IMG/VR virus record: IMGVR_UViG_3300037847_002271
Span: 1 to 42,197 of that record
DNA: 42,197 bases
DNA from: a virus
Reading direction: 5' to 3' (one strand)
Shown here: positions 1-42,197 of the stretch, one piece after another
How positions within the stretch are numbered: the first letter of the stretch is position 1
How the letters are laid out: every line of letters starts with the position of its first letter
Program-made: the position numbers and the translations under genes
Notes under the pieces: model-generated
What the model was told of the DNA's origin: nothing
What the model saw: the letters and a program-made list of their open reading frames with translations, nothing else
The model's database searches: none

Positions 1-2
1 TT

Positions 3-500
3 CGCAACCGCTCCACTGGTGCAATCACCACCATCAGCCAATTCAAGGCTGAACATCCCACCACCAGCTTCCCTAAGCAGATCACAACTGCCATCCTCGA
101 TAACTACGGCTACGACGCTGTGTTGAATGGAGCGGCGGCTGAAGTTACTGCTCCTTATGGCGTCAGCACCCGTGATGGCGTTGAGGAAATCAACGGCCAA
201 TGGTTCACTCGTTTTGTTGCTGGTCCAGTTTTTACTGACACCACCGACGACGAAGGTAACGTCACCACTGCTGCTGACAACGAAGCTGCTTACCGCGCCA
301 GGGTTGATGCAAATGCTGGAACGTCAGTGCGTGCAGAACGCGATAAAAAGCTGACTGACACTGACTGGACGCAAATGACTGATAGTCCTTTGTCTGATTC
401 AGACAAGACTGCATGGGCTACTTATCGTCAAAGTCTGCGCGATCTGCCGACAGCTAGCGGTTTCCCACATACGATGACTTGGCCTGAAGAGCCGTCCTAA
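3..500 (+). CDS. Phage tail-assembly chaperone-like protein (5' end cut by window edge)
   Basis: The frame is open from the first bases of the window, so the gene begins upstream and its N-terminus is missing. The C-terminus carries the signature of the Phage_tail_APC type of tail-assembly chaperone: a Trp-containing helix with 'YRQSLRDLP' followed by a proline-rich 'TMTWPEEPS' end. Proteins of this type usually sit beside tail-fibre genes and are thought to help fibre or tail assembly. A GTG at 120 could start a shorter product, but coding-like sequence upstream (a conserved-looking 'LDNYGYDAV' stretch) argues that translation begins outside the window. The next genes are small fibre-associated proteins on the same strand. 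Confidence in the family is good from the C-terminal motif; the exact role is inferred. Confidence 0.8.
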   Translation, partial: RNRSTGAITTISQFKAEHPTTSFPKQITTAILDNYGYDAVLNGAAAEVTAPYGVSTRDGVEEINGQWFTRFVAGPVFTDTTDDEGNVTTAADNEAAYRARVDANAGTSVRAERDKKLTDTDWTQMTDSPLSDSDKTAWATYRQSLRDLPTASGFPHTMTWPEEPS

Positions 501-514
501 TGCAATGATTGTTG

Positions 515-637
515 ATGGCTAAATCACTAAGCGGTCAAAACTTTGTCCCAAGCCGTCCTAAAAAGACGCGCCAAGGCAACGGTCAACACTCAAAAGCGTC
601 CCATGGCCGCAAAAAATACAAGGGCCAAGGTAAGTGA
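515..637 (+). CDS. Small basic conserved cyanophage protein (40 aa)
   Basis: A 40-residue very basic protein, MAKSLSGQNFVPSRPKKTRQ at the N-terminus, then a Gly/Lys/Arg/His-rich tail ending in KGQGK. I recognise the 'SGQNFVP..PKKTRQG.G.HSK' pattern as a small protein found repeatedly in marine cyanophages, where its function is unknown. Its charge would suit nucleic-acid binding, but nothing else supports that. It lies 14 bases after the chaperone stop and before a strong ribosome-binding site for the next gene. Confidence 0.7.
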   Translation: MAKSLSGQNFVPSRPKKTRQGNGQHSKASHGRKKYKGQGK

Positions 638-682
638 TAAGCGATAAGCTGAAGTCGTTATAGTGGTTTGAGGAGGTGACGT

Positions 683-1021
683 ATGGCTGTCAACCCTGGA
701 ACCTACAACTTCAAAGTACAGCGTGGTGCTGACTGGAGTGTTCTGCTGCAATTCAAAGACAGCAGTGATGATCCAGTCGATTTGACTGGCGCGACAGTTG
801 CAGCGCAAGCATGGAATAAAGCACGCACTCAAAAATACGCAGATTTCGGCATTGCTTATACGAACCGAAGCAATGGTCAGGTAACAATTAGTTTGACGGA
901 TACAGACACGACAGATTTTATTGATGCGCTGTATTACGACGTGTTGGTAACAAATTCTTCTGGCATAAAAGACTATTACTTGGAAGGCATTATTAGCGTT
1001 GATCAATCGTACACAAGATGA
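683..1021 (+). CDS. Small virion/tail-fibre associated protein, beta-rich (112 aa)
   Basis: A 112-residue protein preceded by a strong GAGGAGGT ribosome-binding site. The pattern 'YNFKVQRGADWSVLLQFKD...PVDLTGATVAAQAW' with a later 'GQVTISLTDTDTTDF' resembles the small immunoglobulin-like or BppU-N-like domains found next to tail fibres in many phages. It likely forms a baseplate or fibre-base component. It overlaps the next gene by four bases (ATGA), so the two are probably translated together. The family call rests on pattern only. Confidence 0.75.
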   Translation: MAVNPGTYNFKVQRGADWSVLLQFKDSSDDPVDLTGATVAAQAWNKARTQKYADFGIAYTNRSNGQVTISLTDTDTTDFIDALYYDVLVTNSSGIKDYYLEGIISVDQSYTR

Positions 1022-1251
1022 CACAAGTAAACGTCACCACACAGAAGAACACCGTTACCGTCAACAGCAACGGTGATGTCACAACAGTTACGGCTACTAC
1101 TGCTGGGCCGCAAGGCCCTCCAGGCGACTTTGATTTAGTTCAGTCCAGCAAAGTAGACAAATCGGTCATTTATTATGACCAATCAGCCGATACTTTTCGC
1201 GCTGATAATGTCTACACAGCAGAGACTCTTACGGATGGCGGATCGTTTTAG
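1018..1251 (+). CDS. Short fibre adaptor with collagen-like GPQGPPG motif (77 aa)
   Basis: A 77-residue Thr/Val-rich protein with one collagen-like GPQGPPG near residue 31, a common hinge in tail-fibre proteins. Its last residues, LTDGGSF, closely match the end of the next protein (ELDGGSF), which suggests a shared C-terminal assembly signal. The start overlaps the previous stop (ATGA). It probably joins or caps a fibre; no catalytic motif is visible. Confidence 0.7.
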   Translation: MTQVNVTTQKNTVTVNSNGDVTTVTATTAGPQGPPGDFDLVQSSKVDKSVIYYDQSADTFRADNVYTAETLTDGGSF

Positions 1252-1295
1252 ACACCCATCTTTTTACGCCTGGATGTTCCCACCATCCTTGAGTT

Positions 1296-3110
1296 ATGTC
1301 TAACACTATTCGGATCAAACGCCGCGCGTCAGGCGCGTCAGGCGCACCATCGTCTTTGGAGAACGCCGAACTCGCCTTTAATGAGGTCGATTCGACTCTC
1401 TACTATGGCGTAGGCACAGGTGGTGCCGGTGGCAGTGCAACTACTATCGAAGCCATTGCTGGTGCTGGTGCGTTTCTTGGCCTGAGCGGCACTCAAACTG
1501 TCACTGGCAACAAGACCTTCTCTGGAACTGTTGCTCTTGGCAGTTCTGCTACTGCTTCAACACCCACTAGCGGTGATGACAGCACAAGCGTTGCAACCAC
1601 TGCTTATGTGCAGGGTGAAGGCTTTATCACCGGCAACGAGTCAATCACCATTTCTGGTGATGCTTCTGGTTCAGGCACCACGTCAATCAGCCTGACACTG
1701 GCTAACAGCGGTGTTTCTGCTGGTACGACTTCCGGTATCACTGTTGATGCTAAGGGTCGCATCACTGCAATTACTGGTCTGGCTGCTTCGGATATTCCGA
1801 CGCTGACTGCTGCCAAGATCAGTGATTTTGACAGCACCGTTCAGGCAAACCGTCTGGACGAGATGGCAAATCCCACCGGTTCGGTGGATCTGAACAGCCA
1901 GAAGATCACAAACCTTGCAACTCCGACTGCTGCTTCGGATGCTGCAACCAAGGGTTATGTCGATGCTTCACAGCAAGGTCTGGACGTTAAAGAGTCCGTC
2001 AAGGCTGCAACCACTGGCAACATCACGTTGTCTGGAACGCAGACTGTTGACGGTGTCTCGCTGAGTGTTGGCGATCGTGTTTTGGTCAAAAACCAAAGCA
2101 CGGGCTCGGAAAACGGCCTCTATGTAGTCGCTTCTGGCAGCTGGAGTCGTGCTGCTGATGCTGATGCTGACAGCGAAGTTACTGCTGGCCTGTTCACCTT
2201 CGTCTCTGAAGGTACGGTCAATGGTGATGCAGGTTTCAGCCTGACAACCAACGATGACATCACTGTTGGTTCAACTGCACTGACCTTCACCCAGTTCTCT
2301 GGTGCAGGCAACATCACTGGTGGCGATGGCATTCAAAAGTCAGGCTCTGAACTGAGCATTGACGCCAAAGCCAACGGTGGTCTGGTCATTGAATCCAGTG
2401 AGCTTGCTGTTGATCTTGGTGCATCCAGCATCACCGGCACTCTTGCTATTGCTGATGGTGGTACTGGTGGAACGTCAGCTTCTGCTGCTCGCACCAACCT
2501 TGGTGTTGCCATCGGTTCTGATGTCCAAGCTCACGACGCCATCTTGGATGACGTTGCAGCCCTGACTCAAGCGGCTAACAAAGGTATCTTCTTTGATACC
2601 GGTAACTCTGCTGCCACGTTTGACCTGACTGCTGCAGGTCGGGCACTGCTTGATGATGCTGATGCTTCTGCACAGCGCACCACGCTTGGATTGGCAATCG
2701 GTACAAACGTACAGGCTGCGAATTCCAACCTTTCAGCGATTGCTGGTCTTACCAGTGCTTCCAACAAGCTTGCCTACTTCACAGGTAGCGGCACTGCTGA
2801 TCTGACTGATCTCAGCGCTTTCGCCCGTACTCTGCTGGATGATGCCAATGCATCTACAGCACGTACAACCCTTGGTGTTGCGATCGGTTCTGACGTTCAG
2901 GCTTACAACGCAAGCCTTGCAACGATCGGTTCGCTGGCTACTACTGACGGTGCATTTATCGTCGGTAACGGCAGCAGCTTCACTGTTGAGTCTGGAGCGA
3001 CTGCACGCACCAGCCTTGGTCTTGGTTCTATTGCTACTCAAGCAGCGAACAATGTTGCGATTACAGGCGGCACCATCTCAGGCATAGAACTAGATGGGGG
3101 TTCGTTCTGA
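1296..3110 (+). CDS. Tail fibre protein with repeated segments (604 aa)
   Basis: A long Ala/Gly/Ser/Thr-rich fibre protein. The N-terminus (SNTIRIKRRASGASGAPSSL, then 'NAELAFNEVDSTLYYG') is the attachment-type N-domain seen in many cyanophage fibres and is echoed in the gene at 39332. The middle contains 'SQKITNLATPTAASDAATKG' and 'DRVLVKNQ...ENGLYVV', common fibre modules. The C-terminal third holds repeats built around 'R(T)xLG(V/L)AIG(S/T)(D/N)VQA', beginning near nucleotides 2490, 2677, 2863 and 3006. It ends ELDGGSF. The likely role is a trimeric host-binding fibre. A strong terminator follows immediately. Confidence 0.85.
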   Translation: MSNTIRIKRRASGASGAPSSLENAELAFNEVDSTLYYGVGTGGAGGSATTIEAIAGAGAFLGLSGTQTVTGNKTFSGTVALGSSATASTPTSGDDSTSVATTAYVQGEGFITGNESITISGDASGSGTTSISLTLANSGVSAGTTSGITVDAKGRITAITGLAASDIPTLTAAKISDFDSTVQANRLDEMANPTGSVDLNSQKITNLATPTAASDAATKGYVDASQQGLDVKESVKAATTGNITLSGTQTVDGVSLSVGDRVLVKNQSTGSENGLYVVASGSWSRAADADADSEVTAGLFTFVSEGTVNGDAGFSLTTNDDITVGSTALTFTQFSGAGNITGGDGIQKSGSELSIDAKANGGLVIESSELAVDLGASSITGTLAIADGGTGGTSASAARTNLGVAIGSDVQAHDAILDDVAALTQAANKGIFFDTGNSAATFDLTAAGRALLDDADASAQRTTLGLAIGTNVQAANSNLSAIAGLTSASNKLAYFTGSGTADLTDLSAFARTLLDDANASTARTTLGVAIGSDVQAYNASLATIGSLATTDGAFIVGNGSSFTVESGATARTSLGLGSIATQAANNVAITGGTISGIELDGGSF

Positions 3111-3124
3111 ACTTTGATAAACAT

Positions 3125-3153
3125 CCTGCCGGGTAATACCGGCAGGTTTTTTT
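3125..3153 (+). terminator. Intrinsic terminator after the tail fibre gene
   Basis: A perfect 8-bp stem (CCTGCCGG / CCGGCAGG) with a six-base loop is followed by seven T residues, 14 bases past the stop codon of the 604-residue fibre. It is a textbook rho-independent terminator on the plus strand and closes the tail-fibre transcription unit. Confidence 0.93.
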
Positions 3154-3226
3154 ATGGACACTAATTAGAACCGTCCCATTGACTCTGCCAGTAAAGTAGG
3201 CAGCGGAAACGTTTCCCCACTCTTCC

Positions 3227-3580
3227 ATGATCAAACCATTTGCAATCGCTGTCTCTGGTGTTCTCGCTGGTTCAGCTGCTTTTGCAGGCCCTTATGCCAA
3301 CGTGGAAAATAATGCTGGATACCAAGACGGTTTCCTCGGTTCAACAACTGACCTTCACATTGGTTATGAAGGCGGTGATGAAACGTATGGTTTTTATCTG
3401 CAAGGTGGTCCCGCACTAATTTCTCCTAACGGAGGTGACGTTGAAATGGAACTGTCCGGCAAAATTGGCGGCAGCGTTCAAGCCACTGACAACTTCGGTG
3501 TTTATGGCGAGGTCAGCTTTATCACCACTGATGAAGAGCCTGCTATCGGCACCAAGATTGGCGCTACGTGGAACTTTTGA
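3227..3580 (+). CDS. Exported beta-rich, porin-like outer-membrane protein (117 aa)
   Basis: The first about 20 residues form a signal peptide (MIKPFAIAVSGVLAGSAAFA, cleavage after AFA). The mature part alternates polar and aromatic residues in short beta segments and ends in an aromatic 'GATWNF', the C-terminal Phe signature of outer-membrane beta-barrels. At about 97 mature residues it is too short for a full porin and would form at most a small barrel. I recall similar short 'GPY.NVE.NAG...TDLH.G.EG' proteins in marine cyanophages. It may alter the host envelope or superinfection. It lies between two terminators, perhaps as its own transcription unit. Confidence 0.75.
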   Translation: MIKPFAIAVSGVLAGSAAFAGPYANVENNAGYQDGFLGSTTDLHIGYEGGDETYGFYLQGGPALISPNGGDVEMELSGKIGGSVQATDNFGVYGEVSFITTDEEPAIGTKIGATWNF

Positions 3581-3593
3581 GATTCAAAAGGCA

Positions 3594-3767
3594 TTGAACT
3601 ACGCCAGCGAATTTTTCCGTGTTGTCGTGGTTCAGTGCTTGCGTCCGTCGCATTGGCGTTATTGCTTCCCGCCAACTTGGATCGTTCCTTACTTGTCGGA
3701 CCTGCGTGATTACTACACGACGGTTCCATACGCTAAAGAACGTGAATACTTGCTGGAAGCCGACTAA
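3594..3767 (+). CDS. Small aromatic-rich hypothetical protein (about 57 aa, start uncertain)
   Basis: Between the porin-like gene and the next terminator, one frame encodes a Tyr/Trp/Pro-rich peptide including 'SEFFRVVVVQCLRPSHWRYC', then 'IPV-like' PYLSDLRDYYTTVPYAKERE and a short acidic end. The composition looks coding and the terminator follows directly after the stop. No ATG is available downstream of the porin stop; TTG at 3594 is the best start, while the frame remains open further upstream inside the porin gene. It could be a membrane-associated peptide. Function unknown. Confidence 0.45.
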   Translation: MNYASEFFRVVVVQCLRPSHWRYCFPPTWIVPYLSDLRDYYTTVPYAKEREYLLEAD

Positions 3768-3775
3768 CATTATGA

Positions 3776-3811
3776 AAGCTCTTCCTCACCTCACACGGGA
3801 AGGGCTTTTTT
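3776..3811 (+). terminator. Intrinsic terminator
   Basis: AAGCTCTTCC pairs with GGAAGGGCTT (one G-T pair) across a 12-base loop, followed by a run of six T. It ends the transcription unit containing the porin-like gene and the small aromatic protein. Confidence 0.85.
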
Positions 3812-3844
3812 ATTGCATGTAAGGATGAATGAGGGTGACAGAAG

Positions 3845-4390
3845 ATGGACATGGTTGAGCTTCCTGTTCTTCCTGTGTGGGGAGTGCCAGCAAACCCTGA
3901 ACTTGGGGTTGAAGTATCTCTGCCGACGTTGGAACTTTCAATTCCTCGTGGTCGAGGTTTGATTTTGCCCTCTGCAAAACAGATGAGGCAGCAGATTCAA
4001 GCAGAACAAGAGGAGCTAGATGAGCAAAAGCAAGAAACCCTCCAACGCCTAAAACCAAAGAAACCCCAAGGCATCCAACAAGTACCGGACGTCCCACAGT
4101 TCAAAGAAGTAACTGAGTTCACGCTACCGGGAACTGACATCAGCATCCCAGTTCCACGGAAAGAAATTCTTTCTACTGCGATTGTGACGGCTGGGGCGTC
4201 TTCTGTTGCTGCAGTTGCTGGGACACTTGTTGCATCAACGCTTTTAAAGCGGCTCGTTCAGCTTCTAAAGCCTGTAATGAAGATTGGTATGAAGCGTCTT
4301 GCAAAGGTACGGGGTCGTCCTGCGCCTGAAACTTTTGGTAGGCAGCGATTGAGACAACGCCGGAACAAAGAGAACCCAGCTGGCTCTTAG
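3845..4390 (+). CDS. Conserved cyanophage membrane/virion protein with one hydrophobic segment (181 aa)
   Basis: N-terminal Pro/Leu/Val-rich region with 'IPRGRGLILPSAKQ', a charged helical section (residues about 50-70), a 'LPGTDISIPVPRKEILSTA' motif near residue 100, a hydrophobic Ala/Val/Thr-rich segment (about 108-132), then a strongly basic tail with 'RQRLRQRRNK'. I recall similar 'IPVPR...' plus hydrophobic plus 'RQRL' proteins in cyanomyoviruses, function unknown. The 3' 218 bases overlap, in antisense, the 3' end of the minus-strand gene ending at 4173; both reading frames look coding. The start has no strong Shine-Dalgarno sequence. Confidence 0.8.
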   Translation: MDMVELPVLPVWGVPANPELGVEVSLPTLELSIPRGRGLILPSAKQMRQQIQAEQEELDEQKQETLQRLKPKKPQGIQQVPDVPQFKEVTEFTLPGTDISIPVPRKEILSTAIVTAGASSVAAVAGTLVASTLLKRLVQLLKPVMKIGMKRLAKVRGRPAPETFGRQRLRQRRNKENPAGS

Positions 4391-4913
4391 GGTCAAGCAT
4401 ATAACCACGGTCATACAGGTTTGCGCATTCTTTTGCTCTGACCAATAGCGAATCAAGCTTTTCTTTGTAGATGCGTTGTCGTGCAAGTTCTTTACACATC
4501 TCGCTAATTGAACCATCCAACGGCGCTGCTATACCGAATTGAATGCCCCAGTTACCTGATCTTGTGTAACTGGTGGTATGCGTGTCTGCACCGAGATAAA
4601 ACGGCGTAACGTTCAGGGTTGCACCGTTGCAAGATATGCCTCTTCCCATGTGCTGTCTTGATGGCGCACCATTGTTATTGAATTGCATCGACGTGTTGGT
4701 GTTATTGCTGGTTGCCGCTGCCTGCGGCCCAGCGATATTTTTTACCTCTTCTGCATTAACGGCACCGCCAAAAATTATTGCGCAAAGACAGAGAGCGTGG
4801 TGGTAGTGGAATCGGTTTCGATGGTTCGTGTTATGTCGGTCGTTTCGATAATGCCTGCAGCCCTGGTGGTGATTTCTAAGCTGAAATCTTCTCCTGCTGT
4901 AACGATGTCCCAT
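4173..4913 (-). CDS. Conserved cyanophage exported protein with coiled-coil C-terminus (start unclear)
   Basis: The core matches a protein family I recall from marine cyanophages: 'SMQFNNNGAPSRQ', 'GISCNGATLNVTPFY', 'GNWGIQFGIAAPLDGSISEM', then a Cys-containing 'RAKECANLYDRGYML...LCSGVV' and a Gln/Ala-rich coiled coil at the end. A hydrophobic stretch ending AVNA, followed by EE, looks like a signal peptide cleavage site, but no ATG, GTG or TTG lies in frame just before it. The only in-frame ATG is at 4913, which adds a very basic His/Arg-rich leader inside the upstream gene. The true start may be non-canonical or involve frameshifting. It overlaps the plus-strand gene 3845-4390 tail to tail. 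Confidence 0.75.
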   Translation of the reverse strand: MGHRYSRRRFQLRNHHQGCRHYRNDRHNTNHRNRFHYHHALCLCAIIFGGAVNAEEVKNIAGPQAAATSNNTNTSMQFNNNGAPSRQHMGRGISCNGATLNVTPFYLGADTHTTSYTRSGNWGIQFGIAAPLDGSISEMCKELARQRIYKEKLDSLLVRAKECANLYDRGYMLDPKSQLGSLCSGVVSIAAYQKFQAQDDPVPLQDASYQSSLQALEAERAALKALMQQVSQQLQQQKTPQPSQSQ

Positions 4914-5134
4914 GTTGTTGTCGAATTAGTAATGTCAGCAGCACTAGGCTCTACGTTAGTGCCAGACCATGAACTAACAGCTGCGCCATAAATTTCAGTC
5001 GAAACTGTTTCGTCAATCGTCTGCGTCGTGGTTGTCGTTGCGTTGACGGTTGCGGAGGAGAATCGAGGTGTAACTGTCTGCGCTGTTGCTGGTGCAGCTG
5101 ACAACAGGATCGCGAGAATGAGAAAGCGTTTCAT
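4775..5134 (-). CDS. Conserved cyanophage exported Thr-rich protein (119 aa)
   Basis: A clear signal peptide (MKRFLILAILLSAAPATAQ) is followed by a Thr/Ser/Val-rich mature chain with 'TTTTTQTIDETV', 'SWSGTNVEPSAADITNSTTT', 'LEITTRAAGIIETTDITRTI' and the end 'TTTTLSVFAQ'. I recall this pattern from cyanophages, where it usually precedes the 'NNGAPSRQ' protein as it does here. The product is probably secreted to the periplasm or packaged in the virion; the function is unknown. Its ATG overlaps the stop of the upstream gene (ATGA), implying coupled translation in a three-gene minus-strand unit. Confidence 0.82.
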   Translation of the reverse strand: MKRFLILAILLSAAPATAQTVTPRFSSATVNATTTTTQTIDETVSTEIYGAAVSSWSGTNVEPSAADITNSTTTWDIVTAGEDFSLEITTRAAGIIETTDITRTIETDSTTTTLSVFAQ

Positions 5135-5376
5135 TTGATTGTGGCGGGTGATTTGGGTTCGTCTTTTTTCTTATTTTGTCTGATGTTGACTCCCATCGCA
5201 GCCATGGTTCCCGTAAGCAAAGATGCCGGGAAAGTTGGATCGAGCGACTGTTTGAAGACTCCTAGGTAATTAGCAGTCAAAATCGCCATGCTCCATACAA
5301 GAACAGCAAGTTTGACAAGATCACCAAGTCTTGAATGTTCTTGTTCCTGCTGTTGCGATTCCACCGGTTCAGCCAT
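5131..5376 (-). CDS. Small membrane protein with two hydrophobic segments, holin-like (81 aa)
   Basis: Charged N-terminus (MAEPVESQQQEQEHSRLGDL), hydrophobic segment 'VKLAVLVWSMAILTANYLGV', a short linker, a second weaker hydrophobic segment 'FPASLLTGTMAAMGVNI', and a basic/acidic Lys-rich tail. This topology fits small phage holins, and the C39-type peptidase lies about 0.5 kb away, but on the opposite strand. ATG at 5376 is preferred to the upstream GTG at 5397. It is first of three overlapping minus-strand genes and its start is only 26 bases from a divergent plus-strand start. Confidence 0.65.
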   Translation of the reverse strand: MAEPVESQQQEQEHSRLGDLVKLAVLVWSMAILTANYLGVFKQSLDPTFPASLLTGTMAAMGVNIRQNKKKDEPKSPATIK

Positions 5377-5402
5377 GATGGTTAGGACGACCGACACCTG
5401 TC

Positions 5403-5654
5403 ATGTTAGAGATTTTTGCTGCTGTGACAGGCGCTAGTGTCACCGCTGCTGCAATGTCCATAAACAATGCAGGCAAGCAAAACCTGCAGACCCGTGAAAC
5501 GTTGGCACGACTGACGATTGCAGTCGAAAACCTTGCTGAGCGGCTAAACGTTTTTCATGATGACGTAATGCGTAAAGACAGCGAAGTGTTCCAAAGGTTG
5601 CGGAATCTAGAAGCTTCAGTCGCAAGGCTTGAAGGGCAACAAAAACGCACCTAA
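5403..5654 (+). CDS. Small protein with hydrophobic N-terminus and coiled coil (83 aa)
   Basis: The N-terminal 20 residues (MLEIFAAVTGASVTAAAMSI) are hydrophobic and the rest is a heptad-rich helix ('LARLTIAVENLAERLNVFHD', 'LRNLEASVARLEGQQ'). A membrane anchor plus coiled coil is typical of XhlA-like lysis accessory proteins and of some spanins. It precedes another small hydrophobic protein and the C39 peptidase, so a lysis role is reasonable though unproven. Confidence 0.65.
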   Translation: MLEIFAAVTGASVTAAAMSINNAGKQNLQTRETLARLTIAVENLAERLNVFHDDVMRKDSEVFQRLRNLEASVARLEGQQKRT

Positions 5655-5657
5655 ACT

Positions 5658-5843
5658 GTGCGCGTTGCAGGTTTCCTCATGCTGCTGCTGTTCAAGCCAA
5701 TCTTGATGTCATTCATCAACAGCAAGGCTGTTCGTCAGTTGGTGATTGATTTGCTCAAGGCTGCAGCCAAACAATCAAGCAACACCGTCGATGACCAACT
5801 GGTTGCTCTTGTTGAGCGTAATCTGCTTGGCCCCAATGCTTAA
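5658..5843 (+). CDS. Small protein with hydrophobic N-terminus (61 aa, or 54 aa from ATG 5679)
   Basis: The GTG start at 5658 lies three bases after the preceding stop; an ATG at 5679 is the alternative. The N-terminus 'MRVAGFLMLLLFKPILMSFI' is hydrophobic and the remainder is amphipathic ('VRQLVIDLLKAAAKQSSNTV'). It overlaps the start of the peptidase gene by eight bases. It may be a membrane peptide of the lysis cassette; no family is recognised. Confidence 0.55.
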   Translation: MRVAGFLMLLLFKPILMSFINSKAVRQLVIDLLKAAAKQSSNTVDDQLVALVERNLLGPNA

Positions 5844-6513
5844 TTTGCTGAAGTATTTCGAGCATTTCAGGTTTGGTGATCCATATCAACATGCAGCCAT
5901 TGCACAGTTAGAGGAGGATTTGCCGCAGCATCTGAAGGATGAAGATGCGTTGTGGTTACAAGCATGGAAAGCCGCAGGTAAGGAGCAACAGGTTTATGCG
6001 CCCTATTACCATCAACTTTCATCAGAGACTGGTTTTGGCTACCGCGAATGCTTTTCTGCGGTGAGTGCGATGGCTGCCGCGTTTCATCAGCGCGTTGACA
6101 GTTTTGACCTTTACAACCGGATCAGAAAGCACCTAGGAGACACAACATCGGTTGATGTGCAGCTAAATGCGCTGCGCACTTTGGGGATTGACGCTGAGTT
6201 CAGGACTGATGGCACGTTTGATGATTTAGAGAACGAAATTGATGCCGGTCGTCCGGTGATTGTTATGTATCTCGACAAAGGATCAATAAGTGATCCTGTA
6301 TGCAATGACGACGGTTGCGGGCATGTTGTTCTTATCGTTGGCTACAACCGCGAAGAGCTAATCATTCATGACCCTATGGGCGTGCCAGACATGATCAATG
6401 GTGGTCATAAAAATCGCGAGCGTGCTGATTATGTACGCATTAGTCGTCAAGCATTCAAACCTAGGTGGGAAGTTGAAGGTGATGGCACAGGCTGGATGAT
6501 TATTACGCAGTAG
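5836..6513 (+). CDS. C39-like cysteine peptidase, candidate endolysin (225 aa)
   Basis: The protein fits the Peptidase_C39_2 fold: Cys72 in 'GYRECFSAVSAM', a long middle region, His163 in 'DGCGHVVLIVGYN' and Asp179 in 'LIIHDPMG', in the order expected for the Cys-His-Asp catalytic residues. The first 60 residues are a charged helical extension. No signal peptide is seen, so export would need a holin; small hydrophobic proteins lie directly upstream. ATG at 5836 overlaps the previous stop and is preferred over an ATG at 5746 inside that gene. Among genes in this window it is the best candidate for cutting peptidoglycan cross-links at lysis, but C39-like domains also mature peptides, so the role is inferred. 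Confidence 0.78.
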   Translation: MLNLLKYFEHFRFGDPYQHAAIAQLEEDLPQHLKDEDALWLQAWKAAGKEQQVYAPYYHQLSSETGFGYRECFSAVSAMAAAFHQRVDSFDLYNRIRKHLGDTTSVDVQLNALRTLGIDAEFRTDGTFDDLENEIDAGRPVIVMYLDKGSISDPVCNDDGCGHVVLIVGYNREELIIHDPMGVPDMINGGHKNRERADYVRISRQAFKPRWEVEGDGTGWMIITQ

Positions 6514-6576
6514 ATCGCCCTGGATAAACTGTAAACAGTTGCAGATGCCATTTGATGATGTATATCAGGCAACTGC

Positions 6577-6888
6577 ATGGAGCATGAAATTAACGAGACG
6601 GTTCTAGTTCCGCGTAAGAAAGCCAAAGAACGTTTCCGCAGCTCAATACATAGCGCATGGGGTTGGTCTTGTGCATATTGTGGCCGTGAATTATCTGAGC
6701 GTGATGCGACATTAGATCACGTCACTGCAAAAGCAAAAGGTGGTCTTACCGTACGCGAAAACCTTGTCAGTTGCTGTTTAGGCTGCAACAGCTCTAAAGG
6801 TCATCAGGACTGGCAAGAGTGGTATCAGCGACAAGAGTTTCACGAGAAATGCCGTGAGCGATGGATTGAAGATTGGTTAGAACAATAG
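6577..6888 (+). CDS. HNH endonuclease-like protein (103 aa)
   Basis: Contains the zinc-bound HNH core: 'CAYCGRELSERDATLDH', then 'VTAKAKGGLTVRENLVSC' and 'CLGCNSSKG'. Two CxxC pairs bind the structural zinc, and the His of LDH with the Asn of NLV form the active site. Phage HNH proteins may be free-standing homing endonucleases or take part in packaging. This one lies far from the terminase, between the lysis and nucleotide genes, so a homing or general nicking nuclease is more likely. The Trp/Glu-rich C-terminus is unremarkable. Confidence 0.85.
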   Translation: MEHEINETVLVPRKKAKERFRSSIHSAWGWSCAYCGRELSERDATLDHVTAKAKGGLTVRENLVSCCLGCNSSKGHQDWQEWYQRQEFHEKCRERWIEDWLEQ

Positions 6889-6913
6889 TAAAATTAAACG
6901 TCGAACATTTTTG

Positions 6914-7447
6914 ATGACTGTTCTTGCTGACTGGCAGATCCGCAGCTATTGCGAAAGCTCTCAAATGGTTCATCCCTTTGCGTTGGATCTACTCAATCCA
7001 GCATCGCTTGATGTGCGCCTTGGGTTTAACTTGATGATTGAAGTTGCAGATACGCCTGAGCTGCAACGTATTGATATTTCAGACCGCACCGCAGAAAAAC
7101 CGTATCTACTGCAGCCTGGTGAATTTTGCCTTGCTGAAACTGTTGAAACTTTCAACCTGCCTGACACGATTAGCTGTCAATTTGTCCTTAAATCAAGTCG
7201 CGCTAGGAGTGGGCTAAATCATCTTTTGGCCGGATGGTGTGATCCAGGTTGGCATGGTTCAAAACTTACACTTGAGCTAAAAAACGAACGCCGTTTTCAT
7301 GACATTCCGCTTTACCCGAATCTGAAGATTGGGCAGATGGTGTTTCACTACATGTCTGAAGTGCCTGTTAGATCTTATCGCCAGACCGGTCACTACAATA
7401 ACCATTTGACTGTGATGCCAGATATTGTTGGCAGGCAGACAGCTTGA
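6914..7447 (+). CDS. dcd: dCTP deaminase / dUTPase-family protein (177 aa)
   Basis: It belongs to the trimeric dCTP deaminase/dUTPase fold: 'LNPASLDVRLG' near residue 28, 'SSRARSGL' (94-101), 'WCDPGWHGSKLTLELKN' (108-124) with the Glu expected to be catalytic in dCTP deaminases, and 'LKIGQMVF' (137-144). The enzyme converts dCTP to dUTP and feeds dTTP synthesis. Length is close to the usual 180-190 residues. ATG at 6914 is chosen over TTG at 6911. The last 80 bases are overlapped in antisense by a small minus-strand gene. A bifunctional or dUTPase activity cannot be excluded from sequence alone. Confidence 0.88.
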   Translation: MTVLADWQIRSYCESSQMVHPFALDLLNPASLDVRLGFNLMIEVADTPELQRIDISDRTAEKPYLLQPGEFCLAETVETFNLPDTISCQFVLKSSRARSGLNHLLAGWCDPGWHGSKLTLELKNERRFHDIPLYPNLKIGQMVFHYMSEVPVRSYRQTGHYNNHLTVMPDIVGRQTA

Positions 7448-7625
7448 CACGATGTCGCCACATGTCTAACACCTGTTCATACCAGCAGGTAGCTTGCCAC
7501 TCTTGGTAGTGTTCTCGGGTCATTCCGGCATAAGTGACACGATACAATTTTCCATATTTTGTTTCAATTACGTCTAGTTTTGGTGCGGTGTTGTCGGTAT
7601 TCTGCGGCAAAGCTTTATTTTCCAT
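7368..7625 (-). CDS. Small hypothetical protein (85 aa), antisense to end of dcd
   Basis: An 85-residue protein with 'ETKYGKLYRVTYAGMTREHY' and 'WQATCWYEQVLDMWR', a composition typical of a folded small protein, and a polar C-terminus. The 3' 80 bases overlap the dcd 3' end in antisense. Its ATG lies in a CCATGG palindrome, so a plus-strand ATG (7624) overlaps it head to head. No family recognised; coding status is likely but not certain. Confidence 0.55.
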   Translation of the reverse strand: MENKALPQNTDNTAPKLDVIETKYGKLYRVTYAGMTREHYQEWQATCWYEQVLDMWRHRVKLSACQQYLASQSNGYCSDRSGDKI

Positions 7626-7647
7626 GGCTTGGGCTGGGTGGCAATGG

Positions 7648-7899
7648 ATGTCGGTTGAACTCCCTTTAGAGGAGCAACTAATGCTAGAGAGACAGGTGCG
7701 TGCAGTGCATGACCATGTTGATGCTAAAGAAATTGCCGAATTATGCAGCTCACTGATTAGGCAAAATTTCCATCAGCAAAAGCTGCTGCAGCAAGCAATC
7801 ACTAGGATCATGGAGCTTGAGACCATTGAGGAATACCAAGACGACGAACCTGAACCACTACCCTGGTGGCGAAATGTCCTTCTGCGTTTTAAGTCTTAA
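7648..7899 (+). CDS. Small helical protein, possibly NblA-like (83 aa)
   Basis: The protein begins MSVELPLEEQLMLERQVRAV and continues with two amphipathic helices ('AKEIAELCSSLIRQNFHQQK', 'LLQQAITRIMELE') and an acidic, Trp-containing tail. The 'LPLEEQ..LE.QV' start and 'L..LIRQ...Q+.LL...' second helix recall the helical hairpin of NblA, the adaptor that directs phycobilisomes to the Clp protease; NblA genes are known in several cyanophages. The match is short and NblA is usually about 60 residues, so it could equally be an unrelated helical protein. ATG 7648 is chosen; an ATG at 7624 would add eight residues. The 3' end overlaps the sigma-factor gene by 42 bases, convergently. Confidence 0.6.
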   Translation: MSVELPLEEQLMLERQVRAVHDHVDAKEIAELCSSLIRQNFHQQKLLQQAITRIMELETIEEYQDDEPEPLPWWRNVLLRFKS

Positions 7900-8754
7900 T
7901 TTACGTAATGCACGTTCTTTGATTTGACGAGTGCGTTCACGACAGATGTTCATTTCTGCGCCGATGTGCGCCAATGCTTCAGTCTTGTTGCTTAAAAAGT
8001 AACGCTGAATGATTTCATATTCTCGATCATTTAATGTATCTAGTGCATCATTTAATGCTTGATGGTTGGCGCATTTAATCGCCATGCTTTCAGTATCGGC
8101 ATGAGATGAAGGATCAGGGATTTGTTGGATCAATGGTGAACCATCATCGTGGCAAAGCATATCAAGGCTTCGATGTTGTTTTGCCCTTTCAAACCACATC
8201 ATGACTTCTTCTACGGGCCGTTCAGCATGTTCACTCATTTCTTGCAGCGTTGGTCTGCGGTGAAATTGCTGCTCATAATCATTCATCCATTTACAAAGAC
8301 GGTTAATTTTTTCCAATGTATTTTGCGGCAAACGCACAACACGCGATGACATGTCAATAGCTCTGGTGATGCTTTGCCTAATCCACCAATACGCATAGGT
8401 GCTGAATTTATAGCCACGGGTTCCATCGTATTTTTCGACAGCACGTTGCAAGCCTATGCAACCTTCCTGCACAAGGTCTGGCAGTTCTAGTATTGTGCCC
8501 TCAATTCGTGGTGCATATTTACGAGCAACATTTACAACCAGCCGTAGGTTGCCGTTTATCAACTTTTCCTTTGCACGACGACCTGAACGAACAACACGCT
8601 GCTCTTGTTTTGTCAGTGGTTCTTTGTCTAAATTTCGTTCTAACAGCAGATCTTGCATCGCAAAGATGCGACGCGACAGCTGTATTTCTTGCTCAGCTGA
8701 AAGCAATGGATGCTTGCCGATTTCATTTAGAAAGTGTCTGAACGAATCGGCCAT
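7858..8754 (-). CDS. Sigma-70 family RNA polymerase sigma factor (298 aa)
   Basis: All conserved parts of a primary-like sigma factor are present in order: region 1.2 ('SFRHFLNEIGKHPLLSAEQE'), region 2 ('LINGNLRLVVNVARKYA', 'DLVQEGCIGLQRAVEKYD', 'GYKFSTYAYWWIRQSITRAI'), region 3 ('RVVRLPQNTLEKINRL...RPTLQEM') and region 4 with its helix-turn-helix ('LAHIGAEMNICRERTRQIKE'). It lacks the long region 1.1. Region 2 closely resembles cyanobacterial group 1/2 factors. It would bind host core polymerase and redirect transcription, probably to phage late promoters. ATG 8754 directly follows a terminator hairpin and T-run, with no ribosome-binding site, so its expression may be attenuated. An upstream extension to 8883 reads through that hairpin and is rejected. 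Confidence 0.93.
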   Translation of the reverse strand: MADSFRHFLNEIGKHPLLSAEQEIQLSRRIFAMQDLLLERNLDKEPLTKQEQRVVRSGRRAKEKLINGNLRLVVNVARKYAPRIEGTILELPDLVQEGCIGLQRAVEKYDGTRGYKFSTYAYWWIRQSITRAIDMSSRVVRLPQNTLEKINRLCKWMNDYEQQFHRRPTLQEMSEHAERPVEEVMMWFERAKQHRSLDMLCHDDGSPLIQQIPDPSSHADTESMAIKCANHQALNDALDTLNDREYEIIQRYFLSNKTEALAHIGAEMNICRERTRQIKERALRKLRLKTQKDISPPG

Positions 8755-8755
8755 G

Positions 8756-8787
8756 AAAAAAGCTGCTACCGGCAAAGGGTAACAGCT
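8756..8787 (-). terminator. Intrinsic terminator/attenuator abutting the sigma-factor start codon
   Basis: On the minus strand, AGCTGTTACC pairs with GGTAGCAGCT (one mismatch, 7-base loop), then six T residues run to within one base of the sigma-factor ATG. It lies 31 bases past the ssb stop. It should terminate most early transcripts after ssb, so sigma expression would need readthrough or antitermination. Confidence 0.88.
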
Positions 8788-8818
8788 TGCGATTTTGGTG
8801 TCTATTGATTGTTGCAGC

Positions 8819-9145
8819 TTAGAAGGGCACCTCTGCATCGGTTGCGTTGTTTTCACGCGCTGGCAAGGTGAAGTCAGTGACATTCACGTTTAAGCTCTGT
8901 TTTTCAGTGCCATCCTGTGTTGTGTAGCTGTTCAGCTTGCCTTGCCCAGCGATAGTGATCTTTGCACCCTTGCGAAGGTATTCAGCGGCAGTCTGAGCGC
9001 GTTTGCCCCACACAGCGCAGTTCATCCATGTCGTTTCATCTTTGCCGGTACGAACAGCAAGGCTGAAGCTTGCAACTTGATTTTGCCCGACGTTTTTCAG
9101 TTCAGGGTCTTTGCCGAGGTTGCCGTATGCAGTGATGTTGAGCAT
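8819..9145 (-). CDS. ssb: Single-stranded DNA-binding protein (108 aa)
   Basis: OB-fold SSB: 'MLNITAYGNLGKDPELKNVG', 'VASFSLAVRTGKDETTWMNC', 'AVWGKRAQTAAEYLRKGAKI', 'GQGKLNSY'. The end DAEVPF is a shortened form of the acidic DDDIPF-like tip by which SSB recruits partner proteins. It coats single strands during replication and recombination. It lies three bases after the HTH gene and is last before the terminator, in an operon with an annealing protein and an exonuclease. Confidence 0.95.
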   Translation of the reverse strand: MLNITAYGNLGKDPELKNVGQNQVASFSLAVRTGKDETTWMNCAVWGKRAQTAAEYLRKGAKITIAGQGKLNSYTTQDGTEKQSLNVNVTDFTLPARENNATDAEVPF

Positions 9146-9148
9146 TGA

Positions 9149-9373
9149 TCAGTTGATGGGTGTGATGTTGTTGGATTGCTCCCAGGCAAGAACGTCTGCG
9201 AGCTTGTAGCGAATCATTGGTGTTTTCGGTGAAATACCAAGGGGACCAACTCTGTAAAAAGCTGGCCCTTGTCCACGAGAACGCCAACGCTTGATGGTGT
9301 TTGGTTTTAGGTCATAACGAACGGATAGATCTTCAGTGGTGAGATAAGTGTTGATGTCGTCAGTGCTGGTCAT
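9149..9373 (-). CDS. AlpA/excisionase-type HTH DNA-binding protein (74 aa)
   Basis: A winged-helix protein of the MerR/AlpA/excisionase superfamily: 'YLTTEDLSVRYDLKPNTIKR' forms the helix-turn-helix, 'WRSRGQGPAFYRVG' the wing, and 'IRYKLADVLAWEQS' the following helix. Such proteins are excisionases or small regulators. No integrase is present in the window, so a regulatory role is more likely. Its start overlaps the erf stop (ATGA). Confidence 0.85.
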   Translation of the reverse strand: MTSTDDINTYLTTEDLSVRYDLKPNTIKRWRSRGQGPAFYRVGPLGISPKTPMIRYKLADVLAWEQSNNITPIN

Positions 9374-9972
9374 TTTTCAAATTCTTTCAGCTCTGATTGT
9401 TTGTTAAGCAGCAGCTTCAGCAGATCATCGTATTCCTGTTTGCTGATGTCTTTTTTGTCGAACCGTTCAGCAACACGTTTGCTTAGATCAGATAATGAAT
9501 CAAGCGTCTTTGCTGCTTTAATTGCCTTTTGCCCAGCTTGAAAGGCTTGAGATGCAACCGCTTGTTTTACGTTTGCAGGTTTAGCTTGCGCTGGTGTTGT
9601 CTTGTTTGATGGCGGCAGATCAGGTACATCATCGGTATCCATATCAGCCACGACGCCTAAGATCGCGCAGATTGAAAACCTACGTTGATAGGTAACGGCT
9701 TTGCCCCATTCCTGGGTCATGTTGCGACCGTCGCACATGATCAATTTGCAGGAACTGGATAACGTCTCGCCGCTTTCGTGGTGCAGCGTAGTGACCAGCG
9801 AATCATCAAGAAACGTTTGAGTGATTGCCAAACCATTTGCGTGCAGTGCAGGTGTCACGGTAGAAAGCACATTCGCCAGATCAGCAAACTTGCCGTAGTT
9901 GGCGCGTGCATTCTTTTCGATCTTGTCCACGGCTTTATGGAAGCCGATCAGTGCTTTTGTCAGTTCAGACAT
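9370..9972 (-). CDS. erf: ERF-family single-strand annealing protein (200 aa)
   Basis: ERF superfamily features: N-terminal 'FHKAVDKIEKNARANYGKFA', 'VTPALHANGLAITQTF', and the diagnostic 'GKAVTYQRRFSICAILGVVA' followed by 'DMDTDDVPD' (residues about 90-118). The C-terminal half is a Lys/Ala-rich linker with a helical end. ERF proteins anneal complementary single strands in phage recombination and genome circularisation. It overlaps the exonuclease stop by one base (TGATG) and the HTH start (ATGA). With the RecE-like exonuclease and SSB it forms a complete annealing system. Confidence 0.93.
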   Translation of the reverse strand: MSELTKALIGFHKAVDKIEKNARANYGKFADLANVLSTVTPALHANGLAITQTFLDDSLVTTLHHESGETLSSSCKLIMCDGRNMTQEWGKAVTYQRRFSICAILGVVADMDTDDVPDLPPSNKTTPAQAKPANVKQAVASQAFQAGQKAIKAAKTLDSLSDLSKRVAERFDKKDISKQEYDDLLKLLLNKQSELKEFEK

Positions 9973-10784
9973 CAGAAATCATCAGGTGAAAGTTCGATGT
10001 TTGTGGCGTAGCTAGGCAGTGACAGCGTTGAAATGTCATTGCTATAGCCAGGCCACTGGTTGCGTTCCTTGCAAGTCTTGATGCGGTTCATGTCACGTTG
10101 CCGCAACTCCTCACCAATCCCGCAGGCTTCGTTGTCGAGTTCATAAACACCCACGTTAAATGGATATTCTTTTTCGACAGCAACAAAAACAAATCGTGCT
10201 GCTTTAGTGCCCTGCAGATAGTGCATCTGCTGGACGTGATACCTCCACTTCGCAACGCTTGAGGCAAAACCGCGTGGGCTTGCATCTTGCGTTGTCTTGA
10301 GGTCTATAACAATATCACCGTTCCACCAATCAGGGCGACATTTGCAACGCAACTCAAACTGTTCATCATCCCACCAAACTGATTGTTCGGCTTTGCCTTC
10401 TGATAACAACCAGGCAGCTTCAGGATGATTACGAACAGAGTCGCACATCGCTAACGCTTGATCCCATTGCGCTTGGGTTACAGGTTCAATCCCTTGGTCG
10501 ATCAGCTTGTTGTAAGTTGTGGAGCCTTTGCGAGTGGCGCAGACTGCATAACGTCGATCAAGATCGTCAGGTTCAAGAACAGCAGTGTGAACAAAAGTGC
10601 CAAGCCGCATAGCAGCAGTAGATTCGGACGGAGGCCGTTCAGGATCGAGATACTTTTTAAAGTAGGTGTGCGGGTTGTGCGAGATTGCGTGCAGGTGTGA
10701 TGCTGAAATTGCTGGGTCGGCATGATACTCAGCATTAGAAATCATTGAGTATATGCCAGTGCTAGCGGAGGGTAACACGGTCAT
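9972..10784 (-). CDS. RecE-like PD-(D/E)XK exonuclease (DUF3799 type, 270 aa)
   Basis: The N-terminal 'YHADPAISASHLHAISHNPH' and 'AAMRLGTFVHTAVLEPD' (His66) and the core 'CRPDWWNGDIVIDLKTTQDA' (Asp152, Asp161, Lys163), with a following 'YHVQQMHYL' helix, match the PD-(D/E)XK exonucleases related to the nuclease domain of RecE. The expected activity is 5'-3' degradation of double-stranded DNA to give tails for annealing. The downstream ERF gene overlaps by one base, which supports a functional pair. The start at 10784 overlaps the previous stop (ATGA). Confidence 0.9.
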   Translation of the reverse strand: MTVLPSASTGIYSMISNAEYHADPAISASHLHAISHNPHTYFKKYLDPERPPSESTAAMRLGTFVHTAVLEPDDLDRRYAVCATRKGSTTYNKLIDQGIEPVTQAQWDQALAMCDSVRNHPEAAWLLSEGKAEQSVWWDDEQFELRCKCRPDWWNGDIVIDLKTTQDASPRGFASSVAKWRYHVQQMHYLQGTKAARFVFVAVEKEYPFNVGVYELDNEACGIGEELRQRDMNRIKTCKERNQWPGYSNDISTLSLPSYATNIELSPDDF

Positions 10785-10930
10785 CTTGACTCCGCAAGAG
10801 CTTTACAGGCTTTGACTACACCGGCTTCGCAGTCTCTTTGGGTTAGATCATCCAATGTCTGCGTGAGCGAAACCCAGAACGCCCAGGCAAACAATGAAAC
10901 AAAAGTGAGGACAACTCCGAAGTTTTTCAT
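10781..10930 (-). CDS. Small single-pass membrane protein (49 aa)
   Basis: Starting at ATG 10930, the product is MKNFGVVLTFVSLFAWAFWV followed by a short Cys-containing soluble tail. The first 25 residues form one transmembrane helix, and the tail has two Cys ('RDCEAGVVKACKAL'). The frame continues upstream without a good start, so 10930 is chosen. It overlaps the exonuclease start (ATGA). Function unknown. Confidence 0.6.
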   Translation of the reverse strand: MKNFGVVLTFVSLFAWAFWVSLTQTLDDLTQRDCEAGVVKACKALAESR

Positions 10931-11019
10931 AGTAGAATTTGGGAGAACTTTGCCAAAAGGCGAAGGACAAGTCACTTGCAGCGGATCAGGTGTGAGGGGT
11001 GCAGATGCGTGAGTCGGCC

Positions 11020-11250
11020 CTAGTCCGCAACTATTGAAACGGTGCGTGAGTTGCGATCGTCTCTGCGCCATTTGATGTTTTCTAATGGCACGGGCTTTTC
11101 ACGTGTTTGACGTGTGTAAAAGCGATGCTTGCAATCAAGGCATTCACGCAAACGAATCAGGTCATAAGTGCGGCGCTCGTTAAGGTTGCTTTTTACCTTT
11201 GTGGGACCGAAGCATTCGGGACAAGTTGGAATTGAAAAGCTCGCTGGCAT
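11020..11250 (-). CDS. Zinc-ribbon protein resembling the NrdR N-terminal domain (76 aa)
   Basis: Two Cys pairs (CPEC near residue 9 and CLDC near residue 37) with 'LRECLDCKHRFYTRQTRE' between and after them form a zinc ribbon of the kind at the N-terminus of the NrdR repressor. The ATP-cone of NrdR is missing, so it is not a full NrdR. A small DNA-binding regulator is plausible. Overlaps the previous stop by one base (TAATG). Confidence 0.75.
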   Translation of the reverse strand: MPASFSIPTCPECFGPTKVKSNLNERRTYDLIRLRECLDCKHRFYTRQTREKPVPLENIKWRRDDRNSRTVSIVAD

Positions 11251-11480
11251 TACTGCACTTCAGTTTCGACGGTGTAGGTGAAGCCAGCAGCAATAGCATC
11301 ACGAATCAATGACTCGCGTTCTTCTTCATCCGTTGCCCATTCAGTCCACTGCAGGCGATCGCCAATGAAGGCTTCGATGTAGTAGATAGTCTTGGGTTCT
11401 GTTTTTTGAAGCTGTTTGCCGCGATCAAGCATGTCCTGCATGAACTCGTATTGATTGAGGGTAATGTTGTGAAAGTCCAT
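11250..11480 (-). CDS. Small hypothetical protein (76 aa)
   Basis: ATG 11480 gives MDFHNITLNQYEFMQDMLDR and so on, a mixed alpha/beta protein with 'TIYYIEAFIGDRLQWTEWAT' and an acidic helix; a TTG at 11516 would extend it by 12 residues. It lies in the minus-strand early operon just after a stable intercistronic hairpin. No family recognised. Confidence 0.65.
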   Translation of the reverse strand: MDFHNITLNQYEFMQDMLDRGKQLQKTEPKTIYYIEAFIGDRLQWTEWATDEEERESLIRDAIAAGFTYTVETEVQ

Positions 11481-11544
11481 TAAAAGCGCGGGAGTTGTGG
11501 TGCTGGCTTGTTCCAAGCTGGTGGCTTGAGCGGGAGTGTTTTTT

Positions 11545-11563
11545 CGCCCGGAAGTACCGGGCG
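11545..11563 (-). other. GC-rich intercistronic hairpin without T-run
   Basis: A perfect 7-bp stem (CGCCCGG / CCGGGCG) with a five-base loop lies between two early genes. On the minus-strand mRNA it is followed by A residues rather than U, so it is not a terminator; it may stabilise or process the transcript. Confidence 0.55.
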
Positions 11564-11589
11564 TTGCTTGCGAATGATGGTGATCATGA

Positions 11590-11754
11590 TCAGCGGCTTG
11601 CGATTTCGGCTTTGATCAGGCCGATGATTTCTTTGCTGCGTGCAGCGGCTTCAGCGTTTTTCATGCGTGCAGCCTGTGCAGAGAAGTCGCAAAGGTTGTC
11701 AAGCAAGATCTCAGTGGAAAGGGTGCTGATGCGTTCTGCGGTGAAGAAGTTCAT
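11590..11754 (-). CDS. Small helical protein (54 aa)
   Basis: From ATG 11754 the frame encodes MNFFTAERISTLSTEILLDN, then 'FSAQAARMKNAEAAARSKEI' and 'IGLIKAEIASR', almost entirely amphipathic helix. It sits in the early minus-strand operon and its stop lies inside a TGATCATGATCA palindrome. No family recognised; coding status is judged from composition and its place in the operon. Confidence 0.6.
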   Translation of the reverse strand: MNFFTAERISTLSTEILLDNLCDFSAQAARMKNAEAAARSKEIIGLIKAEIASR

Positions 11755-11799
11755 GGGGTGTTGGTTTGAACTGATCTAAAGATACCCGAGCTTCACCCC

Positions 11800-11818
11800 T
11801 TGTGTACCCATTGTGTGC
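11800..11818. repeat. Two TTGTGTRC half-sites one helical turn apart
   Basis: TTGTGTAC and TTGTGTGC start 11 bp apart, in the gap upstream of the 54-residue gene. Same-face spacing fits a binding site for a small regulator, but chance cannot be excluded. Confidence 0.3.
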
Positions 11819-11822
11819 AGGT

Positions 11823-11912
11823 TCAACGATTGGCACGCAACTGGTTTTCAAGGCCAACCACGATCCCTGCCAAAAGCACCAGCGTCAACCCACTACAGAT
11901 GTAAAGTGTCAT
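11823..11912 (-). CDS. Membrane micro-protein (29 aa)
   Basis: A 29-residue frame starting at an ATGA overlap with the TM-HTH gene: MTLYICSGLTLVLLAGIVVG and a short polar end. It is one hydrophobic helix with a positive C-terminus. An AGGAG lies 12 bases before the ATG. The coupling to the preceding membrane-HTH gene suggests that the two products act together. Confidence 0.5.
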   Translation of the reverse strand: MTLYICSGLTLVLLAGIVVGLENQLRANR

Positions 11913-12094
11913 GCCATAGACCATCTCCTAGCGGTAGTCTGACTGCACTTGTATCTGATGGCGATTTGTTTCCAGGTTGCACCATTCCGGCGCATACGCT
12001 GAATGCGGGTGTGACGCGATTCAGTAGCCCAAAGCAACAAGACTACTGGAAACAGCACCACAACCAGCACCCACGCGAAGAAGCAGGTGGTCAT
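11909..12094 (-). CDS. Membrane-anchored helix-turn-helix protein (61 aa)
   Basis: A strongly hydrophobic N-terminal helix (FFAWVLVVVLFPVVLLLWA) is followed by 'RIQRMRRNGATWKQIAIRYK' and 'CSQTTARRWS', a homeodomain-like HTH similar to those that scan for 'G.s..eIA...g.s..TV.+.'. It is the first gene after the minus-strand TATAAT promoter. A 61-residue protein with both a membrane segment and an HTH is unusual; it could tether DNA to the membrane or act as a membrane-regulated repressor. The opposing plus-strand frame is Pro/His-rich and looks non-coding. Confidence 0.65.
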   Translation of the reverse strand: MTTCFFAWVLVVVLFPVVLLLWATESRHTRIQRMRRNGATWKQIAIRYKCSQTTARRWSMA

Positions 12095-12114
12095 GATTCA
12101 GTTGTAAAATGGGG

Positions 12115-12141
12115 TGGTGGCCGATCGCAGCTCGACCACCA
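12115..12141 (-). promoter_or_regulatory. Leader hairpin of the early minus-strand operon
   Basis: In the leader of the minus-strand operon, TGGTGGTCGA pairs with TCGGCCACCA (one G-T pair) around a 7-base loop, followed by CCCCATTTTAC, 21 bases before the ATG at 12094. It may act as a weak attenuator or protect the mRNA 5' end. Confidence 0.5.
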
Positions 12142-12209
12142 AAGCTGACCCTTATCGTGTCTAGGGCAGAGAATCCAGCGCCGATCTATCTGGCTTGTGG
12201 CGTGAACCT

Positions 12210-12238
12210 ATTATACACCAGATGTGCCCCCATTGCAA
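12210..12238 (-). promoter_or_regulatory. Sigma-70 promoter for the early minus-strand operon
   Basis: On the minus strand, TTGCAA (-35), a 17-base spacer and a perfect TATAAT (-10) form the best promoter seen in the window. Transcription would start near 12203, giving a leader of about 110 bases to the first gene at 12094. Confidence 0.75.
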
Positions 12239-12250
12239 CGCGTTCAACGC
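12237..12250. promoter_or_regulatory. Overlapping palindromes, operator candidate
   Basis: AACGCGTT and GCGTTCAACGC, two perfect palindromes, overlap at the -35 box of the minus-strand promoter and lie upstream of the divergent plus-strand promoter. This is a position from which one repressor could control both. Confidence 0.4.
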
Positions 12251-12274
12251 TTGTAACAGCATGAGCACCATGCC

Positions 12275-12303
12275 TTGACCTGTCTCCTATACATTAGTAA
12301 CAA
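12275..12303 (+). promoter_or_regulatory. Candidate plus-strand promoter
   Basis: TTGACC, 17 bases, TAACAA; the predicted start lies just before the ATG at 12318. The -35 box is good and the -10 box is moderate. Confidence 0.5.
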
Positions 12304-12317
12304 CAGCTACTAAATCA

Positions 12318-12455
12318 ATGAACGTGCTTTCACTCCTCCAGCGCAAAGAGCAAAAGCAGCAACTGCTTAAGATCGCTCAAAAGCAATCACTGCAGCCTTC
12401 GCAGCTCTGCTATCGCGGCGTTTGCTATTCAACAGTCAAAGCGGAATCACGGTGA
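12318..12455 (+). CDS. Small DUF4278-like peptide (45 aa)
   Basis: MNVLSLLQRKEQKQQLLKIA, then 'LCYRGVCYSTVKAESR'. The 'LxYRGVxY' motif is the hallmark of DUF4278 peptides common in cyanobacteria, whose function is unknown. A plus-strand promoter candidate lies just upstream. The last 20 bases overlap the RusA gene in antisense. The motif points to a cyanobacterial host. Confidence 0.6.
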   Translation: MNVLSLLQRKEQKQQLLKIAQKQSLQPSQLCYRGVCYSTVKAESR

Positions 12456-12870
12456 TCAATGCGCCAGGCGGTTCACTGCCAACGCAATACCGCTTTTCTG
12501 CATTCAGACTCACCACAAGACAATCATCAGCAAACACGCTGTCGGTCAGTGCATCAAGCGTTGACCGGCAGCATTTATCAATGTCGTTTCGTTTCACAAC
12601 GCAGTGCTTAGGCGCTGCTGCCTTTAGTTGTTGATTTGTTGTGAAATGTGCCTTCGGTCGTTTGAATCGAAATATCACGGACACGCTGCAAGCGCAAGTC
12701 AATAGCTCACATTCTTGATCCTTCATTTGCTGTTGTGCGCACGCTGAAACAGCTTGCCTCCATGGCTTGCATCGTTTGGATGCTTCGATTAGTCTTCCGC
12801 CACCCACATGGCGCTTACTGCCTTGTGGTGCTGGTTCAATATCGTTCACCGCGATATGGATCACTTCCAT
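12436..12870 (-). CDS. rusA: RusA-like Holliday junction resolvase (144 aa)
   Basis: The catalytic signature 'KRNDIDKCCRSTLDALTDSV' followed by 'FADDCLVVSLNAEKRY' supplies the conserved Asp residues (about 96, 98, 106, 115, 116) and Lys126 of RusA-family endonucleases. N-terminal 'PAPQGSKRH' is the usual substrate-binding strand. Length fits the family (120-145). It would resolve branched DNA before packaging. It is divergent from the plus-strand gene at 12895, with only 24 bases between the starts. Confidence 0.92.
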   Translation of the reverse strand: MEVIHIAVNDIEPAPQGSKRHVGGGRLIEASKRCKPWRQAVSACAQQQMKDQECELLTCACSVSVIFRFKRPKAHFTTNQQLKAAAPKHCVVKRNDIDKCCRSTLDALTDSVFADDCLVVSLNAEKRYCVGSEPPGALITVIPL

Positions 12871-12894
12871 CCTTCATTCATTGCTTCGCACAGC

Positions 12895-13434
12895 ATGACG
12901 GCAAATCTCAGCCTTCCACAGTCAAGCGGTTCAAACTTTAAATTCCAAACAGGAACAATCATCAGCCTTTGCCCTGGCAAGAATTTTTTCTACACGCACG
13001 TTGCCGGGCAGCTTTGCATGACATGGCTTGATGACGACAAGACTTTGAAAAAGGACATGCTGCGTTGCGGTGACAACGTGTCTCTAATGGGTGTGATTGA
13101 AACCACCGATGGTGGCAGGGCACCATATAAAGGCAACTGCGTTCCGCTTCCGTTGCAGATTGATGCACTAAAGCGTTCCATTGAATATCGACTCGCAAAG
13201 CAAGAAACTGTCGAGACGATTGAGATTGAAAAACAGGAGATTCCTGTTCAACAATCTGTGCAACGTGCTGACATTGGCCGGAAACCTCGCGTCACGATCA
13301 CAGAAGATTTCTTGGCTGATTATGTAGCTGAATGGGCTGCAGCCAAGAATTACACCACAGCAAATTCTGCAAGCAAAGCAGTGATGGACATTATTCGTGC
13401 AGCAATGCGTGCAGGGCTGAAGCCGAATGAATGA
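12895..13434 (+). CDS. Hypothetical early protein (179 aa)
   Basis: From ATG 12895 the protein has a beta-rich N-terminal half ('NFKFQTGTIISLCPGKNFFY', 'MTWLDDDKTLKKDML') and a C-terminal helical part ('TEDFLADYVAEWAAAKNYTT') that could be a small DNA-binding fold. An upstream ATG at 12808 would overlap the RusA coding region and is rejected. The 3' end overlaps the next gene by eight bases. No family recognised. Its position before the replication gene suggests a DNA-metabolism role. Confidence 0.7.
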   Translation: MTANLSLPQSSGSNFKFQTGTIISLCPGKNFFYTHVAGQLCMTWLDDDKTLKKDMLRCGDNVSLMGVIETTDGGRAPYKGNCVPLPLQIDALKRSIEYRLAKQETVETIEIEKQEIPVQQSVQRADIGRKPRVTITEDFLADYVAEWAAAKNYTTANSASKAVMDIIRAAMRAGLKPNE

Positions 13435-13669
13435 AGCACAACGCAAACAGCTTCTGGCTGCATTGATCAAGGACCGCGATGAAACACGCGCTGCCCTTGA
13501 ATTCATCAAACAGCAAAAGCAACACGAAGAAACCCTCTATTGGGAAACCGGCGTGATTCGTGAAACCACACGTTTTGATGATTCACAGCTCAGGCGTCAT
13601 GCTGACTGTCTTTTCATGCAGCATGAACAGACCTTGAAGGCGTATTTCCAATCAATGAAATCGCCGTAG
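13427..13669 (+). CDS. Small charged helical protein (80 aa)
   Basis: MNEAQRKQLLAALIKDRDET, followed by more charged helix ('FIKQQKQHEETLYWETGVIR') and 'FDDSQLRRHADCLFMQHEQT'. Almost entirely helical with heptad character. Overlaps the upstream gene by eight bases, so translation is probably coupled. Followed by a hairpin that is a terminator only in the opposite direction. Function unknown. Confidence 0.7.
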   Translation: MNEAQRKQLLAALIKDRDETRAALEFIKQQKQHEETLYWETGVIRETTRFDDSQLRRHADCLFMQHEQTLKAYFQSMKSP

Positions 13670-13686
13670 AATTAACGGCACGCAAT

Positions 13687-13712
13687 AAAAAAGCCACCGC
13701 GCCAACGGTGGC
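13687..13712 (-). terminator. Intrinsic terminator in antisense orientation before the replication gene
   Basis: On the minus strand GCCACCG pairs with CGGTGGC (6-base loop) and is followed by six T. No minus-strand gene ends here. On the plus strand the same stem, extended by outer CACGCA/TGCGTG pairing, lacks a proper T-run. It could end an antisense RNA made from the origin side. Confidence 0.75.
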
Positions 13713-13741
13713 TTGCGTGTCCAGAAGGACAACACCCCTAA

Positions 13742-13816
13742 GCACAACTCAGCAGCACACCTAGTTGCACAACTCAGTTGCACACCTAGTTACACAACTC
13801 AGCAGCACACCTGGAG
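13742..13816. repeat. Three 25-bp direct repeats (iteron/operator-like) before the O-like gene
   Basis: Three contiguous 25-bp units, each of the form RCACAACTCAGYWGCACACC plus five more bases, at 13742, 13767 and 13792. The second contains the palindrome CAACTCAGTTG. The third runs into the GGAGG ribosome-binding site of the replication gene at 13825, so protein bound here could block its own expression. Confidence 0.88.
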
Positions 13817-13824
13817 GGTAGCAC

Positions 13825-14631
13825 ATGCCAAACAAAATCAGTGCAAGCGGATTCGCTGCACTTCCGTACAAGCTCATGGATCAAGCCGATGCTGCTACAT
13901 GGGCGGTTTATGCCGTCTTGCATCGTCACGGCTGGAACTCAGACCAAGGGTGCTGGACATCGTTAGAGACGATCCGCACTGAAACAGGCATTAGCCGCAA
14001 GGTGATCCAGCGTTCACTTGCGTGGTTAAAGGACAGCGGTTGGGTTGAAGCCCAAAAGCGCCCTGGTTATAGCACGGTGTACTTCGTCAAAACCGATGCA
14101 CCAACAAAGGTTTCACCTAGGGCGAAAAAGACCCAGGTCGAATTTGACCCAGGTCAAAAACGACCTAACCCCCAGGGCGAAAACGACCTAACCCCTAGGT
14201 CAAAAACGACCTACGAACAAGAACCCAAGAACAAGAACCCAAGAACAAAAACCCAAGGCGCAAGCGCCGAAAACGGGAACAAGGATCCAAACCGACTCAA
14301 GAAGCTGCCACCGTCGTCTGTGCCAGGTGACTTAACCGGCTGCGGTGACTTGCTTATCGAGTTTTGGTCTGTGAAAAAGGGTGTGCGTTCGACACCAGTG
14401 CTTAATCGGATCTGCAAGAAGCTGCGCCAGTGGTCGCTACAAGACCGCAGAACGGCCCTAGAAGCAGCGATCACCTCTGGCTGGGGTGATGTGTTCCCAC
14501 CGCGAAAACAAGCCGGTTACAGCCCCGCACAGGAGCCAGAACACAAGCACCCAGCGCATCGCGTGTTTACCGCTGATCGTGGTTTTAATGATCAGCCCGC
14601 AACAAATCCAATCCTTAAGGATCTCTTTTGA
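13825..14631 (+). CDS. Replication initiator-like protein, lambda O-type organisation (268 aa)
   Basis: The N-terminal 100 residues form a winged HTH ('ALPYKLMDQADAATWAVYAV', 'GCWTSLETIRTETGISRKVI', 'SLAWLKDSGWVEAQKRPGYS') of the kind in phage replication proteins that bind iterons. The middle (about residues 98-150) is low-complexity and hydrophilic, and here the DNA itself carries iterons and A-rich repeats. The C-terminal part ('GDLLIEFWSVKKGVRSTPVL', 'LRQWSLQDRRTALEAAITSG') is helical and may recruit host replication proteins. The arrangement of DNA-binding head, origin within the linker and C-terminal loader-interaction domain is that of lambda O. A strong GGAGG precedes the ATG. Confidence 0.8.
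   Translation: MPNKISASGFAALPYKLMDQADAATWAVYAVLHRHGWNSDQGCWTSLETIRTETGISRKVIQRSLAWLKDSGWVEAQKRPGYSTVYFVKTDAPTKVSPRAKKTQVEFDPGQKRPNPQGENDLTPRSKTTYEQEPKNKNPRTKTQGASAENGNKDPNRLKKLPPSSVPGDLTGCGDLLIEFWSVKKGVRSTPVLNRICKKLRQWSLQDRRTALEAAITSGWGDVFPPRKQAGYSPAQEPEHKHPAHRVFTADRGFNDQPATNPILKDLF
14119..14212. repeat. Replication origin iterons inside the O-like gene (5 copies)
   Basis: Five 16-bp dyad units of consensus AGGKCRAAAAMGACCY (one has an AATTT centre) start at 14119, 14135, 14151, 14174 and 14197; the third and fifth are identical (AGGTCAAAAACGACCT). Spacings are 16, 16, 23 and 23 bp. Form and location match the lambda origin iterons, which are also dyads with an A-rich centre inside the initiator gene. 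Confidence 0.85.
14215..14256. repeat. A-rich 14-bp triplicate next to the iterons, candidate unwinding element
   Basis: GAACAAGAACCCAA occurs twice exactly and a third time with one change, at 14215, 14229 and 14243. The plus strand has no T in this stretch. Its place directly beside the iterons corresponds to the easily melted part of the lambda origin. Confidence 0.7.
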
Positions 14632-14822
14632 TGTCAACTACAGCTTTTGATTTAACTTCTGTGCGCCACAAGCTGCGGCACATGGTTGAACAAGGTCTCG
14701 TCACAATCGAACAGCTTGATCAACCCTCGCCAGGCTTCAGATCCAACATGAATGTTTCACTGCATCACTTCCCTTCTGGTTATCGCGGCGTGCGACACCA
14801 AAACCTGCTTCGCGATCAATGA
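14631..14822 (+). CDS. Small hypothetical protein (63 aa)
   Basis: ATG 14631 overlaps the initiator stop (TGATG). The N-terminal helix 'SVRHKLRHMVEQGLVTIEQL' is followed by 'FPSGYRGVRHQNLLRDQ'. Start and stop both overlap neighbours, as in a tight operon. No family recognised. Confidence 0.65.
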   Translation: MSTTAFDLTSVRHKLRHMVEQGLVTIEQLDQPSPGFRSNMNVSLHHFPSGYRGVRHQNLLRDQ

Positions 14823-15073
14823 AAACCGACACATTTAAATGCAACGGCTTGATCATTGAACGTCGCGAAACACGTGAAGGCCCATCCCCATACTTTGTCA
14901 CCTACTACAAAAACACCTCGCGCATCACCACTGATGTCAAATCAATCAAGCGTCAGCTCAAACTCGGTAGAGGCACAGAAACCCTCCAACAGCTCAACGA
15001 TTGGCTGGAATCTTTTTCTCCAAAAGTCGCAGCCCTCCCCGAAGCGTCAAAACACACTGCAGATGCTGCTTAA
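14819..15073 (+). CDS. Small hypothetical protein (84 aa)
   Basis: MKTDTFKCNGLIIERRETRE with beta strands then 'VKSIKRQLKLGRGTETLQQL', an alpha/beta small protein. Overlaps the previous gene by ATGA and the next by eleven bases. Probably real from the coupling; function unknown. Confidence 0.65.
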   Translation: MKTDTFKCNGLIIERRETREGPSPYFVTYYKNTSRITTDVKSIKRQLKLGRGTETLQQLNDWLESFSPKVAALPEASKHTADAA

Positions 15074-15278
15074 CAACATGTTCGACGTTTCCCAACGTCA
15101 AGAACCAGTTATCGACATGCTTGCAGACTTGCTAGACGAAGCCAAGGCAACTGCTGCTGCAATATCTGACAATGCAATCGAAGAGCATCGGCCAATCCCA
15201 AAAGACTTGCTACGATCCCTCAACAATGACCTTGAACGCATCAAGGCTTACTTATTGACTGCTGCTGATGTCGCTTAG
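15063..15278 (+). CDS. Small helical protein (71 aa)
   Basis: From ATG 15063: MLLNNMFDVSQRQEPVIDML, 'ADLLDEAKATAAAISDNAIE', 'LLRSLNNDLERIKAYLL'; helical and acidic. An alternative ATG is at 15078. It overlaps both neighbours. The acidic helical profile would suit a partner of the following RHH protein, but this is speculation. Confidence 0.6.
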   Translation: MLLNNMFDVSQRQEPVIDMLADLLDEAKATAAAISDNAIEEHRPIPKDLLRSLNNDLERIKAYLLTAADVA

Positions 15279-15531
15279 AAGGTTTACTCTCCGTCTTGAT
15301 GAAAAAGACATTGAAATCATCGACAGACTTGCGGACGAACAAAACAGCACACGCGCTGACATCATCCGCAACTCACTGCATCAAAAAGCAATCACAACCG
15401 ATGCACTGCATCAGGTGACAACTGCCATCCGCAAACGTTTTCATGGCATCTTCACTGCACAACAGGCAGAACAAGCCGCAGCCATTGCAATCTTCACCAT
15501 CGCGGCGAATCAGCAGCAAAAGGCTGCGTAG
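15268..15531 (+). CDS. Ribbon-helix-helix DNA-binding protein (87 aa)
   Basis: The N-terminus 'SLRRFTLRLDEKDIEIIDRL' plus 'ADEQNSTRADIIRNSLHQKA' has the beta strand and two helices of CopG/Arc-type repressors (strand residues R-F-T-L-R-L contact DNA as a dimer). The rest is Ala/Gln-rich helix. It likely regulates nearby phage genes. Overlaps the preceding gene by eleven bases. Confidence 0.8.
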   Translation: MSLRRFTLRLDEKDIEIIDRLADEQNSTRADIIRNSLHQKAITTDALHQVTTAIRKRFHGIFTAQQAEQAAAIAIFTIAANQQQKAA

Positions 15532-15634
15532 CATCCTCAACACCTACGACGACTTCTACACATCCCTGTATCACGATCGCCTCAATCCTCAACCGCAAAA
15601 TGAGCAGCAGCTACTTTCACGATTGGATCGCTGA
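15443..15634 (+). CDS. Possible small protein overlapping the RHH gene (63 aa, doubtful)
   Basis: The second half ('ILNTYDDFYTSLYHDRLNPQ') looks coding and fills the 68-base gap after the RHH gene, but the first half overlaps that gene in another frame and looks like shadow sequence. A start nearer 15520 would need a non-standard codon. Confidence 0.3.
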   Translation: MASSLHNRQNKPQPLQSSPSRRISSKRLRSILNTYDDFYTSLYHDRLNPQPQNEQQLLSRLDR

Positions 15635-15818
15635 CATTGCACCACAAGCAATGCAACCTGTACTACCCGAAGCGCAGGACACTGAAGCCATGATGGATCG
15701 TGTCATCCTTCTGGAACTTCTTTTTCATCTAGACAAACGCTTCGATCGCAATCACCCGCATCACAACACCTACACCGGTCTCTGGCAGCAATACCAAAAC
15801 AATGGCAACCATCTCTGA
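15600..15818 (+). CDS. Small hypothetical protein (72 aa)
   Basis: MSSSYFHDWIADIAPQAMQP, then an acidic helix 'AMMDRVILLELLFHLDKRFD' and a His/Asn-rich end. Overlaps the next gene by 17 bases. No family recognised. Confidence 0.6.
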   Translation: MSSSYFHDWIADIAPQAMQPVLPEAQDTEAMMDRVILLELLFHLDKRFDRNHPHHNTYTGLWQQYQNNGNHL

Positions 15819-15990
15819 AAAGTACATCGGCAACCACGAAGTACACACCAGCCCGCGTGGCAGTAAGTACATCATCACTGACGATGGCCGAAAGCTCTAC
15901 ATCTCAAACACCAACAAAACCTATCGCCGCAGCTTCACTCCGCCACGCGGTGCATACGCTCGTTTCCTAAATGCACAAAACTCTGTATAG
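15802..15990 (+). CDS. Small basic hypothetical protein (62 aa)
   Basis: MATISEKYIGNHEVHTSPRG, then 'SKYIITDDGRKLYISNTNKT' and a basic Tyr/Arg tail. Beta-rich; the end 'PRGAYARFLNAQNSV' is Arg-rich. It closes the chain of small genes before the terminase module. Confidence 0.65.
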   Translation: MATISEKYIGNHEVHTSPRGSKYIITDDGRKLYISNTNKTYRRSFTPPRGAYARFLNAQNSV

Positions 15991-16012
15991 TCAAAGCAAT
16001 AATTAAAGCTGC

Positions 16013-16333
16013 ATGGCCCGAAAAGGCATAAAAGCAGAAACTGATTTACGAGTTCAGGAATGCGCTCGAATTCTTGCTAATGGTGGCAAGCGTTCAGATT
16101 GTCTTCGGTACGCTTCCGAACATTGGGGTGTAAGTGATCGTTCTGTTGATTCCTACCTGAAGCTTGCACGCGAACAAATGAGGGCAGACTGGGATTTAGA
16201 ACGCCCGCAGATGGTTGCTGATTTGCTGTCGCAATGCTCAACCTTGCAGATGGAAGCACGGCAGAAAGGACATCTCAGTGTTGCCCTGGGCGCCATCAAC
16301 ACCGCAGCCAAACTCGCACAACTCGTTTCATGA
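16013..16333 (+). CDS. Terminase small subunit (106 aa)
   Basis: The N-terminal HTH ('ECARILANGGKRSDCLRYAS', 'EHWGVSDRSVDSYLKLARE') would bind the packaging site, and the C-terminal 'GHLSVALGAINTAAKLAQL' helix is typical for small terminases of this type. It lies two short genes before the large subunit. The stop overlaps the next start (ATGA). Confidence 0.82.
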   Translation: MARKGIKAETDLRVQECARILANGGKRSDCLRYASEHWGVSDRSVDSYLKLAREQMRADWDLERPQMVADLLSQCSTLQMEARQKGHLSVALGAINTAAKLAQLVS

Positions 16334-16512
16334 CTGAGATTCAGCCCGTTAAGAATGAAGAGTTCTGGTACGAACCCACAGAAGACAGCATGTATCGCGT
16401 GCACATGAAGATCAATGATGTGACTGCATCTTGCACAGTGTCGTCGATGCACTTGATCGAAGAAAAGCGTGCGCAACTGCGCGGTGCATGTTTGCGTAAT
16501 GTCGATTCTTGA
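16330..16512 (+). CDS. Small hypothetical protein between terminase subunits (60 aa)
   Basis: MTEIQPVKNEEFWYEPTEDS and 'MYRVHMKINDVTASCTVSSM' give a beta-rich domain, followed by a helix 'HLIEEKRAQLRGACLRNVDS'. Overlaps both terminase genes by a few bases, implying coupled expression. Could be a packaging accessory; no family recognised. Confidence 0.7.
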   Translation: MTEIQPVKNEEFWYEPTEDSMYRVHMKINDVTASCTVSSMHLIEEKRAQLRGACLRNVDS

Positions 16513-17833
16513 TACTGCACCGATCGGGCATATTCTTGGCGATTCTCAAGCACTTGACGCTGACAAGCTGCTAAATCGCATCAAGTCTGATCTGCACCCA
16601 GGACAGCTTGCATTTGTCGATGATCAAGACTCGCAGATCTTGGCAATATCAGCCGGTTACGGTGCAGGCAAAACTAGAGCATTATGCGCTAAAACCCTTG
16701 CGCTGGCGATTGCGAATCAAGGTTTCATCGGTTGCGTCATGGAACCTACAGGTCCTTTGATCCGTGACATCTGGCTCAATGACTTTGACGATTTTCTAGA
16801 GCAATACGAAATCCCGCATACCTTTAGGGCATCTCCACTGCCAGAATATATCTTGCATCTGCCTGGTGGTGATACGAAAATCCTGTGCCGCAGCTTTGAG
16901 AATTATCAACGGATCATCGGTTTGAACCTCGCATTTTGCTGTGCCGATGAGGTTGACGTTGTAAACACTGCGATCACATCAAGAGCTTTCCCTAAGATCC
17001 TCGGTCGTTTGCGTTCCGGTAACACCAGACAGTTTGCGGCAGCATCGACGCCAGAGGGTTTTAAGTGGTTGTATAACGAGTTTGGGACTTCTGATGCGCT
17101 CGAACGTCCAGACCGAAAGCTTATCAAGATGAAGACAGTAGATAATCCACATCTGCCGTCTGACTTTATTGAACGCCTAAAAGCTAACTACGATCCAAGC
17201 TTGCTGAAAGCGTATCTAGACGGTGAGTTTGTAAACCTGAACACGGGACAGGTTTATGACAGATTTGATCGTGAGAAGCATGTCATAAAATCCTTCGATG
17301 CTGGTAGTGAACCTTTGCACGTCGGCGTTGACTTCAACATCGGCAACATGAGTGCGGTGATCGCAGTGCGCACACCTGATAAGCTGATTGTTATAGATGA
17401 AATCAGCGGTGGTCATGACACAGATGCCATCGGACAAGAAATTAAAAGGCGTTATCCCCACCGTCAGCTATATGCCTACCCTGACGCATCTGGCGGAAAT
17501 CGAAGCACGAACGCCACGAGAACCGACATCGAAATTTTGCAAAGCTACGGATTCAGCAATCAATCAGAAAGGTCAAATCCTCCCGTCCGTGATCGGGTGG
17601 CTGCTGCACAAGCTGCTTTGGAAAATGGGAAAGGACAAGTAAGAGTGCAGATTACGGAAAACTGCAAACGCACGATTGAATGCTTGGAACTGCAAAGCTA
17701 CAAGGAAGATGGCACCCCGGACAAAGATGCAGGCTATGACCACATGAATGATGCTTTGACCTACATGTTGTGGCGTCTGTTTAATCCACTACATGCAAGG
17801 GCAGGTCGTGGAACTGGCATCAGAATTTACTAG
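16499..17833 (+). CDS. Terminase large subunit (444 aa)
   Basis: ATPase domain: Walker A 'SAGYGAGKT' (about residues 51-59), Walker B 'LAFCCADEVD' (about 144-153) and 'AASTPEG' as the coupling motif. Nuclease domain: 'VGVDFNIGN' (Asp near 278), 'YPDASG' (Asp near 329) and 'DHMNDALTYML' (Asp near 414) give the RNase H-like metal site. This is the motor that pumps DNA into the capsid and cuts it. ATG 16499 is chosen; the frame runs ten residues further upstream only in the overlap with the previous gene. Packaging strategy (headful or cos) cannot be read from the window. Confidence 0.95.
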   Translation: MSILDTAPIGHILGDSQALDADKLLNRIKSDLHPGQLAFVDDQDSQILAISAGYGAGKTRALCAKTLALAIANQGFIGCVMEPTGPLIRDIWLNDFDDFLEQYEIPHTFRASPLPEYILHLPGGDTKILCRSFENYQRIIGLNLAFCCADEVDVVNTAITSRAFPKILGRLRSGNTRQFAAASTPEGFKWLYNEFGTSDALERPDRKLIKMKTVDNPHLPSDFIERLKANYDPSLLKAYLDGEFVNLNTGQVYDRFDREKHVIKSFDAGSEPLHVGVDFNIGNMSAVIAVRTPDKLIVIDEISGGHDTDAIGQEIKRRYPHRQLYAYPDASGGNRSTNATRTDIEILQSYGFSNQSERSNPPVRDRVAAAQAALENGKGQVRVQITENCKRTIECLELQSYKEDGTPDKDAGYDHMNDALTYMLWRLFNPLHARAGRGTGIRIY

Positions 17834-17843
17834 ACAAAGCATC

Positions 17844-17888
17844 GAACAGAGGGTAACTTTAGGTCTGTTCACCTTTGTTCATTGAACA
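17844..17888. promoter_or_regulatory. Operator-like palindromes upstream of the cyAbrB homologue
   Basis: GAACAGA and TCTGTTC form inverted arms 13 bp apart. Two TGTTCA copies lie exactly 10 bp apart, and the second forms a perfect 13-bp palindrome TGTTCATTGAACA that runs into the ATG. This arrangement is typical of operators and suggests autoregulation. Confidence 0.6.
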
Positions 17889-18229
17889 TGCTTGAAGGCG
17901 CAGACTTGATTGCCAAGACTAAAGCAATGGCTGATGCTTCCCGTTCTGATTTAGTGCGGGAATGTGGCTATGTCACGATTAAAGAAGACGGCACCGAACG
18001 CCTCAACTTCGTCACCTTTTACGAAGCACTGCTAAAAGCTAAAGGCGTTGATCTCAAGCCTAAGAAGCGCATGGGCCGTAAGCTCACGCACAAAACCAAG
18101 GTGCAATCTGACGGCAAAGTGATCGTGGGTAGTGCCTACATCAACGGCATGAACCTTGATCCTGGCACCACGTTTGACATCAAGGTAGGCAAGAACAGCG
18201 TGGTTTTGACTGCTGCTGCTGCGGACTAA
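17888..18229 (+). CDS. cyAbrB-type transcriptional regulator (113 aa)
   Basis: It closely follows the cyanobacterial AbrB (cyAbrB) pattern: 'ADASRSDLVRECGYVTIKED', 'GTERLNFVTFYEALLKAKGV', a basic linker 'KKRMGRKLTHKTKVQ', then the C-terminal beta-barrel 'GKVIVGSAYINGMNLDPGTT' and 'FDIKVGKNSVVL'. In cyanobacteria these proteins govern carbon/nitrogen balance and bind DNA widely. Length is near the host norm (about 110-140). ATG 17888 is preferred to TTG 17882. It sits between terminase and portal, an odd place for a regulator, behind a palindromic operator-like sequence. Confidence 0.88.
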   Translation: MLEGADLIAKTKAMADASRSDLVRECGYVTIKEDGTERLNFVTFYEALLKAKGVDLKPKKRMGRKLTHKTKVQSDGKVIVGSAYINGMNLDPGTTFDIKVGKNSVVLTAAAAD

Positions 18230-18260
18230 ACTAGGAACATCGACTTGCGGGATTAAGGCG

Positions 18261-19676
18261 GTGTATTCTGGTTTCTCTCATTACGACCGGCAATTATTCG
18301 CCAAGGTCTCGCAAGTCAACGATCCAAATGCAGCGTGGACGAATCAAGAACCCCACTGGATGCTGATTGAAGATTTGATGGGCGGCACCTATGAAATCCG
18401 CCGTCGTCATCGCAGATATTTGCCGCAAGAACCGCGAGAACTTGATGAAAGCTACGATCGCAGGCTGAGCACTTCAATTTGTCCGCCGTATTATCAACGC
18501 CTTGAACGGATGCTGGCTGGGATGCTTACACGCAAACCAGTGCGCCTGAATGACACATCCGATCAAATCCGTGAGCAGCTTTTCAACGTTGATCTAGGTG
18601 GATCAGATCTGAACGTTTGGACGTATGAAACCGCACGGAAGATGATCCGATACGGTCATGTTGGTGTTCTTGTCGATGCACCGCGTGATGGTGGCAGACC
18701 TTACTGGAGTTCATACACACCACGCGATATTCTTGGCTATCGCACTGAAATTATTGAAGGCGAGCAACGCCTTGTTCAACTCCGTCTATCTGAAACCGTC
18801 ACAATTCCAGATGGTGAATACGGCGAAAAGCAAGTGCAGCAGGTGCGTGTACTGACGCCTGGTGAATTTAAGCTGTTCCAACGCGATGAGAAGAAAAGTG
18901 ATTTTCGTGTCGTTGACGAAGGACGCACAAGCTTGAATCGCATCCCGTTTGCTGTTGCCTACGCAAACAAGGTCAACACCTTTGAATCTCGTCCACCGCT
19001 TGAAGATATTGCCAACCTAAATCTCAAGGCATATCAAATTCAATCGGATTTAGACAATCAACTGCATATCAGCAGTGTTCCCATGTTAGCCTTTTATGGC
19101 TTCCCTTCTGCAGCAGAAGAAGTTACCGCTGGCCCTGGCGAAGCGATTGCATTTCCTGCTGATGGCCGTGCAGAATATATCACCCCATCATCTGATGCGT
19201 TTGCATCATTGTTCCAGCGGCTTGATCAAATTGAAAAGCAGATCAATGAACTAGGACTATCTGCTGTGCTTGGTCAAAAGCTGTCGGCTGAAACTGCAGA
19301 AGCCAAGCGTCTTGATCGAAGTCAAGGTGATAGCACCATGATGGTGATCGCTCAAAACATGCAGGATATGATCGACAACTGCCTGCAGTATCACGCTGAA
19401 TATCTTGGTGATCGTCAACCTGGCAGCAGCTATGTAAACCGCGACTTCCTTGGCACCAGACTGGAGCCGCAAGAAATCCAAGCATTGTTGCAGCTTTACA
19501 CCGCTGGCACCATTACGCAAGAAACATTGCTGATGCAGTTGTCAGAAGGCGAAGTGCTAGGCGACGACTTTGATGTAGACGGTGAGCTTGAAGCTACGCA
19601 AGCCGGTGGTTTAATTGATGCTGCACCGGAACCCGCACCTGAGGAGTCAAGCCTGATTGAAGAAGATGCGGCATGA
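18261..19676 (+). CDS. Portal protein, DUF4055 type (471 aa)
   Basis: Features of DUF4055 portals: 'WMLIEDLMGGTYEIRRRHRR', 'LPQEPRELDESYDRRLSTS', 'YYQRLERMLAGMLTRKPV', 'RYGHVGVLVDAP', 'PLEDIANLNLKAYQIQSDLD' and a Gln-rich helical C-terminus with an acidic tail. Twelve copies would form the DNA channel. GTG at 18261 is the start, eight bases after 'AAGGCG'. It follows the terminase and the cyAbrB gene, and precedes the head morphogenesis gene as usual. Confidence 0.9.
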   Translation: MYSGFSHYDRQLFAKVSQVNDPNAAWTNQEPHWMLIEDLMGGTYEIRRRHRRYLPQEPRELDESYDRRLSTSICPPYYQRLERMLAGMLTRKPVRLNDTSDQIREQLFNVDLGGSDLNVWTYETARKMIRYGHVGVLVDAPRDGGRPYWSSYTPRDILGYRTEIIEGEQRLVQLRLSETVTIPDGEYGEKQVQQVRVLTPGEFKLFQRDEKKSDFRVVDEGRTSLNRIPFAVAYANKVNTFESRPPLEDIANLNLKAYQIQSDLDNQLHISSVPMLAFYGFPSAAEEVTAGPGEAIAFPADGRAEYITPSSDAFASLFQRLDQIEKQINELGLSAVLGQKLSAETAEAKRLDRSQGDSTMMVIAQNMQDMIDNCLQYHAEYLGDRQPGSSYVNRDFLGTRLEPQEIQALLQLYTAGTITQETLLMQLSEGEVLGDDFDVDGELEATQAGGLIDAAPEPAPEESSLIEEDAA

Positions 19677-19950
19677 TGAATGCAGCGGCGTGGACGTTAT
19701 GGAACCGGACACATCGGAAAAGCACAGCGTCCATTACGTTCAGCAAGAGCTACCTAAGCGGTTGTTTGCCATCATTCGCATGGCATGGCGATCTGAGGAT
19801 GGGATTGACATTGTTGATGAAGCAAAACTAATTGACGAGGGTGCAGATACGATTGCAGGCTTTGCTGAGCTTATGCAAAAAGCAATCGAAGGCGGCGCTG
19901 AGATATCTATTATCTGCCCTTACGATCCAGAAGATATTGGGTTGTATTAA
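19666..19950 (+). CDS. Small hypothetical protein in head module (94 aa)
   Basis: ATG 19666 overlaps the portal end by eleven bases; an ATG at 19699 is possible. 'HYVQQELPKRLFAIIRMAWR' and 'LIDEGADTIAGFAELMQKAI' are helical; the end is acidic with 'SIICPYDPEDIG'. Presumably a small head or connector accessory. Confidence 0.65.
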   Translation: MRHDECSGVDVMEPDTSEKHSVHYVQQELPKRLFAIIRMAWRSEDGIDIVDEAKLIDEGADTIAGFAELMQKAIEGGAEISIICPYDPEDIGLY

Positions 19951-19952
19951 CA

Positions 19953-21143
19953 ATGAGCACGCCGGAGTCGTTATATCGCAATGCGATTGATTTAAATCGC
20001 TATAGCAACAGTGTTGCTCGCCGTGTTATTAACGCATATAACGACATCATTCTGGATAGCGTTAATCAGCTTCGTGCTATTGATGATCTTGATGAATCAT
20101 TCAAGGCTGCACGATTGCGATCCATTATTGCGCAGCTCAAAGAATCACTGGCAACCTGGGCAGGTGATAGCACTGAACTAACAGCAATAGAACTGCAAGG
20201 CTTAGCAGAACTGCAATCTGAATTTGTAGAAGAACAGCTTAAAAAGGTGTTGCCACGCGGCAGTCGCAATATCGTGCGAAGCGTTGAAATTAGCCCGCAG
20301 TTTGCTCAGTCTGTTGTCGTGACAGATCCAACGCAGATTAATGTCGTTGCATTGTCCGATGATCTATTTGCTGCCGTAGAAGGTGCGCCGCAGACGTTTA
20401 GCTTGACTGCTGCAGAAGGTGCAACGATCACGCTGCCTAATGGTCAAGTTGTGCAAAAGGCGTTCCGTGGCATTGCAGAAGATCAAGCCGAACTATTCGG
20501 GCAAGTTGTTCGGCAAGGTTTATTGACTGGTGAGACTACTGACGATATTGCTCGCAGGTTAAAAGGTAAATTGCGTTTTGGGCAAGCAGGCAGTGTCAGG
20601 CAAATTGCCGCTGCAGGTGGTCAAGCAACAACGGTAGCGAATAATCAAGTCGTTGCCTTGGTGCGAACTAGCATCAATCAGGTTGCTAATGCCGCTTCAC
20701 AGCAGGTCTATGAAGCCAACCAAGACATCACGAAAAAGTATCGTTATGTCGCAACGCTTGATTCTCGTACTTCTGCCATTTGTCGTGCATTGGATGGTCG
20801 AGAATTTGAATACGGCAAGGGTCCGAAACCACCGCAACACTTCAACTGTCGCAGCACGACGGTTGCTGTAATTGACTATGACAACTTGCCGTTTGATCCA
20901 CCACCACGCGGTAAACGTGCAGCACAAGGCGGCATGGTGCCAGCAGATCAAAGCTATGGGCAATGGCTAGCTAAGCAAAGTAAATCAGTACAAGAACAAG
21001 CACTAGGAAAATCCAAAGTTCCATACTTCAACAGGCTGTCTGCTAAGCATGGCCCAAAAGATGCGATTGCGAAACTTGTTCGTGATGATGGCTCAGAACT
21101 TACGTTGCAAGACTTACGCAAGCGTTACGGCAAACTAGACTAG
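19953..21143 (+). CDS. Phage head morphogenesis protein, Mu gpF-like (396 aa)
   Basis: The C-terminal part has the phage Mu F domain: 'ATLDSRTSAICRALDGREFE', 'GPKPPQHFNCRSTTVAVID', with conserved Arg, Cys, His and Cys residues (about 272-312). The N-terminal 270 residues are helical. Proteins of this type are minor head components needed for capsid assembly, encoded next to the portal as here. Starts two bases after the preceding stop. Confidence 0.9.
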   Translation: MSTPESLYRNAIDLNRYSNSVARRVINAYNDIILDSVNQLRAIDDLDESFKAARLRSIIAQLKESLATWAGDSTELTAIELQGLAELQSEFVEEQLKKVLPRGSRNIVRSVEISPQFAQSVVVTDPTQINVVALSDDLFAAVEGAPQTFSLTAAEGATITLPNGQVVQKAFRGIAEDQAELFGQVVRQGLLTGETTDDIARRLKGKLRFGQAGSVRQIAAAGGQATTVANNQVVALVRTSINQVANAASQQVYEANQDITKKYRYVATLDSRTSAICRALDGREFEYGKGPKPPQHFNCRSTTVAVIDYDNLPFDPPPRGKRAAQGGMVPADQSYGQWLAKQSKSVQEQALGKSKVPYFNRLSAKHGPKDAIAKLVRDDGSELTLQDLRKRYGKLD

Positions 21144-21162
21144 AAATAACAGCAGCATCATC

Positions 21163-21237
21163 ATGCCTGGCAAGTACAAAGGCCCTAAAAAGCCGATGAA
21201 GCCGATGCCCAAGAAAAAAGGCGGTAAGAAAAAATGA
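21163..21237 (+). CDS. Lys-rich mini-protein (24 aa)
   Basis: A 24-residue peptide, MPGKYKGPKKPMKPMPKKKG and four more residues, with about half Lys. It overlaps the next start (ATGA). Similar Lys/Gly/Pro peptides occur between head genes in marine phages; a role with packaged DNA is possible but unproven. Confidence 0.6.
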   Translation: MPGKYKGPKKPMKPMPKKKGGKKK

Positions 21238-21461
21238 AACGCGGTGATCGTGTTAGCTGGGTGTATCAAGGCAAGCGCACCTATGGTGTCGTGACCAGCA
21301 TTGCTGGTGAACGCGCCATGATTAAAGGGCCAACTGGCGGCAACATCACCCGTGTTGGCAGTAAGGATGATCCTGTGATTCGGATCAAATCTGAATCCAC
21401 TGGCAACCCAGTGCTCAAGCGTGAATCACAGCTTCGCAAAGCACCAAAACGCAGCAAATAG
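21234..21461 (+). CDS. Small SH3/tudor-like protein (75 aa)
   Basis: MKRGDRVSWVYQGKRTYGVV begins a small beta-barrel of the DUF2945/KOW-like kind ('GDRVSW...G.V..I.G..A.I...TGG'), and the basic C-terminus ('RESQLRKAPKRSK') suggests nucleic-acid contact. Coupled to the 24-residue peptide by ATGA. Virion or head-assembly role is likely from position. Confidence 0.7.
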   Translation: MKRGDRVSWVYQGKRTYGVVTSIAGERAMIKGPTGGNITRVGSKDDPVIRIKSESTGNPVLKRESQLRKAPKRSK

Positions 21462-21510
21462 AGTTAAACGCTGATATTATTTGACTGAAAACTTACCCTA
21501 CGGGTTTTTC

Positions 21511-22188
21511 ATGTCTGACGAGCAAAATCAACAGGTTACGCCTGTTGAAACGCAAAACAACGGCGAGATTGACGCACTAAAAAACAGCATCGAAGCTCTT
21601 GAGCGCAAAAATCATGAGCTAATCGGGAAGCTGAAAAAAGCAAAGTCCATTCCCGAGGATGTTGATGTCCAAGAACTGCTGGACTTCAAGCGACAAGCCG
21701 AGCAATCAAAGCTTGAATCCGAAGGTAAATACACCGAAGCGCGACAAGCTTTGGAGCAACAGTTCCGTGAGGCGTCGGCGGAAAAGGACAAGCGCATCCA
21801 AGAGCTTGAAGCACGAGTCCGAGAACTAGAGCTGATCAGCCCTGCAGTTTCTGCCCTAGCAGATATTGTGCATGACCCTGATCTGGTGCTGAAGACAAAG
21901 CTATCTGCTGACAAAATTCAACGCGAAGCTGACGGCACTGTCGTTGTCGTCGATGGCTACGAACGCAGACCTGTTGCAGATTGGGCTAAAGCATCATTAC
22001 CTGAGTGGATGCAGAAAGCACCGAAGCCGCAAGGTTCTGGTGCACCATCAGGTCGCAGCACTGGTGAAATTCCAGCAGGCATGAAAAACCCATTCACGAA
22101 GGAAAACTTCAACCTGACTGAGCAATCACGTCTATTTAAGACTGATCGTGATTTGTACGATCGAATGAAAGCTGCGGCTGCACGTTAA
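21511..22188 (+). CDS. Capsid scaffolding protein (225 aa)
   Basis: A charged coiled coil covers residues about 20-120 ('IDALKNSIEALERKNHELIG', 'EARQALEQQFREASAEKDKR'), followed by a folded segment and a C-terminal helix 'RLFKTDRDLYDRMKAAAAR'. Coiled-coil proteins directly before the major capsid gene act as scaffolds. ATG 21511 is preferred over TTG 21481. Confidence 0.85.
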   Translation: MSDEQNQQVTPVETQNNGEIDALKNSIEALERKNHELIGKLKKAKSIPEDVDVQELLDFKRQAEQSKLESEGKYTEARQALEQQFREASAEKDKRIQELEARVRELELISPAVSALADIVHDPDLVLKTKLSADKIQREADGTVVVVDGYERRPVADWAKASLPEWMQKAPKPQGSGAPSGRSTGEIPAGMKNPFTKENFNLTEQSRLFKTDRDLYDRMKAAAAR

Positions 22189-22266
22189 TATAAACGTGAG
22201 GCAAAGCTACGCGGAGCCATTCTGGGTTACGCCCACACCGTAAACAACTTTTGAGGATTTTTAGTC

Positions 22267-23286
22267 ATGGCGACTCTTCGCTCTGACATCATCATCCCCG
22301 AGGTATTTACGCCTTACGTCATCGAGCAGACCACTCAGCGTGATGCCTTTTTGGCTTCCGGTGTGGTGCAGCCGATGGCTGAGCTGAATGCCACCGAGGG
22401 CGGTGATTTTGTCAATGTTCCCTTCTGGAAAGCAAATCTTTCCGGTGACTTTGAAGTTCTGTCTGACAGCTCTTCACTGACTCCTGGCAAGATCACTGCT
22501 GACAAGCAAATTGGTGTGATCCTGCACCGTGGTCGTGCATTTGAAGCGCGTGACCTAGCAGCACTTGCTGCTGGTTCTGATCCTATGGCTGCCATTGGTG
22601 CCAAGATCGCTGATTACGTTGCTAACCAGCGTCAAAAGGATCTGCTGTCTTGCCTCGGCGGTATCTTCGGTGCTGTTGGTACTGACAACGCTTCTGCTTC
22701 TTTCCAAGCACTGACCATTGACGGTGGTGGATCTGGTGAGACTGCATTGTCTCCCCGTCACGTTGCTGAAGCCCGTGCAATCTTGGGTGATCAAGGCGAC
22801 AAGCTTTCTGCCATTTGTATGCACAGCAATGTGTACTACGACTTGGTTGAGCGTCGTGCCATTGATTTCATCTACGACAACACTGGCGCTGCTGACTCTG
22901 ACGCAACTCAGGGTTCAACTGCAAACGCATTCGGCAACGTTTCTGTCCCCACATTTATGGGGCTCAGGGTTTTGGTTAGCGATGATGTGCAAACCAGCGG
23001 CACTTCTCCTAACAAGAAGTTTGCCGTTTACTTCTTCACCGAAGGTGCTGTTGCCTCTGGCGAACAGCTTGCACTTCAGTCGGAAACTGATCGCGATATA
23101 TTAGCGAAATCCGATGCAATGTCCATCGACCTTCACTACTGCTACCACCCTGTTGGTGCTAAGTGGGGCGTGACCACCACGAACCCGACTCGCGCACAAC
23201 TGGAAACCATCGGCAACTGGTCGAAGGTGTACGAAACCAAGAACATTGGTATCGTGCGTGCAACTGTCACTTCTAACTTCGATTGA
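22267..23286 (+). CDS. Major capsid protein (339 aa)
   Basis: The position after the scaffold, the length and motifs such as 'IPEVFTPYVIEQTTQRDAFL', 'GDFVNVPFWK', 'RGRAFEARDLAALAAGSDPM', 'MHSNVYYDLVERRAIDFIYD' and 'FYF-like TEGAVASGEQ' fit HK97-fold major capsid proteins of the coat family found in marine siphoviruses. A TGAGGA ribosome-binding site lies 12 bases upstream. The end 'KNIGIVRATVTSNFD' is typical. The most abundant virion protein is expected from this gene. Confidence 0.92.
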   Translation: MATLRSDIIIPEVFTPYVIEQTTQRDAFLASGVVQPMAELNATEGGDFVNVPFWKANLSGDFEVLSDSSSLTPGKITADKQIGVILHRGRAFEARDLAALAAGSDPMAAIGAKIADYVANQRQKDLLSCLGGIFGAVGTDNASASFQALTIDGGGSGETALSPRHVAEARAILGDQGDKLSAICMHSNVYYDLVERRAIDFIYDNTGAADSDATQGSTANAFGNVSVPTFMGLRVLVSDDVQTSGTSPNKKFAVYFFTEGAVASGEQLALQSETDRDILAKSDAMSIDLHYCYHPVGAKWGVTTTNPTRAQLETIGNWSKVYETKNIGIVRATVTSNFD

Positions 23287-23300
23287 GGAGGTAACTAATC

Positions 23301-23672
23301 ATGGCTTCTTCTTTTGAGGTTTCTGCGGGTAAGGCAATCGGATACGTTTCCGGTGGTGCTGTTACCCAAGCTGATACCAGCGGCAAAGCTACTGGTGTCA
23401 CCCTGAACCAGCCCTGCGGTCAAATCACAATGGACGACGCTGCACTTGCAGCTGCTGCCGAAGTGACTTTCACCGTGACCAACAGTGAAGTTGCTGCCAC
23501 TGATGTGGTGATTGCTTCTATCGCCTCTGGCGGTACTTCTGGGTCTTATACCCTGACTGTTGGCGCTGTTGCTGCTGGATCTTTCGATCTCAGTCTTGGC
23601 AACGTGAGCACAAGTTCACTTAGCGAAGCAGTTGTGATCAACTACGCTGTGATCAAAGCTTCTGCTTCCTGA
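23301..23672 (+). CDS. Head decoration-like protein (123 aa)
   Basis: A Ser/Ala/Val-rich beta protein preceded by a strong GAGGAGGT site, immediately after the capsid gene. 'GKAIGYVSGGAVTQADTSGK' and 'GVTLNQPCGQITMD' resemble the 'capsid decoration / DUF2190-like' proteins that trimerise on heads. High expression is likely. Family assignment is by pattern and position. Confidence 0.72.
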   Translation: MASSFEVSAGKAIGYVSGGAVTQADTSGKATGVTLNQPCGQITMDDAALAAAAEVTFTVTNSEVAATDVVIASIASGGTSGSYTLTVGAVAAGSFDLSLGNVSTSSLSEAVVINYAVIKASAS

Positions 23673-23833
23673 TGGGTTTATTCGCTTTCCGGCGAATGCG
23701 TGAACGTGAGGCTACTGCTTCAGCAGTGGCCTCTTTTTCTAATGCTGAGCCTAAAATCACAACAGAGCCAAAGCCAAAAAGGCGAAGGACAGTAAAGCCC
23801 AAGCCGGAGAAACCTGATGGCAATCACACTTGA
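23672..23833 (+). CDS. Small basic protein (53 aa)
   Basis: Start overlaps the previous stop by one base (TGATG). MGLFAFRRMREREATASAVA, followed by a Lys/Pro/Arg-rich tail 'KPKRRRTVKPKPEKPDG'. It overlaps the next gene by 17 bases. It could bind DNA inside the head, but only the charge supports this. Confidence 0.6.
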   Translation: MGLFAFRRMREREATASAVASFSNAEPKITTEPKPKRRRTVKPKPEKPDGNHT

Positions 23834-24377
23834 TGCAACGGTTGGCGGGGCAAGTGCCAACACTTATTTGACGCTCAGTGATGCCAACGACATCGTTGAT
23901 GGCTTGGTTGAAGATTCTGACGTGACTGCATGGGCTTCAGCCACTGATGATCAAAAGAATCGTGCGCTTTACACTGCAGCGCAACGTCTTGATCGTGAAC
24001 GTTATTTAGGCGCAAGGGTCACTGATACGCAAGCATTGCAATGGCCGCGCACTGGTGTTCGCAAGCCTGACACGTATATCAACACCTATGCAGTCGGCTT
24101 TCCGTTCAGGATTACAACTGATTATTTCACTGATACGGAAATTCCTGATCAGGTCAAAAAAGCGCAAGCAATCCTTGCGGTGTACCTGAACAACAACAAA
24201 GACGGTATTGGCCTTAGCGGCTTAGAAGACTATAAGAACGTGCAGGTTGGTCCTATTAACGTGACGCCTGACAAGTCTGGTGCTGTTGGTGCAGATCGTA
24301 TTCCGCCAATCATCGAACGTTATTTGACAGGGCTTAGAATTAGTGGACCAGGCAACATTGCTGTGAAACGGAGCTGA
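23817..24377 (+). CDS. Head-tail connector / DnaT-like adaptor (186 aa)
   Basis: 'ASANTYLTLSDANDIVDGLV', 'RALYTAAQRLDRERYLGARV', 'QALQWPRTGVRKPD' and 'IPDQVKKAQAILAVYL' match the phage adaptor family often labelled 'putative DnaT-like', which corresponds structurally to head completion proteins that extend the portal. It is the first connector gene after the head proteins. Confidence 0.82.
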   Translation: MAITLDATVGGASANTYLTLSDANDIVDGLVEDSDVTAWASATDDQKNRALYTAAQRLDRERYLGARVTDTQALQWPRTGVRKPDTYINTYAVGFPFRITTDYFTDTEIPDQVKKAQAILAVYLNNNKDGIGLSGLEDYKNVQVGPINVTPDKSGAVGADRIPPIIERYLTGLRISGPGNIAVKRS

Positions 24378-24379
24378 TC

Positions 24380-24634
24380 ATGCCTTACGAAACTTCTATT
24401 GATCCGTCTTACAGCATTGGCGCTGATTTCGTTAATTCAACGGATGCACAAACTGGTCGTTGGCGTCGGATCGTCATCCTAAAGAACAACACCAGCTTTG
24501 ATGCACTGACGGTTCACAACTGGACTGGCAACAGCATTTTGGATGAAGGACTACCAGCAGGGTTTGAAATCCAAGGAGTATTCACCGCATTCACCCTCAA
24601 CAACGGTGGTGCTGTCATCGCTTACAAAATCTGA
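24380..24634 (+). CDS. Small structural protein, copy 1 of a tandem pair (84 aa)
   Basis: Beta-rich protein with 'YSIGADFVNSTDAQTGRWRR', 'AGFEIQGVFTAFTLNNGGAV' and the end 'IAYKI'. The next gene encodes an 84-residue relative of the same layout. A strong GGAG precedes the ATG. Probably a virion protein such as a decoration or neck component. Confidence 0.75.
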   Translation: MPYETSIDPSYSIGADFVNSTDAQTGRWRRIVILKNNTSFDALTVHNWTGNSILDEGLPAGFEIQGVFTAFTLNNGGAVIAYKI

Positions 24635-24636
24635 TC

Positions 24637-24891
24637 ATGACGAAACTTACCGGCGGACACGCACCAGTTGACTACACCATCGGCGCTGAGGTCATTAACG
24701 ACACAGCGGTTCATACTGGTCAATTCTCGTATATCGCCTTTTACGAGAGCAGCACAATCACCGAAATCCTGAGCGAAAACGTGACGGATAACGATTTTGC
24801 TGGTGCGACTGTTGATGCAAGCACTGCTCTTGAGGGTTACTTCACCAGCATCCAGCTCCAGAATGGGGCTTGTATTGCCTACAAGATCTGA
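24637..24891 (+). CDS. Small structural protein, copy 2 of a tandem pair (84 aa)
   Basis: Same length as its neighbour and aligned without large gaps: 'YTIGAEVINDTAVHTGQFSY', 'ALEGYFTSIQLQNGACIAYKI' match 'YSIGADFVNSTDAQTGRWRR' and the 'G.FTA..LNNG..IAYKI' end. A tandem duplication is the simple explanation. The stop overlaps the next start (TGATG). Confidence 0.75.
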   Translation: MTKLTGGHAPVDYTIGAEVINDTAVHTGQFSYIAFYESSTITEILSENVTDNDFAGATVDASTALEGYFTSIQLQNGACIAYKI

Positions 24892-25256
24892 TGGCACTGG
24901 CTGATTCGCTGCGCAAGGTTGCCAACAAGGCCATCACCAAGTTTGGCGGTGATGTCACGATTCAGTTTGTCACGACAGGTGACTATGACACCACGACTGG
25001 CACAGTGCCTAGCCATGCCATTGGCTTGGAAAATATCACCATTAAAGGTGTGCTGGAGGATGTAAATTCATCTGAGGTCAATGACCTTGTGCGGGGTGAT
25101 GACAAAAAGCTAACGGTTGCAGCATCTGCATTGTCTGCTGCCCCAGGAGTTGATGATAGGGTGCTAATTAACGACGTGACGCATCAAGTCGTGCGTGTTG
25201 AAATTATTGAGCAAGCTAATCAGGCGATTGTATATCAGTTATTTTTGAGGGCTTGA
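24891..25256 (+). CDS. Head closure / neck protein (121 aa)
   Basis: ATG 24891. 'MALADSLRKVANKAITKFGG' then 'YDTTTGTVPS', 'IKGVLEDVNSSEVNDLVRGD' and 'VLINDVTHQVVRVEIIEQAN' resemble head-closure proteins of long-tailed phages that cap the connector and join the tail terminator. Position between adaptor and tail completion genes agrees. The stop overlaps the next start (TGATG). Confidence 0.72.
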   Translation: MALADSLRKVANKAITKFGGDVTIQFVTTGDYDTTTGTVPSHAIGLENITIKGVLEDVNSSEVNDLVRGDDKKLTVAASALSAAPGVDDRVLINDVTHQVVRVEIIEQANQAIVYQLFLRA

Positions 25257-25666
25257 TGATGGCAAAAGAAATCAAGCTAGCAAAGATTGCTGATTATATG
25301 GAAGGTCAAATTGAGCAATTACTGCGTGTTACGGTACTTGAAACTGACTCAAAATTAAAGCAAAGCAGTCCTGTTGATACTGGCAGATTCCGCGTTAGTT
25401 GGCAGGTTGGTGAAAATGCAAACAACAGCACGCCTGCACCGCCAGGTGATTACAAGGGAACGCCAGCACCATTGAAAGGATCAAATTACAATGCCGGGCA
25501 AGAAAAACTAGGCAATTATTACAGCATTCACAACAATCTGCCGTACGCAGAACCACTGGCAAATGGTCACAGCCCACAAGCTGATGCAGGTTGGGTTGAT
25601 CTTATCGGCAAACAAATGCAAGCCTATGTACGATCACAATATGAAAAAATCAAGAGGCAAGGTTAA
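25256..25666 (+). CDS. Tail completion / HK97 gp10-like protein (136 aa)
   Basis: 'TDSKLKQSSPVDTGRFRVSW' carries the 'SPVDTGRF+.SW' motif of HK97 gp10-like and related neck proteins, followed by 'YYSIHNNLPYAEPLANGHSP', another family hallmark. ATG 25256 is chosen. These proteins connect the finished head to the tail. Confidence 0.83.
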   Translation: MMAKEIKLAKIADYMEGQIEQLLRVTVLETDSKLKQSSPVDTGRFRVSWQVGENANNSTPAPPGDYKGTPAPLKGSNYNAGQEKLGNYYSIHNNLPYAEPLANGHSPQADAGWVDLIGKQMQAYVRSQYEKIKRQG

Positions 25667-26088
25667 TGGCAGCAGCAGATCTAAACACTATTCGTGCAAC
25701 GATTGAAGCAAGGCTTGCTACAGAGCTTGCATCATCGCCTGCAATTCCTGTTGTATTCAATAATGTCTCTTATTCTCCAACACCCAATTCATCTTGGGTC
25801 CAATGTCTGTTTAACTTTGGCGCCAATGAATACCTAAGTCAGGGATTAACATCTGATTCTCAAAATCGCATTGTTGGTATTATTGTCATCAATATCTTCA
25901 CGCCTGCTGGCGTTGGTGCTGGCGCAAACTACACAATAGGCAAGCGGATTCGTGATCTCTATAATCGAGTCATAGTGTCGGGGGTTTTCTTCGATGCGCC
26001 AATCGGTCCTGAAGTGGTGTCCGCATCGCCTGAGGGCTATTTCCAAACACAGGTCCGTGTGACCTTTGAATTCATCGAGGAACTCTGA
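25666..26088 (+). CDS. Tail terminator protein (140 aa)
   Basis: 'LNTIRATIEARLATELASSP', 'VFNNVSYSPTPNSSWVQCLF', 'GIIVINIFTPAGVGAGANYT' and the beta end 'YFQTQVRVTFEFIEEL' match the DUF4128/tail-terminator pattern (lambda U-like role), which stops tail polymerisation and joins the head. Follows the gp10-like gene with a one-base overlap. Confidence 0.8.
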   Translation: MAAADLNTIRATIEARLATELASSPAIPVVFNNVSYSPTPNSSWVQCLFNFGANEYLSQGLTSDSQNRIVGIIVINIFTPAGVGAGANYTIGKRIRDLYNRVIVSGVFFDAPIGPEVVSASPEGYFQTQVRVTFEFIEEL

Positions 26089-26090
26089 CC

Positions 26091-26513
26091 ATGGCTACCA
26101 TTCGCGGCGAGTCTGGATCTGTTCAGTTTGAAACTGGTTCAGGCAGCCTTGCAACTGTTGTCGGCACTCGTAGCTGGAGCCTGACAGTCACCAAGGAAAC
26201 CTTGGATACAACTGTGCATGGCAACACTTTTCGTCAATTTGTTGGCAGCCTGATTAGTGGTTCTGGCACAGTTGAGCTGGTGTATGACCCTGATGCCACT
26301 GGGCAAGCTGGTTTGATCGAAGACATAATCAAAACTGGCGACTCCGCTGATGCGTCGTTTGAGCTGTTCACGACTGGATCTTCGGCTGGCACAGATTCTG
26401 TCGCTTTTGGCGGAATCATCACTGACATGGAAATCACTTCTACCGTTGGTGAGCTGGTTATTGTGTCCTGCAGCTTCATTACCAGCAGCACTATCACTTC
26501 CAATCTGGAGTAA
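26091..26513 (+). CDS. Major tail tube protein (140 aa)
   Basis: 'TRSWSLTVTKETLDTTVHGN' and 'FRQFVGSLISGSGTVELVYD' are typical of tail tube proteins (a W...V+.E..DTT.HG pattern with a later sGSGt strand). Beta-rich, no Cys except one near the C-terminus. It lies just before the chaperone and tape-measure genes, as in other siphoviruses. Confidence 0.88.
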   Translation: MATIRGESGSVQFETGSGSLATVVGTRSWSLTVTKETLDTTVHGNTFRQFVGSLISGSGTVELVYDPDATGQAGLIEDIIKTGDSADASFELFTTGSSAGTDSVAFGGIITDMEITSTVGELVIVSCSFITSSTITSNLE

Positions 26514-26524
26514 AAAGGCTATAG

Positions 26525-26550
26525 TTTAAGTGACAAATAAGTCGCTTAAA
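26525..26550 (+). promoter_or_regulatory. RNA hairpin covering the start of the tail chaperone gene
   Basis: TTTAAGTGAC pairs with GTCGCTTAAA (one G-T pair), loop AAATAA; the last paired base is the A of the ATG. There is no visible Shine-Dalgarno sequence. The hairpin probably limits translation initiation of gene G. Confidence 0.55.
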
Positions 26551-26906
26551 TGCCTGCTTCAAATCGCACCGTAGATCTGCTGGTTGGGGCGTTTGACCTC
26601 AACCAGCGACGGAAGTTTGAACTCAAGAACGCAGACGGCAAAAAGATCGTCGATCTGTATTTCAAACCGATCACACGCGCAGACCGTAAGAAAGCACAGC
26701 AGCTGGCTGGTACTGATGAGGCACTGGACATCAGCACGCAGATGCTGTGTCAAATGGCTGAGCTTGAAGACGGCACGAAGGCGTTTGCTGCTGCTGATGC
26801 TGCAAAACTCCAGCACAAGCTTCCTGAATCTGTGCTGAACGACATTGAGCTGTTCTTGTTTGGTATTGGTCAAGAAGCCAGCATTGAAGATGCAAAAAAC
26901 GACTAA
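26550..26906 (+). CDS. G: Tail assembly chaperone G (118 aa)
   Basis: Zero-frame product of the tail chaperone pair. 'LVGAFDLNQRRKFELKNADG', 'FKPITRADRKKAQQLAGTDE', 'LPESVLNDIELFLFGIGQEA' is a mixed alpha/beta chaperone of the gpG type. Gene order (tube, G, GT, tape measure) is that of lambda. Near its end the slippery heptamer A AAA AAC is in the correct frame to give a second, longer product. Confidence 0.88.
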   Translation: MPASNRTVDLLVGAFDLNQRRKFELKNADGKKIVDLYFKPITRADRKKAQQLAGTDEALDISTQMLCQMAELEDGTKAFAAADAAKLQHKLPESVLNDIELFLFGIGQEASIEDAKND

Positions 26907-27082
26907 AGCAGGACAGTTGGACTTATTTTGAGTTCTTCCTGGCCTGCGAATTAGGCATGACCGTAAGCAGGCTTCGCACGGAATTAACCGATGCGGAGCT
27001 TGTGCATTTTGCTGCTTTCTACGAAGTAAAGCGAGAGCAAGAAGAAAAAGCAATAAATCGCGCAAAAATGGGTCGGCGGTAA
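26550..27082 (+). CDS. GT: Frameshifted tail chaperone GT (177 aa, -1 shift at 26894-26900)
   Basis: A -1 shift after AAC at 26900 enters a frame that encodes 'RLKQDSWTYFEFFLACELGM', 'TVSRLRTELTDAELVHFAAF' and 'YEVKREQEEKAINRAKMGRR' to a stop at 27082. The 'F..CELGMTVSRLRTELT..EL..F.AFY' sequence is the T-type (DUF4035-like) domain that recruits the tape measure. The 60 added residues have no good independent start, so production by frameshift is required. G and GT together chaperone the tape-measure protein. Confidence 0.85.
26894..26900 (+). other. Programmed -1 frameshift site A AAA AAC
   Basis: The heptamer is in the correct phase (GCA AAA AAC), two codons before the G stop. A possible stimulatory stem lies downstream, GCAGG with CCTGC across about 30 bases, but this is not certain. 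Confidence 0.85.
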
Positions 27083-27107
27083 AATAAAAACATTGCTTGC
27101 GTGAGCC

Positions 27108-29417
27108 GTGGGAGTATCCAACATCGAGCTGAGGGTTGATGGCCGCAATGCGGTACGGGAACTCACTCGGGTTAATAAAGCCACAAATCTCTTGCAGAGT
27201 TCTGTCGGCAAGCTTGGCGTACGCTTCGCTCAGTTTGAACTAGTACGAAGATATTTCAAGGGCTTTGTCGAGGCTGACAAAGCTGCAGCCGCAGTAAGAA
27301 CGCTTGGCGTTAATTCTGAAAAGCTGCAACGTCAGTTACTTGCAGTCAGCAATGAAACAAAAGGGCTTGTAAGTCAAACACAATTACTTGAGGCAAGTTA
27401 TGACGTTGCTTCTGCAGGTTTTAACGATGCGGCATCAGCAGCAAATATTTTAAAGGCTGCAACGCTTGGGGCAGTTGGTGGCTTATCAGATTTGAACACT
27501 GTTGCTGATGCAACCACTTCTGTTCTTAATGCTTACGGTTTATCATCTGACAAGGCGTCAAAAATTGTGGATGGATTTATCCAAACGCAAAATGACGGCA
27601 AAATTGTTGTTGCACAATATGCACAACAGATTGGTCGTGTAGCACCTATTGCTGCTGCGGCAGGTGTTGGAATTGAAGACTTGAATGCTGCAATATCTGC
27701 AGTTACTGCAACTGGTGTTCCTGTTGAATCAACTTTTGCTGGTTTGCGGCAAGCGATTGCAAGTGTAATCAAACCGACTGAAGAAGCACGCAAAACATCA
27801 GAACTTTTGGGCCTTGAATTTAGTTCGGCTGCAATCAAGACGAAAGGATTTGGAGGTTTCTTGGCGGATGTTATTGAAAAGACTGGTGGTAGCGAAGTTG
27901 CGCTGACTAAGCTGTTTGGCAGCGTCGAAGCGGTAGCGACGATCTTGCCATTGGCTAATGATGGGCTGGAGAAATTCAACACGAGCCTAGACAATCAAAA
28001 AAATTCAGCTGGCGCTGCAGAAAAAGCGACCAAAGATCTTGGCGGCACTGTATCTTCACAGGTCAGTTCAATTATCAATAACATTGGCAACGTTACCAGA
28101 TCGTTAGACACAGTATTAGGCCCTGCATTAAAAAATATTTTAACAGGCGTAAATAACATAATTTCAGCAACATCAACTGCAATCTCTAAATTCTCAGACT
28201 TAGCAACTGGTGCACTTAGCAGGTCAGCGGCAGCATTGCAGGCTGCTGCAAGCACCGGAACTGCCAGCGAAAGCGCATTTATCTCTCTCAAAAAAGCGGT
28301 TGGGACCTTGCGCCCTGAATTAGCACAGTCTGAAACTGATCTTTTGAAGTTAGAAGGTGCTCTTGATGAAGCAAGCAGGGCTGCATTTAGGTTTACCGGA
28401 AAAGGTGATTTTGGCAGGCTACGCAATGATGTCTTGAAAACCGTTAAGGCAATGCGTCAGTTAATAGTTGACAGGCGTGAAGCGTTAGCACAGCAAGGTA
28501 GTAAGCAAACAACACCAACAGGTCCTGATCCCGAAATTGCTGCTTTGCAAGCACGAATCAATTCTCTTTTGGAACAGTTAAATCAAAAATCACAAAAAAC
28601 GGGAAAATCGTCCGGGCCCATTGAATTATCAGATGCTGAACAGCTTGTTCTGCGACTTAAAGAGCAAGAACAAACATTAGAAGAGCAGACTAAGCTAGCG
28701 GCTGCAAAGACTAATGAGCAAAGAAGAGAAATACAACTTCAAATTGACCTAGAAAACCTTGAAAATTTACGAACTAAAGCTAATTCAGACATCGTTGATA
28801 GCGTAAAGAAAGGTACGCAAGCATTGTTCGATCAACAGGTGCAAACAGAAAATAATATCAAGGCAGACAAGGATAAAGCAGATGCACTAAGAAAAGCCCA
28901 GTCAGAAGAAAAGAAACGCGTTGATGAATTAAAGAACGTTTACCAAGGCATCGGTGACACGATTGCCGATGGCGTTGTTGATGCCCTTAAAGGTGCAGTA
29001 GATGGCACAACATCTTTGGCTGATGCTGCGACAAGTTTGCTTAATGATCTTGCCAATCAGATGTTGCAGGTCGCTCGTAACATGCTTTTCTTTGGCAACA
29101 TAACCGGAACTCTTGCGGGAGGGAGTGGCATTTTAGGATCTTTGTTTTCAGGGTTCCTTGCTAATGGCGGCACTGCAATGGGTGGCAGGTCTTATGTCGT
29201 AGGAGAGAAAGGCCCTGAATTGTTTACGCCTGGCAGGACAGGAAGCGTCGCCCCAGCAGGCAGCTTTGGTGGAGCTAACGTTGTTGTAAATGTCGATGCT
29301 TCTGGAACACAAGCACAAGGCAATCAGCCAAACGCAAAGGCACTGGGTGCTGCCATTGGTGCAGCTGTGCAAGCTGAGCTGGTTAAGCAAAAACGTCCTG
29401 GAGGCTTACTGAGCTAA
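27108..29417 (+). CDS. Tail tape measure protein (769 aa)
   Basis: Very long helical protein with Ala/Thr-rich repeats, a GTG start at 27108, and a C-terminal 'LANGGTAMGGRSYVVGEKGP' plus 'ELFTPGRTGSVAPAG', a tail hallmark of lambda H-like tape measures. Residues about 70-300 have the TP901-type 'SQTQLLEASYDVASAGFNDA' core. At roughly 0.15 nm per residue it implies a tail of about 110-120 nm. It determines tail length and probably aids DNA passage. Confidence 0.93.
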   Translation: MGVSNIELRVDGRNAVRELTRVNKATNLLQSSVGKLGVRFAQFELVRRYFKGFVEADKAAAAVRTLGVNSEKLQRQLLAVSNETKGLVSQTQLLEASYDVASAGFNDAASAANILKAATLGAVGGLSDLNTVADATTSVLNAYGLSSDKASKIVDGFIQTQNDGKIVVAQYAQQIGRVAPIAAAAGVGIEDLNAAISAVTATGVPVESTFAGLRQAIASVIKPTEEARKTSELLGLEFSSAAIKTKGFGGFLADVIEKTGGSEVALTKLFGSVEAVATILPLANDGLEKFNTSLDNQKNSAGAAEKATKDLGGTVSSQVSSIINNIGNVTRSLDTVLGPALKNILTGVNNIISATSTAISKFSDLATGALSRSAAALQAAASTGTASESAFISLKKAVGTLRPELAQSETDLLKLEGALDEASRAAFRFTGKGDFGRLRNDVLKTVKAMRQLIVDRREALAQQGSKQTTPTGPDPEIAALQARINSLLEQLNQKSQKTGKSSGPIELSDAEQLVLRLKEQEQTLEEQTKLAAAKTNEQRREIQLQIDLENLENLRTKANSDIVDSVKKGTQALFDQQVQTENNIKADKDKADALRKAQSEEKKRVDELKNVYQGIGDTIADGVVDALKGAVDGTTSLADAATSLLNDLANQMLQVARNMLFFGNITGTLAGGSGILGSLFSGFLANGGTAMGGRSYVVGEKGPELFTPGRTGSVAPAGSFGGANVVVNVDASGTQAQGNQPNAKALGAAIGAAVQAELVKQKRPGGLLS

Positions 29418-29755
29418 TGGCTACCTTTCCTTCAATCAACCCGACTTATGGCGTGCAGAAGCGCAGTGCGCCTCGTGTGCGTGCAATTCAGTTTGGTAGT
29501 GGCTACCAGCAGCGTGCGCAGTTTGGGATACAGCAGAACCCGAAGGTCTATAACCTGACCTTTGAAGTGTCAGAGACTGACGCTGACACAATCGAAGCAT
29601 TTCTGGATGCACGCGCTGCAGTTGAAAGTTTTAACTTCACGCCACCAGGTGAAAGCAGTAGCAGCAAGTTTGTTTGTCGTGAATGGTCAAAGTCGATTCC
29701 ATATTTGAACCGGGCTACTGTTACGGCTACGTTTGAGCAAGTCTTTGAGACCTGA
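29417..29755 (+). CDS. M: Minor tail protein M-like (112 aa)
   Basis: 'FPSINPTYGVQKRSAPRVRA', 'IQFGSGYQQRAQFG' and 'EWSKSIPYLNRATVTATFEQ' fit the gpM family (lambda minor tail protein M), which sits at the tail tip. Follows the tape measure with a one-base overlap and precedes gpL, as in lambda. Confidence 0.88.
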   Translation: MATFPSINPTYGVQKRSAPRVRAIQFGSGYQQRAQFGIQQNPKVYNLTFEVSETDADTIEAFLDARAAVESFNFTPPGESSSSKFVCREWSKSIPYLNRATVTATFEQVFET

Positions 29756-30816
29756 TGGCCTATCCGTATTACAACGTTGACGGCACCAAGTCGATTCACG
29801 CTTGGCAAGCTAATAGAGAGTATGCGATTGGGGATGTAGTTCGTGCCAATCCATCAAAGGGCAACACTCTTGCTTTTAAGTGCATTCAATTACGTGCTGT
29901 TGCCCCTGGCGAGAAACCTAAATCAGATACTGAAGAATTTTATGCAACCTTTCCTGAAAACGAGCCATCGTTTCCGTTCAAGATTGCGACTGAACTGCAA
30001 GACAACGATATTACGTGGTTGTCGTTTGAGCCGTTAGCAGAAGAGCTGCTGCGCCTTGCGCCAACTGCAATTATTGACCTGTTTGAGATTCAGCTAACTG
30101 AAGCTGTTAATGGTGTAAATGATATATTGCATTATCACCCTGGCAAGAACGGCTTAACGGAAGATATCAAGTTTGGCGGCCAAACCTACCCTGCGGTTCC
30201 TGTAGAGATTGACGGTTTTGAATTTTCCGCAAAAGGAACGTTGCCACGCCCAACGCTTCGAGTCGCCAACGTTAATAATGCAATTACTAGCTTGATGCTG
30301 CTATACAACCCACTGGCGGCAGAAGTCAGACGCATCCGCACGTTTGCCAAGTTTATCGACACAACAAACTTCAATGAGGATGTTGGGTTTACTCGTGAGT
30401 CGGATGTAGAAGATTTTTTGATTACGCAAGATGGGGACACTTTGATTGAGGAGACGTTTAACGACACTGCTGACCCTGATGCCAAAATTGTTGAGACCTG
30501 GTACATCGACAGGGTTTCCTCAGAGAATCCTCAGTTTGTAGAGTTTGAGCTAGCGCCAAAGCTTGATCTGACGAACTTAGCTTTGCCTCGCAGGACTATT
30601 GAAGAATTCTGTCCGTGGACTTATCGCGGTGGTAGGGAGTGTCCTTATGTTGGTGACGATTGTTTTACGATTGATGATCAGCAAATAACTGGTGGCACAC
30701 TAGAGGAAAGAAAAGCTGCAGATGTTTGCGGCAAAAGACTGTCTAGCTGCCAGGCAAGATTCGGTCCGGAAAACTTGCCTTTTGGAGGATTTTATGGCGC
30801 AAGACTTCAAGCGTGA
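29755..30816 (+). CDS. L: Minor tail protein L-like with added N-terminal module (353 aa)
   Basis: The C-terminal part is gpL-like: 'EEFCPWTYRGGRECPYVGDD' with 'CGKRLSSCQARFG' and 'PFGGFYGARL'; the conserved Cys residues probably hold the iron-sulfur cluster known from lambda gpL. Unlike lambda, about 100 residues are added at the N-terminus ('HAWQANREYAIGDVVRANPS'), which look like a small chitin-binding or carbohydrate-binding type module. This could contact the host surface. Confidence 0.85.
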   Translation: MAYPYYNVDGTKSIHAWQANREYAIGDVVRANPSKGNTLAFKCIQLRAVAPGEKPKSDTEEFYATFPENEPSFPFKIATELQDNDITWLSFEPLAEELLRLAPTAIIDLFEIQLTEAVNGVNDILHYHPGKNGLTEDIKFGGQTYPAVPVEIDGFEFSAKGTLPRPTLRVANVNNAITSLMLLYNPLAAEVRRIRTFAKFIDTTNFNEDVGFTRESDVEDFLITQDGDTLIEETFNDTADPDAKIVETWYIDRVSSENPQFVEFELAPKLDLTNLALPRRTIEEFCPWTYRGGRECPYVGDDCFTIDDQQITGGTLEERKAADVCGKRLSSCQARFGPENLPFGGFYGARLQA

Positions 30817-31105
30817 AGCCGAAAGGCACGCACACGCTAAATCGCCTGAGGAGTCATGCGGATTGATTGTCAATGACAGCTATTTCCCATGCCGCAACAT
30901 TGCGCCTGAGCCTAGGGAAAACTTTGTAATTGATCCTGTTGACTATGCACGAGCTATGTACTTCGGTCCAATCGAAGGCGTAGTTCACTCGCATCCAAAA
31001 GGCACACCTGTTAGCGATCATGACCGTGACGCTTGCAAGCAAACTAAACTGCCTTGGTACGTTTTCTCTGTACCGGATCAGCAATGGTTGATTATCGACC
31101 CTTAG
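30794..31105 (+). CDS. Tail tip JAMM metallopeptidase (K N-terminal half, 103 aa)
   Basis: A Mov34/JAB1-type peptidase: the Glu of 'PEESCGLIV' and the zinc motif 'VVHSHPKGTPVSDHDRDAC' (HxH...S..D) are present. In lambda this domain is the N-terminal half of gpK; here it is a separate gene. A strong GGAGG precedes the ATG at 30794, inside the end of gene L. Confidence 0.88.
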   Translation: MAQDFKREAERHAHAKSPEESCGLIVNDSYFPCRNIAPEPRENFVIDPVDYARAMYFGPIEGVVHSHPKGTPVSDHDRDACKQTKLPWYVFSVPDQQWLIIDP

Positions 31106-31473
31106 TTGGTCAGCATTGGCAGTACGGCAAACAAGATTGCTACACACTGGTGCGGCAATACTATGAGTTGATCGGCGTTAAGTTGCCAGACTTTCCGCGA
31201 CCTGAGGATCTTGGTACGACAGATAGCATTTTTCTGCGTTACGCAAAGTCACTTGAATTTAAACCTGTCGCGTTAGACGATCGACAGAAGAGCGATCTGT
31301 TGGTGATGCGCCTTGGTACGAGAACACCAATGCACGGTGCAATTTATGTAGGCGACGACAAGATCCTGCACCAACGTGTAGACAGCATCAGTGCGGTAGA
31401 ACCGTTGCGGCAGTATTATCGAAAAAGAATTGCGGCTGTGTTTCGTCATGCAACTTGTCATGTTGGCAGGTGA
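31084..31473 (+). CDS. K: Tail tip NlpC/P60 peptidase (K C-terminal half, 129 aa)
   Basis: 'HWQYGKQDCYTLVRQYYELI' holds the catalytic Cys19, and 'PMHGAIYVGDDKILH' the catalytic His84 and a later His96. It is an NlpC/P60 hydrolase corresponding to the second half of lambda gpK, used to open peptidoglycan during DNA entry. It overlaps the metallopeptidase gene by 22 bases in another frame, so the original fusion is split. Confidence 0.88.
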   Translation: MVDYRPLVGQHWQYGKQDCYTLVRQYYELIGVKLPDFPRPEDLGTTDSIFLRYAKSLEFKPVALDDRQKSDLLVMRLGTRTPMHGAIYVGDDKILHQRVDSISAVEPLRQYYRKRIAAVFRHATCHVGR

Positions 31474-32746
31474 GCTTGGCGAGAAGTACGGCAAGCACCA
31501 CGAGTATTACAACCTTCAGACGCCAGCAGATGCGATCAAGCTGCTGTGCATCAACTATCCAGCGTTGAAGCAGGAGCTGATGCAGGCGCACCATAACGGC
31601 GTTGGGTACAAGGTTATCCAAGGTGGTGCGGCAATGGGATATGACGAGTTGCAGTTGCCGTTTGGGAGCAAGCCATTGCTTGTGGTGCCTGTGATTTCTG
31701 GTGCGGGTGGTGGCAGTACAACACAGATATTGATTGGGGTTGGCTTAGTTGCTGCGTCGTTCTTGCTGCCTGGTGCTGGTTTATTTGGAACGACCAGCTT
31801 TTTTGGTGTTGGTGCGTTGACTACTGCTGCTGGCACGGCAACTGTTGGGACGTTGATTGGTACAGGTTTAAGTGCAGTCGGCGCAAGCTTGATTCTCTCT
31901 GGCACTGCAAACCTGATCTCACCGCAGCCACAGCTTGGCAATCTTGGTGCTAACAGGATTAGAGGCGAAGGCACAAACGTACGCGGTCCTGGCCCTGATG
32001 GCGTTACGCGTGGTGCAATGGGTCAAGCAAATTACGCTTTCACCGGACCAGCTAACACTGTTGGAACTGGAGCGACAGTGCCTGTAATTTACGGTCGTGT
32101 GATTGCAGGAAGTCATTTGCTAGCTGCCAACCTTGTTGTTTCTGATGATTCAGACCCGCTCAAAACAACAACGCAAGCGCCAGGATTACAAACTTTTAGT
32201 ATTAACGGCGAGAAAGTTACTCGTGAGCTAGAAAGCCATGGCGGACTAAAGGGGCGAAAAGATATTAAAGAAATTAAAAGCTCTGACGCAGATAAGAAAA
32301 AAAGAATTCTGGTTAATAAGACGTTTGGTCCGACCAACAATCAGACTCTTGACGAAGAGCAAAAAATCACTGAAGTTGACGACTTAAAGTACATTAAAGA
32401 CAAAAGAAAAAGCCTGGATATTTTATTTAAGATAGAAAAAGGGTTGTTTGATTACGTTGCCGACAAGGGTTCAACTAAGATAGACGGCTTCATCAGGTAT
32501 AGGATCACTGCAACGCTGGAAGGCGGCAGTGGTGACGATGTAGATGTTGCGACTGCTGATGTGACCGTACAGGGTCTCTTTTACCAAAGCAATAAAATTG
32601 TCTATGGGCACAGGCTGCAAATGCCTAAAGTCCCCGACAAGAATAGAGTGGAGATTGCAGTTGAAATTATTGATGTTGGAGTGCATGATGATGCAACGCT
32701 AACCCTGCACGCTTACGGTTACAACCTTTTGGACGGAGACGACTAA
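31448..32746 (+). CDS. I: Tail assembly protein I-like, extended (432 aa)
   Basis: The N-terminal 70 residues ('YNLQTPADAIKLLCINYPAL' and 'YDELQLPFGSKPLLVVPVIS') correspond to lambda gpI, followed by a Gly/Ala/Leu-rich hydrophobic segment (about residues 85-150) with 'GVGLVAASFLLPGAGLFG'. The rest ('NTVGTGATVPVIYGR', a Lys-rich helical part, and a beta domain with 'YGHRLQMPKVPDKNRVE') resembles the N-terminal domain of J-type host-specificity proteins. It is longer than lambda gpI (223 residues). ATG 31448 is chosen. Confidence 0.82.
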   Translation: MQLVMLAGELGEKYGKHHEYYNLQTPADAIKLLCINYPALKQELMQAHHNGVGYKVIQGGAAMGYDELQLPFGSKPLLVVPVISGAGGGSTTQILIGVGLVAASFLLPGAGLFGTTSFFGVGALTTAAGTATVGTLIGTGLSAVGASLILSGTANLISPQPQLGNLGANRIRGEGTNVRGPGPDGVTRGAMGQANYAFTGPANTVGTGATVPVIYGRVIAGSHLLAANLVVSDDSDPLKTTTQAPGLQTFSINGEKVTRELESHGGLKGRKDIKEIKSSDADKKKRILVNKTFGPTNNQTLDEEQKITEVDDLKYIKDKRKSLDILFKIEKGLFDYVADKGSTKIDGFIRYRITATLEGGSGDDVDVATADVTVQGLFYQSNKIVYGHRLQMPKVPDKNRVEIAVEIIDVGVHDDATLTLHAYGYNLLDGDD

Positions 32747-32752
32747 TTCGCC

Positions 32753-35700
32753 ATGGCTCTCAACTCTAAGACCACGCTAAAAATCATTGACGCCCTGTGC
32801 GAAGGTCCGATTGAGGGCTTGGTAGAGACAGGAGATCGCGAAAAGAAAAGCGTTTTTTTAAACGAAACAATAGTTACGCGTAAACAGCTTACTGATAAAA
32901 CTGTTCAATTTTTGACAAAAGAAGGAACAGGCACGCAAGGCCCGTTTGAAACTGGGTCTACTTTTCAGGATCAGCAGACAACACTTGAAGAGGTTAATCA
33001 GGAAATTGGGTCCAGATATAGTGAAAAATTGACTGAGGACGGTACTAATCAAGTTAAAAGAGGAGGACGAAATTACGGCGAAGGTCAAGTCACACGGGCT
33101 ATAACGGATGTTGACGTTGACTTTGTTGAGCTTACATTTACTATTCCACAGCTGTATTGCGTTGCCGTTGAGGGTTTGGCACGGGGGCAATTATTTTTTG
33201 CGCAAATTAAACTACAAGTGGACATCTGCGGACGCGATGGCGGCTGGAGCACAGTAGATATAGAAGTCGAAAACCAAGAAAAGAAAAACATAATCAAAGG
33301 TATTTGCACCTCTCCTTACCAATTCAAAACGCAAGCTATTGATCTTACAAACAAGAAAGGCCCTTACAGAATCAGAGTGCGCAAGGTTGCGTTTGCAGAG
33401 CCTGAGGATGCTTTTGAAATATCGTTTAAGGATTTTGAGGATCTTCCGAAAAGAACTCCTATAGCCAATAAGCGAGCTGATCAAATCTTTTGGACCAACA
33501 TAGTTGTTGGCAAAAAATTTGGCACGGCCTATCCGCACACGGCGCTTGTATCTCTCAGCCTGGACGCAGAGCAGTACAGCACATTACCTGCAAGAGCGTA
33601 TGACGTAAAAGGTCTCAAAGTAAAAATACCGTCCAATGCAACTGTCGCAAAAAGTGGCAGGTTGAAATTCGATAATGTGCCATTTGACGGCAGCTTGCAA
33701 GAAAATAGGGCTTGGACAACGTGTCCCGTTTGTTGCTTCGTCGATCTGCTCACCAACAGGCGATATGGCGCGGGCGATTTTATTGATCAGTCAAATATCA
33801 ACTGGGTTGATCTAATTGAAATTGCGAAATACTGCAATGAAGAGGTTGAGTATGTAAATGATCAGGGTGAAGCAAAAAAAGAAGCACGATTTGCAATCAA
33901 CACGGTTATTGGATCGCAGGCTGAAGCGTTTAGCGTCCTGCAGGACATGGCTAGTGTCTTCCGTGGAATGCTGTTCTGGAAGTCAGACAACGTACAAATT
34001 GCGGCTGATCATGGAGGATTGGACGACGGAGATGTTCCTGCAATTCATGTCTTTAGCAATTCAAACGTTGTTGATGGCAGTTTCTCTTACAGCGGATCGT
34101 CACTCAAAACACGCAGCACAAGAGTGCGTGTACGGTACAACGATCCTGACAACTTCTATAAGCCAAACTTTATCTGTATAGAAGATAGAAGCCTGATTGA
34201 TAAATATGGCGTACAAGAGAAAAGCGTCGTTGCGTTTGGCTGCACGTCTAAGTACCAGGCTCAACGCATGGGGCGGTGGATCATGCAATCCGAAAAGCTG
34301 CACGACGAAACTGTAACGTTCTCAGTTGGCCTTGAAGGTTTGAATGTCTTGCCTGGTCAAATGTTTGAGGTGTCGGATGAGATGCGTTTTGGGACGCGAT
34401 TAGCTGGCCGCATCGTTGGCGTTAGTAACGACAGCACGCCTCCATTTGTTCGTATAGATCAGACAGCGTCTTTGCCCTCTGGTACGAACAATAAGCTGAC
34501 TGTTGTCATGAAAGATGGCACAGTTGAGACAAGAGATATTGCAAGCGTAAGTGGCAATGAAGTAAGGCTTGCATCTGCTTATACGCAGGTGCCGCCTGAC
34601 GATGCGTTATATGCGATCAAAAACGATTCTGCTGTTATGTCTAAATACCGTTGCCTTTCAGTGGCTGAGGGTGAAGAAGGGACATATGCGGTTGTAGGCG
34701 TCAAACATGTTGATGGGATTTACAGGATTGTTGAGGAACGGGCTAACAAACTGGATTCACCAAATCCGTTTTTCTATGGAGCGGAGCCAAACACACCTAC
34801 AGGCATAAAGATTACGTTCCAGCAGATTGATGACGGGCGAAACACAACGAATCGAGCAACAGTTTCTTGGACGCGTGGTTTGTCGGGTTCTGTTATCAGT
34901 TTCAAGGTTCGATATAAAGTTGGCGACGGCAACAACTGGATCAACCAAACTACAAATAACAACTCGATTGACATCAGCACAGGGCTTGTTCCTGGCAAGC
35001 AGTTGATCGTGCAGGTCAAGGCGATAGGGCCTGATCCTGATCGCAAAGAATCTGCTTATTCGACCGGAGTAATTAGGGAGATACCTGTCGGTGGAACGAG
35101 TGACGACACATCAGATTTAGCGCAAGTTACTTTGCCGCCTGATCCAGAAGACGTAACGATTGAGGCTATTGGCGTTGATCAAGTTGCATTGCGTTGGGGC
35201 GCAACGGCAAGCGGTCAAAAACTTGAGGCTTTCGTTGCAGTCATCAAGCATTCATCAAAAACGGACGGCAGTGGTTCCTGGTCGAACAGCACTGTGCTTC
35301 GCAAGGTTGAAGCACGTACAACATCAGTTGTACTGCCTTTGTTGAATGGCGAGTATTTGATCAAGTTTCAAAACGAGCAAAACTTGCGTAGTGCCAGTGC
35401 AGTCAGTGCATTGATCAACATTCCAGACGGGATACCTCGTCTCAATTATGAAGTCATCAGGGAAGATCAGCTCGCCAATGAGTTTGGCGGCGAAAAGGTT
35501 GGTGTTTATTACAGCACGGACTATGACGGCTTAGTTCTTGATGGTGATGCGTCGTTTGATGCAATTTTAAGCCTTGACGGTTTTACTGCAAATATCGACA
35601 CACATTTTGGAACGCAGCTTGTTCGCGGCGAGTACTTTTTCCAGAACACAGTAGATCTTGGCGGCAAGTTCAGCGTGCGTATGCAGCGGGTCTTAGCGGC

Positions 35701-36307
35701 TAGAGGCCTTTACCCGAGCCAGTTAATTGATGATCGCACTGAGTTTATCGATACATGGTCTGATTTTGACGGTGACGTGCCTGACGATACAAACGTTGAG
35801 GTGTATTTCCGCAAGTCAGACAACGCCGAAACGGTTTCAGACTTTGTTTACGAGGATGGTACGGACAAGATCCAATATGAAGACAGTTCAAATATCGAAC
35901 AAAATTCTGTCTTAGCGTTTGACGACTGGATACCGCTGGAAAACAACGTGTATGTGGGACGAACGTTCCAGTTTAAAGCCGTGCTGACGACGGATCATGT
36001 TGACCAAACACCAATCGTGGACGAATTGGGTGTGACGTTGCAGTTTGAGCGTCGTACTGAAAACAGTGGAACGATTGATTCTGGTGCTACAAGCAAGTCA
36101 GAAACTTTTGAAAAGGCTTTCTATACCGATGCCGACACAGAAGTCACCGTAGGCATTACGGCATTAAATATGCAGAGCGGTGATTACTACAGGTTGACAA
36201 ATGTGACAGGAACAGGCTTTACGATCACCTTCTATAACAGCAGCAACACTGTCATCGACAGGAAATTCCAGTACACTGCGATAGGATACGGAACACAGCA
36301 GTCCTAA
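32753..36307 (+). CDS. J: Host-specificity protein J-like tail tip (1184 aa)
   Basis: The N-terminal domain ('LCEGPIEGLVE', 'ALVSLSLDAEQYSTLPARAY', 'LLTNRRYGAGDF', 'VLQDMASVFRGMLFW') is the conserved gpJ core. Middle parts contain fibronectin type III-like domains ('RATVSWTRGLSGSVISFKVR', 'DQVALRWGATASGQKLEAFV'). The C-terminus has further beta domains with many Asp/Thr. This is the central tip protein that contacts the receptor. It follows the I-like gene by six bases, as in lambda. Confidence 0.93.
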   Translation: MALNSKTTLKIIDALCEGPIEGLVETGDREKKSVFLNETIVTRKQLTDKTVQFLTKEGTGTQGPFETGSTFQDQQTTLEEVNQEIGSRYSEKLTEDGTNQVKRGGRNYGEGQVTRAITDVDVDFVELTFTIPQLYCVAVEGLARGQLFFAQIKLQVDICGRDGGWSTVDIEVENQEKKNIIKGICTSPYQFKTQAIDLTNKKGPYRIRVRKVAFAEPEDAFEISFKDFEDLPKRTPIANKRADQIFWTNIVVGKKFGTAYPHTALVSLSLDAEQYSTLPARAYDVKGLKVKIPSNATVAKSGRLKFDNVPFDGSLQENRAWTTCPVCCFVDLLTNRRYGAGDFIDQSNINWVDLIEIAKYCNEEVEYVNDQGEAKKEARFAINTVIGSQAEAFSVLQDMASVFRGMLFWKSDNVQIAADHGGLDDGDVPAIHVFSNSNVVDGSFSYSGSSLKTRSTRVRVRYNDPDNFYKPNFICIEDRSLIDKYGVQEKSVVAFGCTSKYQAQRMGRWIMQSEKLHDETVTFSVGLEGLNVLPGQMFEVSDEMRFGTRLAGRIVGVSNDSTPPFVRIDQTASLPSGTNNKLTVVMKDGTVETRDIASVSGNEVRLASAYTQVPPDDALYAIKNDSAVMSKYRCLSVAEGEEGTYAVVGVKHVDGIYRIVEERANKLDSPNPFFYGAEPNTPTGIKITFQQIDDGRNTTNRATVSWTRGLSGSVISFKVRYKVGDGNNWINQTTNNNSIDISTGLVPGKQLIVQVKAIGPDPDRKESAYSTGVIREIPVGGTSDDTSDLAQVTLPPDPEDVTIEAIGVDQVALRWGATASGQKLEAFVAVIKHSSKTDGSGSWSNSTVLRKVEARTTSVVLPLLNGEYLIKFQNEQNLRSASAVSALINIPDGIPRLNYEVIREDQLANEFGGEKVGVYYSTDYDGLVLDGDASFDAILSLDGFTANIDTHFGTQLVRGEYFFQNTVDLGGKFSVRMQRVLAARGLYPSQLIDDRTEFIDTWSDFDGDVPDDTNVEVYFRKSDNAETVSDFVYEDGTDKIQYEDSSNIEQNSVLAFDDWIPLENNVYVGRTFQFKAVLTTDHVDQTPIVDELGVTLQFERRTENSGTIDSGATSKSETFEKAFYTDADTEVTVGITALNMQSGDYYRLTNVTGTGFTITFYNSSNTVIDRKFQYTAIGYGTQQS

Positions 36308-36316
36308 GGCATCGTT

Positions 36317-37294
36317 ATGGCGCAAGCTGATGGTGAGGTTGCAAACCAAAGTGGCGCGGCCGTTAGGTCTGATTTAAATCAGCAGCTAGCAGCAATTTTT
36401 ACGAATCACAGTGGCCCTACTGAGCCGCCAGTGCCAGCTGCTCGCCGAATTCATCAGTGGTGGTACGACGAAAGCAACAACATTCTTAAAATCAGAAACG
36501 AAGCAGATAACGGCTGGATAAACGTTATTGATTTTAATGCAGGCGCAGAAGGTGCGTTGCATGTGCCTGTTGGTGCGGCAGCGACGACATCAATTCGTCC
36601 AGCAGCAGACGCTAACTCTGGCTTTTTCTTCCGTCAGGGTGATAACGCCGGTACTGATGGTTATGGCTTTGGCTATGCCATGAACGGGATCGAGTATCTA
36701 ACAGTTGAAGCAAACACAGCGGCTGGTAGTGACGACCCTAGCCTTTGTTGGCTTTCAAGAGACGCAAACATAAATGAAACAAGCGCAAGCAGCGCTGGCG
36801 TTAAGATGACGCAAGCTGGTCGATTGATTGTTTGTAAAGACCAAGGCTTTGTGCTTGGCATCAACCGCATGAATAGCACCGGTGATGCGGTGTTGTTTAA
36901 CAACAATCCTTCTGGCGGCTCTTCCGCGACTGTTGGAAGAATTAGTGTCACAACTTCAAGCACTTCATATGTTACATCGTCTGATCACAGACTAAAAGAA
37001 AACGTTGTTGAGCTTACAGGTGCAAAAGCTCGTCTACAGCAGCTAGCTGTTAAGCGATTTAATTTTATTGTTGACCCGGATACAACTGTTGACGGTTTTC
37101 TCGCTCATGAGGCACAAGCCGTTGTGCCGGAAGCGGTTACAGGGACTCACAATGAAGTTGATGCAGATGGGAACCCTGTCCATCAAGGCATTGATCAAGC
37201 CAAGTTAGTGCCATTGCTAACGGCAGCATTGCAGGAAGCTTTTGCTGAAATTGCTGCTTTGACAGCTCGCGTTGAGACCTTGGAGGCTGGCTGA
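36317..37294 (+). CDS. Tail fibre with C-terminal S74 intramolecular chaperone (325 aa)
   Basis: The last about 105 residues form a peptidase S74 / chaperone domain: 'SSDHRLKENVVELTGAKARL' with the catalytic Ser222 and Lys227, then 'FLAHEAQAVVPEAVTG' and 'LVPLLTAALQEAFAEIAAL' and a coiled coil. It trimerises the fibre and cleaves itself off. The N-terminal 100 residues include a Trp-rich segment and a beta fibre body. It is coupled to the next gene (TGATGG). Confidence 0.88.
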   Translation: MAQADGEVANQSGAAVRSDLNQQLAAIFTNHSGPTEPPVPAARRIHQWWYDESNNILKIRNEADNGWINVIDFNAGAEGALHVPVGAAATTSIRPAADANSGFFFRQGDNAGTDGYGFGYAMNGIEYLTVEANTAAGSDDPSLCWLSRDANINETSASSAGVKMTQAGRLIVCKDQGFVLGINRMNSTGDAVLFNNNPSGGSSATVGRISVTTSSTSYVTSSDHRLKENVVELTGAKARLQQLAVKRFNFIVDPDTTVDGFLAHEAQAVVPEAVTGTHNEVDADGNPVHQGIDQAKLVPLLTAALQEAFAEIAALTARVETLEAG

Positions 37295-38394
37295 TGGCTG
37301 ATAGAAAGATCTCGGCCCTTGACCCACTAGATAGTCCAGCAGCCGGTGATTTGTTTGTCGTAGTTGACGTAAGTGAGCCGACTGACGCAACCAAGAATAA
37401 AAGGCTGACGTTTGAGACGCTGCACAAGTCTGTTGGCGATGGAACGGAAACTGGACCATCGATCAGTTTTTCAAGTGATGCAAATACAGATGGATTTTTC
37501 AAGCCTGCTGCGTCTGAAGTCGCGGTTGCTATCAATGGAACGTATAGCAGCAAGTTCACAGCAGCTGGATTCCAGGTAGGCACTGGAACGGCAGCAGCAC
37601 AGCTGCACCTGTTCAGCACTGATACAACCGATCAGGTCATCATTGAAAATACTGATGCTGGTCTAGATACAGCGCCTGACGTGGTGTTGTATCGCAACTC
37701 GGCTTCGCCTGCTGCTGATGATTTTCTCGGCAACCTTGAGTTCAGAGGCAAAAACGATGCAGCTGAAACCATTGCCTACGGCCAAGTTTTTACAAAAATC
37801 GCTGACGCAACTGATGGCAGCGAAGATGGCACGCTCCAGCTGATCACAATTGCTGCTGGCACCTCAGCTGCTCGTGTAACGGTCAAAAGCGACAAGGTTG
37901 GAATCAACGAGGCTGACCCACAGCATCCGATCCACATCACGGAATCGGTTGCAAACACTGGTTTGTTCATCGAATCAGCTGAAGCTGTTGCCGTAAGTGC
38001 TGCTGACATTACGCTGTATCACCACAGAGGTAGCAGCGTTTCTGGTCAAGACGCTGATGTCCTAAGCACCATCAGGTTTCAAGGCAACAACGACGCTTCA
38101 ACGCCTGAGCAGATTTTGTTTGGAGCGGTTGAAGCCAGCATCGTTGATGCCAGTGATACGACTGAAGACGGCAAGCTTGATTTCAAGGTGCAGTCTGCTG
38201 GCACATTGACGAGCATCGCTGCGATTACAGCCGCCAATGTCACACTTGGCAGTCGTCCAATTTTGCCAACTCATACACCTGCATCAGCTACTGCTACTGG
38301 CACAGCAGGTGAGGTGGCATGGGATGCAGATTACATCTACATCTGTACTGCCACAGATACCTGGAAACGGGTTGCTATTTCAACGTGGTCGTGA
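37294..38394 (+). CDS. Tail fibre protein (366 aa)
   Basis: The N-terminus 'MADRKISALDPLDSPAAGDL' with 'FVVVDVSEPTDATKNKRLTF' is an attachment module shared with the next protein. Middle beta domains follow ('VVLYRNSASPAADDFLGNLE', 'LYHHRGSSVSGQDADVLSTI'), two related copies of a 'dx..yr/hrnS.SP..D.lG.i.F.G.Nda' repeat. C-terminal 'WDADYIYICTATDTWKRVAI' is a typical fibre end. Confidence 0.82.
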   Translation: MADRKISALDPLDSPAAGDLFVVVDVSEPTDATKNKRLTFETLHKSVGDGTETGPSISFSSDANTDGFFKPAASEVAVAINGTYSSKFTAAGFQVGTGTAAAQLHLFSTDTTDQVIIENTDAGLDTAPDVVLYRNSASPAADDFLGNLEFRGKNDAAETIAYGQVFTKIADATDGSEDGTLQLITIAAGTSAARVTVKSDKVGINEADPQHPIHITESVANTGLFIESAEAVAVSAADITLYHHRGSSVSGQDADVLSTIRFQGNNDASTPEQILFGAVEASIVDASDTTEDGKLDFKVQSAGTLTSIAAITAANVTLGSRPILPTHTPASATATGTAGEVAWDADYIYICTATDTWKRVAISTWS

Positions 38395-38426
38395 TGGCGG
38401 TAGCATTAGTTGGAGGTTGAGGAGTC

Positions 38427-39326
38427 ATGGCAAACGCAAAGATTACTGATCTGACTGAGCTAACAGCAGTTCAGGGATCTGACGTTTTGCCGATTGTTGA
38501 CACGCTCAACGATCAGACCAAGAAAGTCACCGTGACCAATGTGGTTGCGACTGGTCTGGGTACAGGAGTTATTACAACTGACAAGATTGCTGACGATGCG
38601 GTCACGGCAGCAAAACTTGAGGACACAACAGTTACGGCAGGGAGTTATACGATTGCCGATATTACTGTTGATGCACAAGGTCGTTTAACAGCCGCGTCAA
38701 ATGGAACAATTACGCTGGCTGATGGATCAGTCACTTATGCCAAGATCCAAGATGTCAGCGCAACTGACAAGTTGCTTGGCCGCAGCTCTTCTGGTGCGGG
38801 TGATGTAGAGGAAATTACATGCACTGTTGCAGGCCGTGCATTACTTGATGATGCAGACGCCTCCGCTCAACGTACGACACTTGGTTTGGCGATTGGCGTT
38901 GACGTACAGGCTTTCGATGCTGATACCGCCAAGACAGATACGACCCAAACGTTTAGTGCTGCACAGACGTTCACAGCACAGTCAGTGCATAACGGTGGTC
39001 TGACTGTTGATGGTCCTTATGAGCAGACGGTTGAAGCTGTTTCAGCACTCGACATTGATCTAAGTACCGGCAACTACTTTACGAAGACGATTTCTGCTGC
39101 ATCTACGTTTACGTTCAGCAACCCTCCGTCATCTGGAACAGTTGGCAGTTTTACGCTTGAACTGACTGTGCAGACAGGTGGTACGGCTCAATGGCCGTCC
39201 TCAGTAAAGTTCCCAGGCAACAATCCTCCAAATATAACGGCAGGCAAGACCTCGATATTTGTCTTTATCACCGATGACGGCGGTACACGCTATCGCGGTG
39301 CATTCCTTGCCGACTACGACAACTGA
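38427..39326 (+). CDS. Tail fibre protein (299 aa)
   Basis: The N-terminal 'MANAKITDLTELTAVQGSDV' and 'LPIVDTLNDQTKKVTVTNV' match the attachment module of the previous gene. The centre contains 'GRALLDDADASAQRTTLGLA', identical in protein to a stretch of the 604-residue fibre. The C-terminal 110 residues ('VDGPYEQTVEAVSALDIDLS', 'GTVGSFTLELTVQTGGTAQW', 'FITDDGGTRYRGAFL') are repeated in the gene at 39791. A GAGGAG site precedes the ATG. Confidence 0.82.
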   Translation: MANAKITDLTELTAVQGSDVLPIVDTLNDQTKKVTVTNVVATGLGTGVITTDKIADDAVTAAKLEDTTVTAGSYTIADITVDAQGRLTAASNGTITLADGSVTYAKIQDVSATDKLLGRSSSGAGDVEEITCTVAGRALLDDADASAQRTTLGLAIGVDVQAFDADTAKTDTTQTFSAAQTFTAQSVHNGGLTVDGPYEQTVEAVSALDIDLSTGNYFTKTISAASTFTFSNPPSSGTVGSFTLELTVQTGGTAQWPSSVKFPGNNPPNITAGKTSIFVFITDDGGTRYRGAFLADYDN

Positions 39327-39331
39327 GTCCA

Positions 39332-39787
39332 ATGGCGATCCAGCTTAAGCGCAGCAGTACAGCTCACAAACGACCGACGCCATCAGCGATGTCGGCTGGT
39401 GAAGTGCTGGTCAACAACAATGCAGCATCACCTGGTCTGTTTTTTAAAGGCAGTGATGGCGCTTTGGTCAAAGCTGGTCCTGTTCATATCGGTAGCAGTG
39501 CTCCAAACTCGTCTCCTGCTGGTCAATCTGGCGTTCAAAAAGGTGAGCAATGGCTTGATACAAGTGTCACGCCAAACAAACTGAAGGTTTATGACGGCAC
39601 GCAGTGGGTTTCGACAACGCCCACGGTGTCAGAAGGTGGTCAGGGTGCAATTCTTCAAAACCTGCAAACTATCGACGCTGATGTAACTTTGACGAGTTCG
39701 TATAATGGCTTTAGTGTTGGACCGGTTGCGGTAGACACTGGCGTCACAGTTACTGTTTCAGCCGGGTCTACCTGGCACATCATTTAA
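39332..39787 (+). CDS. Tail fibre / adaptor protein (151 aa)
   Basis: 'MAIQLKRSSTAHKRPTPSAM' with 'SAGEVLVNNNAASPGLFFKG' is the N-terminal fibre module also found at the start of the 604-residue fibre. A 'GEQWLDTSVTPNKLKVYDGT' with 'QWV' segment follows, and the end is a short beta domain. It likely attaches other fibre parts. Confidence 0.8.
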   Translation: MAIQLKRSSTAHKRPTPSAMSAGEVLVNNNAASPGLFFKGSDGALVKAGPVHIGSSAPNSSPAGQSGVQKGEQWLDTSVTPNKLKVYDGTQWVSTTPTVSEGGQGAILQNLQTIDADVTLTSSYNGFSVGPVAVDTGVTVTVSAGSTWHII

Positions 39788-39790
39788 GCC

Positions 39791-40252
39791 ATGTCCTACG
39801 GAACAGTCAAAGTCAATCAGATCACGACCAGCACCCAGACGGTAACGGTCGATAATCTCGTTGACTCTTCAGCTGCTACGACGTACACCGCGTTGCAGAC
39901 GTTGAACGCAGGGCTTGCAGTAGACGGACCATATAAGCAAGCCGCTGAAACGATCTCAGCTTTAGACGTGGATTGTTCAACGGGAAATTACTTCACAAAA
40001 TCCATAAGCAGTAGTTCGACCATAACTTTCAGCAATATCCCCGCATCTGGAACGGTGTGCGCTTTTACGCTTGAGTTGAGTCTTACAGGCAGCGGCACTA
40101 CCATCACTTGGCCGTCTTCTGTTTACTGGAATAACGATGCTGGTCAAACAGCTCCGACCCTGACAGATGCACGGAAGCATCTGTTTACCTTTATCACTTC
40201 GGACGGTGGTACTACCGTACGCGGTGCAGCTCTTTTAAACTACACCGCCTGA
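39791..40252 (+). CDS. Tail fibre tip-like protein (153 aa)
   Basis: N-terminal 'MSYGTVKVNQITTSTQTVTV' and a C-terminal domain ('VDGPYKQAAETISALDVDCS', 'GTVCAFTLELSLTGSGTTIT', 'FITSDGGTTVRGAALLNY') that duplicates the end of the protein at 38427. Likely a fibre tip or capping protein. Starts three bases after the previous stop. Confidence 0.8.
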   Translation: MSYGTVKVNQITTSTQTVTVDNLVDSSAATTYTALQTLNAGLAVDGPYKQAAETISALDVDCSTGNYFTKSISSSSTITFSNIPASGTVCAFTLELSLTGSGTTITWPSSVYWNNDAGQTAPTLTDARKHLFTFITSDGGTTVRGAALLNYTA

Positions 40253-40260
40253 GGCTAAGT

Positions 40261-42197
40261 ATGGATCCGATCACCCGTGCTATTGCGTCTGCTGCTGCTG
40301 GAGCGGCGGGTGCTGGTGATGCGACTTATGTCGATGATGTGTTTAGCACCACGCTATATACCAGCAACGCTTCATCAAACTTTGATGGTACGGAGCAGGT
40401 TATCACAACCGGAATTGATCACACTGAAGGGTTTTTAACATGGATCAAAGACAGAGATACAAACAATGATCATGTTTTGTTTGATAGTGAGCGGACTGGC
40501 ACATATTATCCCTGGCTTTATTCAAATGATGATGCTGTGGAGCAAGATACCGCAGATATTTTTAAAAACCCAACTTCAACAGGTTTTACAGTAAAAGCCG
40601 CTACTTCTGGCTCGGGGACAATGAGAACTAACCCGACCGGAAGCAAGTCTATGGTTTCTTGGAACTTCCGCAAAGCACCGGGGTTCTTTGATATTGTGAC
40701 TTATACGGGAACTGGCTCAGCGCATAGTATCTCTCATTCATTAGGGTCTGTGCCTGGAATGATTATCTACAAAGCGATTGACCATACTAGAGAGTGGATG
40801 GTTTATCACAGAAGTCTTGGAGCAAGTCAAGCGGTCGCATTGAATCTTACTAACGCAGCATTTAGTACATCTGACTTTGGCTCCGGCCCAACTTCTACTC
40901 AGTTCTCCGTAGGCAGTGGTGCGGTAAATAACACTTCAGGTAAAAATTATATTGCCTATATCTTTGCCCACGACGATCAATCGTTTGGAACGAATAGCGA
41001 CGAGAGCATTATTAAGTGTGGGAGCTTTACCGTTACTGGCAATGCGTCGACCGGTGATTTTATTGATGTAGGCTTTGAACCTCAGTTCGTTCTCACAAAA
41101 ACAAAGGACATTACTAACGACTGGGTAATAGGTGACGTCATGCGTGGGGCATCACACAATGAATTTAAGTATTTACTGCCAAATTCCTCAAACGCTGAAG
41201 GCACATTATCCTCAGATAATTTTTACGCTACATCTACAGGCTTTCGCTATCGAGCTATAGGTGGTTCTGTCGGTGATGAAGTTATCTACATGGCAATCCG
41301 GCGTCCGCATAAGCCGCCGACTGCTGGAACGGATGTGTTTAAAGCTGTTCAAACGACTTCGCAGCCGATAAGCGTTGGCTTCCCTACTGACTTGCACATT
41401 AGCGCTGAGACGAATTCTGGTGGCGCTAGGTATTGGGTTCCGAGGCTAACTAACAATTATTTGAATTCCCATTCTACCAGCCCAGAATCAGCAGGAAGTA
41501 CGTATTTTAAGTTTGATCTACAAGATAGCTTTAGCACGGGCAGTTTCTTTGGCAGTGCTCAGACTATTAACTGGCAGTTCCGCCGCGCCCCAGGCTTCTT
41601 CGACGTGGTGACTTATACGGGAACAGGCAGTAATCAATCTATCTCTCACAACCTTGGCGCTACTCCTGAGCTGGTAATTGTTAAAATAAGATCCGGCAAT
41701 ACTAGGCAGTGGATTGTATGGACTCCTGACATAACAGAGGGCAAGACTCTTAGGCTAAACGACTCTACCGCGGAAGACAATAATATACCTAACGCTTTTC
41801 AAGCTAACAGCACTTTTACCGCCACTAACTTTGGAGTAGGCACTAATGATTCGACAAATGGAAGCGGCTATAAATATGTGGCCTTTTTGTTTGCATCTCT
41901 AAGCGGCATAAGCAAAGTTGGCACTTATTCTGGCACAGGTAGTAACATCAATGTTGACTGTGGATTTACAGCAGGTGCTCGTTTTGTCATGATAAAAAGA
42001 ACTGACACCGAAATAAATCCTGATCCCGGCACAGATTGGTACGTATGGGATTCAACCCGCGGCATTGTCAGCGGTAACGATCCCTATCTCCTGTTGAATA
42101 CAACTACTGCTCAAGTCACCAACACTGACTACATTGATCCGCTGAATGCCGGGTTTACAGTTACCTCGTCAGCCCCTGCTGCCCTTAATACCAGTGG
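40261..42197 (+). CDS. Large tail fibre / lectin-like protein (3' end cut by window edge)
   Basis: ATG 40261, open to the end of the window (645 residues seen). It has internal repeats: 'WNFRKAPGFFDIVTYTGTGS' with 'SISHSLGSVP' near nucleotide 40660 and 'WQFRRAPGFFDVVTYTGTGS' with 'SISHNLGATP' near 41570, about 304 residues apart; shorter related units near 41000 ('CGSFTVTGN') and 41910 ('VGTYSGTGS'). This DUF7483-like pattern is common in marine cyanophages and is probably a receptor-binding beta domain. Confidence 0.82.
   Translation, partial: MDPITRAIASAAAGAAGAGDATYVDDVFSTTLYTSNASSNFDGTEQVITTGIDHTEGFLTWIKDRDTNNDHVLFDSERTGTYYPWLYSNDDAVEQDTADIFKNPTSTGFTVKAATSGSGTMRTNPTGSKSMVSWNFRKAPGFFDIVTYTGTGSAHSISHSLGSVPGMIIYKAIDHTREWMVYHRSLGASQAVALNLTNAAFSTSDFGSGPTSTQFSVGSGAVNNTSGKNYIAYIFAHDDQSFGTNSDESIIKCGSFTVTGNASTGDFIDVGFEPQFVLTKTKDITNDWVIGDVMRGASHNEFKYLLPNSSNAEGTLSSDNFYATSTGFRYRAIGGSVGDEVIYMAIRRPHKPPTAGTDVFKAVQTTSQPISVGFPTDLHISAETNSGGARYWVPRLTNNYLNSHSTSPESAGSTYFKFDLQDSFSTGSFFGSAQTINWQFRRAPGFFDVVTYTGTGSNQSISHNLGATPELVIVKIRSGNTRQWIVWTPDITEGKTLRLNDSTAEDNNIPNAFQANSTFTATNFGVGTNDSTNGSGYKYVAFLFASLSGISKVGTYSGTGSNINVDCGFTAGARFVMIKRTDTEINPDPGTDWYVWDSTRGIVSGNDPYLLLNTTTAQVTNTDYIDPLNAGFTVTSSAPAALNTS

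Follow-up and report, generated by a model that had tools for sequence, protein, structure and literature searches.

Sigma genes are common in small cyanosiphoviruses, and a review lists putative sigma factors in 65 of 153 cyanophages (PMC10452541). Phage P-SS2 carries one group-2 and one group-3 sigma factor (PMC2784084), and those of S-CBS1 and S-CBS3, whose genomes are credited to Huang et al. (2012, as cited in PMC3751600), are annotated as group-2 in their records. According to the account given in PMC10452541, acetyl-CoA reportedly rose 1.9-fold in Synechococcus elongatus expressing the S-CBS3 homologue (Sawa et al., 2019). Gp47 of phage 7-11 and gp36 of phiEco32 are also phage-encoded sigma factors using the host core enzyme; they are distant sigmas with a late-promoter consensus of their own, proven by experiment (PMC8948821). 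In the lysozyme gene e of phage T4, a hairpin at the start of the gene has a promoter at its 5' arm, such that only the RNA from this internal promoter escapes the hairpin (PMC3014915, section 29).

Here we describe a sigma gene in a virus contig with a siphovirus-like gene set (terminase, portal, scaffold, major head protein, tape measure, tail genes, and endolysin). Hereafter, the window is the whole stretch analysed, 42,197 nucleotides of IMG/VR record IMGVR_UViG_3300037847_002271. The protein belongs to a known type of cyanosiphovirus sigma factor and has the same four regions as the RpsD4, group-2 or RpoD-like sigmas of S-CBS1 (30 kb), S-CBS3 (33 kb), S-LBS1 (35 kb), and KBS-S-2A (41 kb). 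The first-pass annotation of this DNA had called such a gene uncommon in phages of this size; with homologues in these four cyanophages and in hundreds of IMG/VR stretches, that claim does not hold.

The sigma gene and its neighborhood

Judged by its sequence, the minus strand from 8754 to 7858 encodes a sigma-70 factor. The features considered were the following:

7858 to 8754, minus: coding sequence P0001, sigma-70 factor of 298 aa (open frame, Pfam, NCBIfam, PHROG, AlphaFold)
8653 to 8748, minus: region 1.2, residues 3-34 (Pfam E-value 2e-12)
8353 to 8562, minus: region 2, for core binding, -10 recognition and melting, residues 65-134 (Pfam 1e-18)
8110 to 8313, minus: region 3, residues 148-215 (Pfam 4e-7)
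7894 to 8046, minus: region 4, for -35 recognition, residues 237-287 (Pfam 1e-12)
8819 to 9145, minus: single-strand DNA-binding protein (ssb), upstream neighbor (PF00436, phrog_44)
9370 to 9972, minus: Erf-like ssDNA annealing protein
9972 to 10784, minus: exonuclease VIII-like protein
12436 to 12870, minus: RusA-like resolvase
5746 to 6513, plus: endolysin, convergent with sigma
12210 to 12238, minus: promoter-like TTGCAA-17-TATAAT, candidate promoter for the early genes that follow it leftward (consensus match only)

The frame, open throughout on the minus strand, runs from the ATG at 8754 to the TAG finishing at 7858, which agrees exactly with the first-pass annotation in its coordinates, given there without a strand, whereas the plus-strand reading of the same interval is interrupted by many stops. 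A longer version starting at the in-frame ATG at 8883 was rejected; its 44 added residues overlap ssb and fall outside all sigma matches. Regions 1.2, 2, 3, and 4, already named in the first-pass annotation, each exceeded the curated Pfam cut-off. Membership of the sigma-70 family is indicated by regions 2 and 4 together with the core-binding and -10/-35 contact residues; region 1.1 is absent, with nothing N-terminal to region 1.2. The top NCBIfam model was the cyanobacterial RpoD/SigA-family TIGR02997, whose 384.5-bit cut-off was not reached (254.8 bits), and the protein therefore appears related to this family but divergent. PHROG 351 (RNA polymerase sigma factor) matched at 1.7e-72, and the AlphaFold model (mean pLDDT 81) could be matched along its entire length to sigma chains in transcription initiation complexes, with TM-scores of about 0.45, as expected because sigma domains lie spread over the polymerase.

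The genes in the window are ordered RusA, exonuclease VIII, Erf, an HTH protein, ssb, and then sigma, converging on dCTP deaminase and endolysin. Among the relatives in which the respective gene was found, the exonuclease was upstream on the strand of sigma in 45 of 45 and ssb likewise in 28 of 28; the endolysin was on the opposite strand and downstream of sigma in 44 of 44. The sigma genes of S-CBS1, S-CBS3, KBS-S-2A, and S-LBS1 also follow early recombination/ssb genes and are convergent with lysis genes (a lysozyme gene in S-LBS1); the order of recombination genes, sigma, and convergent endolysin is widely kept in the genomes compared. The place of sigma at the end of the recombination/ssb block agrees with its earlier description as the last gene of the early operon; however, sigma appears to have its own promoter behind a hairpin (see below) and is therefore probably more than the final cistron of that operon. 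Moreover, the leftward block may extend beyond sigma, because downstream of it, on the same strand, is a frame of 85 aa (7368-7625, minus) that matched no family.

Other observations concern the surroundings of this block. The dCTP deaminase gene (6911-7447), beside the endolysin gene, converges on sigma in 31 relatives, and 8 others have it upstream on the strand of sigma. The TTGCAA-17-TATAAT site (12238-12210) falls within the 919 nt (11517-12435, minus) that separate RusA from the next gene model chosen, and a search of close relatives for a similar pattern found no counterpart. Tandem repeats of 25 nt and of 23 nt/14 nt, at 13742-13812 and 14148-14257, are located just before and inside an O-like replication initiator gene (13825-14631) and are likely a replication origin of the lambda-O type. 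Synechococcus phage S-H1 (L204) has head genes like those of the window, and no sigma is annotated within the S-H1 stretch shown. Rfam and tRNA searches gave no match.

Relationship to phage and cyanobacterial sigma factors

The nearest deposited phage genes encode proteins 45% (S-CBS1), 44% (KBS-S-2A), and 39% (S-CBS3) identical to the window sigma. In IMG/VR, identities among relatives reach 98%, and the related stretches number at least 597, including many that are more distant. The phylogeny against host sigma groups proposed in the first-pass annotation was run, and it found a link to cyanobacterial sigmas. An 88-row tree contained a long-branch pair, L193 (host) and L061 (phage); the tree with cellular outgroups, made without L193, gathered the phage sigmas, among them those of S-CBS1, S-CBS3, and KBS-S-2A (the three tested), in one clade (support 98/94). 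A starred branch of this tree (97/91) sets SigA, the main group-2 block and sigmas from other phyla apart from the phage clade, such that the window protein lies outside the SigA-plus-outgroup side. The neighbors of the clade are picocyanobacterial accessory group-2 lineages, the fine order on that side being moderately supported. Within the clade, the sigmas of the window, S-CBS1, and KBS-S-2A share a 14-row subclade (95/84), and this clustering together with the same gene order places the protein in the cyanosiphovirus RpsD4/RpoD-like lineage.

We take these data to mean that a group-2-type gene was captured long ago and has since persisted in phages, because no sampled cellular or cyanobacterial sigma exceeded about 45% identity and the phage sigmas form a clade of their own. 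The earlier suggestion that the gene was taken from a host would thus stand as to the cyanobacterial link, with the capture placed far back. A recent capture of a host primary sigma gene would agree with the best NCBIfam match being a cyanobacterial RpoD/SigA-family model, but it is already contradicted by the separate phage clade, by that low ceiling of identity and by a group-2 residue, Tyr, at E. coli position 432; we give it almost no weight.

Position 432 also bears on the class of the protein. It is Thr in cyanobacterial SigA and most other primary sigmas and Tyr in the window sigma, as in all 22 sigmas of the phage clade; cyanobacterial group-2 sigmas have Tyr, with Phe in one lineage. 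The SigA/RpoD equivalog model NF005643 gave 204 bits, under its 500-bit cut-off. The protein has the group-2 trait of primary-like regions 1.2-4 without region 1.1, a TIGR02997 score under the cut-off, and a tree position next to group-2 lineages that is moderately supported. It is best called group-2-like because it lacks region 1.1, has Tyr at 432, and falls in a clade made up of phage sigmas alone, next to group-2 sigmas of picocyanobacteria, and the term primary used in the first-pass annotation should be dropped on these grounds, on the NF005643 score and on the separation from SigA in the tree. Those picocyanobacterial sigmas (L170/L174/L179 and L188/L189/L192), its neighbors in the tree, share the contact residues and have Tyr or Phe at 432, but they are cellular, about 38-42% identical, and keep H455 where the window sigma has Asn.

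Residues and promoters to be recognized

For the comparison with E. coli RpoD, we took Y425, F427, T429, Y430, W433, and W434 to be the melting residues, R436, Q437, T440, and R441 the -10 contacts, E458 the extended -10 residue, and R584, E585, R586, R588, and Q589 the -35 contacts. Equivalents of all six melting residues and of the four -10 contacts are kept in region 2 of the phage sigma, and those of the five -35 contacts in region 4; in region 3, the E458 equivalent is kept and H455 is replaced by Asn. Because the -10 and -35 contact residues match those of a housekeeping sigma, ordinary sigma-70-type promoters are the predicted targets.

The first-pass annotation had instead supposed that the protein could switch the host polymerase to phage promoters. 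In its strongest form, a new promoter specificity would turn on the late genes, as in phage 7-11, whose sigma recognizes late promoters (PMC8948821), or phiEco32, and the position of the sigma gene before convergent lysis genes would suit this role. The contact residues, the same as in RpoD, speak against it, and so do the searches for a late or middle phage promoter class, which were of limited power with one genome and few leaders. The 17 plus-strand leaders shared no motif when gapped 4-mers and 6-mers were compared with coding controls, and TGnTAnnnT near gene starts of the window was not above chance. Near matches in the window to the promoter of the sigma gene itself (see below) numbered 6 vs 8.3 expected, its pattern being matched exactly only before sigma, and sigma-70 consensus sites in 5500-16600 numbered 10 vs 11.4 expected. 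Unlike the 7-11 and phiEco32 proteins, the window sigma has residues that, with the missing motif, argue against a new promoter code, and we consider a late-gene switch of that kind improbable.

The leader of the sigma gene

The gap between ssb and sigma is 64 nt long and contains TAGACA-N17-TACCCT with a TGn extension, as well as a hairpin:

8776 to 8804, minus: predicted sigma-gene promoter, -35 TAGACA (8804-8799), 17-nt spacer with TGT as its last bases (8784-8782), -10 TACCCT (8781-8776), with conserved spacing
8760 to 8788, minus: hairpin with an 11-pair stem and a 7-nt loop, its 5' arm overlapping the -10 element
8756 to 8761, minus: run of six T, the first two of which close the 3' arm, one base before the ATG, intrinsic-terminator-like

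Transcription is predicted to start near 8769. The spacer measured 17 nt in the window and in each of the ten relatives compared (11/11) despite its changing sequence. Of 44 dereplicated relatives, 14 had TGnTAnnnT no more than 60 nt before the sigma gene, compared with 1.7 expected by shuffling (maximum 6 in 1000 shuffles). A σ70-type promoter-like element is, by this comparison of sequences, conserved at the sigma gene.

The hairpin is separated from the ATG by four T and one C. Its stability of -15.7 kcal/mol is unusual locally (z -4.7 to -6.1), whereas the fold over a longer stretch of 111 nt is ordinary (z -1.3); the 41-nt sigma leader gave the strongest fold among the genes examined. Four of the 11 pairs were altered on both sides, which none of 500 shuffles equaled, in an alignment of 8 distinct rows reflecting mostly two lineage changes. 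All 9 occurrences of the hairpin core motif in IMG/VR precede this sigma gene, and the hairpin is limited to the subclade of the window; the sigma genes of KBS-S-2A, S-CBS1, and S-CBS3 do not have it, their proteins being 39-45% identical to that of the window. A short hairpin, ACCC-TAC-GGGT followed by TTTTTC, also stands immediately before the ATG of the head scaffold gene (about 21490-21510), with a similar one in S-H1.

The hairpin could serve only to end the early operon behind ssb, as an intrinsic terminator, with sigma as an independent unit and an overlap devoid of timing function. A T run after the 11-pair stem and the separate, conserved sigma promoter would fit such a terminator; however, L010-L012 have lost the T run and retain a stem through compensating changes, such that termination is not conserved in them. 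Because the stem outlives the T run, these relatives favor a role beyond termination, and a plain terminator need overlap neither the -10 element of the next gene nor abut its start codon. We therefore regard the plain terminator as unlikely, although it has more to be said for it than the late-gene switch.

Discussion

Our preferred reading, to which we assign a probability of roughly 65%, is that of a functional group-2-like phage sigma acting on ordinary sigma-70-type promoters, whose gene would be gated by a hairpin-overlapping promoter in the subclade of the window. The phage protein would replace the host sigma on the host core RNA polymerase and steer it to such promoters, not through a new promoter code, and phage transcription may then be favored by competition, by dose or by escape from host sigma control. 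As a group-2 relative, the protein might chiefly reprogram host metabolism and stress genes, a host group-2 regulon, rather than phage genes, and the altered acetyl-CoA reported for the S-CBS3 homologue in PMC10452541 points the same way; however, overexpressing any sigma can alter metabolism, and we see this alternative as having a small chance of being right.

With regard to the gating proposed in our preferred reading, the predicted elements resemble the T4 gene e leader in layout: a hairpin stands at the gene start, and its 5' arm overlaps an internal promoter. The T4 case differs in its gene and in its promoter type, and experimental proof belongs to T4 only. By this analogy, early read-through RNA would form the hairpin, and either transcription would terminate or the start codon region would be hidden, leaving sigma silent on that RNA in the subclade. 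RNA started inside the 5' arm, near 8769, would hold the 3' arm only and could be translated. Since translation would come from the internal-promoter RNA without the 5' arm, sigma may appear on its own schedule and perhaps be autoregulated. Such a timing device, in which early read-through makes no sigma and a switch protein is released from its own, perhaps sigma-dependent, promoter, is a tentative proposal to which we give somewhat less than even odds. A search of open papers not closely aimed at it found no published description of a hairpin-overlapping sigma promoter, which may be a new detail of a sigma gene of known type.

Many small cyanosiphoviruses carry such a sigma, and the timing of their genes is the question on which it bears. 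The hundreds of relatives, the kept gene order, and the conserved sigma promoter offer concrete targets for the study of timed or self-controlled sigma expression. If the gating is true, a timing device would stand at the head of the transcription program in a subclade of cyanosiphoviruses.

Follow-up and report, generated by a model that had tools for sequence, protein, structure and literature searches.

The question raised by this locus is where, and by what means, replication of the virus starts. The window, which is the whole stretch of 42,197 nucleotides forming IMG/VR record IMGVR_UViG_3300037847_002271, carries an array of dyad repeats within the coding sequence of a putative replication initiator. 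The original prediction regarded the array as a lambda-type origin embedded in an O-like gene. The layout, the match of the encoded protein to an O-like PHROG, and the coupling between its recognition domain and the repeats all support this claim. As far as can be judged from sequence, the region 14119–14268 is very probably the replication origin of the phage, lambda-like and placed within the gene that encodes its initiator. The features of the region are listed in Table 1.

Table 1. Features of the putative replication origin and its surroundings (positions in the window)
Feature	Position	Strand	Sequence or basis
Leftward intrinsic terminator-like hairpin, upstream of the O-like gene	13691..13714	-	10-bp stem and T tract
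O-like replication initiator gene, 268 aa	13825..14631	+	PHROG 678, Pfam HTH_36, KBS-S-2A homologue
Winged-helix domain, aa 23-88	13891..14088	+	AF2 model, block pLDDT 64-83
Putative recognition helix, aa 58-71	13996-14037	+	Within winged-helix domain
Iteron 1	14119..14134	+	AGGGCGAAAAAGACCC
Iteron 2	14135..14150	+	AGGTCGAATTTGACCC, AATT centre
Iteron 3	14151..14166	+	AGGTCAAAAACGACCT
Iteron 4	14174..14189	+	AGGGCGAAAACGACCT
Iteron 5	14197..14212	+	AGGTCAAAAACGACCT
Three 14-bp A-rich T-free repeats, putative unwinding or single-strand element	14215..14256	+	GAACAAGAACCCAA x3
Short inverted repeat directly after the A-rich block	14257..14268	+	GGCGC-AA-GCGCC
C-terminal helical domain and tail, aa 149-268, putative replisome-recruiting	14269..14628	+	AF2 C-terminal model

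The five iterons are 16-bp A-centred dyads with a start-to-start spacing of 16, 16, 23 and 23 bp. They lie approximately 290 bp inside the O-like gene, in linker codons. The predicted number, length and spacing of the dyads were thus confirmed at 14119–14212. The proposed consensus AGGKCRAAAAMGACCY is found exactly in four of the five iterons and does not hold for the second one, which has an AATT centre and differs at three positions. With up to three mismatches allowed, the consensus has 13 matches in the 42-kb window, versus 2.95 expected and a maximum of 7 in 100 shuffles; six of the 13 matches come from this array, in which a near-palindromic site scores once on each strand. The reading frames of the iterons are 0, 1, 2, 1 and 0, and those of the three A-rich repeats are 1, 0 and 2. 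As the copies are spread over all three frames, they do not represent a protein repeat. Codon shuffling of the gene (300 shuffles) gave at most two clustered copies and never the four of the real gene. Among 500 synonymous shuffles that keep the protein, 24 reached three copies and none reached four. Together with the frames, this indicates that the constraint acts on the DNA.

The product of the gene matches the PHROG 678 profile, 'replication initiation O-like', with an E-value of 8.3e-18 over residues 20–248. Lambda O matches the same profile (phrog_678) over residues 1–172 (E 1.7e-35). The score of the O-like protein against Pfam HTH_36 exceeds the cut-off. The Pfam family Phage_rep_O (PF04492), which is matched by lambda O, phi80 gp15 and P22 gp18, gave no match to the window protein at E-values up to 0.1. 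In the profile alignment with hhalign, the winged helix corresponds to that of the lambda/phi80/P22 O profile with a probability of 83% (E 9e-6, 63 columns, 16% identity); the C-terminal parts of the two gave no profile alignment. The array had been predicted to lie in the linker of the winged-helix protein, and the linker, residues 96–153, is indeed predicted to be disordered (AF2 pLDDT under 50). The AF2 model of the C-terminal part has a mean pLDDT of 71 and helices at model residues 20–35, 42–53 and 57–70. A Foldseek search of the full model in the PDB returned weak winged-helix matches, none with an E-value under 0.001, and the C-terminal model had no match there with an E-value under 4. 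In BFVD a single match of the C-terminal model is strong (E 1e-7), the viral protein matched being unnamed; its other matches are weak, and some of them are named replication proteins.

The iterons are directly followed by the A-rich block. Its description as a 14-bp triplicate without T proved correct. The block is contained in the longest T-free run of the window (14213–14285, 73 nt), the runner-up being 40 nt long. The expectation that the block melts easily was not borne out: 13% of the window positions melt more easily when 30-bp segments are compared, and 19% with 45-bp segments. Within the O-like gene only 1–3% of the positions do so. The best 45-bp segment of the block has a nearest-neighbour value of −58.9, compared with −50.0 for lambda, which is the less stable of the two, and an A+T content of 58% with strong strand asymmetry. 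The block is therefore only mildly unstable and its striking feature is the strand bias. In the melting profile of the window it is no outlier.

Some T occurs in the repeats of relatives such as KBS-S-2A. A triple AACCC motif with a period of 13–15 bp is present in all 48 distinct genes, including that of the window, and in none of 2400 codon-shuffled genes. A scan of viral contigs for the A-rich repeat, using DNA alone, yielded eight stretches, five of them in O-like winged-helix genes with iterons. Three of the eight belong to loci of the earlier set (L012, L036 and L044), and two new O-like winged-helix genes were found in L093 and L097. Both new genes have GGTACCAAAAGGTACC-like sites, recognized by eye, and in their C-terminus they are similar to L046–L066. 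The pattern was found without an O-like gene in L092 and L095, which represent one unrelated coding sequence, and in L096, where the stretch is AT-rich and contains no long reading frame. On these comparisons the triplicate behaves as a separately conserved element.

Letter shuffling gave an inverted repeat as good as that at 14257–14268 in 2 of 100 cases. An inverted repeat follows the triplicate in 33 of 35 distinct cases, the one reported for L034 being located further down. Its sequence is altered on both arms in L026–L028 (CGCGC/GCGCG), and a different, longer hairpin takes its place in L046–L066. The repeat is missing in L036 and L044; in these two loci a CCCC/GGGG pair seen by eye overlaps the last A-rich repeat. 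In the stricter shuffle control of 30 distinct stretches, 28 have a hairpin that no more than 2 of 100 letter shuffles equal, and none was found in L036 and L039. The terminator-like hairpin upstream of the gene is conserved as well. A hairpin beside an A-run was detected in 24 of the 26 loci examined, the window included and one mismatch allowed, and its stems vary on both arms (ACCG/CGGT, AGGG/CCCT, GACGG/CCGTC). In 12 of 14 loci tested it is matched by no more than 1 of 100 letter shuffles; L036 and L044 have none. The terminator possibly ends an oop-like RNA. In the interval from the terminator to the O-like gene, a sigma-70 promoter scan showed no promoter pointing leftward, and an Rfam scan of 12000–16500 returned nothing. 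Three 25-bp direct repeats (GCACAACTCAGCAGCACACCTAGTT) are located at 13742–13816, between the leftward terminator and the gene. They are present in L001, shortened in L004 and not seen in the other relatives inspected.

The search for the array in related genomes showed that the relatives with an O-like winged-helix gene carry iterons and, with few exceptions, the triplicate, with an iteron sequence that depends on the class. A tblastn search over 50,697 phage records found nine records, the best being two KBS-S-2A records with 47% identity over the full length. KBS-S-2A, which infects Synechococcus WH7803, is the closest isolate. The terminase–portal DNA matched eight records, the nearest being KBS-S-2A and S-H1 (Synechococcus WH7803), with Prochlorococcus phages more distant. 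The virus appears to infect marine cyanobacteria. In IMG/VR, 13 relatives were found with the single protein and 99 with an alignment, of which 80 were kept. A few partial genes aside, the relatives form three sets. The first set contains O-like genes related over their full length. The second, L046–L066, aligns by tblastn only to about residue 144 and has a different C-terminus, yet it carries the helix signature, the iteron and the A-rich triplicate of the window. In the third set, L067–L090, the alignment to the window protein is confined to the C-terminal part. A pattern scan of cellular genome contigs for proviruses gave 64 matches, of which none could be verified as a relative. By eye, one 864-aa product of S-H1 resembles a primase over its first 200 residues, and the one gene examined in MED4-184 is not O-like.

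The geometry of the array was compared in 25 sequences picked from 49 to span the iteron classes. Measured from the first AACCC, A-tract centres are found at −16.5 to −17.5 and at −40 to −41.5 in all 25 of them, and at −63 to −65 in 24, the exception being L064. The proximal iteron spacing is thus kept across the classes.

Winged helices of at least six types occur among the relatives, and every type has an iteron of its own. For 48 distinct O-like genes, grouped by the helix at residues 55–70, the RK.xQR helix goes with the iteron AGGTCRAAAACGACCT in 33 of 33 genes, [QE].V.RR with CCCCTNNCAAAAACGNNAGGGG in 7 of 7, PDHVRQ with CCCCNAAAARGTG-type sites in 3 of 4 by the strict pattern, VKDVQQ with ACCAAAAGGTCAT in 2 of 3, and VKDVRE with AAAAAGCCCT in the only gene of its class. 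The grouping leaves out the ribbon-helix-helix-like genes and the partial genes L013 and L045. The strict pattern agrees in 46 of the 48 genes and no gene shows the pattern of another class; since the patterns were drawn by eye from the same sequences, this correspondence describes the coupling rather than tests it. L039 was handled apart (ORF 2521–3372); its sites are CACGAAAACGTG-like and it represents the sixth winged-helix type. A seventh type seems to be present in L093 and L097.

The coupling was also assessed by approaches that are less circular. Mantel tests were performed on 36 of 49 genes, with 11 near-duplicates of L049 and two partial genes dropped; the iteron measure was the 5-mer content of the 105 bp that precede the triplicate. 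The distance between iteron DNA correlates with that between residues 45–92 (r 0.72, 0 of 5000 permutations) and between residues 1–44 (r 0.44, 0 of 5000); for the C-terminus r is 0.08, with 619 of 5000 permutations. A search of IMG/VR for tandem pairs of class A iterons, based on DNA alone, found 41 contigs, and in all of them the array lies inside a winged-helix gene with an RK..QR-type helix. The helix was identified by pattern in 36 of them and by eye in L131, L132, L141, L142 and L153, L132 being cut at the contig end. Eleven of the 41 contigs are outside the earlier set and may be among the 19 relatives dropped from the 99. The A-rich triple is present in 38 of the 41; L122 is cut off, and L141 and L153 do not show it by this pattern. 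The corresponding tandem scan for class B gave nine contigs, all of them known class B members already. By sequence comparison, the N-terminus of the initiator and the iterons show cognate specificity.

A cognate initiator–origin pair predicts that the recognition domain and the iterons are exchanged as one unit. Such an exchange is evident from the comparison of the window with L019. The two are 98% identical in the segment for residues 1–43, 64% in that for residues 44–92 and 95% in the C-terminal part. The iterons are 50% identical, the A-rich block 100% and the next 42 bp, comprising the hairpin and spacer, 93%; the flanks are 87–88% identical. A cognate protein–site cassette explains this pattern directly. 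L018 shows the opposite arrangement: the whole gene is 82–98% identical by segment, with 93% in the recognition part and 97% in the iterons, whereas the flanks align at only 48–53%. A similar gene inside dissimilar flanks implies that the gene moves as a unit. Origin specificity therefore appears, on the sequence comparisons, to travel as a cassette of recognition domain plus iterons. The architecture, the constraint at the DNA level, the fixed geometry and the joint inheritance of the recognition domain and the iterons are established features of the locus.

The order of iterons, A-rich block and inverted repeat inside an O-like gene is that of the lambda origin; for the iterons and the block after them, the original prediction had stated this. 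The lambda O gene contains four A-centred dyad iterons spaced by 20, 24 and 23 bp according to its record, the first of which is ATCCCTCAAAACGAGGGA, A-centred like the dyads of the window. P22 has the same spacing. Lambda O, phi80 gp15 and P22 gp18 likewise are winged-helix initiators with A-centred dyads in the middle of the gene followed by an A-rich tract, and the proximal spacing of 23 and 23 bp in the window is close to the 23–24 bp of lambda and P22. An inverted repeat (I4) follows the A-rich tract in lambda and phi80 as it does in the window, with arms of 12 nt in lambda. In P22 and phi80, oop is annotated upstream of the O-like gene, at the place occupied by the leftward terminator in the window. 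The window differs from lambda in several respects. Its winged helix scores as HTH_36 and not as Phage_rep_O, its iterons number five and the two distal intervals measure 16 bp, the A-rich block is a less unstable T-free triplicate of a 14-mer, and a P or DnaB-type gene was not found among the window proteins scanned. P22 has two direct 14-bp repeats in its A-rich region. A periodicity of 14 bp was considered as a universal trait of the lambda family and rejected (p 0.78 for lambda, 0.45 for phi80 and a borderline 0.053 for P22).

Outside the marine phages, the best matches to the protein are the O-like proteins of the Pseudomonas phages phi2, MD8, LESphi3 and PotUPM1 (E 5e-6 to 1e-4). The O protein of MD8 is of the HTH_36 type, like that of the window. 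The O-like genes of phi2 and PotUPM1 contain 6–7 repeats, and by eye GAACC-type repeats directly follow the iterons in the Pseudomonas O-like genes (L163, L160). The post-iteron repeats of MD8 have a best lag of 12 bp (p 0.0005 by letter shuffles). The Pseudomonas phage iterons differ in sequence and have no AAAA centre, and, unlike in the window, a P-type gene is annotated next to the O-like gene in phi2 and MD8. The counterpart in the closest isolate is CPKG_00028 of KBS-S-2A, annotated as 'hypothetical protein', a homologous gene with an A-rich triplicate and a hairpin as in the window. The gene context is also the same, with a RusA-like gene upstream on the other strand and the terminase downstream. 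KBS-S-2A differs in having another winged-helix type, and its iterons are of the form CCCCCAAAAGGTGGT. The unwinding elements of RK2 and of E. coli oriC are likewise short repeats, 13-mers, beside initiator sites; the excerpts available of their description (PMC5043065) call them A+T rich, while the window block is strand-asymmetric at the A+T content given above.

Several other genes were noted in these genomes. The window encodes a phage sigma-70-type factor with regions 1.2 to 4 at 7858–8883, and KBS-S-2A has one annotated RpoD. At 8819–10784 lies a recombination module in which the gene of an ERF-type annealing protein adjoins one of the PDDEXK exonuclease-VIII-like type; an SSB gene occupies 8819–9145. 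A putative DNA polymerase is reported in the accessible part of the KBS-S-2A genome paper (PMC3751600). No P-like loader, helicase or primase family was detected among 30 window proteins scanned against the PHROGs, including those of the adjoining ORFs at 14628–16333 that were judged to be likely genes, nor among ten KBS-S-2A proteins scanned.

We infer binding, melting, helicase recruitment and origin firing to proceed as follows. The O-like protein would bind the five A-centred dyads through its N-terminal winged helix, probably as dimers, and the bound protein would form an O-some. The O-some would then strain and open the neighbouring T-free triplicate, and the exposed strand, together with the C-terminal domain, would recruit the host DnaB helicase, primase and Pol III. 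For lambda and P27, the available sections of one paper describe O as a dimer and place the iterons and an AT-rich tract in the middle of O; the tract is not needed for O-some formation and is crucial for unwinding (PMC7466680). No loader or helicase was found among the proteins scanned; the C-terminal domain may recruit DnaB directly.

The dyads could instead be an autoregulatory or silencing operator of the winged-helix protein and have no role as an origin. The coupling between helix and dyads points to cognate binding sites, not to replication as such, and relatives with another N-terminal domain have repeats just upstream of the gene, a place typical of an operator. In the window, however, the sites are about 290 bp inside the gene, at a fixed spacing to a T-free triplicate that usually is followed by a hairpin, the layout matches the origins of lambda, phi80 and P22, and the protein matches O-like families. 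An operator is accordingly regarded as unlikely. It can also be argued that replication starts elsewhere and that the array is a hotspot of mosaic recombination, with the A-rich block and the N-terminal codons serving as mere homology anchors. The borders of the swaps do fall on conserved stretches, and GC skew does not point to the array. Yet L046, L049 and L065 keep the triplicate although their segment for residues 1–43 is only 48–60% identical and their C-terminal DNA 39–42%, and the iterons retain both dyad symmetry and spacing, so that a hotspot without an origin is very improbable.

The GC skew, which had been suggested as a check, showed no origin mark at the array and was counted as evidence neither way. 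The cumulative skew of the window reaches its peak at 12 kb and then declines until 16 kb; that of KBS-S-2A falls from 14 kb to 22 kb, and its array likewise lies on the falling flank. As there is no clean switch at the array, GC skew was dropped as an origin marker. A further explanation, that the repeats belong to a low-complexity protein linker and have no function in the DNA, agrees with the predicted disorder of the linker. It is contradicted by the synonymous shuffles, none of which had four copies (0/500), and by spacings of 16, 23 and 14 bp that are no multiples of three, with copies in all frames, and its probability is close to nil.

The C-terminal domain of the initiator is also found in another context. 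By eye, it is fused to ribbon-helix-helix-like N-termini in L067–L090. L068 gave no family match in profile searches. Several of these genes have repeats of about 10 bp just upstream of the start codon, e.g. L068:3285–3361, and the repeat sequence seems, by eye, to track the N-terminal subtype. The repeat finder reported such repeats in L068 and not in L067, L073, L080 and L087. The AACCC triple was not found near the 24 genes of L067–L090.

Returning to the origin reading, we tentatively propose, as a possibility that is still rather doubtful, that cyanophage origins are plug-in modules of three parts: an exchangeable cassette, a class-independent triplicate and a C-terminal adaptor. The recognition helix with its own iterons would form the exchangeable cassette and set the specificity. 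The triplicate (AACAARAACCCA x3) would probably be read as a single strand by a shared host factor; its retention through cassette exchange and C-terminal replacement argues for such reading and not merely for a weak duplex. Loading of the host helicase would be done by the conserved C-terminal adaptor, with no P protein involved. Joined to ribbon-helix-helix-like domains that have their own repeats of about 10 bp, this adaptor would make a different sort of phage initiator.

A cyanophage origin of this kind, of which the original prediction knew no marine example, was not seen in the portions available of open-licence PubMed Central papers; as only open-licence literature was covered, priority cannot be claimed. 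A paper on Nostoc cyanophages, in its accessible part, marks an 'ori' on the map and does not mention iterons. That cassettes have been exchanged between phages which otherwise differ little suggests that changes of origin specificity are selected for. According to one report (PMC4488673), phage growth can be arrested by additional copies of the cognate origin, which makes satellites or competing phages a plausible driver. How the phage captures the host DnaB is a question that follows from the apparent lack of a loader. If the reading of the locus as an origin is true, a group of marine cyanophages would gain a defined origin together with its initiator, with Synechococcus as a host in which to test both, and plasmid tools could make use of the small origin.
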